A DNA stretch of 64,000 nt, taken from NCBI GenBank assembly GCA_006503475.1, contig RSEH01000003.1, positions 186,001 through 250,000 of the forward strand. Reading direction: 5' to 3'. The position numbers and the translations under genes were made by a program. Below the pieces are notes generated by a model that was not told the origin of the DNA, searched no databases, and saw only the letters and a program-made list of their open reading frames with translations. Shown piece by piece: positions 1-64,000 of this stretch (position 1 is the stretch's first letter; every line of letters begins with the position of its first letter). The DNA comes from Stentor roeselii (taxonomy: Eukaryota > Ciliophora > Heterotrichea > Heterotrichida > Stentoridae).

Positions 1-1695
1 GCTGCGGTTACTGAATTTTATGATCGAGCTGCTACTGAAAAAGTACTCGGGTCTGAAGATGAGGCTAAAAAGAAACTTGAGGAAGAAGAAGCTAAAAAGA
101 AAGCGGAGGAGGAAAAAAAGAAAGGGAAAGGAAAAGATAAGGAAAAGGATGGAAAAAAAGGAAAAAAGGGGAAAAAAGGGAAAAAATCGAAAAAGGATAA
201 AGGCGGGAAAGATGATGGAACTAAGTGGATAGGAACTACGCAGGCAGTGCAAAAGGTTCAAGAGGGTATCGGCAACTATAAAGACGTCTGGGAAGCCAGA
301 GACGAAGCAGCTAACCCAGCTCAAAGATACGACGAAGAACTAGCAAAAACCACAGTTCGCCCAATGATCCAAGAAGTAGTCCGCCAAGCAGTCGACAAGT
401 TAATGGAAGCGGAGCTCCAAAACATCCGCATTTACCTAATCGGAGGAGGTGGTGGTAAAAAGGGTAAAAAAGGCAAAAAGGGCAAAAAAGGCAAAAAAGG
501 TAAAAAAGGTAAAAAAGGCAAAAAAGGCAAAGACAAAGAAATTCCTCCCGAAGGTCCATTCGATGCACTTTTAGGAAACCCAGCTCTCGACTTTCTAGGA
601 AAAACAAAAGGTGGTCCAAACGAAAAAGCTGTAGGAAACCGTGCACCTGAGGACATGCTTGCAGAGTTAGTCGCGAAAGGAATCTGCCGAAAGTTAGTCC
701 CATGCAAGCTTCAAGATTTCAAAGGGACCTTCAACTACCTGGGCTCTTTAATCCAGCACCCTTTGCCTCTGAGTGAAAGAGAGCCGGACCCTTCATATCA
801 GCAAGTCCGTCAGTTGATATCGGAATACTCCATCCTTCCAATGGGTTCCCCGAATCTTCGTCAAAACGGCCCAGTGACCACTTCTTCAATACTGCTCTTC
901 GGGCCTCCTGGCGTCGGCAAGACGATGTTGGCAAGAGCAATTGCTAGTCATATTAACGCGATTTTTATTGATATCTCGCCTTATACTGCAGAAGTTTCGC
1001 CTTATAATGGTGAGACTAAAGGACTTAATAAAATGCTTTATATTGCTTTTAGGACTGCTAAAGAATACCCACCTGCTGTCATTTATATTGATGAAGTTGA
1101 AAAGTACTTCGCTGGTGGAAAAGGAAAGAAGAAGAAAAAGAAGAAGGGAAAAAGTCAGTTTGCCAAATTGAAAAAAGATCTTGTTGGACATAAAAAGTTT
1201 ATTAAACCTGAACATAGAGTACTTATTATTGGAACTACTAGTCAACCTTGGGAAGCTTCGAAAGCTGACTTGAAGTCTTTTTTCAATAAACATATTTATA
1301 TTCCTTATCCGAATTATTCTACTAGGAAGGAACTCTGGGAATTCTTCCTTTCGCAACATGGTGAAGAGGTTTTTAATCCGAAGTTCAGTATTAATACGCT
1401 TTCTCAACTGTCTGACGGGTACACCACTGGAAGCTTAAAAACCGCAGTAACTAAAGTGATGACAGAGCAGCGTAAAGCAAACTTAAAGTGGCGTCCTCTA
1501 ACAATCTCCGAGTTCATCTCTCCACTATCTCGCACTCAATACGTTGACTTCGAGAAGAACAAAGAGTTCCGAGAATGGAACTACGAACTTCTAGGTCTAA
1601 AAGCCGCTGCCGATAAGTTGAAAAAAGCAGAAGAAGAAGCCAAAGACCCAGGAAAAGACGGTAAAAAAGGTGGAGGAAAGAAGAAGAAGAAATAG
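1..1695 (+). CDS. DRC11: DRC11/IQCA1-like AAA ATPase (5' end outside window)
   Basis: Frame 1 is open from the first base to a TAG at 1693-1695, so this is the C-terminal 564 residues of a longer protein. It has a Walker A motif GPPGVGKT (about 895-925), a Walker B-like YIDEVEK (about 1084-1105) and several very Lys/Gly-rich linkers (KKGKKG repeats near 455-530 and again near 1120-1150). An AAA core with Lys-rich linkers is typical of the IQ and AAA domain protein IQCA1, subunit 11 of the nexin-dynein regulatory complex of motile cilia. The IQ part would lie upstream. The ATPase role is from the family; the Walker motifs look intact. Only 7 bp separate its stop from the next ATG. Confidence 0.85.
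   Translation, partial: AAVTEFYDRAATEKVLGSEDEAKKKLEEEEAKKKAEEEKKKGKGKDKEKDGKKGKKGKKGKKSKKDKGGKDDGTKWIGTTQAVQKVQEGIGNYKDVWEARDEAANPAQRYDEELAKTTVRPMIQEVVRQAVDKLMEAELQNIRIYLIGGGGGKKGKKGKKGKKGKKGKKGKKGKKGKDKEIPPEGPFDALLGNPALDFLGKTKGGPNEKAVGNRAPEDMLAELVAKGICRKLVPCKLQDFKGTFNYLGSLIQHPLPLSEREPDPSYQQVRQLISEYSILPMGSPNLRQNGPVTTSSILLFGPPGVGKTMLARAIASHINAIFIDISPYTAEVSPYNGETKGLNKMLYIAFRTAKEYPPAVIYIDEVEKYFAGGKGKKKKKKKGKSQFAKLKKDLVGHKKFIKPEHRVLIIGTTSQPWEASKADLKSFFNKHIYIPYPNYSTRKELWEFFLSQHGEEVFNPKFSINTLSQLSDGYTTGSLKTAVTKVMTEQRKANLKWRPLTISEFISPLSRTQYVDFEKNKEFREWNYELLGLKAAADKLKKAEEEAKDPGKDGKKGGGKKKKK
453..535 (+). repeat. GGTAAAAAA-type tandem repeat coding a Lys/Gly linker
   Basis: About nine near-identical 9-nt units (GGTAAAAAG, GGCAAAAAG and variants) encode GKK repeats inside the DRC11-like gene. 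Third-position variation (GGT/GGC, AAA/AAG) shows the protein repeat is older than the latest DNA slippage. Confidence 0.85.
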
Positions 1696-1702
1696 TTAAA
1701 AT

Positions 1703-2575
1703 ATGAAACCTTTTATGGTAGCAGCAGGTGTTTTCACCAGTGCCTCATCATTAGTAAACGTTTTAAAAGACCGGCTTATCTACTCCCCGAACTACCCTGA
1801 TGGCAACGCGCGGTTTTTATATAAAAATCCTTTCGGCTATCGCAGTCCTGCTGATCGCGGCATCGACTTTGACGACGTTTTTATCAACACTGAAGACGGA
1901 GTCTTGATCCATGCCTGGTTGTTGAAACAGAAAAAGACCCCAGCTCCTACTTTAGTCTTTTTTCATGGAAATGCTGGAAACATGGGAATGCGGATGGATA
2001 ATTTGCAGGACTTTTATGAAGAACTTCAAGTCAATGTTTTTATTGTTTCTTATCGTGGATATGGGAAAAGTCAAGGGTACCCTTTTGAAGAAGGACTTCA
2101 ACTTGATGCAAAAGCTTCTCTTGACTGGGTGTTTCAGTCACCGTTAGTCGACCCTAGGCAAGTTTTTATTTTTGGCAGAAGTTTAGGAGGAGCAGTTGCG
2201 ATTTACGTGGCGAATACATTGCAGTCTAAACATTCCATCAAAGGACTTATCATTGAAAACACCTTTACAAGTATCAACGATGTAGTCAACAGCTTCGCCC
2301 CTTCCTTTTCTTTTTTCTCTAAACTTCTACTGCGAAAACAGTGGCCGAGCTTAGAACGAATCCAGTCGATTTCATGTCCTCTGCTTTTTATCTCCGGAGA
2401 AAAAGACCTGCTCATTCCGCCAGGCCAGATGAAAACCCTCAGCGAGAACTGCTTCAATGCGAAATTCGTCGAGTTCAAGTCAGTTCCAAATGCAGGCCAC
2501 AACGATACCTACCAAGCAGCAGGAAAGGACTACCTTGAATGGATGCGAACTTTCATCATTAAAGCTATTAACTAA
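1703..2575 (+). CDS. alpha/beta hydrolase, ABHD13/Bem46-like
   Basis: This 290-residue serine hydrolase starts at ATG 1703. HGNAGN (residues 88-93) forms the oxyanion-hole region. GRSLGG holds the nucleophile Ser160, D235 (in GEKDLL) is the acid and H266 (in AGHNDT) the base, so the triad is complete. A hydrophobic N-terminus (residues 3-20) could be a membrane anchor, as in ABHD13. The motif order and length match the Bem46/ABHD13 group, whose substrate is not well defined; members act as membrane-associated esterases or depalmitoylases. Its TAA stop overlaps the TAG stop of the convergent gene on the other strand (2572-2575). Confidence 0.85.
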   Translation: MKPFMVAAGVFTSASSLVNVLKDRLIYSPNYPDGNARFLYKNPFGYRSPADRGIDFDDVFINTEDGVLIHAWLLKQKKTPAPTLVFFHGNAGNMGMRMDNLQDFYEELQVNVFIVSYRGYGKSQGYPFEEGLQLDAKASLDWVFQSPLVDPRQVFIFGRSLGGAVAIYVANTLQSKHSIKGLIIENTFTSINDVVNSFAPSFSFFSKLLLRKQWPSLERIQSISCPLLFISGEKDLLIPPGQMKTLSENCFNAKFVEFKSVPNAGHNDTYQAAGKDYLEWMRTFIIKAIN

Positions 2576-3336
2576 TCACTCTTTTTCTTTCCTCTGAAAA
2601 AAGTAGGCAACAGGCTAAGTGCGCCTAAACCTGCAAGACAAAGAATGTTTTCTATTGTTAATCCGAAGTCTTTCATTGAGTTTATTGCTATTCCTGTGTT
2701 TATGTGGATCAAATTGTGAGGCATCAGGCCGAGTAATGCGGAATAAGTGAAGGTTGATAGTGGAATACCGATTATTGGACTTGATATTGATGATAACCAC
2801 TTTGGGATAAAGGGAGTCACTCGGAGTGAAAGAAGGTAAAAGAATAGGTTTGATTTGTTTGATTCTACTCGACGGTGCATTGAGAGGATCTGTGATGGGA
2901 ATAAACGAATCGCGATTCCTTTACCGATGGTCTCGAAGATCATGAAACAGAACATCGAACCTAGGGTTGAGCAGATTGTTACTAGCAGGAAGGATCTTGA
3001 TAAACCGAACATTGCACCGGATAATATGTTTAGAAATGGAGGACCTGGGATGCTGAAGGATTGCAGAAGGATGTAGAGATAGGATATTGAAAAAATCACG
3101 TACCAGAAGTTTTTTTCGGCATATTTCTGAACTACCATTGACTGTTGATAAAGCATTTGAGGACTAGCAGGAATCCTGTAAATCAGTTTTTGTTCAGCAA
3201 CTGTTAACTGTGGTGCGAACTGATAAATTGTTAAAAATCCAGCAATTCCAATTAAAAGTAATACTCCAAGAACAACCTTATTCCGTGAGAGATGCTCTTT
3301 TGTCTCATCTTTGATTTTTTCAATATCCAGTTCCAT
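2572..3336 (-). CDS. TMEM41/VTT-domain membrane protein
   Basis: This 254-residue polytopic protein has about six hydrophobic segments. The VTT (DedA/SNARE-associated) signature is visible as FSIPGPPFLNILSGAMFG, then a Gly/Ser-rich segment and LRVTPFIPKWL, as in TMEM41A/B. Family members work as phospholipid scramblases in the ER and act in lipid transport and autophagosome formation; that role is inferred by family here. It starts at ATG 3336 directly after TATAA (TATAAATG) and shares a 6-bp spacer with the divergent gene at 3343. The TAG stop overlaps the stop of the ABHD13-like gene. Confidence 0.8.
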   Translation of the reverse strand: MELDIEKIKDETKEHLSRNKVVLGVLLLIGIAGFLTIYQFAPQLTVAEQKLIYRIPASPQMLYQQSMVVQKYAEKNFWYVIFSISYLYILLQSFSIPGPPFLNILSGAMFGLSRSFLLVTICSTLGSMFCFMIFETIGKGIAIRLFPSQILSMHRRVESNKSNLFFYLLSLRVTPFIPKWLSSISSPIIGIPLSTFTYSALLGLMPHNLIHINTGIAINSMKDFGLTIENILCLAGLGALSLLPTFFRGKKKSD

Positions 3337-3342
3337 TTATAC
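3337..3342. promoter_or_regulatory. 6-bp bidirectional start spacer with TATA-like core
   Basis: CATTTATACATG places two divergent start codons 6 bp apart. The minus gene reads TATAAATG and the plus gene reads TATACATG. No other sequence lies between the two coding regions. Confidence 0.6.
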
Positions 3343-3771
3343 ATGATAAAAACTAAACCCAAAACATCAGAGGTTCGTATAAGCCAAATCATCAGCCAAA
3401 GACCAGTTTCAATATCACCAGTGTTAAACATTCGCAAGAAACTAATGAAGCACTACATCCCTAAAACCGAACTAAAAAAAACCAAATCCAAATCCAAAAA
3501 TTTCCAAGGAAAGACCCCAAAAACCTCCTCATTTATTCTAGAAAGTCTTCCAAAAAGTAACAACAGTCTCTGCTCTTCACCTCATAAAGTCAACTTAAAT
3601 CTTGACAACGCATTAAAGTTCGACGGTGCTCGAGTAACACACGGTAAAAGGTTCAAACCTCATTTGACTTATTACAAAACTTCCTATAAACCAGGAGAAA
3701 CTCAAAATCTGAGCATAAGTCCCGAAGAAAAGTTTAAACTTCTAGTGAAAGGTTCTCATTTATGGAATTAA
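3343..3771 (+). CDS. small basic disordered protein, unknown family
   Basis: This 142-residue protein is rich in Lys and Ser, with no membrane segment and no recognised domain. The frame is open further upstream, but the ATG at 3343 is preferred because it sits after the TATA-like motif and just outside the divergent TMEM41-like gene. It ends in TAA at 3769-3771. The composition (KTKSKSK, SPEEKFK) resembles ciliary or cytoskeletal accessory proteins of ciliates, but no function can be claimed. Confidence 0.65.
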   Translation: MIKTKPKTSEVRISQIISQRPVSISPVLNIRKKLMKHYIPKTELKKTKSKSKNFQGKTPKTSSFILESLPKSNNSLCSSPHKVNLNLDNALKFDGARVTHGKRFKPHLTYYKTSYKPGETQNLSISPEEKFKLLVKGSHLWN

Positions 3772-3854
3772 TTCTTGAAAATAGTTAAAATTATACCTTT
3801 AATAAATTTTCTCTGAAAAAATTCAATAATCTCTAAATTTTTCTACCATTAAAA

Positions 3855-6800
3855 TTATATCTGCTGAACATAAGCTCTTAAAAGGACTTCAAACGGTTGC
3901 TGGTCAGTCATGCCAGGAGGAACCCACCCTCCAGTGATTTTTCCTTCAACCAAAACTTCAATCCACTGTCCGATTCCTCTCAAGACTTCGAGTTCATTCA
4001 AAAGTGGGTCAACAGGAAGGGGATTGAATGTAAAAGTGACTTTTTGCTCAGCCCCAGGGGCCAAGTTGCCTTTCGCCACATCACAAACAAAAAGATTATT
4101 TTCAACTTTTGGCATGTTTATCTCGAAAGCTCCTGCTTTGTCACTTTTCGAGTCATTCAACTTGCAGTTCCCAAAAACGATTTTTCTTTGCTTGGTCTGC
4201 TCGACTTGTTCTTGACTGAGACCTGGAACGTTTTTAATGAAAACTAATTCAAACCTGGTTGGCTTGTCTGAAGTCTTCGCTAAAAAACTTAGAGGACCTT
4301 CTGATTCTTCTTCCATTTCAGAAGGACTCGGCCATTTGAATGCCTTGTCGTATCTCACGTAGACTGACCTTTTCCAGCAGTTTCCTGCTACGAACATTTC
4401 TTTTGGGTCGATTTGATTAGGTACGTCGATTAAGACGTGCTCGAAGTATCGCTCTGAATAATGGTCTGGATTAAACCTGATTTTTACTTGCAAGTCTTTT
4501 CCTGGCTCGATTTTAGCTTCTTGAGGAATATAAGTAAAATTAACCAATCCATTAAAATTCTGAACACCTTTCGCCCTTTTTTTCAAAGAATACTCAAACG
4601 GAAAAGTGACTAAATTCTTCAACATGACAGTTTTCTCAATAGTATCTCCAACAACAGTATTTCCCATATTGACCAAGCCATCTTCAGGTTCAAGTTTAAG
4701 CTGAGGCCTGACACCACGTCCCTTAAGAGCGACAGAAACTTTCGAAGTAGCAGTCTTAAGAGTAAGTTTTTCTTCAAACAACTGCTGACTAAGAGGCTCG
4801 AATTCAACAACAATGACCCTAGACTGCCCAGGTTCAACAACCCTCATAGCATTCAACACAGCGAATCCTCCATAAGGACTAAGCGGCTCTTTCATTAAAC
4901 TAGCAGAGCTAAAATCATTATTTTTCACCACAAATTCAATGATTTTTCTGCAAGCAACGGCAACTTCTCCAAAGTCTAAAAAATCAGGCTCAGCAATAAG
5001 ATGCTTGTGAGTGACACAAGTGCGAATTTCAATAAAAATCTTCTTCACCTTCTCCTCGTTGCTCAGTGAACGGAAGTAAACAGGGACAAGCCACTTGTAA
5101 TGTTGAGACCGTTCAAGAGTCTCTTGTTCAAAATCCTGACATTCACCTCCTAAAGCTCCAAGATTTTCGCCAGGTTCTCTAAATTCCGCTGAATATTTCA
5201 CAATAATTCTTGAAGTCACTCCAGGTGAAAGCCTTGGAATCACGACAGGAGTGATTCCAAGACCTGAGACTTTAAACCCTGGAGGAGAAATTTCCATTGA
5301 ATAAGGAACTTTTTTAGAAACATTCGTAACACTCAATGAAAATTCAGAAATTTCATTGATCGGGGTGACAGGGAACTCAACTTTGTAACATGAAAAAATG
5401 ATCGGAGAAGTTTGAAGTTTAGCTGAAAAAGGAACTTTTATCTCTCTTCCACAGAGGTCTCCTGATTTAAACCTGATGTACAAATCGTTCACATCTTTAG
5501 TGAGTTCAGTTCCAGGCTTCACCGGAGCAGGTCGATAAACGGCTCGCAAGTCAAGACTTTCCCCAGGGAGCAAGACTCCGAAGCCCTCAGCGGGCAAGAT
5601 GGAGACAGTAGGAGGAAGCCTGACGAAAGCGAATTCTTGAGGCAGTTGACATCTGCTTCTTAGTTTAAACCCAGCACTGACAGCTGTCTGCACCCAGACC
5701 TCTCCAAAGTCAATAAGTGGCGGGTCGACTTCGATCATGTCGTCTGAGACTTCTGCTCTGATCTCAAAGTTAACAGGCATGACCTGGTTGGCCCCTGTTA
5801 CTTTTATAGGCACACGAAAAACACCTTGTGACTCGACAAAGTCTCGCAACTTGATGAAAACGTCGGGGTTTGGCTTGAATTTCACCCAAATCTCGAATTC
5901 TGACTTGGCTTGAATAAATCCGAGAGTCGGGTTGAACTCAAGGTGGTCTTTCGCGTCTTTTGGAAATGTCAGCTGCACTTTCATTGGAAGAAGGCTTCGG
6001 TTACGTAGTAATATTCTTTCACGGTATGTGTGGTTTAAGATGCAGACCTGGAAATCGTATAAATCACGCTCTACACATATTGGGACATCTATGCAATGAC
6101 CTGTTACTTTTAACATTAGTCGAGGAATGTCTGAATTTGAGTAAAGTATCTGAAGGGTCTCTGTGAACTCACCGATCTGGCTTGGAGAAAATTTGAAATT
6201 TAGGGTCTGGCTTGAGTAGCTTCCTATTGTTGATGCTCTAGGGAAGTCAAGCATCGCAAAAAAACTATCATCAGGTAGCCCAGGGGAATCATCAGCAGCA
6301 ACCGATAAAGACTCATCAACCGCTGACTTATCAGTTTTAACAGGAATAGGATTCCCATCACTATCAAGTATTTTAAAGTCACTTCCAAGAGCACCATCAT
6401 TTTTAATAGTAAGAGTTTTTTTCCCATGTTCTCCAAGTATGACTTCCTTGAAGTTGACTTCTTGTGTATCATAACTGATGACACTTTTTTTCGTATAGCA
6501 CTCAAGTGGTATTTGAATCTCACCCGTTTCACTTAAAATAGGAAAAACGGTGACAATGTCCTTATTAACCTTTGGGTTGAACGTGATTGTCACAGGACAA
6601 GTCAATCCAGCCGACATGCGCCCAGGAGGAGTGAAAGTAACTGCAAAGAAGTCCTTGATTTCCAGCTCCAATGGCAGTAATTTGAAAGAATTAAAGGTAA
6701 AGCTCACATTTGTCAGAACCACCGTGATTGAATAGCTGCTTCCCACGTCAAAGTCTTTAAACACGATCTTATCCGGCTTGGGGATGAAGGCCGAGCCTTG

Positions 6801-6953
6801 GAAAGTCTTTCCCCAGCATTTCTGGTCTTTCGTTATGTTTTCCTTGTGCTTTGTCCGAGCTCGAAGCATCATGTTTTGCTCGTATTTCGTCAGAGGACGG
6901 AGAGTTATCGCTTTTTTAGTTTCTTCTTCAAGCGGCTCTTCTGGGTCTTCCAT
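3855..6953 (-). CDS. CFAP74: CFAP74-like axonemal protein with ASH/MSP-type beta domains
   Basis: This 1032-residue protein is a string of immunoglobulin-like ASH/MSP modules. Recurrent marks are IDFGEV, VDFGE-type strands followed by LxNxS and P-rich turns, for example PPLIDFGEVWVQT, PDFLDFGEVAVAC and LVNMGNTVVGDT. The N-terminal part (SAFIPKPDKIVFKDF, then MSAGLTCPVTITF) resembles CFAP74, a C1a/central-pair projection protein of motile cilia. It lacks the long N-terminal coiled coil of animal CFAP74, so another ASH-repeat ciliary protein (CFAP65, CFAP47, DLEC1 class) remains possible. One uninterrupted exon; stop TAA. Confidence 0.62.
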   Translation of the reverse strand: MEDPEEPLEEETKKAITLRPLTKYEQNMMLRARTKHKENITKDQKCWGKTFQGSAFIPKPDKIVFKDFDVGSSYSITVVLTNVSFTFNSFKLLPLELEIKDFFAVTFTPPGRMSAGLTCPVTITFNPKVNKDIVTVFPILSETGEIQIPLECYTKKSVISYDTQEVNFKEVILGEHGKKTLTIKNDGALGSDFKILDSDGNPIPVKTDKSAVDESLSVAADDSPGLPDDSFFAMLDFPRASTIGSYSSQTLNFKFSPSQIGEFTETLQILYSNSDIPRLMLKVTGHCIDVPICVERDLYDFQVCILNHTYRERILLRNRSLLPMKVQLTFPKDAKDHLEFNPTLGFIQAKSEFEIWVKFKPNPDVFIKLRDFVESQGVFRVPIKVTGANQVMPVNFEIRAEVSDDMIEVDPPLIDFGEVWVQTAVSAGFKLRSRCQLPQEFAFVRLPPTVSILPAEGFGVLLPGESLDLRAVYRPAPVKPGTELTKDVNDLYIRFKSGDLCGREIKVPFSAKLQTSPIIFSCYKVEFPVTPINEISEFSLSVTNVSKKVPYSMEISPPGFKVSGLGITPVVIPRLSPGVTSRIIVKYSAEFREPGENLGALGGECQDFEQETLERSQHYKWLVPVYFRSLSNEEKVKKIFIEIRTCVTHKHLIAEPDFLDFGEVAVACRKIIEFVVKNNDFSSASLMKEPLSPYGGFAVLNAMRVVEPGQSRVIVVEFEPLSQQLFEEKLTLKTATSKVSVALKGRGVRPQLKLEPEDGLVNMGNTVVGDTIEKTVMLKNLVTFPFEYSLKKRAKGVQNFNGLVNFTYIPQEAKIEPGKDLQVKIRFNPDHYSERYFEHVLIDVPNQIDPKEMFVAGNCWKRSVYVRYDKAFKWPSPSEMEEESEGPLSFLAKTSDKPTRFELVFIKNVPGLSQEQVEQTKQRKIVFGNCKLNDSKSDKAGAFEINMPKVENNLFVCDVAKGNLAPGAEQKVTFTFNPLPVDPLLNELEVLRGIGQWIEVLVEGKITGGWVPPGMTDQQPFEVLLRAYVQQI

Positions 6954-6981
6954 GTTTTTTATGATTTTGAATAGACTTTAA

Positions 6982-8259
6982 TTATTCGGTAAGAAATGAC
7001 ATGCAGTAGGATTGGAATGGATTCAGGGAAAGATAGTTGAAATCTAAGGAATTTACTGGATTTGATATTGATTCAGTGAATTCTTGAAAGGATAGCAAAG
7101 TTTTAAGTAAAACTTTCAAGTGGCTGTCGTTTAAACAACGAGCACCGAATTCATCTTGGATTTTTTTTAGGTGAAAATCGAACCTTTTATGATTTTTTAG
7201 AAAAAAATTGGAAATTGACGAGCATAGGGCTAGGTCCGAGTGATAATCTTGGAGGTTTTGCTTTAGGGTTTCGAAAATCATCAGCTCGATTTCTGCTGTT
7301 ACTGCAGAAAATGCGATTTCTTCATAGTCTTCGTAGTATTCGCTTTGGTTTAGATCTCCTTGCATGATGCTTTCTTGGTTTTCTTCTTTTTTTTGGAATT
7401 TTTTGGGGTCTTGATCTTCAGGGAGTAGAAAATCGTAAGTCTCTTCTAAGTCTTCGTTTTCTATTGAATCTTCGAGTTTTTCGAATTGGTCGGAAAAACA
7501 TGTCATTTGAAGAAGCTCTTCGCAGGTAGGGCGGTCGTTTGGATTTAGTGATAAGCATCGGAGAATAAGGTCTTTGTAGTGAGAGGAAAGTTTCAAGTCT
7601 CCCAGCTTGACTTCTTCTAAATGAGCCCTCATCAGATCAGGCAGAGTTGTGCAATTGTAAAGCGGCCGGCCTAAAAATAATTCGAATAAAGAAGATCCCA
7701 GGCTCCATATATCTGCTTTCAATGTATAATTGTCGTTCTTAAATATCTCTGGAGCCATGAACAGAGGGGAACCTAGTTGAGTGTCAGTTATGCCGAATTC
7801 TAACTTTTTTGAGAAACCGAAATCTGCTAGTTTTAAATCTGCTTGATCTTCGTCCTGTGATGAGAGGAGAAAATTAGCGAGTTTTAGGTCTCTATGCATG
7901 ATATTTTTTGAATGTAGGTAGTTGAGCCCCTCCAGCAGGCCTTTTACCCACCTTCTAATATTCCTTTTCTTCGGTGTATGTTTTTTCAAATAACTTTCCA
8001 AGTCACCTCCAGGGCACATTTCAATAAAAATAAAAACAGATTCCTCATTTTCAAAAGAAAAAAAGCATTTGACAATATTCCTATGAAATAAATCAGCCAT
8101 AGTCTCAATTTCCATCCTAACATACCTTAAAGTTTCCTGATCCAATACTTTTTTATCAAGTTTTTTAACAGCGAATTCCCTTCCTTTGTAGTCAGTCCCT
8201 TGAAAAACTCTTCCAAAGCTTCCTTTTCCGATGTTTTTCTTGATATTAAAAATTTCCAT
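6982..8259 (-). CDS. ULK/ATG1-type serine/threonine protein kinase
   Basis: This 425-residue protein has an N-terminal kinase domain (about 4-258): glycine loop GKGSFG (11-16), catalytic Lys in AVKK (32), HRDLK (122-126), DFG (146-148) and GSPLFMAPEI in the activation segment. The sequence GSPLFMAPE and the short lobe spacing are typical of the ULK/Atg1 group. All catalytic residues are present, so it should be active. The C-terminal 165 residues are acidic then helical, perhaps an MIT-like or EAT-like region, but that is not shown. Ciliates carry many ULK-like kinases, so a role in autophagy is not assured. It starts 21 bp from the divergent gene at 8281. Confidence 0.85.
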   Translation of the reverse strand: MEIFNIKKNIGKGSFGRVFQGTDYKGREFAVKKLDKKVLDQETLRYVRMEIETMADLFHRNIVKCFFSFENEESVFIFIEMCPGGDLESYLKKHTPKKRNIRRWVKGLLEGLNYLHSKNIMHRDLKLANFLLSSQDEDQADLKLADFGFSKKLEFGITDTQLGSPLFMAPEIFKNDNYTLKADIWSLGSSLFELFLGRPLYNCTTLPDLMRAHLEEVKLGDLKLSSHYKDLILRCLSLNPNDRPTCEELLQMTCFSDQFEKLEDSIENEDLEETYDFLLPEDQDPKKFQKKEENQESIMQGDLNQSEYYEDYEEIAFSAVTAEIELMIFETLKQNLQDYHSDLALCSSISNFFLKNHKRFDFHLKKIQDEFGARCLNDSHLKVLLKTLLSFQEFTESISNPVNSLDFNYLSLNPFQSYCMSFLTE

Positions 8260-8280
8260 TTACATCAGAACGTAAAATAA

Positions 8281-9361
8281 ATGGAACAACTAGATGACCT
8301 AGTTTCAAAAAGTAAAAACCACTCAGCCGACGTCTCAAAAGTCCTAATCGAGTACGTTTTCCACGCGATTGACAACATCATGCAAGTCCAGCTAGACAAG
8401 GCCCAAGAAATGTTAAGCCACTGCGAAGAAATCGTGATTTCCGCAACAAAACAATCAATATTACTCGACGCTGAAGTGCTAGGGTTGATTTCTCACACAA
8501 ACTCCTTACTTTCTTACTAGTACACATTACTCAGCAAGAACGACGTGAAAAATGCGGCGATTTACTTGTTCAAAGCAGTTCAAATGTTCAAACAACGATC
8601 ATTTCCATCAAAGCCTCTTCATCAAGTGCTTCAAAATCGAGTCCTATGCTCGATGCACCTTCAGCTATTCGGTCTTTACACAAGTGTCAACAACCACGAC
8701 CTGGCTCTTCTTCACATAAAAGAAGCTTTCAAGAAATCAGAAGAAATCCTTTCAAAGTGCATGTCAATCTGTTCGGACCACCTGCATCGACATAAAAACC
8801 TGTTCGCTTCAGTGACTGTTAATTAGCTGAAACACCCGCAGTACAGTCTTCAAGACTCTCCTCACTACAAACTTTTCCATTCTTTAGTCATGAAGGCCCT
8901 GCCAGTTCTTCACTTTGTTCAAGGGAAAAACATTGAGCCTCCAAAAATAGAAACTGATTGGATCCCTCCTGTGACTTTGAAAGATTTATGTAAAATGCAA
9001 CCTTTTGACTTTAATATTTTGTATAAGTCTCCTGAGTTACTTGAAGAGTTTCAGGAAGAGAGTTTGTTGTACAAGGTTAATATTCATACTTGCATTTTGT
9101 ATTTAATTGGAGAGACTTGTAAAAGGAATAAGGCTGGATTTCATAAATGGATTGAAGCTGCTTCGAGATGTGCTCGCATCTTGCCGAAGGAATGGTTTAT
9201 TTGTCAGGTACTGGGCAGGGTTGGCATGGGGAGTAGGATTAAGTGCAGAAGTGTTAGGAACGGAGACTCTGCATGTGTTCCTAGGAAATTTAGCTTTACA
9301 CCTGATAAGTATCAGAGGTTTCACTAATTTAATGATAAAAGATGACATTTATGAGATTTAA
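8281..9361 (+). CDS. helical-repeat (TPR-like) protein with three short introns, unknown family
   Basis: The gene reads as about 344 residues after removing introns at 8520-8534 and 8812-8826 (both 15 nt, GT..AG, A at position 10) and a tentative 16-nt intron at 9203-9218. The first two remove in-frame TAG codons without changing frame. The third restores the frame shift seen near 9205 but lacks the usual A before its AG, so a sequencing indel is an alternative. The protein is alpha-helical with TPR-like spacing (for example LFGLYTSVNNHDLALLHIKEA) and a hydrophobic C-terminal segment (WLAWGVGLSAEVL). No family is recognised. Confidence 0.65.
8520..8534 (+). other. 15-nt intron
   Basis: GTACACATTACTCAG has GT..AG ends and A at position 10. 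It begins at the G of an in-frame TAG; splicing joins TA to C, giving a Tyr codon and keeping the frame. Confidence 0.85.
8812..8826 (+). other. 15-nt intron
   Basis: GTGACTGTTAATTAG has A at position 10. Its last three bases are the in-frame TAG; removal joins GCTTCA to CTGAAA. Confidence 0.85.
9203..9218 (+). other. tentative 16-nt intron
   Basis: GTCAGGTACTGGGCAG restores the frame and makes the whole spliced gene divisible by three. It lacks A at the sixth base from its end, unlike every other intron here, so it is less certain. Confidence 0.4.
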
Positions 9362-9456
9362 TGGTGAGTGCTTATGATTAGAATGATGCAATTTTAAATA
9401 GGTAGAAATAATGTCATTTTCTTTTTTACAAAATCTTTAAAATTTTTCCTAATAAA

Positions 9457-10455
9457 TTATTTATTCATCATTTTCGCCCTGATTTCCTTCTCGAGACAAA
9501 CTGTGCATCTTCCACCTTCCTGTTGATAGAAATTTCCACATTTATGACACTGAACCTTGATATTCTTATCAATTCTCTTCTTCCACATATCGTCCATGCG
9601 GTCATAAACCTCTTTCGAATGAGCCATGACATAATGTCTAGCAAAGTCATGTTGTCCAGAGTAAAACTCACATTTTTCACAACAAAAAACAGTAGTCGTG
9701 CAGCTTGCCAGATGACTGTCCCTTTCCCCAAGGCGATAATCAGCCTTGCAGTAGCATTTTTCCTTTAAAAGACTGATACACTTTTTGACATACTTACAAT
9801 TCGTATACGCTGAAAACAATGGTGCACAAGTTTTACAGTAAAGCTTGCTGAAGTCAGAAGTTGACTTAGAGTTAATATCGATTCTTTTGCATTCCTGGCA
9901 CATGAGGTGCTCGAAGTAACTTTTAATGAGAGTAGGAGTCTCAATCGCTGAGTTTGTCAACAAGTGGCCTGACTGGTTTAAATGACTGAGCATGTGGTTG
10001 GTGTTCAGGGGAGTCCCTGCCAGAATAGCGTGGAAGGACTGAGACAATGACAAGAACTTGTCTATCAAGTACTTCAAACTTTCTGTTTCTTGTTGGTCTG
10101 TCAAGTTGAAAGCTACTATTTTTTGAGTGCTTTGGGTAAGATTATTCAGTAATGGCGTCAGGAACTTGGAAATTTCTTCCATTATTTTGAAGTTCACTGA
10201 TGATGATGGCTTCGTCGAGTCGATCACGCAGATACTGCTGAACTTTTGACGTCTGGTTTTGAAGAAAAGCAATTGGGTTTCACCATACTTCTCGTTTTTG
10301 TCTGAGTTAGACATGTCGAGTTTTGAAGAGATTCGTTTGTAGGCATGGCTGTAGGACCTCACCTCGTATAGGACTAGCATGTGACACTTCACTCTGAATA
10401 TGTTCCCTGGGAAGACTGTGATCTTTTTATTGTCTCGCATATCGCTTTCGTACAT
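9457..10455 (-). CDS. cysteine-rich zinc-finger protein, unknown family
   Basis: This 332-residue protein has an N-terminal domain without recognised motifs (about 1-175) and a Cys/His-rich C-terminal third. Pairs of CxxC can be seen: CQEC, CKTC, CCEKC with a following His-rich stretch (HDFARHYVMAH, like a C2H2 or TRAF finger), and CHKC..CTVC near the end. The spacing suggests RING-like or TRAF-type zinc binding, so a ubiquitin-related scaffold is possible, but the family is not identified. ATG 10455 follows TATAAAAATG. Stop TAA. Confidence 0.7.
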   Translation of the reverse strand: MYESDMRDNKKITVFPGNIFRVKCHMLVLYEVRSYSHAYKRISSKLDMSNSDKNEKYGETQLLFFKTRRQKFSSICVIDSTKPSSSVNFKIMEEISKFLTPLLNNLTQSTQKIVAFNLTDQQETESLKYLIDKFLSLSQSFHAILAGTPLNTNHMLSHLNQSGHLLTNSAIETPTLIKSYFEHLMCQECKRIDINSKSTSDFSKLYCKTCAPLFSAYTNCKYVKKCISLLKEKCYCKADYRLGERDSHLASCTTTVFCCEKCEFYSGQHDFARHYVMAHSKEVYDRMDDMWKKRIDKNIKVQCHKCGNFYQQEGGRCTVCLEKEIRAKMMNK

Positions 10456-10577
10456 TTTTATAGATTTTAAAATCTTTAGTAATTGAATGAAAATTTTACT
10501 GGGAGTATTAAATTGATGAATGAATCTTTTTAGAAGATCACGAAATAAGAAGAAGAATACTTCAATATTAATAATTT

Positions 10578-11654
10578 CTAATCGTTTCTAATTCCTACTG
10601 TTTGAGCTCTTTTCATTGAAAAAATATCTCTGATGTGGCTTCTGAGTTTTTCATTTTCTTCTGCAACTGCTTCTGTATTAAGTCGATAGTCTTTCATTCC
10701 GTCAAGTAAACTGCTGAAGCTATTTCCAAGACTGCCTTGGTCAGATTCATTCGTGAAAAATACTGGAGAGTCAAACCGCAGCGAGTTTTCAGTTTGAACA
10801 TCTCTTTTAAGTACCTGGAGTTCTCTGTTCATTTCTTCGATTTCCCATTGAAGACTATCAATTTTTTCGTTATTTTGCGAGATTTCCAAGTTGAGAGCGA
10901 TTTCTTCTTCTCCTAGCCTTTCATCACAGGTCTCTATCGCCTTTTTCCTATCTTGTATATAAGCAAGTTGAATACTTTGCTCTATTTTCGTTCTTTCAAT
11001 GGTTTTTATCAGTTCTTGCTTTGAAATTTGCTTTGACTGGACGTTAAGAGCGGGTTGGTAATTCAAGGACTGCTTTAAATGGTTTCTTCTTTTGATCCCT
11101 CGATCAATGAGCATTTTAGCCTTGGTATCCATCAAGAACTGAAGCTTATCATGAAGTTCTCTAGCCATCTCTTTTAACCCTTCAGTTTCACTTTGAATAT
11201 CACGTAATTTCGCTTTGATTTCCTCAATTTCCTCATATTCCGGTTGTTTCCTTTCAGTCAAAGCCCTGACTTTCTCTTCTAACTGACCCTTCACAACAAC
11301 CAACTCTTCAAATTTCTCTCTTTCTTCCAAATACTTCTCTTCCAGTTCACAAATTTCCAGTTCTTTCCTTCCAAAAATCTCTGAAAAGTCCAAATTTCCC
11401 ACCTCTTCTTTCCTTCCTACAACTTTTTTCTCTTGACTCATTCTTCGAAGTTTGCAAATCATATCAGGAATAAGCAAGATTTCGTCTTGTGCAGTTTTTT
11501 CTTCTTTAGTCTTAGCAAAGCTGTTCCTTGAGTTAAGTTTCTGCTTGATGAGGTTGATTTGGTAGATCAAAGTTGATTTAGTCTTGAAATGCGAGTTAAG
11601 CTGATGAACAACTGCGCGAATTTCAGGGTCTTGACTCAAAGAAGAATTTCCCAT
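10578..11654 (-). CDS. coiled-coil protein, unknown family
   Basis: This 358-residue protein is almost entirely predicted coiled coil: Glu/Lys/Leu-rich heptads from about residue 20 to 285 (for example KYLEEREKFEELVVVKGQLE). A short Ser-rich linker (FSSLLDGMKDYRLN) and a second helix follow. No globular domain or membrane segment is visible. Proteins of this build in ciliates are often basal-body or cortical structure parts, but nothing in the sequence fixes that. It starts 29 bp after the stop of the ribosomal P2 gene on the same strand. Stop TAG. Confidence 0.7.
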   Translation of the reverse strand: MGNSSLSQDPEIRAVVHQLNSHFKTKSTLIYQINLIKQKLNSRNSFAKTKEEKTAQDEILLIPDMICKLRRMSQEKKVVGRKEEVGNLDFSEIFGRKELEICELEEKYLEEREKFEELVVVKGQLEEKVRALTERKQPEYEEIEEIKAKLRDIQSETEGLKEMARELHDKLQFLMDTKAKMLIDRGIKRRNHLKQSLNYQPALNVQSKQISKQELIKTIERTKIEQSIQLAYIQDRKKAIETCDERLGEEEIALNLEISQNNEKIDSLQWEIEEMNRELQVLKRDVQTENSLRFDSPVFFTNESDQGSLGNSFSSLLDGMKDYRLNTEAVAEENEKLRSHIRDIFSMKRAQTVGIRND

Positions 11655-11683
11655 TAATAAGAGGAAAGCTAGGTTTATTTAGA

Positions 11684-12028
11684 CTACCACTCATCATCTC
11701 CGAACAGACCCATTCCTCCTCCAAGTGCAGCGTCTTCGTCTTCATCTTTCTTTTCTTCTTTCTTTTCCTCTTTGGTCTCTGTGGCTCCCTTGGTGTCGGC
11801 TGAAGCTCCTGCTGCACTTCCACCTGATAAGGAAATTCCACTCAACTTGCCCTTGCCTGAAGCGATCAGCTCGTGCAATGACTTGTCCTTCAAAGCTTCC
11901 ACCAATAGTTCTGCTTGTTTCGAGTCAAAATCACCACCTGCTGATTTCACGATCGGTTCTAAGTCTTTTGCTGTCGGAGAAGCCTTTCCGGATAACCAGG
12001 CCAAAGCGTAAGCTGCTAAATATTTCAT
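11684..12028 (-). CDS. RPLP2: 60S acidic ribosomal protein P2
   Basis: This 114-residue protein is a full-length P2. The N-terminal helical dimer domain (MKYLAAYALAWLSGKASPTA), an Ala/Gly hinge, a Lys/Glu-rich stretch (KEEKKEEKKDEDED) and an acidic C-terminus are all present. It forms part of the lateral stalk that recruits elongation factors to the ribosome. The conserved C-terminal GFGLFD is changed to GMGLFGDDEW, adding residues after the Leu-Phe that normally contacts factors. CATAAATG precedes the start. Confidence 0.92.
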   Translation of the reverse strand: MKYLAAYALAWLSGKASPTAKDLEPIVKSAGGDFDSKQAELLVEALKDKSLHELIASGKGKLSGISLSGGSAAGASADTKGATETKEEKKEEKKDEDEDAALGGGMGLFGDDEW

Positions 12029-12142
12029 TTATGAACCATTTATTTAACTCGTGATTCTGGGTTAGAAGGTGGTTTAAAGGAGATGAATGAGGAAGTTTAG
12101 AAGTTGATGGGGTTTTAAGTGATTAAGGACAAGGTGGCATAG

Positions 12143-13468
12143 TTACTTAGTCTTTCTTTTTTTGTGGACTTTGTTTTTCTTGACTTTCTTGATTTTCACG
12201 ATTTCTCCGTCGTCGTCGAGTCGTTCATCGTCTTCGCTTTCCTTGGATTGGTCTTTGATTTCTTTGGTCACTGCTCTGATTGTTTCGCAGACTTGCTCGT
12301 GATCTTGCATCACGGTTTCTTTGTCTATTTGAAAAGATTCTAGCTTTTTACCGAGTAAGGATTCTACTCTTTGGAAAAGGACGACGTCGTATTGAGTCAC
12401 TAGAGTTAGGGCTCTTCCTGCCCTTCCTGCTCGAGCTGTTCTTCCTACTCGGTGGATGTAGTTCTTGCTTTGGGATGGCACATCGTAGTTTATCACAACG
12501 TCTACTGAAGGGATGTCCAGTCCTCGGCTCGCTACTTCTGTTGCTACTAGAATATTTTTCCCTTTGGATTTGAACTTGTTCAAACTTTCAAGCCGACGAT
12601 CTTGAGTTAATTTTCCAAAAAGAGCCACTGCTTTGAAACCTAGCTTGTTTAGAAAAAGTGTTACTTTAGAAGCGTTTGATGTTGTTTCTGTAAATATTAT
12701 TATTGAGTTACCTGAAAAAGTTTTTAGCACTGATTGAAGGTAAGTATCTTTGTGAGCTGCTGGAATGAAGAGAAACTCTTGGATTAGGGTGTCAACAGTC
12801 TGATACTTCGCAGAAACCTGTATTTTAACCGCATCTTTTCTCAAACAAGCCCTCTGAAGTTTCTGCACTTTATTAGTCATAGTAGCAGAAAAAAGCAAAG
12901 TAGTCCTTTCCTGAGGACAAGCCGAAACAATCAAATCAATTTCCTTCCCAAAATCCATATTAAGCAATTTATCAGCTTCATCAAGTACCAAAAACTTAAC
13001 ACTGTTCAAATTAAACCCTTTAGTATTCTGCAAATGATCAGCCACTCTTCCAGGAGTTCCTACAACAATATGAGGTTTTTTCGATAAAGAAACCGCCTGA
13101 GCCATTAAATCCAATCCTCCAACAAGAACCGCAGTTTTCAATCCAATAAAAGCTCCTAAAGCCTCACATTGTTCACTAATCTGAATAGCGAGTTCCCTAG
13201 TGGGTGTTAAAATAAGTGCAAAAAGACTCGTTGGGCAATCCAACAAATGTTGCAAAATCGGCAAAACAAAAGCAGCAGTTTTCCCTGAACCTGTCATGGC
13301 CAAGGCGATAAGGTCTTTGCGGTCTAAAGCGAAAGGAATAGATTGGGTCTGAATACTCGTGGGCTTGACGAAGCCGAGTTTTTCACAGGCCAGGCAAAGT
13401 TCAGAGCAGAGGCCGAGGTCTTTGAAGGAAACGTTTGAAGAGTTTTCTTCGAAGATCGGTTCTGACAT
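12143..13468 (-). CDS. DDX47: DEAD-box RNA helicase DDX47/Rrp3
   Basis: This 441-residue helicase has the Q motif (FKDLGL, KPTSIQTQ), motif I AMTGSGKT (57-64), PTRELA, TPGR, DEAD, SAT, a conserved motif V (ATEVASRGLDIP) and motif VI HRVGRTARAGRAG. EFLFIPAAHKDTYL and ESLLGKKLESF are features of DDX47/Rrp3, the nucleolar helicase needed for pre-18S rRNA processing. The Lys-rich tail (KKVKKNKVHKKRKTK) would serve as a nuclear/nucleolar signal. All motifs are intact. Its ATG is 7 bp from the stop of the upstream gene on the same strand. Confidence 0.93.
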   Translation of the reverse strand: MSEPIFEENSSNVSFKDLGLCSELCLACEKLGFVKPTSIQTQSIPFALDRKDLIALAMTGSGKTAAFVLPILQHLLDCPTSLFALILTPTRELAIQISEQCEALGAFIGLKTAVLVGGLDLMAQAVSLSKKPHIVVGTPGRVADHLQNTKGFNLNSVKFLVLDEADKLLNMDFGKEIDLIVSACPQERTTLLFSATMTNKVQKLQRACLRKDAVKIQVSAKYQTVDTLIQEFLFIPAAHKDTYLQSVLKTFSGNSIIIFTETTSNASKVTLFLNKLGFKAVALFGKLTQDRRLESLNKFKSKGKNILVATEVASRGLDIPSVDVVINYDVPSQSKNYIHRVGRTARAGRAGRALTLVTQYDVVLFQRVESLLGKKLESFQIDKETVMQDHEQVCETIRAVTKEIKDQSKESEDDERLDDDGEIVKIKKVKKNKVHKKRKTK

Positions 13469-13475
13469 TATTATT

Positions 13476-14189
13476 CTAGTTAGCAGAAGCGAAATGGCTG
13501 TAAATCGATGTTATCATCCCCTTGCAGTCAAGGTAAACTGAAATAAAGACTTCTAGAGGAATCTGCCGCTTGCATAAGTTGCTGCAGTCGTTGTAAAGGA
13601 TCTTTGATGGCGTCTTGCAGGACTGGTCGATCAGGCTGAACAGCAGGTCTTTGCTGCTTCCTTTAAATTTAAATAAAAGAACTGCAAGCTCCTGCTCGGT
13701 TAAAGGTTTTTTAGTGATTTTATTGCAGGTTTTCAGAAGGTTCTCGAATTTATTGATGAATCCTCGAAGTTTGAACTGGTTTTCTGCTTCTTTTACTGAA
13801 AAGACTCTTCTTCCGGCATCTCCTTGGATAATTAAAAGTTCTTCTGAGGGTGCTTGGGGACTTGCAGGTCGATACTCGAAGTCAGTCCTGACCTTTAAAG
13901 AAAATTCAGTCCTAATCAAAGGACGTGTCTGTAAATTCATCCAAAACAACCGAAGCGCTTCAGGCGACAAGTCAAGTTGAAGTCCTCTTTCTAAAGCGAG
14001 TTTCCAGTACTCTACTTTAAAGAATTCCCCAGGATAATTTTTCATAAACTCTAAAACTTTTTCAGTCTCTTGAGCAGTCATTTTCTTCACCACGTTTAAA
14101 CCAGTCACCATGACATTGATGCCAGGTTTCATCTTTTCAGGGCAAAGCCTTAATCTTTTCTTAGGAAGGATCAAAGAGGGTCTTTCCAT
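13476..14189 (-). CDS. conserved-looking protein of unknown family
   Basis: This 237-residue soluble protein has no recognised domain. It has a basic N-terminus (LPKKRLRLCPEKMKPG), a helical segment with a short TAQETEKVLEFMKNYPG motif and a Lys-rich middle. The segment GEFFKVEYWKLALERGL looks like a small helical DNA-binding or SANT/BRCT-adjacent fold, but this is only an impression. ATG 14189 follows TATA directly (TATAATG) and lies 6 bp after the stop of the CCT-domain gene; its own stop is 7 bp before DDX47. This tight three-gene string is not known to be co-transcribed. Confidence 0.6.
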   Translation of the reverse strand: MERPSLILPKKRLRLCPEKMKPGINVMVTGLNVVKKMTAQETEKVLEFMKNYPGEFFKVEYWKLALERGLQLDLSPEALRLFWMNLQTRPLIRTEFSLKVRTDFEYRPASPQAPSEELLIIQGDAGRRVFSVKEAENQFKLRGFINKFENLLKTCNKITKKPLTEQELAVLLFKFKGSSKDLLFSLIDQSCKTPSKILYNDCSNLCKRQIPLEVFISVYLDCKGMITSIYSHFASAN

Positions 14190-14195
14190 TATAAA

Positions 14196-14696
14196 CTATT
14201 TCTTTTTATTACTTGTCACAAACCTTCCTTTAATTCTAAGTCTTTTATCAGCTACTTTTTTTCTGCAGTTGTAATGAATTTTCTTCACCCAGGTCCTTTT
14301 CTTCTTTTTTTCCAGATATTTCTCGATTTTTTTTAGACGTTCTTGAATAGTCAAAGTCCCGATTTTTGCATTTTTCGCTTTTTCCGCGCCAGGGTCTGCC
14401 ATTTTACGTGAAAGACTTCCTTGGTTTTTAGGTCTTTGGATCACGTTCAGGTCCGGGAAATCGTCGAGTAAAAGTTTCACTTGTTCGAACTCTTGAGGAT
14501 ATGTTTGCAAAATCGGTAGGGCTAAAGAACAATGGTCAATATTTATTCCCTCCAAATCGGAGTCTTGGGTAGATTTTTCATAAGACAACAGATCAATGAA
14601 GGAATTTTTACGGATCCGCATGAATGGAACTTCGAGTTGTTGCGTTTCGTAGTCGTTTTCGGGTCGGAAGAACAGCTCGTCGGCAAATTCGAACAT
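14196..14696 (-). CDS. CCT-domain protein (CONSTANS/TOC1-type motif)
   Basis: This 166-residue protein ends in a clear CCT motif (about 119-160). The sequence runs RLKKIEKYLEKKKKRTWVKK, then IHYNCRKKVADKRLRIKGRF and V, matching the pattern of a basic helix, then YxCRKxxADxRxRxKGRFV. CCT domains bind DNA together with NF-Y-like partners in plants and also occur in some protists. The N-terminal 100 residues show no B-box, response-regulator or GATA domain. A nuclear transcription role is inferred. It is the first gene of a tight minus-strand string with its neighbours at 14189 and 13468. Confidence 0.8.
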   Translation of the reverse strand: MFEFADELFFRPENDYETQQLEVPFMRIRKNSFIDLLSYEKSTQDSDLEGINIDHCSLALPILQTYPQEFEQVKLLLDDFPDLNVIQRPKNQGSLSRKMADPGAEKAKNAKIGTLTIQERLKKIEKYLEKKKKRTWVKKIHYNCRKKVADKRLRIKGRFVTSNKKK

Positions 14697-14939
14697 TGTT
14701 TTATTAGAACTGATGTAATAAGAAGTGCATCAGGGTTTTAAGGGGATTAGAGAGATGATTGTTTATTGGATGTTTTCTGAACCTTTAGTTTGAAGTATGG
14801 AAAAGGATCAGTTTCGTCATTTGAAAGTTAACCGAAAATTAACTGGGTATTGAAAGTACTTAGAAAATATCTTAAAAACTTAAAGTTCCGAAGAAAATAT
14901 TTCCAGAACTAATGAAAAATCTTGCTACCTTCATTACTT

Positions 14940-15599
14940 CTAATTTTTTAAATATTTCCTGTTGTTCTTGATTAACTTAGTCAAATCCAACAACTCTTCT
15001 AAAGTCTGCGCATTAGACAAAGGAAGTTTATTGACAAGCGTGTGAGTTCTTTTCACATCCAAGCAAGGCGACTTGATTTTTCCGATATATTCAATGATCT
15101 TGCTGTTAGTAAAGTTAAAAGAGTACTGATACGGCTTCTCTTTCAAGATTTTTTTAAATTTCAGCTTCTTGAATGCCGAATTATTTAAATATATCGACTT
15201 AGTCGCTGGCTTCGCTCGCTCTAAAAGGTCAAGTCGATGCAAGCGAGGCTCAGGACTTGCAGGAATCGAAAAGTCTTTAGAAAACTTGTGAACTGCCAGT
15301 TTTTTAATGTAAAAATTTCTCTTTAAACTTGAAATCGCTGTTGGAGTCTTTGAAACTACTGGACTTTGACTTGGACTTTGGAAGTGGCTTTCAACGTTTA
15401 AAGGTTTCGCTTCTTTTATGCAGGGATTCGGCGATCTTCGAGGGGCTGAGTCTGTTTTTTCTGAAATTTTCAGAGGTTTAAGCTCAGGGTACTTTTTTTG
15501 GTTCCAGCTGCAGATGTCAGGGTCGGAAGGTTCATTGTTTTCAGTGAAAGGAGCATCTTTTAAGACCTGAAGACACAATTTCTCAATGTTTTGATTCAT
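14940..15599 (-). CDS. disordered basic protein, unknown family
   Basis: This 219-residue protein is rich in Ser, Pro and Lys with short proline-directed motifs (SPSQSPVV, PASPEP). A Lys/Phe-rich region follows (FKKLKFKKILKEKPYQYSFN). No membrane segment or recognised domain. The composition suggests a phosphorylated scaffold or microtubule-associated protein, but that is speculation. The start codon lacks a close TATA motif, and an in-frame alternative start is not evident. Stop TAG. Confidence 0.55.
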   Translation of the reverse strand: MNQNIEKLCLQVLKDAPFTENNEPSDPDICSWNQKKYPELKPLKISEKTDSAPRRSPNPCIKEAKPLNVESHFQSPSQSPVVSKTPTAISSLKRNFYIKKLAVHKFSKDFSIPASPEPRLHRLDLLERAKPATKSIYLNNSAFKKLKFKKILKEKPYQYSFNFTNSKIIEYIGKIKSPCLDVKRTHTLVNKLPLSNAQTLEELLDLTKLIKNNRKYLKN

Positions 15600-15823
15600 T
15601 TGAGCTACAAAGAGGAAAATTACATATTTAGATTTAGTTGAAAATACTGATTTGTGATAATTATTTTAAAATCTTGAGAAATGAGAAATTCACTGAAAAA
15701 TAATCTTTTGTATAAAGAAAATGATTTTTTTTACCTTAGACCTTTATTAGGGTAAATTCTTACCAATTTCCATTTTCTCAATCAAAATTAATTCCTGTTA
15801 ATACTCCACCAACAATCCTTACA

Positions 15824-17110
15824 ATGAAATTTTACCTGATCGTTATTTCAGTAATAGTGCTACTGGTGAACATCTCTTTGATAATCGTTTCACTCGCACT
15901 GCCCAAATGGTCAACAATAAATGACTCCAAAGAGATGTCATTGACCGGTTGCATCGACTGTGAAAACTTTTACGATGACTTCAATTTTGAGTGCCTTGCA
16001 AGGACTTACTGCGAAGCGAACGAAGACTATGGCACTTGCAAGGTGAACAAGAATTTATATAAGGCTGGCTATGCTTATCTCGTGCTTGAAGTTCTGTCAT
16101 TGCTCATGGCTTTGCTGCTACTTGAAAAGCAGGTCATTTGGATGTTTAGTAAAGAATATGGCCATGGGGTACTACCTATTATTTTGGCTGTTTTGATGAT
16201 TTTGTTTCACTTGGCTGCTACGGTTTTATGGATGATTCTAAGTGATTCTAAGTTTTCCTCTTGTGGATCTACTGGTGATTTGTATAAAACTCCTGATGTT
16301 TGTGTTGGACATGGACCTATTGTTGCTATCACCAATATTATCTTGATGGTAGGGTCAGTCTGTTATTTTATTTTCATCTACCTAAAACGATCCCCTCTCC
16401 ACATTTACACAACCATAACCTTCCGAAAAGTCCTCTGGCTTCGTGGTAAAGTCTGGTTAATAATTCTTCTCGCAGTGCTAGTACTGAGTTACATGCTAAT
16501 CCTAATCAGCATAACAACAAAATCCTGGGTAAGCGAAAACAACAGAACTGGAAGCCTTCTCCGATGTGACGACTGTTCCGAAGTAAGTAACTTGAACTGG
16601 GAATGCCTTTCCGGAAAAGAATGTTCAACAGACGACAATTCAGACGACTGCAGTTTATTCCGTCGTTTATCATCAGCCGGAAGGGCATATTTAATCTTCG
16701 AGGCAATGAGTTTAATATTCTTTATGTTCTTCGCGCAGACCTTAACAGCGCTGATCAAAGACCTTGACTATGGAATCGGAATTTTAAACTATTCCTACGC
16801 GATTCTCGCAATGGTCTTCAATTTACTAGCCTGCGCAGTGTGGTTCGGCATCAGTTCAGCTGAATTTGAAGGAGATTCCCTTTCGGCTCTTGCAGGTCCG
16901 AGTGTATCAGTTGTCAGTCAGTTCTTGACAATTCCTTTAAGTGCTTTGTTTTGCGTGATTTATCGGTTCAGACAGGTTTCTTTGTTTGACTCAAGGAATT
17001 TGAACGTGACAATAGTTGAAAAAGTGCATGATGTTTCAATTATCAACAATACGATGACTGAATCTCCGAAGAAAGCTTATATCCCTTCGATAGATATCGT
17101 TAATAATTAG
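15824..17110 (+). CDS. internally duplicated claudin-like tetraspan membrane protein
   Basis: This 428-residue protein consists of two similar halves (about 1-190 and 205-400). Each has a first membrane helix, an extracellular loop with GCIDCENF..FECLARTYC in half one and RCDDCSEV..WECLSGKEC in half two, and then three more helices. Loop 1 has a W-x-C-x2-C pattern like claudin/PMP22-type four-span proteins. Matching YxLxAGxAYLxxEx segments follow in both halves (YKAGYAYLVLEVLSL, SSAGRAYLIFEAMSL). It is probably in the plasma membrane or cortical vesicles; function is unknown. One exon, stop TAG. Confidence 0.75.
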   Translation: MKFYLIVISVIVLLVNISLIIVSLALPKWSTINDSKEMSLTGCIDCENFYDDFNFECLARTYCEANEDYGTCKVNKNLYKAGYAYLVLEVLSLLMALLLLEKQVIWMFSKEYGHGVLPIILAVLMILFHLAATVLWMILSDSKFSSCGSTGDLYKTPDVCVGHGPIVAITNIILMVGSVCYFIFIYLKRSPLHIYTTITFRKVLWLRGKVWLIILLAVLVLSYMLILISITTKSWVSENNRTGSLLRCDDCSEVSNLNWECLSGKECSTDDNSDDCSLFRRLSSAGRAYLIFEAMSLIFFMFFAQTLTALIKDLDYGIGILNYSYAILAMVFNLLACAVWFGISSAEFEGDSLSALAGPSVSVVSQFLTIPLSALFCVIYRFRQVSLFDSRNLNVTIVEKVHDVSIINNTMTESPKKAYIPSIDIVNN

Positions 17111-17116
17111 ACTATT

Positions 17117-17407
17117 TTAGGGTTTCTTCAGGTCCAATAGTTTAAGCGCGGTCTCGATATGAGAAGAGATCAGACCACAAGGAACAAGTGCTTTTTTCAT
17201 GTTTCTTAGTTCAGAAATAGTGTTTTCGATGTCAGGAACAGCTAAAATAAGGTCTTCATAGCTTTTCTTTACTTTTCCAACGACTGCCAGGTCCTGAGGA
17301 ACATTAAACTTGATGTCTTTCTGTAGTTCAACCATTCCAACAGTAGGTTCATTCAGAGCCAAAGCGAAAAAACGTTCAAGACTAGGATCTTCTCTTTTTT
17401 GAAACAT
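17117..17407 (-). CDS. BORCS8: BORCS8-like BORC complex subunit
   Basis: This 96-residue helical protein matches the core of BORCS8. The stretch LNEPTVGMVELQKDIKFNVP aligns with the family's LANEPSVALYRLQEH..SLP, and the C-terminal part IETALKLLD resembles its final helix. BORC recruits Arl8 to lysosomes and governs their positioning along microtubules. The assignment is by short-motif similarity only. It starts head-to-head with the IP3R-like gene, with 5 bp between the start codons, and ends 6 bp from the claudin-like gene. Confidence 0.55.
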   Translation of the reverse strand: MFQKREDPSLERFFALALNEPTVGMVELQKDIKFNVPQDLAVVGKVKKSYEDLILAVPDIENTISELRNMKKALVPCGLISSHIETALKLLDLKKP

Positions 17408-17412
17408 TATAA
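17408..17412. promoter_or_regulatory. 5-bp bidirectional start spacer TATAA
   Basis: CATTATAAATG joins two divergent ATGs. The only bases between them are TATAA, so one short motif must serve both the BORCS8-like and the IP3R-like gene, or promoters lie inside the coding regions. Confidence 0.65.
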
Positions 17413-20400
17413 ATGGACTCAGACATCATTTATTACGGTTCCTGCATTTTCTTCGAGTTTCAAGACAAGCTGCTGTCATCTTCAGGCTACCTTGACGACT
17501 CTCTGGCCCTTTCGAGGTCTGACCCGCTGAGATCAGTGTTCCGCGTGATTCCTCAAAGTAACTACACAGTGCAAGACATCCTTCTGAGTGAGTTAAAAGA
17601 CTCTAAAGGCAACATGGAGTCCTTTGTATCCAAGTTCAAATCTCACAAGAGAAACTTGGAAGGCGAGATAAGCACGAACATAAGCACATCACTTTCTTAT
17701 AAATCTCAGCCAATTACTTATGGGTCTCAGATTCAACTTCAACATTGGCACTCGAAGAAGATTTTGACACTTTCTAAGGAAAAACATGATAAACATCGGG
17801 ATAAGTTTAAACTTTTTCTTAGCGACTTCGGAAGTGCAAACTCGTCTTTTTCTATTAACTCGGCTTTTAAGTATCAAGAAGAAGGATCGGCTTATATCCG
17901 CCCTGGGTCGAAGGTGGTGCTGACGACTGAGTTGAAAAACTGTGAAAAGCTGGTTTTTTGTGATTATATTGATGAAAATGAAAGTTCAGATAATGAAAAA
18001 AATAAAGATTTTTTTGAAGTCGTCGGGTCTTTAGAAAGTAAAATCGCATTTACTATTTCCTTGTTTAATCAGGAAAATTTCACCTCGAATAAGATCTGCT
18101 GTGGAGACTTTGTCCAGTTGATCCACAGTGAAGAGAACTCGTGTTTCACAGCTGTTAGAAACCTTTATGATAAGTCGATTATCGAGCCGAAGTTCTCGCA
18201 AAATCTTCAGAATGGAAACAGCATCTGGATAATCGAAAATCTTGATAATAAATTCGGAGGAGAACTGAAAACTGGCCAGGTTTACACGATTAAAAACTTG
18301 AGTTCTGGGTTTTATCTTGTTATGGACTTCAGTGATGATTTGAAAACAACTTCACTTGCTTTTAAAAAGGAAAAAGATGACTCGAAGTGGAAAATCGAAC
18401 ATGATAAAGCTAAAGAACCTGTTGAAAGTGAAAGGTTTTATCGAATTGTTTATGAAGAATCGAATTTCACTCTTGCTGCTGCTGTTGACTCTAGCATCAG
18501 TGGGGATGATAAATATTTACCTACACTACTTGAAGATGAGTTGAATGTAAGTTACTTCCGTATCAAGAAAACAAATGATTACTTCTTAAGCACTACTCTT
18601 TTTCTCGTCACTTCTCAAGAGTTTCTCAATAATTTTCTAGAAAAAATACAAAAGTTCATGGAAAATCAAGAAGAAGACTTCAAAAATTGCTTTATCATGC
18701 TTCAAAGATGCTTAAAAGAAATCAAGCATTTTTGTCTTAATAAAATGCCGAAGCTGATCTCAATAGACGTTCCAGAAGGTCAGATAGATAAGTTAAAGCA
18801 AAACACTTTAAGAGATCTAAAACTTATCAGCACCCTGACAGATATTTTAAAGTTTTTCATCAGTTTTAAAAGCAAATCGATTAAAAAAGAAGAGGTTCGA
18901 GACGTTTTCATCAAAGAACTTGAAAAGAGTTTCAAGAAGATCTTCAGTTTGATATCAGTGGTTTGTTTAGACAACCCTGAAAACCAAGAAGAAGCTTTCG
19001 AGTACATCGAGACTTACTGCAAGTTCATCGACAGCATCCCTGCAGCGAACTCTTTCTTGATATCTTTATTCCGTGACAATGAAAAACTACTTTCCCGTCT
19101 TGCTTCTAAAAGTTGCAATGAAAGAAACATTCTAGTCAGTTCTTACATCAACGCTTTACGAGTAACCCTTACTTAGAAAAACACGACAAAGGAAAGAAAA
19201 AATCTTTTGAAGCTTTTAGCAACGATTTGTGTATTCGAAGAAGAATCAATATCCCCAAATCAAGAACTGATTCATGAGTTTCTCTTTAAAAACCCTGATA
19301 ACTACTCGAAAATTACTATTCCTGTGTCTTCTGATGACGGGAAGAACATTGAACTGATCCTTCCTCATGAGTCTGGCTGTGGAGAAGTAGTAGTCAAGTT
19401 AGATCAATGCTATCTTAAAGCCTCTCATACTGAAAAAATTCAGTACTTCACAAGCCTTCTTAATCTTTTCGCTGGAATGTGCACAGGGAAGAACTTTGTG
19501 AACTATTCTTCAATCAGTGTCTGGCTCACTAGAAAGTTGGTTGTTTCGAATATGTGGAATGATTCCTTGGGAAAAGAACTCAGAGCAGCGTTCTGTAGAC
19601 TTGTCAAGTCATTGTATGTTGACTGCTTTTCGAAAATTGAAAGTAGAAGAATTGAAATAGTGAAAATTTTACCTGTTTCGAAAATGGAGAGGATGAGAAC
19701 TAAGAAACTTATAAAAATTGACATTAAAATGGACTTTAAAGATATTTTTGATCAGGTTTTGGTTGATGAGGAGGACAAGAAAAATTATGACCAAGAGGTT
19801 TTTGAGAATTTGGTAACGGGCATTATAAAATATTTCGATGAATTATTTTCAGGAAAGAATCAAGATCAATCAAATAAAGAAATAAATGAAGAATCTCATT
19901 TATCCTCAAAGTCAGGAGCAGTTGATCAATCAATTAAGCGTAAAGAAGACCCAGTTTACAACAAACTTACTTTAGAACTACTAAACCTTGTCTTTAAACT
20001 CATAAAACTTGAGATAATAGGAATATCATCAGAAAAGGAAAACCAATTCGAAAGCATGTTCAAAATAATAAAATCAATAAAATCTATCCTCTTTCAGCCA
20101 GATCAAAGCAACCCTTCAGACATTTCTCAAAGCGCCATCAATTTCGATACCCAGCTAGATAAAGTCATGATCGACAAAGAGCGAGATGCAAATAAAAATG
20201 AAATAGTTTTAATTGAAGGAGAGCATCTTTTGAACTACTTAAAATCAATGAGTTCTTTTCACATAACCAACATAGAAACTTCTTCTCTTAGAGTAAAATG
20301 CAAGATAAAAGCATTGAAAATTTTTGATTACCTCATCGACTGGATAATCGACAGATGTGTCACTAAAATTTTAAGAATTTTAAAAATTGTCGATGATGAA

Positions 20401-23400
20401 AAATCCAGCATTGAAAATATTTTAAAGCTTCAAGATTTTGTATCAGTTTACTTTCCTGAGGTCTATGACGTGAATAAACTTTCAGAAAACTTGAAAAACA
20501 ACCAAGAAAAACAAGACTTAAACGAAGTAGATAAGTTGTTTTGGATTGATTTGAAATTTATTGAGGAGTTGTTGAAACTTTTCTCAAGTACCAAGAATTA
20601 CATCATGCAAAACCTTATCTTGAGGATTTTGATGAGATGTTTTAGTTTAAGAAGACAGATGTTAAGAGCGTTGAACAAACTTAATCTGATCACGAATTCA
20701 AAAGATGCAAAAGTTTTTAACTGGGTTAAAGTAAACATCATCATTTTTACTGAACTAGTCGACCAGGCTGACATGTGGATCAGTTCAGATAAATCAGAAA
20801 AAAACAACGAACAAGGACTAGTAAAATACAAGAAAACAATAGAAATCTTAAAATCTATCAAAAATATTTTACTTGAACACTCAACAATCAAGGATCAAAA
20901 AGTTAAGTTAGGCACTTTAAAATCAATTTCAAGCTTTAGACAAAATTTGATGATACATTTAAACCTCCATGTGAAAATCATTTACTTCATCAGAGACCAT
21001 CTTCATCAACTATCAGAAGTTTATGACGACGCTCAGACCGATGAGGAAAGAAAAACTCGTAAACGTCATCTGAAATTATTTCGTCTTTGCTTTGGACTAC
21101 TCACTGATTTTGTCAGAGGCAATAAAGACACCCAGAAAATCCTTCACAGGTACCTCCAGATCTTTATAAGGGATCTTAAGATGAAGCTAAAACAAATGAA
21201 ACTTATTGTTGAAATATTTCGAAATAACCTGGAACTTTGTAATCAAATCACTGAAAAATTTCTTCACTTTTTTATAAACCTTATCGAAACAGAAGGACGT
21301 CAACAACGCTTTTTAGAACTTTTTCCTGTCATTCAGCGCGCAGATGAAAAAGTGATTCATGAAAACCAGAGACTTGTTTTTAAAGTACTGGCACAGAATC
21401 CAAACTACAAGTTTTTACTTTATATCGACGAAAACTACAAATTTGTTTTTGAGTCAAATAACAACCATTTCAACCCTAACTATAAAGACATGCCAGTTAA
21501 ATATCATTGCAAGGTCATTGAAACCATGGCCTGCTGCGCGATGAAACCGAGTGAAAATATTTACTTAATTGAAGCGAAATGTCAGAAAATCTTTCAAGTT
21601 TCAATGATTTTTAAAGCTCTTGATGACACTGAACTGAAAATCACAATGTCACAGTCGATGAGAATCCCATTATTGAAACTTTTGTATCATACTTACTTTG
21701 AAAGTGACAAGGGACTCGACGAGATGTTTAGAAACCCTTATTTTATGACTTACATAAAAAAACATACAGAAATCACTGACGGTTCTCCGAAGTTCATAGA
21801 AGTCATGATTGATATTCTTTCAAAGTACTGTAGTCGATTCACTGGAGCTACAAGGCCAAACAATGAAACCACAGAAGACCTGATCATTATCGAAAAGTAC
21901 CTCAAGACTCTTCCACATTCCTTTGATGGCTTCTCTGACATGCAAAAAACAATAAAAAATTTGGAAGGTCTTATCAGTTGTTTTAAAATTAACTTTCCGA
22001 TTCCTGAAGTCAGTCTAGAAAAGCAGATTAGTCAAAATGCTACAAATGCAGAAAATGAATTCAAAGAAAATTGGGAAAAACTTAAATCAGAACTGATCAA
22101 GAAGGACACTTATAAGAAATATCTCAAGGAAGAAAAAGCATCTCTTCTAAGCATGATTGTTAATATCGACAAATATCTTCAAACTCGCAATTTTCCTGAT
22201 TTTTTAGAGCAAATTGTGAGTTATATTCGACAAGCTCATCACAAAAACTCTTCAGTGCAGATCTTGAATAACAGCATCAACTTCATCATCACTATTTTAT
22301 CAAAAAACATAAAAAAAGAAGAAGAAAAAAACCAGGTAACAAAGCAATTCATTCAAAATACTCTCTGCAGTTTCGGACTGGTTAAAATAATTCTAAGCCT
22401 GATGTGCGAAAAGGATATAAATGAAAAAGTCTACAACCGCCTCGTCCACCTCTCAACAGAAATGCTTGATGGTGGAAACACGAAAGTTCAAAACGAATTT
22501 TACAAATATTTTATCACCTCCGAGCATTCTGAACAATTTTTCAAAAAGATTTACTTTTACCTCAATGCTCAGAAAGTAACAAGTAAAAAAGTCTCAGTAG
22601 TTTATAAGAAACAATCAAACAACCTATATAAAATCCTGAAACTTTTACAACTTCTTTGTGAAAATCATAATTTAGACCTTCAGACTTATCTTCGATATCA
22701 AGAAAAGTCAAACAACTCTTACAACATCATAGAAGCTGTTGAGATGTTATATGAAAGGTTGACTATTGAAAGATCTGAAAGTTCTTTTCTAGTCTTTTCG
22801 AAGTGCCTTGACACTTTAACTGAAATGATTCAAGGTCCTTGTGAAAAGAATCAAGAAGAACTGACAAACAGTAAATTTCTAGACACTTCAAATAATTTCT
22901 TAAAAATCGATCAAACCAAACCAGACTCGAAAGATTTTGAGCCAAATGCAGATGGAAGTGAAAGAATGCGGGATTGGATGATTGTTCATTTAAAATACAA
23001 ACTTTCAATTACATTGTTAAGTCTTCTGGAGATGAATAGAAATGAAGATATCATTTCGAAGATGTCAAGAATTTTCGAGAAGCAAACAATTAACGATAAC
23101 TTGAAATGGATTTATAAGTCTTTTGAAGATAATGGCCAAACTGAGTTCAGAAAAGAGATTTTCGGTCATTATGAAGGTATTGAAAAGATTAACCTCAGTG
23201 AGATAAAAAATGACCCGAAGAAGATAGCGGATTACATGTGTATCATTGAAATGGGGTTTAATCTTTTTCATTTAAAGAAGTATTTAAAGGACTATGATAA
23301 CAGAGCGAAAGAATTACCACCTGACCCTGTAAAACCTCCTGTTTTTGAGAAGAAAAACCTTATCACTACTTTAAAACATTGCGGAGAAAAACTTGCAGAG

Positions 23401-24933
23401 GTCTTCAAAAAAATAAAAAGTAAAATTAAAAAAGAGGAAGATAGTAAAAAAAAAACCATCAAGAAATATAAAGAATTCTTCGAAAATCATACAGGAAGAG
23501 TCGAAATCTCATACAAAGAAAAACTGATTCTCATTTATTTCATTTTAAGACCTGAAGCTTTATTTCTAACAAAAGAAGTCCAAGAAGAATTCCATAAAAC
23601 AGTAGACAGGTCTTCAGAAAAATCGAAACTTCAGCACTTGCAACTTGAGACCAAAACTCTTCGATCTAAAATAAAAAAAGAGCAATGGCTGATAATCCAC
23701 CTTCGAAAATACCCTGTAATTTCCATGGTAATCGCGAATATCCACTTATGGTCTTACCTGACCTTCACTTTAACTATTCTCTTGAACTACATATTGATAG
23801 CTTCATACCACATGCCTTATAAAGACGACGTCGAGCCTCAGCTCTGTTTAAAAACAGACAAATACGCAGAATGCACAAGTCAAGCTTCAAAAACAGAAAC
23901 TTCAAATCTTTTCCTAGTCCTTGGAATCCTTCATTTCATTTTTTCAGGCCTGGTTTTTTTCTTCCATGCGTTGAAGATGGGTCCAGGTATTTTCAAGAGC
24001 AATTATAAAAAATATGTTTCTAAACAAAACTCTTCTTTTCGAAGTCTCAGAATAACTGTTTCTGTGATTTTAACTGCATTGAACCCGATGATTTGTTATT
24101 ACTTTTTAACTGGAATTGTTTCATTGATAGCTGTTGTTCAAAGACTTTACGGCCTTTACTGCATTCAAATGCTTGACATTATTTTCAGGTTTCCCAGTTT
24201 ATTGAATGTGGTGAAGTCGATTTACTATTCAAGAAAAGCGCTTGTTTTGACATTTGTCTTTAATATCGTGATTATTTATTATTTCACTCTTTGGGGGTAC
24301 TCCAGGTTGAATGAGTTTTACGGAGGTCAATGTCCGAATCTAAGAGTTTGCATGGCGAAGACTTACGACCGCGGACTTAAACTTGGAATGGGTTGGGTGT
24401 TTTTACCAATGGAGCCAGGAACTTATAAGGTCGAAAGGTTTTTCTTTGAAAATTTGTTTTATATCGTCATCTTTACTTGCATGATGAACTTCATCAAGGG
24501 TATCATTTATGACGCTTTCTTTGTACTTCGAGATGAATCCAGTTTGAATTTATTTGACAGGGAAAATCATTGTTTTATTTGTGGCTTGGATCGGGAAAGT
24601 ATAGAAAAAGGCTCTGGAAATACCTTCGCTTATCACACTCAAAGTGAGCATAATATGTGGAACTACGCTTTTTATATGATGTATGTCTTGAAAAAAACCC
24701 AGACTGAACTCACTTCTATTGAAAGTTACGTCAAAGATATGCTTAAGACAAATAATATTTTGTGGTTTCCTCAGAAAAACAGCGTTTCGATAAAGAAAGA
24801 AGAAGAACCTGTCGACTCAATGACAAAAGAAATCGAAGAACTCAAGTTAGCAGTTTTAAAAGTTCAAGAAGAGATCAATGAAATCAATCAGCTTATTTCA
24901 GATTCTGAGGGAAAAACAAATGAACAGCAATAG
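17413..24933 (+). CDS. IP3-receptor/ryanodine-receptor-family calcium channel
   Basis: The spliced gene (intron 19162-19176) encodes 2501 residues. The N-terminus has IP3R-type suppressor/MIR domains (about 1-380; IYYGSCIFFEF, ITYGSQIQLQHWHSKK). RIH and RIH-associated helical regions follow (LLKLLATICVF..NQELIHE after the intron). Six membrane helices start near residue 2100, then come a pore region and the Zn-binding tail CFICGLDRESIE..HTQSEHNMWNY and YVKDML, closely like IP3R. It should release Ca2+ from internal stores. The selectivity filter GGGIGD of animal channels appears as LGMGWV near residue 2316, so ion selectivity may differ. Six more frames are absent; stop TAG. Confidence 0.88.
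19162..19176 (+). other. 15-nt intron in IP3R-like gene
   Basis: GTAACCCTTACTTAG, A at position 10. Its TAG is in frame, so without splicing the protein would end at residue 587, far short of the channel domain. Confidence 0.92.
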
Positions 24934-24995
24934 AAAAAATTAGCTTATCTCTTAATTCGCATTAAAGCTCTTCATTTAATTTTTTCGGTTTTATA

Positions 24996-25571
24996 ATGAA
25001 AAATTTACCTTCTGAAGAAAGAAGACTCACTCTTGAAGGCTTTCGCATAAAATTTTACTACAACCAGACCTTTCAGTTTGTTTTATCCCCGAAAGAAAAA
25101 AGTGAAATAATCATCAAGAAAATAGGCGAAAAGACCTGGAAAGAAGTTCAAAATACTGTCGAAATCATCAACAAATGCCTTTCCTCTCAGAAAAATTTAG
25201 AAATTCATGAAGAAAACTTACTTGTTCCTCCGAATGATCAGGTCTGGAGGTGGGTTTGGGCAAGTGCAGTTTTTATTCTTATTGCTTTCGTGCTTGAAAT
25301 CCTTTCAGCGTATTACGTCGATAATTCTGATTTGGCCTATATTGGACTCGGTATTTTCTTCTTGGGTTTTTCGATTCTTGTGTATTTAGTGATCCAGCAG
25401 CAGTTTTTCAGTTCTTTCGAAATCGAAGAATATATGAGCAAAAAAGACTACTGCGATATTTTAACCCCTTGTGTTCTCGGGTGTTTTTCCTCGAACTCTT
25501 ATTTATTCGACAACGAATCATTTCGATGTGAATACAAAAAGCCTTTTTTAGTAGAGTTCTGCGTTTATTAA
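24996..25571 (+). CDS. two-span membrane protein, unknown family
   Basis: This 191-residue protein has a soluble N-terminal domain (1-84) and two membrane helices (about 85-106 and 114-134). The tail (CDILTPCVLGCFSS) has several Cys. ATG 24996 follows TATAATG. It lies 62 bp after the IP3R-like channel in the same direction; a shared role is possible but not shown. The similar-sized gene at 44332 also has two membrane helices, but the sequences are not clearly alike. Confidence 0.65.
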   Translation: MKNLPSEERRLTLEGFRIKFYYNQTFQFVLSPKEKSEIIIKKIGEKTWKEVQNTVEIINKCLSSQKNLEIHEENLLVPPNDQVWRWVWASAVFILIAFVLEILSAYYVDNSDLAYIGLGIFFLGFSILVYLVIQQQFFSSFEIEEYMSKKDYCDILTPCVLGCFSSNSYLFDNESFRCEYKKPFLVEFCVY

Positions 25572-25646
25572 TCCTCTTTTTTAACTAGATAAAACCTTTC
25601 TAAAACATGCAACTTCCATCAAAATCTCCAAAAAATCTAATAAATT

Positions 25647-26843
25647 ATGAGAAACTGGTTGATTCTCTTCTCTTACTTCACAGGTTCTCTACTAAGCGGC
25701 GCTATTTGGCTGACATTGACTCCAGTTCCCGACGAAGCGATGGAATATTACAACATAAGTGAATGGGAGTTGACTCTATATTCTTATTCTTTCTTTGTGA
25801 CAAGTGTGCTTTTATCAGTTTTTTCCACTTGGCTCGTGTCAAAGTCAGTCTTTTGGACAATGCACGAGATTTGGTTAACGACTTGTATTGGGTGTTGGAT
25901 TCGTGTCATCGCTGGAAGAAACTTTTGGGTTTCTTTTACTGGACAGTTAGTCGCTTCTTTAGGAAACATGCCCATGCTCGTTGCATGTTCAAGTCTTCCA
26001 ATCATGTGGTTCAAGCAGAGTCAAGTTGTTTTGGCCACTTCAATTGCAGCCGCTGCGAATTTCGTTGGAATGGGTGTTAGTTTTATTTTAATGTCACAAA
26101 TTCGTGACATTGAACTGGGACTTAAGATCCAGGCTTACTTTGGATCGGTTTTTTTCTTGTTTAACTTGCTGGTGATGCAAAAGGATCCGAAGGTGAATCA
26201 AGAGATTAACTTGAAACAAGAAGTGTGTTGGGCATTGAATGATAGTCTTCATATGAGTTTTATTTTGTGCATTTCTTCAGGACTAGGCATTAACTACTCA
26301 ATCATTTCAATCATCGGCCTGCTACTTGAGGAAAAAGGTTACGATGATGACTATATCGGCTTCGTTGGCTGCACATATTCAATCGCAGGTCTAATCGGAG
26401 GACTAGTAGCTGCTTACTTGACTGAAATTCACAAGTCCACAAAGGTCTCTTTGATAGTTTTTTACTTATTGACAATAGGTGCGTCATTTGCTTTTGTTCT
26501 TTGCTTAAATGTGAAAATAGCTGATTTGATCTTTGTTGGAATTTTCGGAGCTGCTATAATTGGAGGACTGCCCTTGGGAATCCGTGCCTGTGTCGAGTAC
26601 ATGACGAACATTCATGACAGTATTCCAACAAACATGATTTACATGATAAGCCAGGTGTTGTCCTGCATTTACACTTACCCGATTCAGTACTTCCAAGATT
26701 TAACTGGAATCAGTGGCTTCTGGGTAGCTGCAGGTCTTTTAGTAGTGAGTTACGTGCCGATGCTGATACTCACCAGGCACTTCAAAGGAAAAGACTTCAG
26801 CAAAGAAAGCTACGAGAAAAGAAGACTGTTGCCATCAGAGTAA
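25647..26843 (+). CDS. MFS transporter, FLVCR/SLC49-like
   Basis: This 398-residue protein has about twelve hydrophobic segments. The first helices read like the SLC49 (FLVCR, DIRC2) group: NWLILFSYFTGSLLSGAIWL, then WLTTCIGCWIRVIAGRNFW and GQLVASLGNMP, with MWFKQSQVVLATSIAAAANF after helix 4. FLVCR-type carriers move choline, ethanolamine or heme-related solutes; the substrate here is not determinable. The length is short for the family but no truncation is seen. Start AATTATG, stop TAA. Confidence 0.75.
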   Translation: MRNWLILFSYFTGSLLSGAIWLTLTPVPDEAMEYYNISEWELTLYSYSFFVTSVLLSVFSTWLVSKSVFWTMHEIWLTTCIGCWIRVIAGRNFWVSFTGQLVASLGNMPMLVACSSLPIMWFKQSQVVLATSIAAAANFVGMGVSFILMSQIRDIELGLKIQAYFGSVFFLFNLLVMQKDPKVNQEINLKQEVCWALNDSLHMSFILCISSGLGINYSIISIIGLLLEEKGYDDDYIGFVGCTYSIAGLIGGLVAAYLTEIHKSTKVSLIVFYLLTIGASFAFVLCLNVKIADLIFVGIFGAAIIGGLPLGIRACVEYMTNIHDSIPTNMIYMISQVLSCIYTYPIQYFQDLTGISGFWVAAGLLVVSYVPMLILTRHFKGKDFSKESYEKRRLLPSE

Positions 26844-26915
26844 ATAGTTAATTGCAGCAGTCTATTCAAGTTTTCAACAGAATCTTATAATCTCTCTAAT
26901 ATTTAATCAACAATC

Positions 26916-29207
26916 ATGCAACTCACCTTCAAATTAATCGACAATTCAAGCCAAACCGGAAAACAAACCCTTGAAGTCCATCCTTCTCTCACCATCTCAT
27001 CAGTAAAAGCTCAACTTTCACAAATCATCGGCCACGACGCTTCACTAATCCGAATAGTTCTAATCCGAGAAGGCACTGAAATGCTTTGTTCAGATGAAAG
27101 TTCTTTAGAGTCTTTAGAAATCACTGAAAATTCCACTCTTTTCCTTGACTGGTCCTCATCTGAAGTCGAGCAAGAATCAGTGATCCGAGAGCAGCTGAGG
27201 TCAAAACGTGACATGGGAGAACAAAAAGTTCCTGCTCCAGGAAAGGACTGGCTTTCTCTTCTTGTGCAGAAGATTCAGGCAGGAGTCTTAAGTGGCGTTT
27301 TGCAGATGATTGCCGACTATGAACGAGAAGAGTCTGGAAAAATCGTGGACGATGAGGAAGACTTGTTCAGTGTAAGTGACTCTCAAGGGTACACCGCGCT
27401 TCACTATGCTTGCCAGGCTGGCCATGCGAATATGGTTCAGCAGTTTGTGGCTAAACATGGAGCTTGCAATCGAGAGAGCCAGGATAACTTTACTCCACTT
27501 ATGCTTGCTGTTCATCACGGACACTTGGAATGTGTCAGGGCGATTCTTAAACATCCAAGAATACAGATCAATAAAATGACTTATGGAAAAGGAACTGCTC
27601 TGCATATTGCTTGTCGGAAAGGGTTTTCTAATATTGTGCAACTTTTGTTGGAAAATGGAGCGGAAATGACTGTTGAGGATCAATTGGGACTTATACCTTT
27701 ACAGGTTGCTTCTACTCAGGAAATTTTTGAGATTATTCCGAAGTTTATGGGCGAAAGGGAATTGAAAAGTATTCAAGAAGGGTTACCGAAGGGCGCTTTG
27801 AACTTTTCGAGTGATGTTTATTATACTGGAAGTTTAGTTATTGAAGACAAGCTAGTTTTCTTATACATCGACCACGATAAAGGCCTTCTCAAGTGTTTCG
27901 AAGACAAAGAATCCTTCATCCAAGGGCAAGAGCCCTGGCTTTCCACAAACATAATCGACATCTGGGACATAAAAACCACAAAAGGAATCCTTTACGGTGA
28001 CAAAAACGCGATGTGCTTCATTCTCTACTCAAAACTAGGCAGTTACAAATTTTACACAAATCAACCAGACCTAACAAACGAGTGGGTGAATCGTTTACAA
28101 GCCGGAATAAACTACTGTCAAATCCATAAAAGAGGCTACATCGAGCAAGACTTAAAAACCGACGAAGCCAATTTACTTCTAAAGCAAGAGTTAACATTAA
28201 GGTCCACATTCAAAAAAACCGAAGAAGTCAACTTCAAAAGTTTCACAATCCTCGGAGAACTCGGCAGTGGAAGTTTCGGAAAAGTCTACAAAGTAATAAA
28301 AAACGACACAAAGCAGGTCTTCGCAATAAAACAATTAAACAAGCAATTCTTAATAAACCAAAAGCAGTTAAAATACGCGATTGGTGAATGTAAAATCCTT
28401 CGATACCTGCGACATCCTTTTATAATCAGCATGACTTTCGCCTTTCAAACACCTAAAAACCTTTACATGGTCCTTGAACTCTGCCCCAACGGCGACCTGA
28501 TGACTCACTTATCAGAAAGAAGTCGCTTTGCCGAGTCAGTCGCGCGTTTCTACATCGCAGAAACGGTCTTGGCTGTTGAGTACCTTCATTCACTCGACAT
28601 CGTTTATCGTGACTTGAAGCCTGAAAACATTCTCCTCGACAGGGCCGGGCACATCCGACTTGCTGACTTCGGCCTTGCGAAGGAAAACGTGAACCCCTTG
28701 AACCCCGCGATGTCCTTTTGTGGGTCGCCTGCTTACCTCGCCCCTGAGATGCTGTCGAAGACCGGGTCTGAAAAATCTGCAGATGTTTATGGAATTGGAG
28801 CGATTTTATATGAACTACTCACAGGCTTGCCTCCTTTTTATTCGGATAATATCAAGGAACTTTTTAGAAATATTAAAAGTGGAATGCTTCAGTTTCCCAA
28901 GACGGTTAAACCTGAAGCTCAGGATTTGATGAGAAAATTGATGAATAAAGACCCGTCGAAGCGGCCTAGTATTAGCCAGGTGAAGCATCATGTGTTTTTT
29001 AGAGATATTAACTGGGAAGAACTAGAGAAAAAAAAGGTTAAAGCTCCAAGACTTGGGAATAAATGGATGCAAGTTGATGAGAACTGGGATGAACCTTCTG
29101 AAGAACTGCCTGTTGTGAATAACTCGAAGAAAATCGTGGATGATGATGATTATGAAGAAGAAGAACTTGATGACTCCGTCGCGGAATTCAACTTTTCAAG
29201 GAACTAG
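26916..29207 (+). CDS. Ubl-ankyrin-PH-AGC protein kinase
   Basis: This 763-residue protein has four parts. A ubiquitin-like N-terminus (1-80; LIDNSSQTGKQTLEV, LTISSVKAQLSQIIG) comes first. Ankyrin repeats (about 155-255; GYTALHYACQAGHANMV, GTALHIACRKG) and a PH-like domain (about 296-405, ending EWVNRLQAGI) follow. The AGC-type kinase domain (about 440-700) has GSGSFGKVY, VFAIKQL, YRDLKPEN, DFGLAKE and the activation-loop SFCGSPAYLAPE. Catalytic residues are intact. The PH domain suggests recruitment to phosphoinositide membranes. The C-terminus is acidic. No HxxF hydrophobic motif is evident, so regulation differs from Akt/S6K. This four-part architecture is unusual. Confidence 0.85.
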   Translation: MQLTFKLIDNSSQTGKQTLEVHPSLTISSVKAQLSQIIGHDASLIRIVLIREGTEMLCSDESSLESLEITENSTLFLDWSSSEVEQESVIREQLRSKRDMGEQKVPAPGKDWLSLLVQKIQAGVLSGVLQMIADYEREESGKIVDDEEDLFSVSDSQGYTALHYACQAGHANMVQQFVAKHGACNRESQDNFTPLMLAVHHGHLECVRAILKHPRIQINKMTYGKGTALHIACRKGFSNIVQLLLENGAEMTVEDQLGLIPLQVASTQEIFEIIPKFMGERELKSIQEGLPKGALNFSSDVYYTGSLVIEDKLVFLYIDHDKGLLKCFEDKESFIQGQEPWLSTNIIDIWDIKTTKGILYGDKNAMCFILYSKLGSYKFYTNQPDLTNEWVNRLQAGINYCQIHKRGYIEQDLKTDEANLLLKQELTLRSTFKKTEEVNFKSFTILGELGSGSFGKVYKVIKNDTKQVFAIKQLNKQFLINQKQLKYAIGECKILRYLRHPFIISMTFAFQTPKNLYMVLELCPNGDLMTHLSERSRFAESVARFYIAETVLAVEYLHSLDIVYRDLKPENILLDRAGHIRLADFGLAKENVNPLNPAMSFCGSPAYLAPEMLSKTGSEKSADVYGIGAILYELLTGLPPFYSDNIKELFRNIKSGMLQFPKTVKPEAQDLMRKLMNKDPSKRPSISQVKHHVFFRDINWEELEKKKVKAPRLGNKWMQVDENWDEPSEELPVVNNSKKIVDDDDYEEEELDDSVAEFNFSRN

Positions 29208-29218
29208 TAATGTTTGCA

Positions 29219-30265
29219 TTAAAACTTATGTCTATGCTTGTAAGTCGGGCTTTCTTCCAATGCTGGAAAAATCGATGACATGTTTTCACCTGGAGATTCT
29301 GTTATTGTCATGAAACTGTCCTCGCCTTCCAGTTGCATTTCAGAACCAGTTCGAAAGGTCTCAATGTATTCTTTTCGAATTGGTCTTTCAATTTCAACTG
29401 GTTTTTCAAGTTTATGCATCTGAAGAGGGGAAATGTTTTCTTTTGAATGCCACTTTTCACATGGGGCGGTCTTTCGGTAGGTGTCTTCCAGGAACGTGTT
29501 TAAGCTGCTGATTGAGTCTCGTAATTGAAAGTCACGTTTTGGCTCTTGGTCTGAAATGAACATGACGCGGTTCGCGTCAATTAGCCTTACAGGGTTCAAG
29601 TCATATGAAAGTCGTTCAGGGGTTCTTGAAAATCTGTTTTCCTCACTTTTTCGAGGACTTTTAATGTAAAATCTCTGGTCAAAGTCAAGGTCACAAGTCT
29701 TAGTCTGAACTGTTTCCAAGTCTCCTAAAGTGATTTCGTTTTCAAGGCCGAAGTTCAAGTTGTTGTCTTGTGAGTATTTTTGAACTAGCTCTTGAAGTTC
29801 GAAGACTTTCATGTTGACCCCTTTTGAACTGGGGCAGTCCGCCTTTGCGAACTTTTGAAGATCATCTAATAATCCCTTGCAGGTCCTTTGAAAAGTTTCA
29901 CAAGAGTGAAAAAATAAGTCGACTTGGCCGTATAAACTTCTATTTTCCTGACGAAGTTTTTTTATTTCCGCTTCAAACAAGTCAATTTGTTTTACGAAGT
30001 CCTTTTGCCGCGCATTGAACTCAGAAGCTGCTTCTTGCTGAATTTGATCAAACTGGAACCTTAGGTCCTTGCAACGCATTTTTTCCTTTTCATAAGCGAC
30101 CATGCATTCCGAGTACAACTGAAAAGTTTGACTTTTGAGTTCCTTTAAATTGAGCGAAGACTGCTCATTCAAAGCGATATCAAAAGTTTTTTCAAGTGAT
30201 TTTTTAAGGTTCTGGATTTTGCAGTCTTGAGTGATTTCAGTGATTTTTAAAGGGTATAACGACAT
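29219..30265 (-). CDS. coiled-coil protein, unknown family
   Basis: This 348-residue protein has a coiled-coil N-terminal half (about 45-165; MRCKDLRFQFDQIQQEAASE, FEAEIKKLRQENRSLYGQVD) and a disordered, Ser/Pro/Arg-rich C-terminal half with proline-directed sites (KSPRKSEENR, SRTPERL). ATG 30265 directly follows TATAA. Its stop is 11 bp from that of the convergent kinase gene. Possibly a cytoskeletal adaptor; no family recognised. Confidence 0.65.
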   Translation of the reverse strand: MSLYPLKITEITQDCKIQNLKKSLEKTFDIALNEQSSLNLKELKSQTFQLYSECMVAYEKEKMRCKDLRFQFDQIQQEAASEFNARQKDFVKQIDLFEAEIKKLRQENRSLYGQVDLFFHSCETFQRTCKGLLDDLQKFAKADCPSSKGVNMKVFELQELVQKYSQDNNLNFGLENEITLGDLETVQTKTCDLDFDQRFYIKSPRKSEENRFSRTPERLSYDLNPVRLIDANRVMFISDQEPKRDFQLRDSISSLNTFLEDTYRKTAPCEKWHSKENISPLQMHKLEKPVEIERPIRKEYIETFRTGSEMQLEGEDSFMTITESPGENMSSIFPALEESPTYKHRHKF

Positions 30266-30313
30266 TTATACACTTTTGCCTATACTGTTAGTTAGAGGAA
30301 ACCCGCTAGATTA

Positions 30314-30673
30314 TTAAAGCCCTTCAATGTCCACCCTCACTGAGCCCAGGACTTCAAGGAACTGCTGGATCGTGTGATTGGAAAACGTCTGTTCTTTCAG
30401 CGCATCTTCACAAAGACTAATCGCCAGGTTGAACTCGTGCTTTGTGATTCCCTTTCCCCTAAAAGACTCTGCTAAAGGACCTGAGACGTAAGTTTGAGTG
30501 CTTTTAACTAAACCCGCTATGAATGAAGTGCTGTTTCTTTTCAACTCGTCTAGATCGAAGCCATTGAACCGGTTCCTGATTCTCGGGTCGTCCGTCGCTC
30601 TTTTTAAAAACTCTTCAGCTACTTTCGCGATTCCGTTTTCACCACCAATCCTCTCGAAAAGGTTTTCTTCCAT
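30314..30673 (-). CDS. truncated hemoglobin (group I) lacking the proximal His
   Basis: This 119-residue protein matches the 2-on-2 globin fold. LFERIGGENGIAKVAEEF is the A/B start, YVSGPL and the Gly-rich turn lie before helix E, and GKGITKHEF leads into helices G/H (LEVLGSVRVDI). It is closest in wording to mycobacterial HbN. Where HbN has the heme-binding His of VHQGRGI, this protein has F71 (ESFRGKGI). The usual helix-B Tyr (EDFY in HbN) is L23. So heme coordination by the standard ligand is not possible. It could be a heme-free relative, use another ligand, or be a sensor. ATG 30673 follows TATAA. Confidence 0.85.
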   Translation of the reverse strand: MEENLFERIGGENGIAKVAEEFLKRATDDPRIRNRFNGFDLDELKRNSTSFIAGLVKSTQTYVSGPLAESFRGKGITKHEFNLAISLCEDALKEQTFSNHTIQQFLEVLGSVRVDIEGL

Positions 30674-30707
30674 TTATATCCAGGTCAACTAATAAGGTTT
30701 AAACTAA

Positions 30708-32450
30708 TTATCTGCTAAGGTCAGGAATGCCCCAGTCACAGTCAGTTTCAATTCCAAGGTTATTCTTGTACATAGTAATCCTGAAGAATCCCTTTTCTCC
30801 CCAAAAGGCTCCCCAAGAGTTCCTGACGATCCAATATTCAGTTCCATTTTCAACTCCCCATCCAACAATAGCGACTTCATGATTGATTCTAGGGAATAAA
30901 AGCTTTTGACTGAAAATTCCTCCAGTATAATCTTCTAGTTGACTAGTTGCGTCGATTCCACATCCAATTGGACCATTAGTGAAAATTTCTGCTTTCATCT
31001 TAGCAGGAGTTGCGACGTATCCGTATTCAGAGACGAACCATCTTTTAGGATTAGCGACTGCTGAGCAGTTCTTTGATCCGACGGGGCCGGTGCAGGTCTG
31101 ACAGACCTGCAGAGCACTGCAGGCGTACTCTGCAGGGTTTTTCGCGATGTACTGTTGACAAGTGTCGTCAGGGATGCCGTGCTTGTGTCCGAATTCATAA
31201 ACACCTCCAGGGTTGCCTCCATTACAAGTGCCGCCTGCGTGACAGTTGATGATCACCTGAGGACTTAAAGACAATGTAGGGAAACTGCCTCCATGAAGAA
31301 TGTTTATTCTGTCAGCAAGAGAACTCGTCGTGCCATGAGCCCAACAAGAGCCGCAGTAGACTGGAACATGTTGATTTCTGGTGAAACTTAAAAAGTTGGT
31401 CCCGTTTACATTTCTCCAGTCGAAGTTCGCTGGAAGGTCAGAAAGTTTGACTCTTTCCCATGATGGCTTGTTTATTATTCGCTCTCCGTTCTCGAAGAAA
31501 ACTTTTGGAACTCGACCTGGTCTACGTTTTTCGATTTGAAGGAAATCGTGAGTTATTGGCTTTAGAGTTTTTGTTGAAGAGACTTGGGAGGAGGTCGAGT
31601 TTATGATTGTTACTTGAGGGTTTGGAATTGGTACTCCGCAGTATTGCTCGATACCGAAAGCGTTTGTTCCTCTTTGGATCAAAAAGTTACCGTTGTCTCC
31701 CCAGTAAGTTCCCCAGATGTTCCGGCCTTTCCAGTATTGGGTTCCGTTTGATACGCCGTAACCGATTATTTCTACTGCGTGGTTTAAGGAAACGTTTTGA
31801 GAGCTGTTGCCTAGGATTATTCCGGAGGTGTAGTCGAAAAAGTCACTTGTTGCGTAAAGACCACATGAGATTGGACCGGATTGTAAGGCATTTTGCATCG
31901 CGTCTGCACCTGAGATTATGCTGAAACTTGTGATGTTGTATAAGGGGTAGGTTGGAGGCACTGCGCAAGTTCCGTCTGGCTGGCAGGTGTAGCATGGCAT
32001 GAATGAAGAGCAGTTTAAGCCGTCAGTATATCCTTTACCCTGATAAACCTCACAAGTTTCATCAGTAATTCCCTTATTAAGAATATAGTTGTACGCAGTG
32101 ATGAAGTCACCTCCACTACATCCATTGCTTCCAAAGTCACAACTAAGAAGTACCTGTGGTGCAATCACAACATCAGGGAAAGAAGCATTAAAAAGTACTT
32201 TAAACCTATCCGACAAGGTAGTAGCCGCAACAAATGCCCATGCACCTTCACAGAACTGAGGAACATGAGAATTTCTAGGAACAGTCAAATACCCTACCCC
32301 ACTGACATTGCTCCAGTCAAGAGCCGAAGGCAGGTCAGTCAAAGGTTTATTTGAAGTGAAAGGCGAGCCAAGTCCCTCAGAATTTGGATTTTGTATGAAA
32401 TTTGCAAAGACACTGGCGACCAGCAAGCCAAGAACGACTTTTCTTACCAT
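30708..32450 (-). CDS. double-domain cathepsin Z/X-like protein; N-terminal domain lacks Cys
   Basis: This 580-residue protein has a signal peptide (MVRKVVLGLLVASVFA) and two cathepsin Z (papain C1A) domains. The C-terminal one has VYCGSCWAHG with nucleophile C369, H524 (NHEVAIVGWG) and N544 (NSWG). In the N-terminal domain the equivalent site reads FCEGAWAF, so A70 replaces Cys, while H224 (NHAVEIIGYG) and N244 (RNIWG) remain. Cathepsin Z is a lysosomal carboxypeptidase; the active domain here probably has that role. The N-terminal copy looks like a catalytically dead partner or inhibitor-like domain. Multiple Cys pairs suggest disulfides and secretion or lysosomal targeting. Confidence 0.88.
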   Translation of the reverse strand: MVRKVVLGLLVASVFANFIQNPNSEGLGSPFTSNKPLTDLPSALDWSNVSGVGYLTVPRNSHVPQFCEGAWAFVAATTLSDRFKVLFNASFPDVVIAPQVLLSCDFGSNGCSGGDFITAYNYILNKGITDETCEVYQGKGYTDGLNCSSFMPCYTCQPDGTCAVPPTYPLYNITSFSIISGADAMQNALQSGPISCGLYATSDFFDYTSGIILGNSSQNVSLNHAVEIIGYGVSNGTQYWKGRNIWGTYWGDNGNFLIQRGTNAFGIEQYCGVPIPNPQVTIINSTSSQVSSTKTLKPITHDFLQIEKRRPGRVPKVFFENGERIINKPSWERVKLSDLPANFDWRNVNGTNFLSFTRNQHVPVYCGSCWAHGTTSSLADRINILHGGSFPTLSLSPQVIINCHAGGTCNGGNPGGVYEFGHKHGIPDDTCQQYIAKNPAEYACSALQVCQTCTGPVGSKNCSAVANPKRWFVSEYGYVATPAKMKAEIFTNGPIGCGIDATSQLEDYTGGIFSQKLLFPRINHEVAIVGWGVENGTEYWIVRNSWGAFWGEKGFFRITMYKNNLGIETDCDWGIPDLSR

Positions 32451-32664
32451 ATTTATTCAACAGGTAGCGAAAAGAGCATACTGCATTCAAAGAAAAGTCT
32501 TAAATCAATAAAACCTCTATCTTTACCCAATTTTTACTAAAATAAACTATTTTTACCCCTTTTCTTACAAGGTCTTAATAATTAATGGATTTTAATTCCT
32601 TATTTAGCGCCTAGTATAATTATTATCAATAAATTCCTTCAGAAACAATTATTTAATATTCATC

Positions 32665-33018
32665 ATGAAAACAAGGTTTACCTCAAAAGCTCAGATCTGT
32701 GGTATTTGCCTATGCGAAATAGCCGTGCAAGGAATCGTTGATTCTTGCAAACACGAGTTTTGTTTCGACTGCATTTCCAGATGGTCTGACGTAATCAACA
32801 TACAGATTGAAAACAAGTGTCCTGTTTGCAAAGCGAGGTTTTTAAGGATTACCTCAGAATTCAAGCGCAAACAATACCGTTGCCAGCGGTTAAAGAAAAA
32901 AGTTAACTATGTGAGTAACAAAAGCCAGAAATGCGGCGTTGATTTGATAACCTTGATTGAAACTGCGGAACAGCTCTTAACACATGAGCTTTTCAGATTA
33001 CTTGATCATGCTAATTAA
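32665..33018 (+). CDS. small RING-finger protein
   Basis: This 117-residue protein is little more than a RING domain at residues 11-55. The C3HC4 pattern is CGIC, CKHEFCFDC and CPVC, with the typical His in KHEFC and a W in ISRW. A basic helical tail (KRKQYRCQRLKKKV) and a hydrophobic helix follow. It is likely an E3 ubiquitin ligase; the partner is unknown. The start ATG at 32665 lacks a close TATA motif. Confidence 0.8.
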   Translation: MKTRFTSKAQICGICLCEIAVQGIVDSCKHEFCFDCISRWSDVINIQIENKCPVCKARFLRITSEFKRKQYRCQRLKKKVNYVSNKSQKCGVDLITLIETAEQLLTHELFRLLDHAN

Positions 33019-33067
33019 CTAGATTTTTCTTTTAGGAGGGCTTTGGATATTATTTGGATTTATGGAG

Positions 33068-35206
33068 TTAGTTTCTGATTTCTTTTAAGGTTTGGATTAG
33101 CTTTTGCTCGATTTCAAGAAGTTCGGAGTTGGATTTATTTGTCTCTGCTGTCTTCTGGAACTCTAATTTTCTGACCTGGTTTTTATGGTCTTCTAGAGAT
33201 TCTTCAAGACGACTGATGATTCTAAAATATTTTGAGTTATTTTCTTCGATTTCTTTTCGGAAAACGTTTTTTAAGTCGTTAATACTTGAAACCAGCCACT
33301 CATAATTTCCCTCTGCTTCTTCCTCCAGTGATTCTAGATACCCAGCAATTTGACTGAAAGTTGATTGGGTCTCAGTTACTTTCTTTTCATTTAAATCATT
33401 CACCATTTTTTCTAAAGTCTGCTTTTTTGACTCTAATTCATCGATTTTAGTTTTGTAGATTTTTGACTCTTGTTGTAAAATCACGATTTGGCTGTTGGCC
33501 TTTTCAAGAGAAGCGAAAGTAAGCGAAAATTCGTTTTTAAGTTGGAGAAGTTGGAATTGTTGCTGTGATTTAGTGTCACGCATGCTGAATTCTAAAAGAT
33601 TTTTCAGTTCTTCTGAATTTGAATTGAAAAAATTTGATATTTCTGTGAATTGTTGAAGAATTGATTTGGTGAAGACCTGATAAAAGTTTTTTAATTTTCT
33701 TGTTGATAGTCTTAGATTTTCCCTGCAATCAAAGTGTTTTTTGCAGGTTTGGGTAAGATGAAAATTCTTTGATTTTAGTTGATTGATTAACATTTCAGAG
33801 TCTTTTATGTATTGCTCCAGTTCTTTTGTTTTCATTATGGACTCTTCAAGTCTCAAGGTTGATTCTTCAAGTTTTTCAACGATTTTATTGTAGTCTTTAT
33901 TTAATTCACTGAATTTTTGTTTAAATTCTTGAGTTTTTCTTTCAATTTCGCTTTGAAATTCGCGTTTATAATGCTTAAGTTCTACTTCATGGGTGTTCTG
34001 AGTATCTATGATTTGCTTGTTTAATCTGAGAATCTCATTGGCTTGGGTTTCATTGTTCGTTTTCATTAATCTCAAAGAAACTTCTGAGTTCCTCAAGGAT
34101 TCTTTCAAGTTTTCATGAGTAGATGCAAGTGTTTTGTACTTCAACTCAAGACTTTCGAGTTTTTGTTGAAGGTTCTTGTTATTGGCAATTATTTGTTCTA
34201 TCATCGAATCAGGTATTCTGGAATTTTCAATATTTTTGCTATCATTTTCCGTTTTTAGTGAAATTATTTTCTTATTTTTAGCTTCGAGCTCTGAATTAAG
34301 CTGTTCATTTTGACTGATTCTTATAAAATTCTCTTCTTTTAGCTGGTCAAACTTTCTTTTAAGTGATTCAAGCTCGATTTGATGCTGACTCTTCAAATGA
34401 CTCACAATTTTTTTTACCTCTTCTTCCCTCTTCATGTTTTCCTGATCGATCACAGTGATTTCTTGTTCTTTAATTTTAATTTCATGTTTAAACCTGTTTT
34501 CCATTTCATTCATCTCCTCCTTCAACAAATGATTTTCATGTAAAAGTTCTTCAGTCTCTTCAAAGTATTTCTCCTTGAGTTTCAAATACTCTTGAGTGAA
34601 TTTATTCAAACTCTGTTTCAATTTAAAAGCAAATTCTTCACTAATTTCAGCGACTTGATGTTTGCAGATCTCTTTGATTCCATCTTCTAATTTTTTCGCT
34701 TCTTCCAGTTCCTGAGCGATTTTTTTGATTTTGACAGAATCTTCACTGATCCTCATCTTGAGCTCTGAAATCTTTTTCTTATATCTCAAGTTTTTCTCAT
34801 CTAAACAAGTCTCTTTCACTGCTGGTTTGATTGTCTCATCCTGGACTTTCTTCATATTCAAAGCAGCATCTTTAAGGCGGTTGCGAAGGTCAAAATTCGC
34901 TTCTTCAGCAAGTTCATTTTGCATTTTAAGACTTTTAATCGTTGTTTCTAATCCTTTGACATGATTTAAAAAGTCTTTCGAGTTCTTCAAGTCGATTTTT
35001 TCGCTTGTTTCAAAATTTTTGCTGTGATTTTTTGATATTTGAGAGGTTTTCGCTGGAATTGAGTAATCACCAGGAAGAAAGTCACTTTGGCGATCGTTTC
35101 GAGAGCCAGAAATCGTTTTAAGCGACGACCTGATATCTTTGAACCTGTCTGAATAACTTTCTCGCGCGTTTTGCAAGATCTGTTCGAGTTCAACATCATG
35201 AATCAT
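33068..35206 (-). CDS. long coiled-coil protein, unknown family
   Basis: This 712-residue protein is nearly all heptad coiled coil (about 70-700), rich in Lys, Glu and Leu, with a short disordered N-terminus (RSSLKTISGSRND). No ATP-binding, EF-hand or membrane segment is seen. Proteins of this size and build are often centriolar or ciliary-rootlet parts. No specific family is recognised. Confidence 0.7.
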   Translation of the reverse strand: MIHDVELEQILQNARESYSDRFKDIRSSLKTISGSRNDRQSDFLPGDYSIPAKTSQISKNHSKNFETSEKIDLKNSKDFLNHVKGLETTIKSLKMQNELAEEANFDLRNRLKDAALNMKKVQDETIKPAVKETCLDEKNLRYKKKISELKMRISEDSVKIKKIAQELEEAKKLEDGIKEICKHQVAEISEEFAFKLKQSLNKFTQEYLKLKEKYFEETEELLHENHLLKEEMNEMENRFKHEIKIKEQEITVIDQENMKREEEVKKIVSHLKSQHQIELESLKRKFDQLKEENFIRISQNEQLNSELEAKNKKIISLKTENDSKNIENSRIPDSMIEQIIANNKNLQQKLESLELKYKTLASTHENLKESLRNSEVSLRLMKTNNETQANEILRLNKQIIDTQNTHEVELKHYKREFQSEIERKTQEFKQKFSELNKDYNKIVEKLEESTLRLEESIMKTKELEQYIKDSEMLINQLKSKNFHLTQTCKKHFDCRENLRLSTRKLKNFYQVFTKSILQQFTEISNFFNSNSEELKNLLEFSMRDTKSQQQFQLLQLKNEFSLTFASLEKANSQIVILQQESKIYKTKIDELESKKQTLEKMVNDLNEKKVTETQSTFSQIAGYLESLEEEAEGNYEWLVSSINDLKNVFRKEIEENNSKYFRIISRLEESLEDHKNQVRKLEFQKTAETNKSNSELLEIEQKLIQTLKEIRN

Positions 35207-35254
35207 TCCTTATTAGCTGCAAATAGTCTATTCAATCAAGATTTACCTAACTTC

Positions 35255-36217
35255 TTACATGGCTTTGCCTCTTGGAGGCGTGAATGGACGGTTTATCAAG
35301 TTGCTTCCATATCTTTTCTCAGCGGGCTTTAGGATCTGAAAACTGCAGAGCAAAGTGTCGTCGACGTTCATCAAAGCCGCTGCGTTGTAAAATTCGTTGC
35401 AGTAGTTCGGAGCTGAGAAAAGAGTCACCAGCTGCCTCTTCCCGAAGAACTCGTAACCGTCTTCTACTACTTGATGAGCTCTGCAGATTAGGTCAAGGTC
35501 GTGCTTTTTGAGGAAGGCTGAGACAGTATCAACCCCAAAAGTATACGAAACTCCTCTTTCATTCTCTCCCCAACTCTGCACATTTTTATCCGGGTCACTC
35601 CAAAGCAGATCACAAACAAGTCCATTTTCAGGAACATCCATAGGTCTCATGATAGACCTAATATTATCCATAACCTGTAAATCCGGAGAGAGTCCCCCAT
35701 GCATACAAAATATCCTATCCTCAATAAGTGCAGCGATAGGCAAGCAATTGAAGCAATCAGTGAAAGTTTTCCATAGCTTAATATTATACCGTCGTTTACA
35801 CTCATCATAAAACCCATAAATTCGATTGATAGAGGAGCATTCATGGTTGCCTCGAAGCAGGTAGAACTGATTGGGATACTTAATTTTATAAGCAAGTAAC
35901 AAGCAAATGGTTTCCAAGGACTGCTTGCCTCGATCGACATAGTCACCTAGAAAGAGATAACTTGAGTCAGGAGGGAACCCGCCGTATTCAAAAACACGAA
36001 GAAGGTCGTAATACTGTCCGTGAATATCGCCACAAACCTTCAGAGGCGCCTGAAGCTCTAGTAAAATCGGCTGAGACATGAAGACTTCACGAGCTTTCAG
36101 ACAAAGACCTCTTACTTCTTGTTCTGTCAAGTTTACTTGCTTGCCTGGACGACATCCTCTTACTTCTAATAGCTTTTCAAGAATGTCGTCGATGTTGATA
36201 TCCCCGGTGCTCGCCAT
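35255..36217 (-). CDS. protein phosphatase 1 catalytic subunit
   Basis: This 320-residue enzyme starts at ATG 36217 ([10 protein letters not shown]), preceded by TATAATG. GDIHG (63-67), GDYVDRG (91-97), RGNHE (122-126) and HGG are all intact metal and phosphate ligands. The fold is complete and ends in [10 protein letters not shown]1 dephosphorylates Ser/Thr on many targets chosen by regulatory subunits. A longer in-frame extension exists upstream but begins at a GTG and is not needed. Confidence 0.95.
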
Positions 36218-36248
36218 TATAATGTAGGGATTGTTAATGTTGATAAAT
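36218..36248. promoter_or_regulatory. 31-bp bidirectional promoter, PP1 and superoxide dismutase
   Basis: The minus ATG sits next to CATTATAATG and the plus ATG next to GATAAATATG, so both TATA-like motifs fit in 31 bp between the divergent genes. Confidence 0.55.
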
Positions 36249-36977
36249 ATGAAAGTCTTACTGGTGCTTTTCTTCAGCTCTCTTGGATTCACTCAGGCTT
36301 CTCTTCAAGCTTGTAGTAAGGGGACCTGGCAGCCCTCAACATCAGTTTACCCATTTTCATTGATGACTCTTCCTTACTCCTACGACTATTTGCAGCCTTT
36401 CATTTGGTCTCAGATCGTGACAGCTCATCATGACCACCATCATCTGGCATACGTGACCAAATTAAACGCTTACCTTGCCACAGCTCCTGCCCTTCAAACA
36501 ACATCTCTCGTTGACTTAGTCTCAGGAGCCGGTAGCAATTTGAGTCTTCAGAAGTTTGCAGGAGGTGCTTATAACCACAACCACCTCTGGTGGCAACTCA
36601 CGAACCCTTCATGCGCTGCTCCTTCTCCTGTCGGACAGCTTGCCACTGATATCAACACCGCTTTTGGAAACTTTAGTAATTTCCAAAATCAGTTCAACAC
36701 TGCCTGTGGAGGACTTTTTGGCTCTGGATGGGCCTGGCTTTGTGCTGACTCTAATAAGAACTTGATTATCACTACCACTGCTAATCAGATGAATCCTTTG
36801 ATGACTGCTACTTGCAATCCGATTTTTGGAAGTGACCTTTGGGAACATGCTTATTATTTACAGTATGTTTGGAATAAGGATAACTACTTTGCTCAGTTCT
36901 GGAATGTTATTGATTGGGTACAACTTGGGTACTTTTATGATAATTATGTGTCGAAAGGACAGCCAATTCCTTTTTAA
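36249..36977 (+). CDS. secreted Fe/Mn superoxide dismutase
   Basis: The ATG at 36249 is preferred because it gives a clean signal peptide ([17 protein letters not shown]); an upstream ATG at 36231 adds a short run before it. The 242-residue product is a full-length SOD. Metal ligands are H60 ([11 protein letters not shown]), H110 (NHNHLWW), D196 and H200 ([12 protein letters not shown]). [10 protein letters not shown] is conserved. The signal peptide implies a secreted or vesicle enzyme, unusual for the mitochondrial/cytosolic norm, as in some ciliates. Fe or Mn preference is not settled by sequence. Stop TAA. Confidence 0.9.
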
Positions 36978-37711
36978 TAGGTAGATAAATTTAGTGATTT
37001 GTGGATGTTTGAAGTTTTATAGGGTATTTTAGATATTAGATGAAATTGCAGATATACTTATTAAAGATTTTGGTTTATGATGATAATTTATAGATAGGTT
37101 TAGGGTTTGGTATTGTATTGATGAATTGGGAAATTTAGTTTTATCTGCATGCTATTAATATAAATTTTCCATACTTTCATACGTTTAATCATCTCTGACT
37201 TAGCTTCAAACTGCAAAAATACTTCAAATTTGCAATAACATTGAAAATAATTTTTTCCCGAAAATCTCTCTGAAAGATTAATATCTTCATACATCTCAAC
37301 ACACTTGAATACAAATAACTAAAATAATTGAAACTTACTATTCAATACACTATAATATAATCAAAATCTGGTATAAATGAATAATGAACTAAAGAAACTC
37401 AAGCTTAGAGTACTAATGAATGGAACAGTCATGGGCCTCGTATCTAGCAGTTTATTATAATTATACAAAAAAGATCCCTGATAAAGTATCATAAGCATCA
37501 TAAATCTCAGAATCATAGAAATTTTATCGGATATGAAAAGCATAAAACTAGGATCATTTAGAATGATTTTGATTGAATATCCCTTAAAGTTTATTATAAT
37601 CACTTAGAGATTATATATTACATTAGTTTTTGAAGAGTATAAAATTACCCTTAACAATTTTTAGATTAGTAGCGTTAGGACTTTTAAGCCATTTATTAAT
37701 TGTGGTTATAA
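36978..37711 (+). other. intergenic AT-rich stretch, 734 bp
   Basis: AT-rich and without a convincing gene. A minus-strand ORF of 64 codons near 37100-37294 is the only run of note; it is discussed under rejected items. The TATAAATG of the WD40 channel gene lies at the right end. Confidence 0.6.
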
Positions 37712-40700
37712 ATGGTCGATCGAGAAGAACCTTTGCTAGGCACGGCATCAGAAGTAGGAAATGACTTAGAACAAACAGAGGATCCTTGCCTAAGGAACCT
37801 AGAGCAAGTAAAAGCCCATATCGAACGTGAAATTACTCATGAAAAAATTAGAAACATCTTTGAAAGATCGATAATAAATGGACATTCTGACTCTGTATAC
37901 TCAGTTTGCTTTTCTCCAGATTCCAAGTTGATTGTGTCAGGATCAAAAGATTTTTCAGTCAAAATATGGGACACTAACACAAAAGAATTATTATCCACAC
38001 TTGAAGGTCACTCAGGTATAATATTTTCTATTTCAATTTCACCAAACTCTGAGTGGATTGCATCTGGATCAGCTGATAAATCGATTAAATTATGGAGCCT
38101 TTCAAAAAAAAAAGAAGAATTCACACTTCATGGTCATTTAGATTGGATAAGATCAGTCTGCTTCTCAGTTGACTCGAAGCGCATAATATCCGGATCTAAT
38201 GATTATTCTATAAAGGTATGGATAATATCTGAACAAAGAGAGGAATTCACTCTTCTAGGACACTCAAATCGTGTACAATCAGTTTGTATTTCAGCTGATT
38301 CCAGGTGGATCGTAAGTGGCTCCGAAGACAAGTCCATTAAAGTATGGAATATAGCAAAAAGACAGGAAGAGGCTACTTTCAAAGGACATTTAGATGTTGT
38401 AAGAACAGTTTGTATTTCACCAGACTCAAAGTGGGTTGCTTCTGGATCAGATGATAATTTGATTAAAATATGGAGCATTTCTGAAAAGCGTGAAAAGTTC
38501 ATACTTAGAGGACATTCAGTTGCTGTAAGATCAATTTGCTTTTCATCTAACTCACAGTATATTGTATCTGGATCCGGTGATACTTGTATTAAAATATGGA
38601 ACTTTTCTGAAAAGAGAGAAGAGTTCACACTAAAAGGACATTCAAATTGGGTGAATTCAGTGTGTTTTTCATCTGATTTGAAGAGGATTGTATCCGGTTC
38701 TGATGATAAATCAATAAACTTGTGGGATATGACTGAAAAAAATAATGAATCCACACTTAAAGGCCATTCACATTGGGTAATGTCAGTATGGCCTTCACCT
38801 GATTCAAAGTGGATTGCTTCAGGATCATATGATTTTTCAATTCGAATATGGAATGTGGCAGAACAAAAACAAGAATCCATTCTTAAAGGGCATACAATGT
38901 GTGTAAGAACTGTCTGCTTTTCTTCTGATTCCAAATGGATTGCTTCTGGATCAGATGATAACTTAATTAAAGTATGGAATTTCAGTGAAAGTAAAGTTGA
39001 GTTCACTCTTAAGGGACATACTGATTGGATATTTTCAGTGAGCTTCTCAGTTGATTCGAAGATGATTGCCTCTGGCTCAAAAGATTTTTCAGTTAAGATA
39101 TGGGACACTGAAAAAAGAGTAGAATTATTCACATTCTTAGGACATCTAGACCGAGTATTTTCAGTTTGCATCTCGCCTGACTCTAAGTGGGTTGCATCTG
39201 GATGTGGAGATAAGTTAATAAAAGTATGGAATATTACCGAGAAAAAAGAAGAATTCACTCTTAGAGGACACACTGATTCTGTACTTTCAGTCTGCTTTTT
39301 CTCAGACTCAAATCAGATAATATCAGGATCAAGTGATACATCTATAAAATTGTGGAGTATTGAACAGAGACAGGAAGAATTGACACTTCTTGGACATCAA
39401 GGTGGTGTAAATTCAGTTTATCTCTCATCTGATTCAAAGTGGATTGTGTCTGGATCTAGAGATAATTCAGTTAGACTATGGAATATCATTGAGAAACGAG
39501 AAGAGTTCATACTTCAAGGACATCTCAATTTCGTGAATTCAGTTTGTATCCTTCCTGATTCCAAGTTGATTGCATCTGGATCCTTTGATAATTCGATTAA
39601 ATTATGGAATATGACTGGTTTTGAACAACTTGAGTCATGTCTTGACAGAGATTCAGTGTATGATATGAAGTTTTATACGAAGTATGAATTTGTTAATGCG
39701 ATATCAATGATCAATTCCAGTCGCTATTCAAATATAGGACTTAATGGTATTGGTTTACTTCTTGGGAATAAGAATTATACACCTTTGCACTTTGCTGCTC
39801 TTAGTGGGCAGACTGAGGCGATAAGAGCATGGTTTGACATTTTAAAACAATCTGATATAAAAGTTCCAATAAAAGCTGATACTTATGGCAAAAGTCCTAT
39901 TTATTATTCTATAAAGAAACAGCATCAAGTGGCCACTGATCTTCTTCTTAATTACATTGTCGAAATGACTGGAAATGCTGAAGATTCATTTAAAATACAA
40001 AATTTCTATGCATTAAGAAACGATATCAAGATTATCATAGAGAACTCATCACCAAATCTTTGTGAATTTTTGAGTAATTGTCTTTATTCAAGTAAGGTAG
40101 AGAAATATGGAATAGCAAAACAAAGAATGGCATTTATTCCTCGATTTTCACCTGATTACGACTATTTTGTTGAAACTTTTGAGACGCGAGAACAAGAGCA
40201 TCTTACAGTTAAATCTTCTTACTTCACTCTTCCTTTTTGTATAGGCTCGAGTGATTCGATATCATTCCTAGAAGCACTTTTAAATTGCACAGATAAAGAA
40301 ATATATAGAGTTCAACTCATCAAAAAGTTTGTTCAATGCAGATGGGAAGCCATTCTAAAGTTGGTACTTTTCTATTCACTTCTAAACTGGATCAATCTTG
40401 CATTAATAATATTAGAACTTAGTCGATTATCGGGATTACTTTCATTGATATCCCTAGTCATTGTTAATTCAACTTTACTTTTATGGGAGATTCTTCAATT
40501 CAAAGCAATAGGAATAGACTATTTCAAAGATTTATGGAATGATATCGATATCCTAAAAATATTCATCACTATCATCTGGGTCACTCTCAGAAATTTAAAT
40601 TTTAAAATGGAATTGCTTAGTGTACTAGTTGTTATACTAGGTGGCATAAGAGGACTTACTGGTTTTAGAGCATTTGAAAGCACTCGATATTATATAAGAC

Positions 40701-41344
40701 TTATTTTCGAATCACTTAAAAAAATTTTTTCATTTCTAATGATATTTGCTTACACTACATTATGTTTCGGGCTACTAAGCATAGTATCTGGAGAACATGA
40801 AGTTCAAGTAACTTTCGAAAAATTGTGGATAGATCCTTTCAGTCTATATTTTGGGCCACCAGATAGCTTGAAATTGAACTCGTTAAATATGGTATATCTC
40901 TCATTTTTAATAGCTTTTCTTGTGAACATTGTGCTTATGCTTAATATGATCATTTCGATTTTATCTGATTCTTATGACGAATTTCAAGTATTCGCTATTT
41001 ACTGTGATTGCAGAGAAATGACTGAAGTTATTTTGGAAATTGAACAGATGTTTTCTATCTCAACAAGAATTAATAAAGATATGTTTTTTCAAGTTTGTGT
41101 TAACTACTATAAGGAGGAGGACGATAATTGGCAAGGTAAAGTTCTCGATACTCGGGTAGAGCTGATTAAAAATCGAGCAATGATAAAATTAAATTGTGAG
41201 AAAATCGAAAGATTTGAGGAGAAAATTGATACCAAAATCAGAGAAGTTGAAGAAAAGATCGAAAGTGATATTAGAGGAGTTGAAGACAGTATCAAGCAAG
41301 TGTATACCAGGCTTGAAGAAATTCATACCCTTCTTAATAAGTAG
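37712..41344 (+). CDS. WD40-ankyrin-TRP-type cation channel
   Basis: This 1210-residue protein starts at ATG 37712 (TATAAATG). Fourteen WD40 repeats of 42 residues (about 57-633; each GH..V.SVCFS.DSK.I.SGS.D.SIK.W) would make two seven-bladed propellers. Ankyrin-like sequence follows (about 673-750; NYTPLHFAALSGQTEAI). A six-helix ion-transport domain lies at about 880-1090 (WINLALIILEL, FSFLMIFAYTTLCFG, LMLNMIISILSDSY), with the pore near FEKLWIDPFSLYFGPPD. A coiled-coil tail (IREVEEKIESDIRGVED) follows. TRP/polycystin-like channels are tetramers; the WD40 part is an unusual N-terminal partner. Confidence 0.85.
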   Translation: MVDREEPLLGTASEVGNDLEQTEDPCLRNLEQVKAHIEREITHEKIRNIFERSIINGHSDSVYSVCFSPDSKLIVSGSKDFSVKIWDTNTKELLSTLEGHSGIIFSISISPNSEWIASGSADKSIKLWSLSKKKEEFTLHGHLDWIRSVCFSVDSKRIISGSNDYSIKVWIISEQREEFTLLGHSNRVQSVCISADSRWIVSGSEDKSIKVWNIAKRQEEATFKGHLDVVRTVCISPDSKWVASGSDDNLIKIWSISEKREKFILRGHSVAVRSICFSSNSQYIVSGSGDTCIKIWNFSEKREEFTLKGHSNWVNSVCFSSDLKRIVSGSDDKSINLWDMTEKNNESTLKGHSHWVMSVWPSPDSKWIASGSYDFSIRIWNVAEQKQESILKGHTMCVRTVCFSSDSKWIASGSDDNLIKVWNFSESKVEFTLKGHTDWIFSVSFSVDSKMIASGSKDFSVKIWDTEKRVELFTFLGHLDRVFSVCISPDSKWVASGCGDKLIKVWNITEKKEEFTLRGHTDSVLSVCFFSDSNQIISGSSDTSIKLWSIEQRQEELTLLGHQGGVNSVYLSSDSKWIVSGSRDNSVRLWNIIEKREEFILQGHLNFVNSVCILPDSKLIASGSFDNSIKLWNMTGFEQLESCLDRDSVYDMKFYTKYEFVNAISMINSSRYSNIGLNGIGLLLGNKNYTPLHFAALSGQTEAIRAWFDILKQSDIKVPIKADTYGKSPIYYSIKKQHQVATDLLLNYIVEMTGNAEDSFKIQNFYALRNDIKIIIENSSPNLCEFLSNCLYSSKVEKYGIAKQRMAFIPRFSPDYDYFVETFETREQEHLTVKSSYFTLPFCIGSSDSISFLEALLNCTDKEIYRVQLIKKFVQCRWEAILKLVLFYSLLNWINLALIILELSRLSGLLSLISLVIVNSTLLLWEILQFKAIGIDYFKDLWNDIDILKIFITIIWVTLRNLNFKMELLSVLVVILGGIRGLTGFRAFESTRYYIRLIFESLKKIFSFLMIFAYTTLCFGLLSIVSGEHEVQVTFEKLWIDPFSLYFGPPDSLKLNSLNMVYLSFLIAFLVNIVLMLNMIISILSDSYDEFQVFAIYCDCREMTEVILEIEQMFSISTRINKDMFFQVCVNYYKEEDDNWQGKVLDTRVELIKNRAMIKLNCEKIERFEEKIDTKIREVEEKIESDIRGVEDSIKQVYTRLEEIHTLLNK
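37876..39610 (+). repeat. 14 WD40-coding tandem repeats of about 126 bp
   Basis: Fourteen diverged in-frame units, each coding one GH-to-W/D blade. The DNA similarity explains the long open frame seen on the other strand here. Confidence 0.9.
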
Positions 41345-42777
41345 AGAGATTATTTAGGAAAATTTCTAAGTCTTTCATCTTTAAAATCAAGTGGTTCTTG
41401 AATTGAATGATTTTCTACTCATCCTCTTTTTCCGTATTCAAATGAGCCTCAGCTGAAACATATCGAGGTGTTCATAGGTTTAAAAATTTATGTATATAAT
41501 TAGACAGAATTATTCAGCCAAATAAATTTAGCGAAAGATTAGAACTTCAATAACTCTAAAAAGAAAATAGCAAGTAATTATTTATAAACTTAAAGTAACG
41601 TAAAATACAAATAAAAAAATAAATTCGTAAAAAATATTTCCATCTGAAATATTAAAATATAAAATGAAATATGAGGATTACTCAAAAACTAGTTTCTTTT
41701 TTATTGCAATTAGAATAAATAGATTTTAGTTGATTATTTTAAATTTATATATTAGTTGCATTCTAGAGTAGTCAACATTATAACCAAAAGTTTTTCCACA
41801 CTACTTAACTACTTCTTTATCTAAGTGTTTCAAAAAGTTTACTAGCTAATTATTTATAAAATAGTTCAAAAACTGAATAATAAAATAAAAATTCCTACTT
41901 TATTTAGTTTTTGTTGATTTCAAATTTGCTAAAAGCAGTTATCAGTTTACATATTGGATAATAAGCTAGTTCTTATATTAAAACATAATTATTTATTTTT
42001 CTCAATAGAATCTTATATACTTCGAGGGTATTCATCACTTTCCTCTTCATAATCTTTAATTCTTGGAACATGATCATTTTATTAGCTCCTTGATGCTCCT
42101 TTATGCCAATTTAAGATTCATCAAAAAACCTTTCTGTGATTGTGAATCTCGTATAAGGATTCTAGGTGCCACCTTCTCACCTTTTCTCAGTCCTCTAGAC
42201 TTCAAATAAAAATCAATTGGAAATATAAGGTAATAATTTGAGACAAAAAGATTTTATCGTCCCTTCCCAGTATCTTAAGTTCCAAAAGATAATGATTATA
42301 ATGAAAAGTATTTATCAAGATATTCCAAATATAATTTGAAGAATAATAATTTATATTGAATTTGAATTAAAAATATCAGAATCTAAGATAAATAGCTATA
42401 ATAAGGCTATAACATCTTATAAATAAATATTTGAACCAATTCATAGCATCATTCCTCTACACAAATCATCATCATGAAATTCCTTAAAACTTTAAAATCA
42501 AGATACAAACTCATAAAAATCAGGTAAAATAAATCTGATTAAATTCCCTAAAAACACTTAAAATTTTCAAAAAAAAATAATCATATGTAAAAAAAATCCT
42601 AAATTATGTTAAAAATCATTTTCTATCAGAACTATAATTTAAAATAAATCATCCTATATCACCCAATTTCACAAAATCTTTAAATCCAGTAATTCCCTTC
42701 CTTAAAACAAATATCCTGACTGATGACATCATAAAATCAAATCAATATTAAAATCATGGCAAAGAACAACCTAATAA
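41345..42777. other. AT-rich intergenic region with a gene scrap
   Basis: 1.43 kb without an intact gene. A coding-like minus-strand scrap at 42013-42253 is listed separately. The rest is AT-rich, with no rRNA, tRNA or repeat that can be supported. Confidence 0.6.
42013..42253 (-). pseudogene. decayed coding fragment, unknown parent
   Basis: On the minus strand a 50-codon run reads like a protein (PIDFYLKSRGLRKGEKVAPR). Further along is an acidic tail (RIKDYEEESDEYPRSI). The two are in different frames and no 15-16 nt GT..AG intron joins them. GC and codon choice differ from the surrounding AT-rich DNA. The parent family is not recognised. Confidence 0.4.
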
Positions 42778-44256
42778 ATGGACTCAAGCGAGAAGAAGTT
42801 ATTCGTCCACGGAGGTTTAAACGAATCTATGCTTGTACAATTCATATAGAGTTCAGAAATCTCAATCACTTACACCTACAAGAACAAAGACTTAACAAAA
42901 CTAGTAAAAGAAACTGATCGCACCACAAAGCAAGCCATAAAAAAACTCATCTGCGTGTCAACAGTTTGCATTCTGTTCATGATCGCTGAAGTGATAGGAG
43001 GGTACCTAGCGAATTCCTTATCAATAATGACAGATGCTGCCCACATGTTTTCTGACTTGTGCGGATTCGGCATTTCTATGGCTTCTTTGTTCATAACAAA
43101 AAAGGAAGCCACCCGGCAAATGTCCTTCGGGTATCATCGAGCTGAAGTGATTGGGGCAAGTCTCAGTGTTTTACTCATCTGGGGACTCACTATTTGGCTA
43201 CTTGCTGAAGCCGTTCAGAGGTTTATCAACCCTCAAGAAGTTGATGGATTAATTATGTTGATTGTTGCTGGGGCTGGACTACTGAGCAATATTGTGATGG
43301 GGAAAATTTTACATTCACATGGAGGACATTCGGATGATCATCGGGTCTTGACTCATGTTATGCTACACCCTGAGGATGCTCCAAGACTTACTAGTCTTGG
43401 AAGGGCTGAGAGTATCAGAAGGGCTACTTTGAGGAGGCAGTCGAAGAAGGGAAGGAAGGAGATTTCTGATGATCATGAACATCATGACCATGAACATCAT
43501 GACCATGAACATCATGACCATGAACATCATGATCATGAACATCATGATCACGACCATGAGCATCATGATCACGAACATCATGATCATGAACATCACGATC
43601 ACAGCCACGGACATCACGATCATGAACATCACGACCACAGCCACGGGCACCACGATCATTCCAAAGGCAAGAAAGAGCACAAGCACGATCACGGTCACAG
43701 TCACGGTCACGGTCACGGCCACAGCCACTTCGGACACAGCCACCACGGCCACAATCACGAAAACATGAACATCCGAGCAGCTTTAATCCACGTAATCGGA
43801 GATTTATGTCAAAGCATCGGTGTAACCATCGCAGGACTCATAATATTCCTAAAACCCGATCTTCACATAATCGACCCGATTTGCACTTTATTATTTTCAG
43901 TGATAGTCTTTTTAACAACAGTGCCAATAATCAGAGACTGCGTTAAAATCATCATGGAAGGGACACCAAGTGAAATAAACATTGAAGATTTAATAGAAGA
44001 GCTAAAAGAAGTATTTTTTAAATAGGCTGAAGGAGTTGTTGAAGTTCACGATCTGCATGTTTGGACTTTGAGTATGGGAAAATATGCTTTAAGTGCTCAT
44101 ATTATTTCGAAAAACCCTGAAATTTCTTTAATTGCTTGCACGCAGATTTGCCAAGAAACCTATGAAATCAAACATGTTACTTTACAGATGGAAAAAATTA
44201 ACACCAGTTATGACTTACAATGCTCTGTTGGCCTTCATTCTAAATATATTGATTAA
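42778..44256 (+). CDS. ZnT-type zinc transporter with His-rich loop
   Basis: Two 15-nt introns (42835-42849, 44011-44025) give a 482-residue protein. It starts at ATG 42778 after AATAAATG. Six membrane helices carry the cation-diffusion-facilitator ligands: HMFSD in helix 2 and HVIGD in helix 5. Between helices 4 and 5 is a very long His/Asp loop (about residues 210-320). Splicing at the second site joins EELKE to AEGVVEVHDLHVWTLS, the conserved cytosolic HDLHVW motif. Family members move Zn2+ out of the cytosol into vesicles with H+ exchange. Confidence 0.9.
42835..42849 (+). other. 15-nt intron in ZnT gene
   Basis: GTACAATTCATATAG, A at position 10. It ends in an in-frame TAG; removal joins MLQ-frame to SSEIS and places the true start at 42778. 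Confidence 0.8.
43471..43760 (+). repeat. His-rich tandem repeat (GATCATGAACATCAT-type units)
   Basis: Repeats of about 15 nt (coding DHEHH and variants) fill the cytosolic loop of the zinc transporter. Similar but unequal units mean slippage followed by drift. Confidence 0.85.
44011..44025 (+). other. 15-nt intron in ZnT gene
   Basis: GTATTTTTTAAATAG, A at position 10. Its TAG is in frame; splicing makes the conserved HDLHVW segment continuous. Confidence 0.92.
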
Positions 44257-44331
44257 TTAGAATTAGTGTGATTGAGTAAGTTGAGGTTTTAATTTTTGTT
44301 GAGAAGCCTTGTGAATTATATGAGAGAATAA

Positions 44332-44763
44332 ATGGAAAATAGTGAATATATTGGAATATTTCGACTGCATAAATATCCGAAACTTGAGTTACTTGAATCG
44401 TTTACAAGGGATTTTCACCCGGATATAATAAAAACTTTCAATAGAGAACTGGAAATTAAGATAAGAAAAGTTTATTTCCTCTACATCCTGCATTTATCAA
44501 TAGCTGCCGCCTTAGGAATACTTTTCTTTTATCTCGGTTTTCATTATTACGAGTCAATTTTTCCGTTATCAGTTTCCTTTTCCGTGATATTCGTTGGAAT
44601 ATTCATCTACTCAAGTAAAGCAATAGAAATAAAAGCGCGATATTTCAAGTTTTTCAAGCCTTTTTTCCTAAAACACTTTTCAAAACACATATCATCATCA
44701 AATTCATTCCACTTAATAATGAAGAAGAAAAAGTTTTTACTATTCATCGAAAGAACAGTTTAA
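44332..44763 (+). CDS. small two-span membrane protein, unknown family
   Basis: This 143-residue protein starts at ATG 44332 (GAATAAATG). Two hydrophobic helices lie at about 47-70 and 74-94; the C-terminus is strongly basic (LIMKKKKFLLFIERTV). No family recognised. Its TAA stop is only 4 bp from the stop of the convergent phosphatase gene. Confidence 0.65.
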   Translation: MENSEYIGIFRLHKYPKLELLESFTRDFHPDIIKTFNRELEIKIRKVYFLYILHLSIAAALGILFFYLGFHYYESIFPLSVSFSVIFVGIFIYSSKAIEIKARYFKFFKPFFLKHFSKHISSSNSFHLIMKKKKFLLFIERTV

Positions 44764-44767
44764 CCCT

Positions 44768-46018
44768 TTAGAATTTTTTAATAACTTTATGCGACTCATT
44801 ATTCAAGAATTCTTCAGAATAGTCCTCAAAAAAGTTCCTCAAATGAAAAGTCCTTTCATTGACATCTCTGACATCTTCAACACAAGAAAGCGCTCTGACA
44901 TAATCAATCAAATTAAAAAGTTCTTTGTCAAAGGGGTCATTATGCCAAGAGATGATCGGTATGCCATTGTCCAACTGATAAGCAAATGAATAAGCTGCAT
45001 TATCAACGATGATAATATCTTTAAGATTACGATTTGCGAAGATTCTCAAGTCCTTGATGAAGACTCCATTCATATTGATGCAAGAGTCTCTGAAGAACCT
45101 TTGATGGATCAGTTCTTTTTTAGGGTCCAGGTAGTCAAGGACGACATTCGCATAGCAAGGGTGAGAAGCAGTGAAAACAAAGACTTCGAACCACTTTCCT
45201 ACTTCCCTCAAGCACTCAATAGCATAAGGTCTCACATTAATCCCCGCCTGGACCACTTCGCCAGTTGGGAACACGACAGGAAGATTAACCATCGCTTTGC
45301 CTTCAGTGATTTCATCACAACAATGGACTAAAGTCTCATCCAAGTCAAAAATCAAAGTTTTTCTAGTCTCAAAACCTTTTCTTCTCGGGACATTCACTCT
45401 TCTTTCCTTCAGTTGTTCCAAGTTCACAGGTTGAAGAGTCTTCACAAACTTCAAAGCTTGGAACGTTTGAAACAAGTGCTCTTTGTAAAGCGCTTCACTT
45501 TTCATCTGCAGGTTCACATCAGGTGCATCAAAGTTAAACTTCTTGCCTTTCACTTGAGTCACTACATTTGAAAGAGATGATTCTTTTCCTTCTTTTTCTT
45601 GTGAACGCTTTTTACTCTCGCTTGAAGATTTTCGCTGAGTTGGCGTGAATGAATTTTTTGGAATTGAAGACTCTTTACTACTGCTTCGCTTTGAGATCAG
45701 TCTTGTTGGCTTTGAAGAAGTTCGCTTTATTGGCTTTGGACTGAAGTTGAACACCTTGTTCACTGGCGTGTTGCATTCTTTTAAAGCTCGTCGAATTGAA
45801 TTTGATGAGGCGGGAGTTCTTGGAATGCTCGCTTTTGTCGTTCCAAGGCGCTTCGAGTTCTCTGATGGAGGCTTTGAAAACTTTGGAGAGTTTTTGCCCA
45901 GCTTTTGAAAGGATGACATGTCGTCGTCGTCGGTCACTTCGATTGTCAATTTGCTGGATTTTGCTAAAATGTTGCCTTGGAGATGAGTTGTTGTTTTTTG
46001 TTGCCTGGTGGATCGCAT
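44768..46018 (-). CDS. FCP/SCP-type CTD phosphatase
   Basis: This 416-residue protein has a disordered Ser/Lys-rich N-terminus and a C-terminal HAD phosphatase domain. The nucleophile motif DLDET is at 225-229 (TLIFDLDETLVHC); VFVFTASHPCYANVVLDYLD and DNAAYSFAYQLDNGIPI follow. The order is like CTDSPL2/SCP enzymes, which dephosphorylate RNA polymerase II CTD and other nuclear targets. Catalytic residues are intact. ATG 46018 follows AATAAATG. Confidence 0.88.
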   Translation of the reverse strand: MRSTRQQKTTTHLQGNILAKSSKLTIEVTDDDDMSSFQKLGKNSPKFSKPPSENSKRLGTTKASIPRTPASSNSIRRALKECNTPVNKVFNFSPKPIKRTSSKPTRLISKRSSSKESSIPKNSFTPTQRKSSSESKKRSQEKEGKESSLSNVVTQVKGKKFNFDAPDVNLQMKSEALYKEHLFQTFQALKFVKTLQPVNLEQLKERRVNVPRRKGFETRKTLIFDLDETLVHCCDEITEGKAMVNLPVVFPTGEVVQAGINVRPYAIECLREVGKWFEVFVFTASHPCYANVVLDYLDPKKELIHQRFFRDSCINMNGVFIKDLRIFANRNLKDIIIVDNAAYSFAYQLDNGIPIISWHNDPFDKELFNLIDYVRALSCVEDVRDVNERTFHLRNFFEDYSEEFLNNESHKVIKKF

Positions 46019-46343
46019 TTATTATTGTTTTTAAATTATTCAATAAGAAAGGGTTTGGTTTGTTACATTTTTTCTTTTTGTTCTTTTAAAATTCATCTTT
46101 ATGAATATTGGGTTGAGGTGAAAGGAAAGGGTTTATGTGATTTGATGGAGTTATTTTAGAGAATGATTGAAGACTTTAGGATTGCTTAAGTTTTAAGTTG
46201 TTATGATTTTAGAAGGAAGTTAATGGAAAGTTGATATTTGAAGATTCGAAACTTTAAAAAGCACTTCGATCATTTAAGATTTAAATAGATCAAAATGATT
46301 TAGAATTTTAGACTTTTGAATAGTTTCTATTGTCTTTATTAAA
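46019..46343. other. 325-bp divergent intergenic region
   Basis: Separates the phosphatase and the PKG-like gene. AT-rich; the plus gene starts at TTTATTAAAATG. No other feature seen. Confidence 0.5.
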
Positions 46344-48887
46344 ATGGGAAAATGCATCTCAGTTTCCAAGTCCAAAAAAGAACTTACAAGCACAATCATA
46401 CAAGAGGACCCAGATGACTCTATTCCAGAAATAGAATCAGCGATAGTTATTAATCGTATTCCTGGAGGTCAATCGAAGGCTTTGATCGAGGAAGCCTTGA
46501 AGGGTCAGTACCTTTTCAAAGGTCTTTCAGTAGAAGACATGGAGATGATGTACTCAAAGCTGAAGTACTACGAAGTGCCAGCTAACGAAGTAATATTCGC
46601 TCAAGGTTCAATAGGAAAGAAGTTTTACATAATCGAGAAAGGTCTAGTAAAAGTCCAAATCAATGGAAAATTAAAAAACGAGTTAAAACCCGGTGAGACC
46701 TTCGGCGAAATGGCTCTTCTTACAAGTGCAGAACGCCGAGCAACTCTAACAACAGCCATTCAGACCTACTTATGGGGCATGGGAAGAGAACAATTCCTAG
46801 CAGCAGTTCGAGTGATCAACAAAAAGAACTTCGAAGTAAACAAAAACTTCATCAGCAACCTAAGCATTTTTTCCTTCTTATCCGAAGAAAAACTTGTAGA
46901 ACTCACAGAATCTTTAGTCCAACACGACTTCGACCACAACAAAAGAATCATCTGTGAAGGCGACAAAGGCCTTTTAATGTACGTCGTCAAGTCAGGAAAC
47001 GCGGTGGCTAAAATCAACTCAGTTGAAAAGTACCGCATCAGTAAAGGTGAGATGTTCGGGGAAAATGTCGTGATCGGGGATAACTTGATTAGAAATATCA
47101 CTGTTTACTCTGATGGGGACACTTCTTTGTTAAGTATTTCTCGCGAGGACATCATCAGAATCATCGGCGAGAACTTTAAAGAAACTGTTTATCGCGCTCA
47201 GGCGAAGAACTCTTTAAACTCGGATTATTTCACAAGAAAACTCGGTGATGCGATGATCATGCAAATTATTGATAAAATGGAGTGGAAGTCAATAAAGCCC
47301 ATGGAAGTCGCGATAGATAAAAGCGAGTTAGAGGAAAATATTTTTGTTTTATGTGTTGGGTCTTTAGTGGGGAAAGAAATCAACTTTTCTCATTTTGAAG
47401 TTTTTGGCTTTAAAATGAAAATGATTAAGAATGAGGATCAGCTTGTTGCTGGAAGTGAAGTCGTTTTAGGAATATTGAAAAAGATGGAATTTGAAAAAAT
47501 CTATAAAGCGCCTTGGTCTAAGTTGAAGTATGAAGTGAAGGTCATGATGCTGTTGAGCAGGGTCGACATGTTCGCTGGTAAAAGTCCGAATGACTTGAGG
47601 TACATCGCTTCTCATTCAAGGCTCCAGGAATATGATAAAAATGAAGTCGTTTATCGATATAATGACGAGGCTCTCAGCATGTTTATCATTAAGAAGGGAA
47701 GTGTTGAGATTACTCATAATGGAAAAACTATCAGAGTCATGGGAAAATATGATATCTTTGGAGATAAGTGCATTGATGAACCTCTTAGGACTAACACTGC
47801 CCGCACACTTAGTCCTTCTGTGTTCGTTGTTATTGATACCTCGGATATTCAGGACTTGATTGATGATACCACTTGGAAAGTTCTTAAACGAAAACAAACT
47901 TTTTTATGTAATTTCAGCCTTAATCATGTGATGATGATTAAAATGATTTCGCAGAATAATCATAAGTTGTACTTTCATTGTAAAATCAGCAATCCTGATA
48001 TCTTTGCAACGTGTACAGTTATTAAAAAGAATTACTATGAAAATGAGCAGAAGTTTAATACACTTGTGCAAGAAAAGACTATTTTGCTTATGATGGAAAG
48101 TAGATATATAATCAACTTGTTAAAATCATTCTGTGATGATAAATATGTTTATCTTGTTTATGAATTTGATGAGTCTGTACCACTTTCTACTATTTTGAGT
48201 AGAAGACCTGGGGAGGACTATGCAAAGTTTATTGCTGCTTGCTTGTATATACTTCTCAAGTCGTTTCATGATAAGGATATTATTTTCAGAGGGATTAGTC
48301 CGAATACTATTCGGATCAGCTCTAATGGATATCCTATTATTGATGATCTTAGCACTGCTAAGATTATTAGGGGGAGGACATCTACTATCATTGGAGATCC
48401 GTTGTTTCTAGCACCTGAAGTGCATCTGGGAAAACCTTATACTCGATCTGCGGATTTGTGGAGTTTGGGAATTTTGATTTACTTGATGCTTTATGATTCT
48501 TATCCATTTAATATTACTGATGGAGATGACCCTGTCCAAATATTTGAAAAAACTCAAGGCGAGCTGAAATTTCCTAGTGAGACAAAATTCGTCAGAGGAA
48601 AAGAAGTGATAAGTGAACTTCTCAGAAAAAACTCAAAAGAAAGACTTAATCTTGAAAACCTTCGCTTTTCGCGATGGTTGGATTCAATTGATTGGGAAAA
48701 ACTGATGAAATTTGAAGTGATCCCTGCACACAAGCCAACAATCTCACAAAAATCAAAGCAGGTAAAAAACCAAAAACAAATACCCTTGGCGAGATATCTT
48801 AACGTAACACATATATAGGAAAACTTTCCAGATGACTATGTAAATCCTCGAAAAAGCTTAAAGTTTAACTGGAAAAAGCACTTTTAG
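46344..48887 (+). CDS. PKG-like protein with degenerate kinase domain (pseudokinase)
   Basis: After removal of the intron at 48804-48818 the protein has 842 residues. It has four cyclic-nucleotide-binding-like domains (about 52-165, 172-280, 290-400, 402-508). The first keeps the cassette FGEMALLTSAERRATLTT; the others are degraded (FGENVV, FGDKCIDEPLRTN). The C-terminal kinase fold (about 525-782) has lost the catalytic Asp (HRD is FRG in IFRGISPNTIRI), the DFG (DDLSTAK) and the glycine loop. The tail after the intron (NENFPDDYVNPRKSLKFNWK) matches PKG's FxDYxxP AGC tail. So the frame is a PKG relative without expected kinase activity. Confidence 0.85.
48804..48818 (+). other. 15-nt intron near the PKG-like C-terminus
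   Basis: GTAACACATATATAG, A at position 10. Splicing past its TAG adds the 22-residue AGC-like tail, which supports that it is removed. Confidence 0.88.
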
Positions 48888-48910
48888 ATGGTAAAATAAT
48901 AATTTAAATG
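48888..48910 (+). repeat. copy 1 of a 23-bp direct repeat
   Basis: Starts at ATGGTAAAATAATAATTT immediately after the PKG-like stop; the second copy at 49340 matches 22 of 23 bases and contains the start codon of the next gene. Confidence 0.85.
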
Positions 48911-49054
48911 CTTCTTTTCTTAATGATATACAATAAAGCTTGTTTATCCTTGTATGAGAGTTCAACTTCTTCAAAAATACTTTAAAATCAGATACCTGCT
49001 GATTTGTAATAGTTGTAGTCATATGATAAAAACTAAAATTCATCAGAAAATAAA

Positions 49055-49265
49055 GAAAACTCTTTTTGCATAAAAAGTCTTTTCTCATAAGTCTTTTCTC
49101 ATAAAAAAATTTTTTTGCATAAAAAACTCTTTCCAAATAAAAAAGTCTTAAAAAAGTCTTTTCACATAAAAAGTCTTTCCTCATAAAAAAGTCTTTCCTC
49201 ATAAAAAAGTCTTTCCTCATAAAAAGTCTTTCCTCATAAAAAGTCTTTCCACATAAAAAAACTCT
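49055..49265. repeat. minisatellite, unit about 18-19 bp
   Basis: About ten units of CATAAAAAAGTCTTTCCT and variants. Only the right-hand units are near identical, so the array is still evolving at that side. Confidence 0.85.
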
Positions 49266-49339
49266 CTTATTTATCTTAAAATATCACAAAGTTCTTCCAA
49301 ATCCAAGAAACCCTAAAAGACTTTAAAAGTTTCCTACTA

Positions 49340-49362
49340 ATGGTAAAATAATAATTTGAATG
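49340..49362 (+). repeat. copy 2 of a 23-bp direct repeat, holds the next start codon
   Basis: ATGGTAAAATAATAATTT followed by GAATG; the last ATG is the start at 49360. Confidence 0.8.
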
Positions 49363-52300
49363 TACAACTTCAGCAATTCCGATTCAGACGAAGACTCAAA
49401 TGACTACATGTCTGGAAGTGAAAGTTCTTCGATAAACATGCCGATATCCAAGGGCAACAATCGTCCAGGCCATCAAAAAGTGGTTGACCCATACAACTAT
49501 GACTTCGACTTCGATAACATCAAGGCGCCAACGAAAGAAGACATGAAAAAAAAGCCTGCCCCTGCAAAAAAAGGTGTCCAGTCCAAAGGCCGAAACATTT
49601 TCGAAGACTCTTCTTCAGAGTCCCTTCCGAAGCGAGGGAAAAAAGGTGCAAAAGCGAAATTCGAGTACAGTTCTTCTGAATCTCTTCCCAAGGCCAAAGT
49701 AGGAAAGAAAGGAAATAACGAATTCAAAAAAATGATGAAAAATCTGGGAAAACCTAGCTCAAGTGATAGTTTTAACTCAGAAAGTTCAGAACTGGATAAA
49801 AAAAACAAAAATAATTATTTATTGTCTGAAAATTCTGAAGACTATGATGATGACTCTTCTGAAGACTTGAAACCGAGACAGCCGCCTATCAATCTTAATA
49901 AAAAATTCGATGTTCCTGTTAAAGATTCAAAATCAGGTAAAAACGAAAAAGGTTTTTTCAAACAAAAGGAAAAACTCGGAAATATATCCCCTTTGAGCAG
50001 TAGCATGTTCAACAGCAGCGAAATAGGAAGTGAATATAAAAAACCCTCAAATGACTCAGAAAGTTCAAACCAGAAAATGACAGAAAAAAGCTCCAACTAC
50101 AAAAAAAACTCTTCTGAAACTTCAAACCAAGCCTCTTCCACCTCACTGATCCAATCCAACATAGAAAAAAAAGACCTAAGAGAAAAATTCTCTGAAAACT
50201 TTTCATTCAAGCCTCAAGAGCTAAACAAATTCGGTAAAGTTTCAAAACTACAGAAAACCGACAAGACCTCTTCAGAACCTTCAGAAAACACTGAAAACTT
50301 CACCGAAAACAACTACGACTCTGAGCACATCACAGAGAACCAGACCGAAAAATACACTGAAAATCAATCAGAATACGCCGAAAGCCACTCCAACCGCTTC
50401 CCAGACAACATATCAAATAAATACACGGAAAACCAATCAGATATCTACTCTGACAAGTTCGACGAGTACGAATCTCAACAACTCCAAGATTCTCACCCAG
50501 GCCTTCCAAGACCCACAGAAAATCGTTTCCAACGTCCAGAAAAAGTCGGAGAAACGATTTTTAAAATCAATGAAGTTGAAAATGAAGACGAAAGTCGAGT
50601 TATTCGCACACCTCAGACAAATCTGGCGAAACCACTTGTTAGACCTCAAACAACGAATGATTTTCTTAAAACTCGTGAAAGAGAACTGGAAATCGAACTT
50701 GTCGACTTGAGAAGACTCGTCGCGAACCTCGAGTCAGAATTGGAATCAAAGCAAGAACAGTTATTTTACTATGAAAAAAGAGATAAACAAGCAAATTTCG
50801 CAAAAGTTGAATATGAAGCTTTAGAAAAAGCGAAAACTCAGCTGAGAGAAGCTTTTCATAAAATAGAAATTTATAAAATAGAAACTGAAGAACTTATCAA
50901 ACAAGTCGATTTTAATGAAGCCCGGGCAAGAGACTTGGAAGGAGAAAATAATTTATTGAAAGTTGAATTAGAAAAAAAGGAAAAACTTGTAGAGGAAAGG
51001 ATTAAACTTACTGAATCACGCACCAGTGAAAGGCTGATCAAAGAGATGACTCGTCAGTTTGAACTAGACAAAGAAGACTTTTTAAGAAGAAGAAATGATT
51101 TGGAAATGGAATTAACCAGGACTAAGACTGACCTCGCGAAACTTGAAGGAGAAAATCGAGAACTGAGAACAAAAGTCTTCAGCTTTCGAGACAATGAAGA
51201 AAAAATCAAGGACTTGGAACATCAAATCATTCTTCTCACGAATAAAGAACCTTCAAGTGAAATCATTGAAAAAGTAAAAGAATCTCCAAATGACCAACTC
51301 CGAAAAGAACTTTCAATGCAAGACCAACTCATCGCTGGCTTTCAGAGAGAAAATGAAAAACTCACTCAGGAAGTCAGAAAACTTAAAATGCAAATAAAGG
51401 ATGAACAGTTAAAAATGCATCATGAGGCAAAAAAAGTTGATTTACTTAAAAGCAACTTGATTAGAGATCATGGAGGGGTCCTTATAAAGGAAAATATTTC
51501 GGATCTTGGAAGTATTAATGAACTTGCTGGAGGAACTGTTATTAATAAAGAAGAATATTTGAATTTGAAGGATAATGTCGCACGTTTAACAAGAGAATTG
51601 ATGGAAAAAGAAAGGTTTTATAGAGAAAAGGAACTTGAGTACTGTGAACAGATTGAAAATCTTAGGAAAGTTAAGTTTGAAAGTGAATATCTTTTAACTA
51701 GTATGCAGAGATCTCAGGCTTTTGGAGTTGAAAAGGCTGCAGAAGATAAGTTTGAACAGGAAAAAAAGGAAATTATTGAAAGATTTGAAAGGGAAGCGAT
51801 TATCTTGAATGATAAAATTGCTTTTCTTAGTCAAAATAGACCTGATAATAGTAGAGTGAAGATCTTGGAAGATCATATCAGGTCTTTGGAAGAGGCTCTC
51901 AAACAAAAGGAGCCTATTTCAACACTTATCAAAGCAGTCAAGCCTGAGTCTTCAGACCAAGTCAACTTCCTATCAAAAAAAGTTTCCGAGCTAGAAGAAA
52001 AACTAAAAGACAAGAAATCCATCATCCCATCAGTCAAGAAAGGTGGAAAAAACATCACAAAAACCCATCCAAAAGCAGCAGACGGAGGTCTTCTCGAGAA
52101 GATAAAAGACCTAGAAAAGCAACTAGAAGAAAAAAACTACTACATCTCTAAACTAAGCTCGATAAAGCCAGACAGCACAGAAGAACTAAAACACCTAAGA
52201 GAACAAGCGCTAAACTACGAAAGAGTCATCAAAAACATGGAAAAACATCGAATTCCCATTACTTTCAACCTTTTCCCCTTCATGTCCTCCTATTCAGGTT

Positions 52301-53826
52301 CAGTCTGGTGCCAGATCTGCCAAGAAGTAGGATACTTAAAATCCCAGATAACCCAAAAAAACTCAAAAGAACTCATCCAAATCTCAAGCAAGTTAATCGA
52401 ACTGCTTGAATCAACAAGTTCATCTCCCGAGTTCAGCAACTTGAACGCTTTCGACCGAATCCTCGACAAGACCCTTTCAATGTTTTCCCTTCTAAAGGGC
52501 ATCCCCAACTGGAATTCTTTAGAAAAGGTCCATTCAGAACTGACATTAATTTTAACTGAAGAACTCAACCTTGCCTGGCAAGGCCAGCCTGAAGTCACTT
52601 CAGAACTTGAAGAAGAGTACTGGTCGGACTTCTCTGATAATGACCAGGAACAAGAAGAAAATGAAAATATTGAAAGTCTTGAAGTACTTGGAAAGATCAA
52701 GAATGGCATCGGGTATCTTAATAGAATTGGAGGCGGTTGGCTTGCATTGTCTCAGGTTCAAGAGATTCTTAGTGCGAATATTCCAGAGCTTAATACTATC
52801 AGTCTTAGGAATATGCTTAGAAGGGTCTCTGGACCTGGAGGAAAAATTAATATTGACCAGTTCTTGAAGGATGTCAAGGAGATTAATATTAATCAGTGGG
52901 AAGAAAGGCTTAGAACTTATTTGTGGGAAAATAAAGAAAAAGTATCGGCTAGGGGAAATCATTGTAGCTTTGTTGAAAAGTCACTTGTTCCTTGGATTGT
53001 TGAAGGAATTTTAGAGAAAATTGAGAATTATGTGGAAAAGGAAGGAATTGATTTTGATATGCTTACTGAACAGTTGTTTTCGGGAAGTCTTGCTATTTCT
53101 AAAAGGAACTTTAGGATTAAAGTACTTGAGCATAAACTTCCTCTTACTAGGGAAGAGTGTCATGTACTTGTTAAAGAACTTGATAAAGCGAATGTTGGGC
53201 AAATTAATGCCAAAGTCTTCTTGGGTTTTATTAAAAGAGTCCCAAAACAGGCCTGGCAGGCGAAACCAACCGAATCATTCCCAGAATACAAGCAACTATC
53301 CGAAAGAGACTCAAGTTTCCTCCTAATCAAAGCAAACAAAAGAATCGCTGAACTAGAAATGCATCTCAGAAACAATTCAGAAGCGAAAGTAAACTTAAAC
53401 TCGGACTACACCCTCAATCTAAAACTAAAAACAATAGAAGAAGAACTAGAAATGGTGAAGTCCAAGCTGACTTCCGTCACATCCGATAACGAAAAACTAA
53501 AACTTGACAAGATAAGACTCGAAAATCACATCAACAAGCAATCCATCAACGTCGGGGCAAGCGAGTACCTCGCCCTTCAACGTAAAATCGAGATAATAGA
53601 AGATAACCACTACCGACGAGAGCAAGAAATGAGAAACATGATGAACGGCATGTCCTACAAAAACGACCAAGAAATAATTGAACTGAAGAAAAAATCTGAA
53701 AACGAGAAAATTCAAATGCAAAGAATCATCCAAAAGAAAAATAATGAAATTCAAGAGTTTAAAGTTGAACTTGAAGAACTTTTAAAGGAAATCGAACTGC
53801 TCAGAGCAAAGAGGAGGGGAAAGTAA
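49360..53826 (+). CDS. large coiled-coil protein with EF-hand-like segment
   Basis: This 1488-residue protein has a disordered acidic Ser-rich N-terminus (about 1-420; SSSESLPKRGKKG repeats). Long coiled coils follow (about 444-957). A folded middle part (about 964-1087; HRIPITFNLFPFMSSYSGS) comes next, then a helical segment with weak EF-hand look (about 1107-1300; LDKANVGQINAKVF lacks full Ca ligands). Coiled coil resumes at the end. It resembles centrosomal or basal-body proteins in build, but no family is certain. Its TAA stop overlaps an ATG (TAATG) of the following frame. Confidence 0.72.
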   Translation: MYNFSNSDSDEDSNDYMSGSESSSINMPISKGNNRPGHQKVVDPYNYDFDFDNIKAPTKEDMKKKPAPAKKGVQSKGRNIFEDSSSESLPKRGKKGAKAKFEYSSSESLPKAKVGKKGNNEFKKMMKNLGKPSSSDSFNSESSELDKKNKNNYLLSENSEDYDDDSSEDLKPRQPPINLNKKFDVPVKDSKSGKNEKGFFKQKEKLGNISPLSSSMFNSSEIGSEYKKPSNDSESSNQKMTEKSSNYKKNSSETSNQASSTSLIQSNIEKKDLREKFSENFSFKPQELNKFGKVSKLQKTDKTSSEPSENTENFTENNYDSEHITENQTEKYTENQSEYAESHSNRFPDNISNKYTENQSDIYSDKFDEYESQQLQDSHPGLPRPTENRFQRPEKVGETIFKINEVENEDESRVIRTPQTNLAKPLVRPQTTNDFLKTRERELEIELVDLRRLVANLESELESKQEQLFYYEKRDKQANFAKVEYEALEKAKTQLREAFHKIEIYKIETEELIKQVDFNEARARDLEGENNLLKVELEKKEKLVEERIKLTESRTSERLIKEMTRQFELDKEDFLRRRNDLEMELTRTKTDLAKLEGENRELRTKVFSFRDNEEKIKDLEHQIILLTNKEPSSEIIEKVKESPNDQLRKELSMQDQLIAGFQRENEKLTQEVRKLKMQIKDEQLKMHHEAKKVDLLKSNLIRDHGGVLIKENISDLGSINELAGGTVINKEEYLNLKDNVARLTRELMEKERFYREKELEYCEQIENLRKVKFESEYLLTSMQRSQAFGVEKAAEDKFEQEKKEIIERFEREAIILNDKIAFLSQNRPDNSRVKILEDHIRSLEEALKQKEPISTLIKAVKPESSDQVNFLSKKVSELEEKLKDKKSIIPSVKKGGKNITKTHPKAADGGLLEKIKDLEKQLEEKNYYISKLSSIKPDSTEELKHLREQALNYERVIKNMEKHRIPITFNLFPFMSSYSGSVWCQICQEVGYLKSQITQKNSKELIQISSKLIELLESTSSSPEFSNLNAFDRILDKTLSMFSLLKGIPNWNSLEKVHSELTLILTEELNLAWQGQPEVTSELEEEYWSDFSDNDQEQEENENIESLEVLGKIKNGIGYLNRIGGGWLALSQVQEILSANIPELNTISLRNMLRRVSGPGGKINIDQFLKDVKEININQWEERLRTYLWENKEKVSARGNHCSFVEKSLVPWIVEGILEKIENYVEKEGIDFDMLTEQLFSGSLAISKRNFRIKVLEHKLPLTREECHVLVKELDKANVGQINAKVFLGFIKRVPKQAWQAKPTESFPEYKQLSERDSSFLLIKANKRIAELEMHLRNNSEAKVNLNSDYTLNLKLKTIEEELEMVKSKLTSVTSDNEKLKLDKIRLENHINKQSINVGASEYLALQRKIEIIEDNHYRREQEMRNMMNGMSYKNDQEIIELKKKSENEKIQMQRIIQKKNNEIQEFKVELEELLKEIELLRAKRRGK

Positions 53827-53846
53827 TGAGTTTAATTATAAAAATT

Positions 53847-54440
53847 ATGTGGAATACTATTGCAGGGTGTAAAGAAGTCGCGGAAAGAGATGCTATTGCT
53901 GAGCATTGGATTCATAAACAGAAATTACTCAAGATCAAGGCGAGAGTTAATAACAAACCGCCAAAACCTATGCTTCATCTTAAAGTCAAAGGAAAGAAAA
54001 AACTAGAGGAAACTAAAAATTTAGCTGATATTCATCATAATAATCAGATTTTACTTGATAAACTTGAAAAGGTTAAAGGTTCTCTTAGAAATGCTGGAAA
54101 AGTTTACAATAACAAGCCAAGGAATTTAAGTAGGGCAAAATTTGAGGAAATTGTGAAAATTGATGGAGAAAATAATCGACTCTTGCTTAGAATACAGTCG
54201 GCTAGGTCGCATTACTCAGCGACTAAACATGTTCAAGAGTTTATGTTCAAAAAGTACTTGTCTGAAAAATTGTCTGAAAATGCTAGAAGGATTCCTAGGG
54301 TATCTTCTTTTAATACTTTAGAAGTTCAGGAAATTACTTCGTCGAGAAAAGCTTCGAGACCTGGAACTTCTGCGGAGGCTCTTAGAATCAATAAATTTCT
54401 AAGGCCAGGAAGTGCGAAGATGATAAAAGAGGGATTGTAA
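53847..54440 (+). CDS. CFAP97/hemingway-like ciliary protein
   Basis: The preferred start is ATG 53847 after TATAAAAATT, although an in-frame ATG at 53826 overlaps the upstream stop. The 197-residue protein has the CFAP97/Hemingway pattern: a Lys-rich stretch, NLADIHHNNQILLDKLEKVK, then EIVKIDGENNRLLLRIQSAR..YSATKHV. CFAP97-type proteins are axonemal parts required for motile cilia. A Ser/Arg-rich tail (RKASRPGTS) ends the protein. Stop TAA. Confidence 0.72.
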   Translation: MWNTIAGCKEVAERDAIAEHWIHKQKLLKIKARVNNKPPKPMLHLKVKGKKKLEETKNLADIHHNNQILLDKLEKVKGSLRNAGKVYNNKPRNLSRAKFEEIVKIDGENNRLLLRIQSARSHYSATKHVQEFMFKKYLSEKLSENARRIPRVSSFNTLEVQEITSSRKASRPGTSAEALRINKFLRPGSAKMIKEGL

Positions 54441-54795
54441 AAAGGTTCATTCACTCTCATTCACATATAAAGTTTAATAAATTTACATCTAGAAACTCTT
54501 CTTTCATAAATGATTTGATAAGTTTTATAAGGTAATTATTAGGATAATATTATGAGTTTGATATGTTTAAACAATGTTCTATTGACTTAAATCATTACAA
54601 AAGCTTATCAATTATCTTTTTATTGTTTCCAAGCCAAAGTATATGAAAATATTTTAATTATATTCATTTCAAATATTCAAAACATCCAACTGTGGTTGAT
54701 TGGAAATATCTTATAATAAAGATATCATTTCTTTTTGATATTTAGAAATCGTATTCTGAAATCATAAATATTGGCGAATTATATTTTTATAATAA
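54441..54795. other. 355-bp AT-rich spacer
   Basis: No gene seen. The right end holds the GGCGAATTAT and TATAATAAATG elements of the PLAC8 gene. Confidence 0.55.
54772..54795 (+). promoter_or_regulatory. PLAC8-type promoter block
   Basis: GGCGAATTAT followed by TATAATAA and the ATG. The paralogue at 59475 has the same order, GGCGAAATTAT then TATATAAAT, so it may be a conserved control element. Confidence 0.5.
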
Positions 54796-55155
54796 ATGCC
54801 AGGCTTTTATGAAAATCTCTGTGGATGTTTTGATGACTGTGGATCATGTTGCATTGGCTGTTTTTGTCCTTGCATTATTCAAGCTTTTGCTGTTTCAAAA
54901 TCAAATCCAGGCCATAGCTGGGTCATTCCACTTATCATCAACGTATGCATTTCCCCTTGTAATATAGGATTTTGCATCAATAGATCTACTATCAGGGGAA
55001 ACTTAGGAATGGAGTCATCTCCTGTTGAAGACTTTTGCCTTTCGCTATATTGTTGTTTCTGCACTTCATGTCAGGAATACAGAGAATCCACAAAGAGATT
55101 TACTGAACATGCCAATAATAGGGCTATGAAAGCAGGATTAGGAGGTAGTTATTAA
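54796..55155 (+). CDS. PLAC8-family cysteine-rich protein, copy 1
   Basis: This 119-residue protein is one PLAC8 domain: GCFDDCGSCCIGCFCPCI at the start, then two short hydrophobic segments and CINRSTIRGNLGMESS, and CCFCTSCQEYRE near the end. The family works in plants and animals as membrane-attached regulators of organ size, metal handling or Ca flow, so the role here is unknown. A paralogue lies at 59475 with about half the residues the same. Confidence 0.85.
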   Translation: MPGFYENLCGCFDDCGSCCIGCFCPCIIQAFAVSKSNPGHSWVIPLIINVCISPCNIGFCINRSTIRGNLGMESSPVEDFCLSLYCCFCTSCQEYRESTKRFTEHANNRAMKAGLGGSY

Positions 55156-55911
55156 ATTATTTTTTATAGACTTATGATTGGGGTATTTTTTATATGAAAA
55201 GAATAATTTATCATTATATCATAGTAAAATTATTTTCATTGGGTTTATGGTGATAGAAAAAAGGCTCCGTAATGTGTACATTGATTTAAAATCATCCTTT
55301 TCTTAGAATTTATTTAATATTCTTGATGGTGTATCAGTTTGTTTCTTTTAAATTAAATATCTTTTAAGTCTTACTTTGTGGCTTTTCTCACATAATAAAT
55401 TTCAATAGAGATTTGAAATCATGTAGTTAATTTCACTGGTTAATATAAATTATCATTATTTGATAAAAATCTAGGCTTCAAGTCTATGATAATCCCTTTT
55501 TAACGTTATTTCGTTTGATCAATTATTGAATGATGTTACCCATCTTCAAATATTGAAATTATGATATATTCATACTAAATAATAATTAAAATGGAATCAT
55601 TATTTATCTCGATATTTTAACTTTCCTAATCTCCTCAGCCTTATAAACAAAAAAAAATTCTCTAAATATTTATTTATATAGATATTCAGTGTGCCAATAC
55701 CACTTAAAAAATAAAATTTTAACCAGCTTTATTCCTCCTATCTCAAATTTAAAATATTTCAAGCTAAAAAATGATTTGAGATGGAAAAAATAATCTTTTA
55801 TTCTATTTTAAAGCAGTATGTTAATATAGATTAACTACAAAAAGCATAATGAACAATAAATAAATTACCTTAAAAAATTATAATTTCAATTTGATAACTA
55901 ATCCTAAATTA
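55156..55911. other. 756-bp AT-rich region
   Basis: No gene, RNA or repeat supported; more than 70% AT. Holds the 3' flank of the DUF229 gene. Confidence 0.5.
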
Positions 55912-58038
55912 TTATCTGAAATAATTTGACTTGCAGTTTGTTCTAACACAAAATTCTGGAGGAACACCATGTGACTCTGCTATTGACTGACAAGGACCTC
56001 CATACTTATCCAGCCTGCCCATAGACATGATCTAAATAAGCCTTACTGTCGCTTTGTAATTTTTTCTCTTGGCTACGATATCAAAAGTCGGGAACCTATT
56101 ATAATTGCCTTGAACATAAAACCCTTTCAAGCTAATCAAAACATTCACTTGAAGTTTTAACTGCTTATATGAATTAGTCCCAAATTCAATTTTAAAGATT
56201 TCATGCGTTTTATTGACTGACAAATGGTAAACGTTATCCAGTCGGTCCAACTTAACCCTATCACAGTACTTCCCTTGAGGATGTAAAGGAAAGTTATAAG
56301 ATAACTTGTTAACTTCTTCTTCAGTCCTCTGGCGAATGATTTTTAAGACGTTTTTAATGATTTTTCTATAATTTTTCAATAAATAAAAGTTAGAACATGG
56401 ACAAAAAAGCATATCTGACTTAAGATCTTCGCAATTCCTAGAATAATTCGCGATTTCACTGAGCCAATCAATACTTTTCCTATTATTCTCTTGAATGCCA
56501 ACTAATGAAAGAATAGTTTTTCTAATATCCGGCTTTGAAGTGAACCTTTTTCTGTTTTCTTCAAGAGCATGATAAGAAAAAGGAAATTGATCCAAAAGAC
56601 TTTTATCAGAAATCACAAACATTGAAGGCAAAGTAGTTTCTTTATAAGCATCAAGCGAATTGTACCAGTCACCATATCTCATTCCATGATCCGCATGAAG
56701 AAATAGAAAAACTTCAGTAAAATTTTTCGTCATTTCGAAGAAATCCTGAAGAAAACTCGTGATATCTGAGTCTAAAGTAGCAGCATGTTGACCAGTACGT
56801 TCATGTCCTGCATTGAGATGAAGATAAATCCACATATTAGTTTCTTTATACATCTCAACAAGTCTTAAAGTATAGTTCAACATGTAAACATGAGTTTGAT
56901 GAGGGCCAAGGCATCTTTGCTCAACATTGACCTTCTCCGTTTTGACCCCTCCATAAACATCAACAAGACAATAAAACTGGCGAATTGCGTAGTCAATGTT
57001 GAGGTCTTCACCAAGAATCCTAGGAAACCATTTATCACAGTCATCAAATCCCATAAACGTCAAGAAACCTTTTTTCTTCAGGTCAGACCAAATAGCGTTC
57101 TTTCCTAGCAAGTCTTTTCCTTCTTTTCCATGAAGCTTGTTCATATAATCAACTCCTCCAAAAATTGGGATCTGGTTATGAACTGAGTCATCTCCAAAAG
57201 TACTATGCATTAAAAAATCATAAACAGCCATATGAGGAAGCAAGTCTTGACTTTCATTTAAAAACTTGACGATTTTAGGAAGTTTCCTGTAAAAATGACG
57301 TCTTGAAAGAGAATCGAGAGTCAATAAAAAAATTATTTTAGGTTTAGTTCCATTTAAGGTCTTCAAATTTCTATCAAATAACTGCTGATCAAAAATCGGA
57401 GCCATGTCCGCATGTTGGATTTCCTTTGGATCAATATCGTATAGTTTAAAATCTTCATCATCTGAAGGATCCAGTCTTGGAAAACTTTTATTCGAGCAGA
57501 AGCCAAGTCCAAAGCTGGAAGGTTTGACAGGTTTTAGTTGATATTTCAGTAATTTAAAGTCCTTTACTGAAGGCTTTAACATTAAATTTTTTCTGTGAAG
57601 AGGTCCTTGAAAATAATATCCGGACTTATCTTCTGGGCAGTTCATTGATATTGTGTTTGAAGTTCGGTTTAGGGATAGTAAGGAATCTGAGATTCCTGTT
57701 ATTGTTGAGCAGGCTGGATATTCAAAGTCTGGAAATACTAATTTGCCCTCTGAGACTGAGTAACCGAAAGACTCTGGAGCGCAGGAATACTTTGAAAGGT
57801 TTAAGTCGCTTGTTTCGTCTATTTGAAGAGAGGTGAAATTGTAAGGATGATTTTCATTTGGAAGGAGAATTACTTCTTCGTAAGACTTTTCTGGAGAATG
57901 CTTCGGGGTTAGAAGAGTGTAGTCTTGATTTGGGTTTTTTAGGGAATGATTTAGTTTCCAGAAAAAGATTTCTTGATTAGTGAGGAAAAGAAAGCTAAGA
58001 ATTGGATAAACTGTAATTAAACAAGCAAATCTTAGCAT
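55912..58038 (-). CDS. DUF229 sulfatase-fold protein
   Basis: With the intron at 56032-56046 removed, the protein has 703 residues. It starts with a signal anchor (CLITVYPILSFLFLTNQEIF). KIIFLLTLDSLSRRHFYRKL and LHADHGMRYGDWYNS are the alkaline-phosphatase-fold marks of the DUF229 family. The extra exon ends in RLDKYGGPCQSIAESHGVPP with more Cys (FCVRTNCKSN), a likely disulfide tail. DUF229 proteins are probably secreted or Golgi enzymes; no substrate is known. Stop at 55912 (TAA). Confidence 0.85.
56032..56046 (-). other. 15-nt intron in DUF229 gene
   Basis: GTAAGGCTTATTTAG on the minus strand, A at position 10. Reading through it would stop at TAG; splicing adds a 38-residue Cys-bearing tail. 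Confidence 0.88.
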
Positions 58039-58540
58039 TTTCTTTATTATAGACTATCTTAATAGTTTAATTATGGGATGATTTTATGAGCTTAAGTGTA
58101 GAATTATCATAAAGGTTTGGGAGCATTCTTTATCAAATACATTTTATCTTTGAATAAGTGATAGATATCTTTAAGTTTTTAGAATTTTTAATCTTAAAGC
58201 AAATTTACAAAAAACTTTTTTTGATTTAAGATTGTAAATAATTCAAGTTTTACTTTATGAAAATGGTTCAGCTGTAGACTGCTTAATTAGTTACTAATTA
58301 ATAGTTTTTTTGTGATATAAAAATTTAAAGACAACTAGATCAATCTGTTTTGTAACTATTTATTTTTATAGCATCCCTATTGATTCTTTTAATCAATATA
58401 TTCTTAGGTAATTTATATACTTGAAGTTAAATGGCAAGCATAATGTTCTAAACAAGTGGTATTTGGAAATTTAATGATCAAGCTATTTTAAGTGTTTTAC
58501 AACTATGTGATCATAAAAGTTGCAAAAAATTTAAAATAAT

Positions 58541-58636
58541 TCATAGTTTTCCTTCAATTATTTGAATGTTTCGGCCAAACTTCATAGATAATTCGTCTAT
58601 TCTGTTATTTACTTGGCTCAGCTCACCCAAGATGCT
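58541..58636 (-). pseudogene. short coding scrap resembling a coiled-coil tail
   Basis: 32 codons reading SILGELSQVNNRIDELSMKF. It is like the tail of the WD40 channel at 37712 in build only (amphipathic helix). No start and no longer frame, so it is probably a fragment of a lost gene. Confidence 0.35.
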
Positions 58637-59449
58637 TAAGCTTTAGTCTTATCCCAACTTTGACTCTAATATTCCAGTTTCTTCATTCTTATACGAATGA
58701 AAACTTAACTCTTATAATAAACTAGTTTTCTATTCACCAAAAGTATTCAAATAAAAATCCCTAATTCATTTTTAGCTTTTATAAACAGAAATTGATTAAC
58801 TTCTATTAAGTGTCTTGTCATTTCTTTGAAATTCTAATACTTTTAAACTTAAATTCATCAAAAGCATATTAAAGGGCAGAGATGCTAAAGTTCAGAATCA
58901 AATAATAGAAAAATAGCTAAAGCCAAAGTTATTTTGAGTATCAAGAGTCAAAGAGTACATTCTTTCAAAGTATCCATAAACTAGCCTATATGAAATACTC
59001 TAGAGTTTCAGAAAAAATATTAAAACGAACAGCTATCTAAAACTTTAGTAAATTTTACTATGGAATAATACGATAAATTTGTTTAAGGGTAAAAATATAT
59101 AAGATTATATATTTTTATCTTATATTCAAAACTTCATCTTAACACTGTGATTAGATATATCTCTAAGTCAAAAAATCTTGAATTATCTATTGATTGGTAT
59201 TGTACTTACAATTCAAAATATAAAAATAGATAATTTCTTTGAAAATAGTCAAATACTTGATTTTAAATATTCCCTAAATATTATTGATTTAATTTTGTTC
59301 CTTAAATAATTAAGTAGTTTCTCAAAGCATTCCTTAGAGTTCATTTTTACACAAGATAGTTTTCATATATAAAGCCATTATAATGTCTATATTTTTAGAT
59401 TTGGCTTACATTGTTATTTCATAAAACTTCAATAAAAGAACTTTATAAC

Positions 59450-59474
59450 TGGCGAAATTATTTCATATATAAAT
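59450..59474 (+). promoter_or_regulatory. PLAC8-type promoter block, copy 2
   Basis: GGCGAAATTAT then TATATAAAT before ATG 59475, same order as the block at 54772. Confidence 0.5.
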
Positions 59475-59825
59475 ATGTCAGACTTTTATGAAAGTCTTTT
59501 TGGGTGTTTTGACGATTGTGGAATATGCTGCATTGGGTTATTATATCCTTGGTGCTTACAAGCATGTGCTGTTTCAAAATCAAAACCAAACGAGTCATGG
59601 GTTCTGCCTCTGTGCACAGCTATATACCTTCCATGCTTCGGCATTGGAATGTGCATCAATAGATCTAATATTAGGACAAATCTAGGTATGCAAGAATCCC
59701 AAGTATCAGACTTTCTCATTTCATGGTGTTGTTCTACGTGCGCTGCTTGCCAGGAATATAGAGAAGTTACCAAGAGATATAATGATCATGCCCAAAATGT
59801 AGGCATGAAAAGTGGATTTGCATAG
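59475..59825 (+). CDS. PLAC8-family cysteine-rich protein, copy 2
   Basis: This 116-residue paralogue of the gene at 54796 shares FYESLFGCFDDCG, AVSKSKP, CINRSNIRTNLGM and CQEYREVTKRYNDHAQN. Some of the Cys of copy 1 are lost (CCIGCFCPC is CCIGLLYPW). So the two copies have drifted apart. Role unknown; in the family PLAC8 proteins are membrane-attached. Stop TAG. Confidence 0.85.
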   Translation: MSDFYESLFGCFDDCGICCIGLLYPWCLQACAVSKSKPNESWVLPLCTAIYLPCFGIGMCINRSNIRTNLGMQESQVSDFLISWCCSTCAACQEYREVTKRYNDHAQNVGMKSGFA

Positions 59826-60069
59826 TTAAGATTATAGATTTTAGTTTTTAGGTTGAATATTATTGGAATTTTCAAGGAAGTTAATATAGCATTTAGTTAT
59901 TTCTAAGGAATTAAATATGAAATTTCTGTACAATTAAGTTATAAACCATTTTTATTTTTATGAGAATTGACAATCTTATTTCATTTTGGTAACTGAAATT
60001 CTTTGTTGATATTTAAATCTATGTATCAATCGTTTCTTATTTAGTAGTCAAATTGAATTAGATTCATAA

Positions 60070-60198
60070 TTTTTTAGACTCAGTGCAGAAGATGGTATTC
60101 AAGTAGATATTGAAAATCCAAATATATCTTATATAGAAAGTAGATCCGCAGTTGTTAAGAGATGTCGAAAGGATAAAGAAGAGAATGCTATCTTATAA
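60070..60198 (+). pseudogene. short coding-like scrap
   Basis: 42 codons with protein-like composition (SAEDGIQVDIENPNISYIES, then RSAVVKRCRKDKEEN) end in TAA. No ATG and no upstream frame, so it is probably an old 3' exon or gene fragment. Family not recognised. Confidence 0.35.
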
Positions 60199-61628
60199 CT
60201 ATCAAACTTAAAAAGAAGATAGATTGATAAATTAATTTATTGAACATACTAACAAACAATCATTATTATAATAACTACTTAGTAACTTATATTGATTTAG
60301 ATCAGTACAGATATGAAAATTAAATATAAAATTATTCCTTTATTATTTGACCATACTAAATAAATTGTACTGATACAATAAAAGGATCATTAAATACAAT
60401 TTCAAATAAGACCTTGAGTGAATAAAATCTATTCAATCTTAATTATTGAGCGTGAATTGGAGAAGAATTATATATAACTTCGATAACTTACTGAATAGAT
60501 TCCTGAATTTTTAAGTCAGAAATATTTAGATTTAATATATTTTCAATAATTTTCTATACAAGTAAATATTAATATTATCTAATCTCAGGAAGTTTTGGAT
60601 TACAGTTGCTATTTATTGAGATTAATATCGAAGATCATCTCCAAATGTATAATATGTAATCGCAGAAGTCAGTCAAAATTTAAAACAGGTAGAATATTAT
60701 TCAGAAAATATACATATAAATAAAATATTGTTTGAAGAAAATTGTGAATTAATAATCCAATCATCTAATTTCATTCACTATATACTCTCAAATATAACTT
60801 TTTGAAAATTTGTATTTAATATTTTAAGTTATTTTAATGGTTGTGGTCTGAAATTAAATTATCCACTTAATTTAATTTCAAATTAGCATAGCGGCATTAT
60901 TTAGAAAGAGTATAGGTGATATTAGCTATTAATATTTAAAAAAATTTTACATCAAGGTTTCAATTACAATAGGAAAAATTCATATAATTAACATTTTATT
61001 AGGTGAAAACTTCATTTTAAAACTAATTTTTCGATCATAAGAATTTATTGAATAACAAAAACCAGCATTTAATAATTAATATTCAGTTGTTGTTTTGAGG
61101 TAGATTACTTGGATTCATTTATAAAAATTTAAAAAATTATTAGCGTTTTTAAATACCATCTTTTATGTGATTATATCTTTAAATCATATATTAAATATCC
61201 TATTCTTTTTAATCATAAAAGAGAAAATTTATTATTTTAACTAGCTCTTGCGAAATATACTTATAGATTGCATTAGTTTAGTTCAATTTAATGGTGATTG
61301 TTTATATTTAATCTGAAAAAGTAGTATTTATAAATGAATTAACAGTTCTTTTTAAGGTAACACTCATGTTAAAATACTTTTAAATGTTAATGAGATGATT
61401 TTAAGTATTTCATATTCCTTTGATATACATAGGTTTATAATATTCTTTGAGTATTGACATAATATATATTTATGAATCTTTAAGTTAACAATAATTTCAG
61501 GAATAATTAACTCGAAAATAGAAATTACTTTATCAATTTGAATTTCTGGTATTAATTTTTTATAATTCAGCACCTATATTCCTTGTTTGATATCTTTCAA
61601 ACATTTATTACAGTTATTGCAATGATAA

Positions 61629-61921
61629 CTACAACCATTCCAATTTTCTAGATATTAAGCTCATAGCTTTGATTTCAGATAAAAGTGACTTGTACAGTTC
61701 CACTGACCTATTCACTTCTTTTCCTTTAGATTCTATTTATCCTCTTCTTAACAGTTAATGTTTTGCTTAAGATGTTGGCGATATCTATAAGGAAATAACT
61801 TTTCTCTTGCTTTACTTGATTCGAATAAATATATTTCCATTCTTTTTTCTTTTAAAAAAGTAATTTCTTGCTCATTTTTTATAAAGTTATGGTAGGAAGA
61901 AACTTTGAAAAAAATTGACCG
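61629..61921 (-). pseudogene. decayed coding region, unknown parent
   Basis: Two protein-like runs lie near each other in different frames: IKNEQEITFLKEKRMEIYLF with SSKAREKLFPYRYRQHLKQN, and KGKEVNRSVELYKSLLSEIK. A third frame nearby holds CSYHCNNCNKC. They are unlike the surrounding AT-rich DNA. Probably one broken gene with several breaks; the family is not recognised. Confidence 0.35.
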
Positions 61922-62251
61922 TCAGTACTTATTGGTGTTGTAAAAGTAGAGGATTTTTCTCTGAAGCCATACTGTAAATAACAAAAATAATTTTTTAAGC
62001 TGATTCATATATTTTATCTTACAGTTCATGAGTCTCCACTACAGAAAATTGCTTTATATGTCACAGCCGTACGTAATCTTGAATTATTAATAAGAATAAA
62101 GTTTTTATTGATGAATTTGTTATTGTTTAATATAAAACTTGATAGATTAAAACACTTTATGATTTCCCTAGATATTACTTTATAGAATATTAAAATGAGA
62201 ATTTATAAAATAGAGAATACTTATTTTTTAACTTTTAGATTTAATAAGATT

Positions 62252-63322
62252 CTAAACTAAGGGTGTTTCTGTTGAAAAGATATTAGCCCTCTCTCTAAGA
62301 TAATTGTTGATTTCTTGAACAATTTTCAATGAGTCAAAGTTGTTATCAGGTAAATTCATAATACGGTCAAAAAGTTCATCAGGAATTTCTTCCTTATATT
62401 GTATCAAATGAAACTTTTTAACAAACTCTAAGCTATATTCAGGATGTCCCTGAAAACTCAACATTTTTCCATTGAATTCCATTCCTTCAACATCACAACT
62501 AATCGAATCATAAATTTTTCTAAACCCTTCAGGAATGACTGAAACACAATCACCATGCGACTCCATGATTGAAAACTTTCTGATACCATTGATTACTTCA
62601 AATCCATAAACATATTCACCAGAAGGATTACTTCGTGTTTCTCCTCCAAAAGCTTTGGCAATCATTTGATGTCCAAAGCAAATCCCAACAATTTTCTTAT
62701 CAAGAATAGAAAACTTTTTTAAAATCTCTAAAAGCTGAAGTTTCCAGTCTTGGCTGAGGTCATAAGAGCAGTGAGTTGACCCAGTGATGATAATTCCTTT
62801 AGCTGAATTCAAAGCTTGAATATCAGGAAATTGTCCTAACGGGACAAAATAATGATTCCATTTTTCAACACCTTCAACAAAAAAACCAGTGAATAGTGCA
62901 TCACATACTCCAGGAGTAAGATCCAAACAATTGAAAAGCAAAAAATCAGGGTTAGGGTGTAAGTCGAAAGCTTTGAATGGCTCGTATTGAAAATCTTTAC
63001 TATTTTTCCATTTTTCGTTCAATATTTCTTCATCTTTTGATGAGACCTGCAACTCTTGACAGTTGTCCAGGATAAATGGGACATATAAATTGGAGTTTAG
63101 ATAAAATGAAAAGAAACTCACATGCTTTAAAACACTTCGAACTCGATCATCAAATAAAAATTTTCCATCAGGCTCTGAGGAAAAACCCTGAGCTTTTAGT
63201 ATGGCAAGACTTGCACTGATGAAATTATTTATGCAAAAATAATCTTCGATAAGTGGAAGTTGGCCGTTCGGTTTGAAAGCTTTCCAGATGCTCTGATATT
63301 TATGATAGACCACTAAATTCAT
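62252..63322 (-). CDS. class I glutamine amidotransferase-like protein
   Basis: This 356-residue protein has an N-terminal domain of unknown fold (about 1-155) and a C-terminal class I GATase domain. IITGSTHCSYD opens it; the nucleophile is C215 in GICFGHQM, and H293 and E295 in FQGHPEYS complete the triad. ESHGDCV is the usual additional conserved patch. Family members hydrolyse glutamine or gamma-glutamyl bonds (GMP-synthase type); free-standing copies act on gamma-glutamyl compounds. ATG 63322 follows TATAA (TATATAAATG). Stop TAG. Confidence 0.82.
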   Translation of the reverse strand: MNLVVYHKYQSIWKAFKPNGQLPLIEDYFCINNFISASLAILKAQGFSSEPDGKFLFDDRVRSVLKHVSFFSFYLNSNLYVPFILDNCQELQVSSKDEEILNEKWKNSKDFQYEPFKAFDLHPNPDFLLFNCLDLTPGVCDALFTGFFVEGVEKWNHYFVPLGQFPDIQALNSAKGIIITGSTHCSYDLSQDWKLQLLEILKKFSILDKKIVGICFGHQMIAKAFGGETRSNPSGEYVYGFEVINGIRKFSIMESHGDCVSVIPEGFRKIYDSISCDVEGMEFNGKMLSFQGHPEYSLEFVKKFHLIQYKEEIPDELFDRIMNLPDNNFDSLKIVQEINNYLRERANIFSTETPLV

Positions 63323-63524
63323 TTATATACCAAAATTATTTTTATATTTTACTTGCTTTTGAAATCAGAATTTGATTTGATATGGATTTACTTTGAGAAG
63401 AGTGATGTTAATGTGATTTCTTCATTTGTTTAAAGTTTTTTCTCACATCTTCTTGAAAAACTAAGATTTTTGTCTTGCTTTTTTTGATATCATCTAAAGT
63501 ACCCTAAACGTAAGTTTAATAGTT

Positions 63525-64000
63525 CTAACAACTTCTATAGTTCTTCGCTTCTTCGATGTTGAGATTCCCTTTGATTGAGTCTTCTAAAGTCTTAGCCGAT
63601 TTGAACATGGTAGCTTCATTTTTTAATGGTAATAGGCCTTTGAATTTATGTAAAATGGAAATTACTAATCTATTATCCAAGCTAACTTCCCTTTATAAAT
63701 TGTTTCTGGGTATCGAGATGTCCATCTGCTTACATATTCATCATAGACTTCGCCAGGCTGGAATTTCTCGAATTTATGAGTCTTCAGGTCCCAAACGTTG
63801 ACTTAGTAATTGATACAAACTTCAATAATTTTTACCTAAGTATCGATTACATAGATCTAATTTGTCGTTTACTGCCTTTTTAGTAAGATACAGGCTTCGT
63901 TATAGATTACGACCTTCGTTGTATGTTACTTCCTTTGTTTTTTATACTCCCTGAATTATTTTCACAATCTTCATTTGGATTACAGTCTTGGTAAAATTTA
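63525..64000 (-). CDS. C-terminal part of a gene with a micro-exon array (5' end outside window)
   Basis: Read on the minus strand. After splicing the array at 63802-64000, the frame runs T-I-G-E-V-P-A-I-Y then VKIIEVFNVWDLKTHKFEKF and QPGEVYDEYVSRWTSRYPET. It either ends at a TAG (63665-63667, after KGKLAWIID) or, through a tentative 17-nt intron at 63670-63686, continues through LHKFKGLLPLKNEATMFKS to a TAG at 63525-63527. The second is preferred because that downstream stretch has coding-like GC and composition. No family is recognised. Confidence 0.55.
63802..64000 (-). other. tandem array of 15-16 nt introns with single-codon exons
   Basis: Nine complete introns lie at 63969-63983, 63951-63965, 63933-63947, 63914-63929, 63895-63910, 63876-63891, 63857-63872, 63836-63850 and 63802-63816; a tenth starts at 63987 and would end one base past the window. 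All run GT to AG with A six bases before the end. The exons between them, 5' to 3', are ACT, ATT, GGA, GAA, GTC, CCT, GCA (3 nt each), then ATCTAT and a 19-nt exon at 63817-63835. Confidence 0.8.

Follow-up and report, generated by a model that had tools for sequence, protein, structure and literature searches.

Candidate minimal introns in tandem, separated by one-codon exons, at the end of a Stentor roeselii contig segment

In Stentor coeruleus, 92.81% of the introns are 15 nt and 7.19% are 16 nt in length, the branch A is located at position 10 or 11 in 95.9% of them, and the introns are 75.63% AU (PMC9505925). Minimal introns of 15 or 16 nt have likewise been described in Blepharisma stoltei (PMC9942806), as in the locus presented here. 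The snRNAs of the major spliceosome are present in Stentor, SR proteins are undetectable, and a possible absence of exon skipping has been suggested (PMC9505925). According to the same source, Stentor genes mostly contain one or few introns and those with more than eight introns are of uncertain function; 12 of its 13 passages that touch on exons or neighbouring introns were covered and make no mention of tandem introns with one-codon exons.

In this study, 64,000 nt of Stentor roeselii DNA (assembly GCA_006503475.1, contig RSEH01000003.1, positions 186,001 to 250,000 of the forward strand) were analysed; this whole stretch is referred to as the window. On its minus strand, nine complete GT..AG elements of 15 or 16 nt were found in tandem (63983-63802) and are regarded as candidate introns. 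A tenth element (intron 0) is clipped at the window edge; 14 nt are visible, and its length is presumed to be 15 nt. The minimal U2 introns of Stentor coeruleus are likewise 15/16 nt, GT-AG and AU-rich with the branch A six from the end (PMC9505925), and the array elements agree with this published class in length, in GT..AG ends and in the branch A, which is base 10 of the 15-nt and base 11 of the 16-nt elements. On the evidence of the sequence, we consider it probable (about 0.68) that a single protein-coding gene of this heterotrich ciliate contains at least ten minimal U2-type introns in tandem, the first eight of them set apart by exons of one codon, and that these introns are removed by intron-defined, sequential splicing.

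Layout and splice signals of the array

The features are summarised in Table 1. When the cut intron, the exon ACT, the nine introns and the remaining exons were put together again, the minus strand from 64000 to 63802 (199 nt) was recovered with every letter identical. The nine complete introns, the cut tenth and the seven 3-nt exons of the preliminary description were therefore reproduced exactly in letters and coordinates. The 3-nt exons occur in the order ACT, ATT, GGA, GAA, GTC, CCT, GCA on the minus strand, followed by a 6-nt and a 19-nt exon, and the string predicted after joining of the micro-exons is ACTATTGGAGAAGTCCCTGCAATCTATGTAAAAATTATTGAAGTTTTCAACGTT. Five of the nine complete introns are 15 nt and four are 16 nt long. 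Eight of the nine visible exons are multiples of three (seven of 3 nt and one of 6 nt), whereas intron length differs by one base; within the first eight units, changes in length are confined to the introns and the 3-nt exons are constant. Phase 0, which had been claimed for the array, applies to the first eight complete introns, and the last one (63816-63802) is in phase 1.

Table 1. Candidate introns, predicted exons and open segments at the array (in order along the minus strand)
Feature	Position	Strand	Basis or remark
Intron 0, cut	63987..64000	minus	ends AG, A at -6; first G would fall beyond window
Micro-exon ACT (Thr)	63984..63986	minus	sequence, splice simulation
Intron 1, 15 nt, GTAATCCAAATGAAG	63969..63983	minus	if retained, without in-frame stop
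Micro-exon ATT (Ile)	63966..63968	minus	sequence
Intron 2, 15 nt, GTGAAAATAATTCAG	63951..63965	minus	sole GTG donor; if retained, without in-frame stop
Micro-exon GGA (Gly)	63948..63950	minus	sequence
Intron 3, 15 nt, GTATAAAAAACAAAG	63933..63947	minus	GT..AG and A at -6
Micro-exon GAA (Glu)	63930..63932	minus	sequence
Intron 4, 16 nt, GTAACATACAACGAAG	63914..63929	minus	GT..AG and A at -6
Micro-exon GTC (Val)	63911..63913	minus	sequence
Intron 5, 16 nt, GTAATCTATAACGAAG	63895..63910	minus	GT..AG and A at -6
Micro-exon CCT (Pro)	63892..63894	minus	sequence
Intron 6, 16 nt, GTATCTTACTAAAAAG	63876..63891	minus	GT..AG and A at -6
Micro-exon GCA (Ala)	63873..63875	minus	sequence
Intron 7, 16 nt, GTAAACGACAAATTAG	63857..63872	minus	GT..AG and A at -6
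6-nt exon ATCTAT (Ile-Tyr)	63851..63856	minus	sequence, translation
Intron 8, 15 nt, GTAATCGATACTTAG	63836..63850	minus	GT..AG and A at -6
19-nt exon, GTAAAAATTATTGAAGTTT	63817..63835	minus	holds GT..AG look-alike in first 16 nt
Intron 9, 15 nt, GTATCAATTACTAAG	63802..63816	minus	phase 1, splits T / TC
Post-array ORF (NVWDLKTHKF...LAWIID)	63665..63801	minus	continues spliced array to TAG
Coding-like segment	63692-63528	minus	0.24 bits per codon, near real-gene median
Coding-like segment	63503-63411	minus	0.23 bits per codon, near real-gene median

The sixth base from the end is A in all nine complete elements, and also in the visible part of the cut tenth. The donor is GTA in eight and GTG in one, and every element ends in AG (9/9). 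Indeed, the earlier claim that each intron carries A at -6 like the solitary 15-nt introns of the window holds for 9/9, and four single introns share the mark. These four 15-nt GTA..A-6..AG elements join open frames (8520-8534, 19162-19176, 42835-42849 and 44011-44025); they were chosen from 15 candidate 15/16-nt joins in the window and are taken, judging by their sequence, to be real.

The A+T content over the nine introns was 70.5%, slightly under the published mean of 75.63%, and the difference in G+C between the micro-exons (11/27) and the introns (23/94) was not significant (P 0.14). Introns of 16 nt are over-represented (4/9 versus the published 7.19%, P 0.0025), and the four stand side by side (chance 0.048).

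Inside the array, 15/16-nt GT..AG spans occur ten times, namely as the nine introns and as one look-alike of 16 nt (63835-63820, minus), which lies directly after intron 8 and is without A at -6. When this look-alike was removed as well, the frame shifted into a stop. It represents a natural control for the branch A requirement. The other GT..AG spans in the array are five of 19-20 nt, all with A at -6, and the next ones, examined up to 45 nt, are at least 31 nt. Consequently, a strict 15/16-nt rule that includes the branch A permits a single parse of the array, whereas a laxer ruler would make it ambiguous.

The window as a whole contains 33 uninterrupted frames, partly overlapping, with a length of 150 codons or more. 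It is eukaryotic and ciliate-like in character, with CFAP74-like, CFAP97-like, RyR/IP3R-like, kinase and cyclic-nucleotide-binding genes among its long frames. Thirty stop-to-stop frames of at least 200 codons end in TAA (16) or TAG (14) and none in TGA, which is compatible with the rare use of UGA in Stentor, where it is the stop in about 9% of genes (PMC6879139). On the plus strand, two long frames at 17413-24933 together with the 15-nt intron 19162-19176 resemble one very large gene, the second frame of which matches RyR/IP3R domains. A stretch at 58000-62000 between ordinary genes is AT-rich (22-27% G+C) with few long open frames, and a small Cys-rich frame lies within it (59436-59822, plus). 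Several tandem repeats were also observed: an 18-nt repeat of the AAGTCTTTCCTCATAAAA type at 49069-49260, just upstream of a 1488-aa frame at 49360 and by eye outside the 15/16-nt GT..AG kind; repeats of the CATGAACATCATGAC type at 43469-43753 (plus) in a cation efflux family gene (42850-44025), putatively His-rich in the frame of that gene; and 126-bp repeats at 38381-38709 (plus) in a WD40-repeat gene (37712-41344).

Reading frame and downstream segments

When all nine introns were removed, 60 open codons were obtained (TIGEVPAIYVKIIEVFNVWDLKTHKF...LAWIID), extending to the TAG at 63667-63665. The post-array ORF has no Met; if it is coding, it would be entered from upstream through the array. 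Its codon score equalled the median of real genes and was reached by 9.8% of the open AT-rich stretches, so that this score is of modest power. Without splicing, the three frames through the array contain 3, 9 and 4 stops, as expected from the earlier statement that every unspliced frame is stopped; that statement needs to be narrowed in that introns 1 and 2 may stay without closing the frame. Only 4 of the 512 retention patterns remained open (none retained; intron 1; intron 2; introns 1 and 2), and retention of any single intron among 3-9 introduced a stop.

The codon model, which had been trained on the long frames of the window, was also applied to the nine codons that make up the 3-nt and 6-nt exons. 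These codons gave 0.47 bits per codon, corresponding to the 90th percentile of real genes. This value was reached by 0.4% of stop-free wrong-frame stretches, by 0.5% of open AT-rich stretches, by shuffled letters in 0.4% (P ~0.004) and by triplets of the AT-rich stretch in 0.5%. The micro-exon codons are thus coding-like at about P 0.004. Nine stop-free triplets arise in 44% of random intergenic draws, and their openness alone is no evidence.

The preliminary description had the open frame run into ordinary coding sequence. The frame indeed continues for 44 codons past the array; the TAG at 63667-63665 then ends it, and broken frames follow. The two coding-like segments downstream (Table 1) lie in a frame different from that of the post-array ORF and are split by three stops. 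As open stretches of the AT-rich region at 58-62 kb reach such scores in 8-10%, these segments are likely, though less than certain, to be coding. No 15/16-nt intron with A at -6 joining them was found. Judged by eye, a 17-nt GT..AG span at the first downstream break would join the frames, but it is without A at -6 and outside the class; the second break is explained by no 15/16-nt element. Reading TGA as a sense codon opens neither the array nor the downstream breaks.

Homologue searches with the pieces of the array gene gave no match in Pfam or NCBIfam, and the best PDB matches (E 0.55 and 0.86) were taken as chance. The first of these, ribosomal protein L27 matched by the spliced peptide (E 0.55), was dismissed as chance given that no Pfam match was obtained. 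No homologue was found among the viral contigs, no paralogue of significance within the window (best E 0.27), and no RNA family in the window at gathering scores. Either the TAG at 63667-63665 is the true end of the gene, or the array sits in a decaying copy.

The latter alternative, a pseudogene whose introns were once or are still spliced with no functional protein as the outcome, is unlikely. Such decay would account for the downstream segments, with their change of frame, their three stops and the lack of a canonical intron to join them, and past the neighbouring gene, 4 kb of AT-rich sequence (58-62 kb) hold few long frames. However, GT, A at -6 and AG are intact in all nine introns, the exon codons are still coding-like in score, the window is rich in long uninterrupted frames, and the TAG may simply be where the gene ends.

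A very unlikely alternative is that one long intron or block is removed as a whole, with its donor located at the window end or past it and its acceptor at 63802, so that the small units are decoys or relics. The part upstream of the array does lie past the window end, and the stretch that starts with donor 1 and closes with acceptor 9 measures 182 nt. Against this, every annotated intron of Stentor has a length of 15 or 16 nt (PMC9505925), and a long intron would leave unexplained both the nine well-formed short introns and the coding-like codons between them.

Likeness among units and chance

The likeness of the units was compared with shuffles. Over all nine introns, the mean identity at free positions was 0.40 versus 0.37 in shuffles (P 0.095), and the burst of copied, introner-like introns put forward earlier as an explanation is therefore not borne out; near-identical copies were absent from the array. 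Neighbouring introns showed a weak excess (0.45 versus 0.36, P 0.035). The closest pair, introns 4 and 5, had an identity of 0.70 at free positions, which is within the shuffle range (P 0.33). The array units have splice signals in common, not sequence.

As a control, viral and prokaryotic contigs were scanned for four pattern units with 3-nt gaps. The 15-nt pattern detected 15 viral loci, all of which were repeats of alike units (lowest mean identity per locus 0.71-1.00) with at least one open frame reading as a six-residue repeat. With the 16-nt pattern, one viral and 14 prokaryote loci were detected; alike repeats were found in 14/15 (0.72-1.00), the remaining locus (L021, identity 0.42) being a run of short GTA/GTAAG repeats, and an open frame was found in 0/15 of these 19-nt-period loci. 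Consequently, openness of the frame fails to separate the 19-nt-period loci from the array, and unit identity does so. The 30 control loci are not all independent, since L004/L010 and L019/L030 resemble copies of one another. By the same measure, the array gave 0.33 over three units of 15 nt and 0.40 over four of 16 nt, a comparison that took in seven of the nine units.

These results bear on the possibility that the array is a diverged tandem repeat of 18/19 nt, coding or not, which is intron-like by its period and is not spliced. Coding repeats of 18 nt can fit the intron-plus-codon pattern exactly, as all 15 viral matches show, and the likeness of adjacent units slightly exceeds that of shuffles (P 0.035). 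Past the splice signals, however, the units have little in common, all three unspliced frames are stopped through the array, and length changes in the first eight units are restricted to introns. Furthermore, Tandem Repeats Finder called no repeat at the array. A plain tandem repeat is rejected on unit identity (0.33-0.40 versus 0.71-1.00 in 29/30 pattern-matched loci); neither the alike units nor the open frame of an 18-nt coding tandem repeat was seen in the array. The diverged form is accordingly regarded as highly improbable.

Because 15/16-nt GT..AG spans had been built into the search pattern, the real test is the tiling of the array against null models. From the 96 such elements on the minus strand of the other 63.8 kb, 0.30 elements are expected in 199 nt, versus the nine observed (Poisson P 4e-11). 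The longest chain with gaps of at most 6 nt comprised eight elements. Simulation of 400 sequences of 64 kb, half of them with the composition of the minus strand and half with that of its final 2 kb, gave a longest chain of at most 2 in 391 and of 3 in 9, and among 20,000 simulated 199-mers with the dinucleotides of the array it was 2 (gaps of 0, 3 or 6 nt). The sole other chain in the window with gaps of at most 6 nt was a pair at 11405-11437; three-element chains at 36700-36775 (gaps of at most 20 nt) and 46530-46637 (at most 40 nt) were chance-like. That chance or an assembly artefact produced the array is scarcely credible, the former being excluded as a source by both simulation sets and the Poisson count and the latter being at odds with the many long open frames elsewhere in the window.

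Splicing, origin and known systems

Taken together, the elements bear the marks of the organism's own introns, chance and a plain tandem repeat fail to explain them, and their removal opens a frame. These findings argue for the initial proposal that the array is composed of introns, so far as sequence can tell. Each intron would be recognised across itself rather than across exons, and the fixed 15/16-nt spacing of the 5' splice site, the branch A six from the end and the 3' splice site may serve as a ruler. Spliceosomes assemble anew on each intron (PMC9505925). As two of them are unlikely to fit 3 nt apart, the introns would leave successively, each removal lengthening the exon beside the introns that remain. 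Joining a donor to the acceptor of the following intron would take 33-37 nt in the close pairs and 49 nt in the last one; these lengths lie outside the 15/16-nt class, and skipping of a codon should therefore be rare unless it is assisted. The preliminary description held that the order or mechanism of removal must be special. Given that the parse is unique under the 15/16-nt rule with the branch A, intron definition operating on one intron at a time would suffice. It appears that no new machinery is needed and that the unusual part is the substrate.

That the spacing is exactly one codon suggests a repeating unit of 18 nt, which may have been either a multiplied intron plus codon or a six-residue coding repeat with accidental splice signals. 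The weak likeness of neighbours and the clustering of the 16-nt introns leave room for an old duplication history. We favour the idea that a unit of 18 nt, made up of an intron and one codon (or entirely coding), expanded long ago and that its copies then diverged, keeping only the splice signals and the codons. Independent insertion of copied introns is unsupported by the sequences of the units. More tentatively, an 18-nt coding repeat may have contained GT, A and AG by chance at 15-nt spacing and been read as many introns at once, with the array then showing that the spliceosome handles 3-nt spacing; we rate this as doubtful. In such a case, only one residue in six would remain, as a one-codon exon and with the frame kept, and the freed 15-nt parts would later drift to stops and to 16-nt lengths. 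Six-residue coding repeats of the 18-nt type do exist, as in the 15 viral control loci. If the coding-repeat origin were true, many introns would have been born in one step.

If the array is spliced as proposed, at least ten introns leave a stretch of about 200 nt with exons down to one codon. The choice of partners by a spliceosome with little beyond a fixed length to go by would then become directly addressable, together with the order in which neighbouring introns are removed and the rate of codon skipping. The array would thus put the measuring of very short introns by the spliceosome to a natural stress test, and it would offer a concrete site for studying the gain of introns in numbers. 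For Blepharisma and for Loxodes, a karyorelict, the introns of the gene sets were derived from mapped RNA-seq reads (PMC9942856, PMC11441545). Read mapping probably fails to place 3-nt exons, and similar arrays may accordingly exist unseen elsewhere.

Single tiny exons, small-exon genes and successive introns are known. A tandem array of this kind was found nowhere in the literature searched, which was covered by titles and the beginnings of abstracts and by passages on the ciliates Stentor, Blepharisma, Loxodes and Paramecium; the 2017 genome paper on Stentor and most subscription papers lie outside this scope. Among the systems compared, introners are multiplied introns, whereas the array is without sequence copies. 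Stwintrons are nested and leave by consecutive U2 reactions (PMC8469720); in the array, by contrast, the nine elements are complete and non-overlapping and no intron interrupts the splice site of another. In fission yeast, a 24-bp AGGT unit is repeated in genes and tandem duplication has been described as a source of splice sites (PMC4974935); one intron covers several duplicates in that case, whereas each unit of the array would be its own intron. In the schistosome MEG genes, most of the coding region lies in tiny symmetrical exons, the skipping of which alters few residues, and alternative splicing varies their proteins (PMC4350168); the visible exons of the array are mostly 3 nt and its introns 15/16 nt. 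Finally, microexons of 1 nt and 3 nt, as extremely short as those predicted here, are spliced in in plants and Drosophila (PMC8831610, PMC8042270). Those microexons are single or two adjacent, whereas seven 3-nt exons follow one another consecutively in the array.
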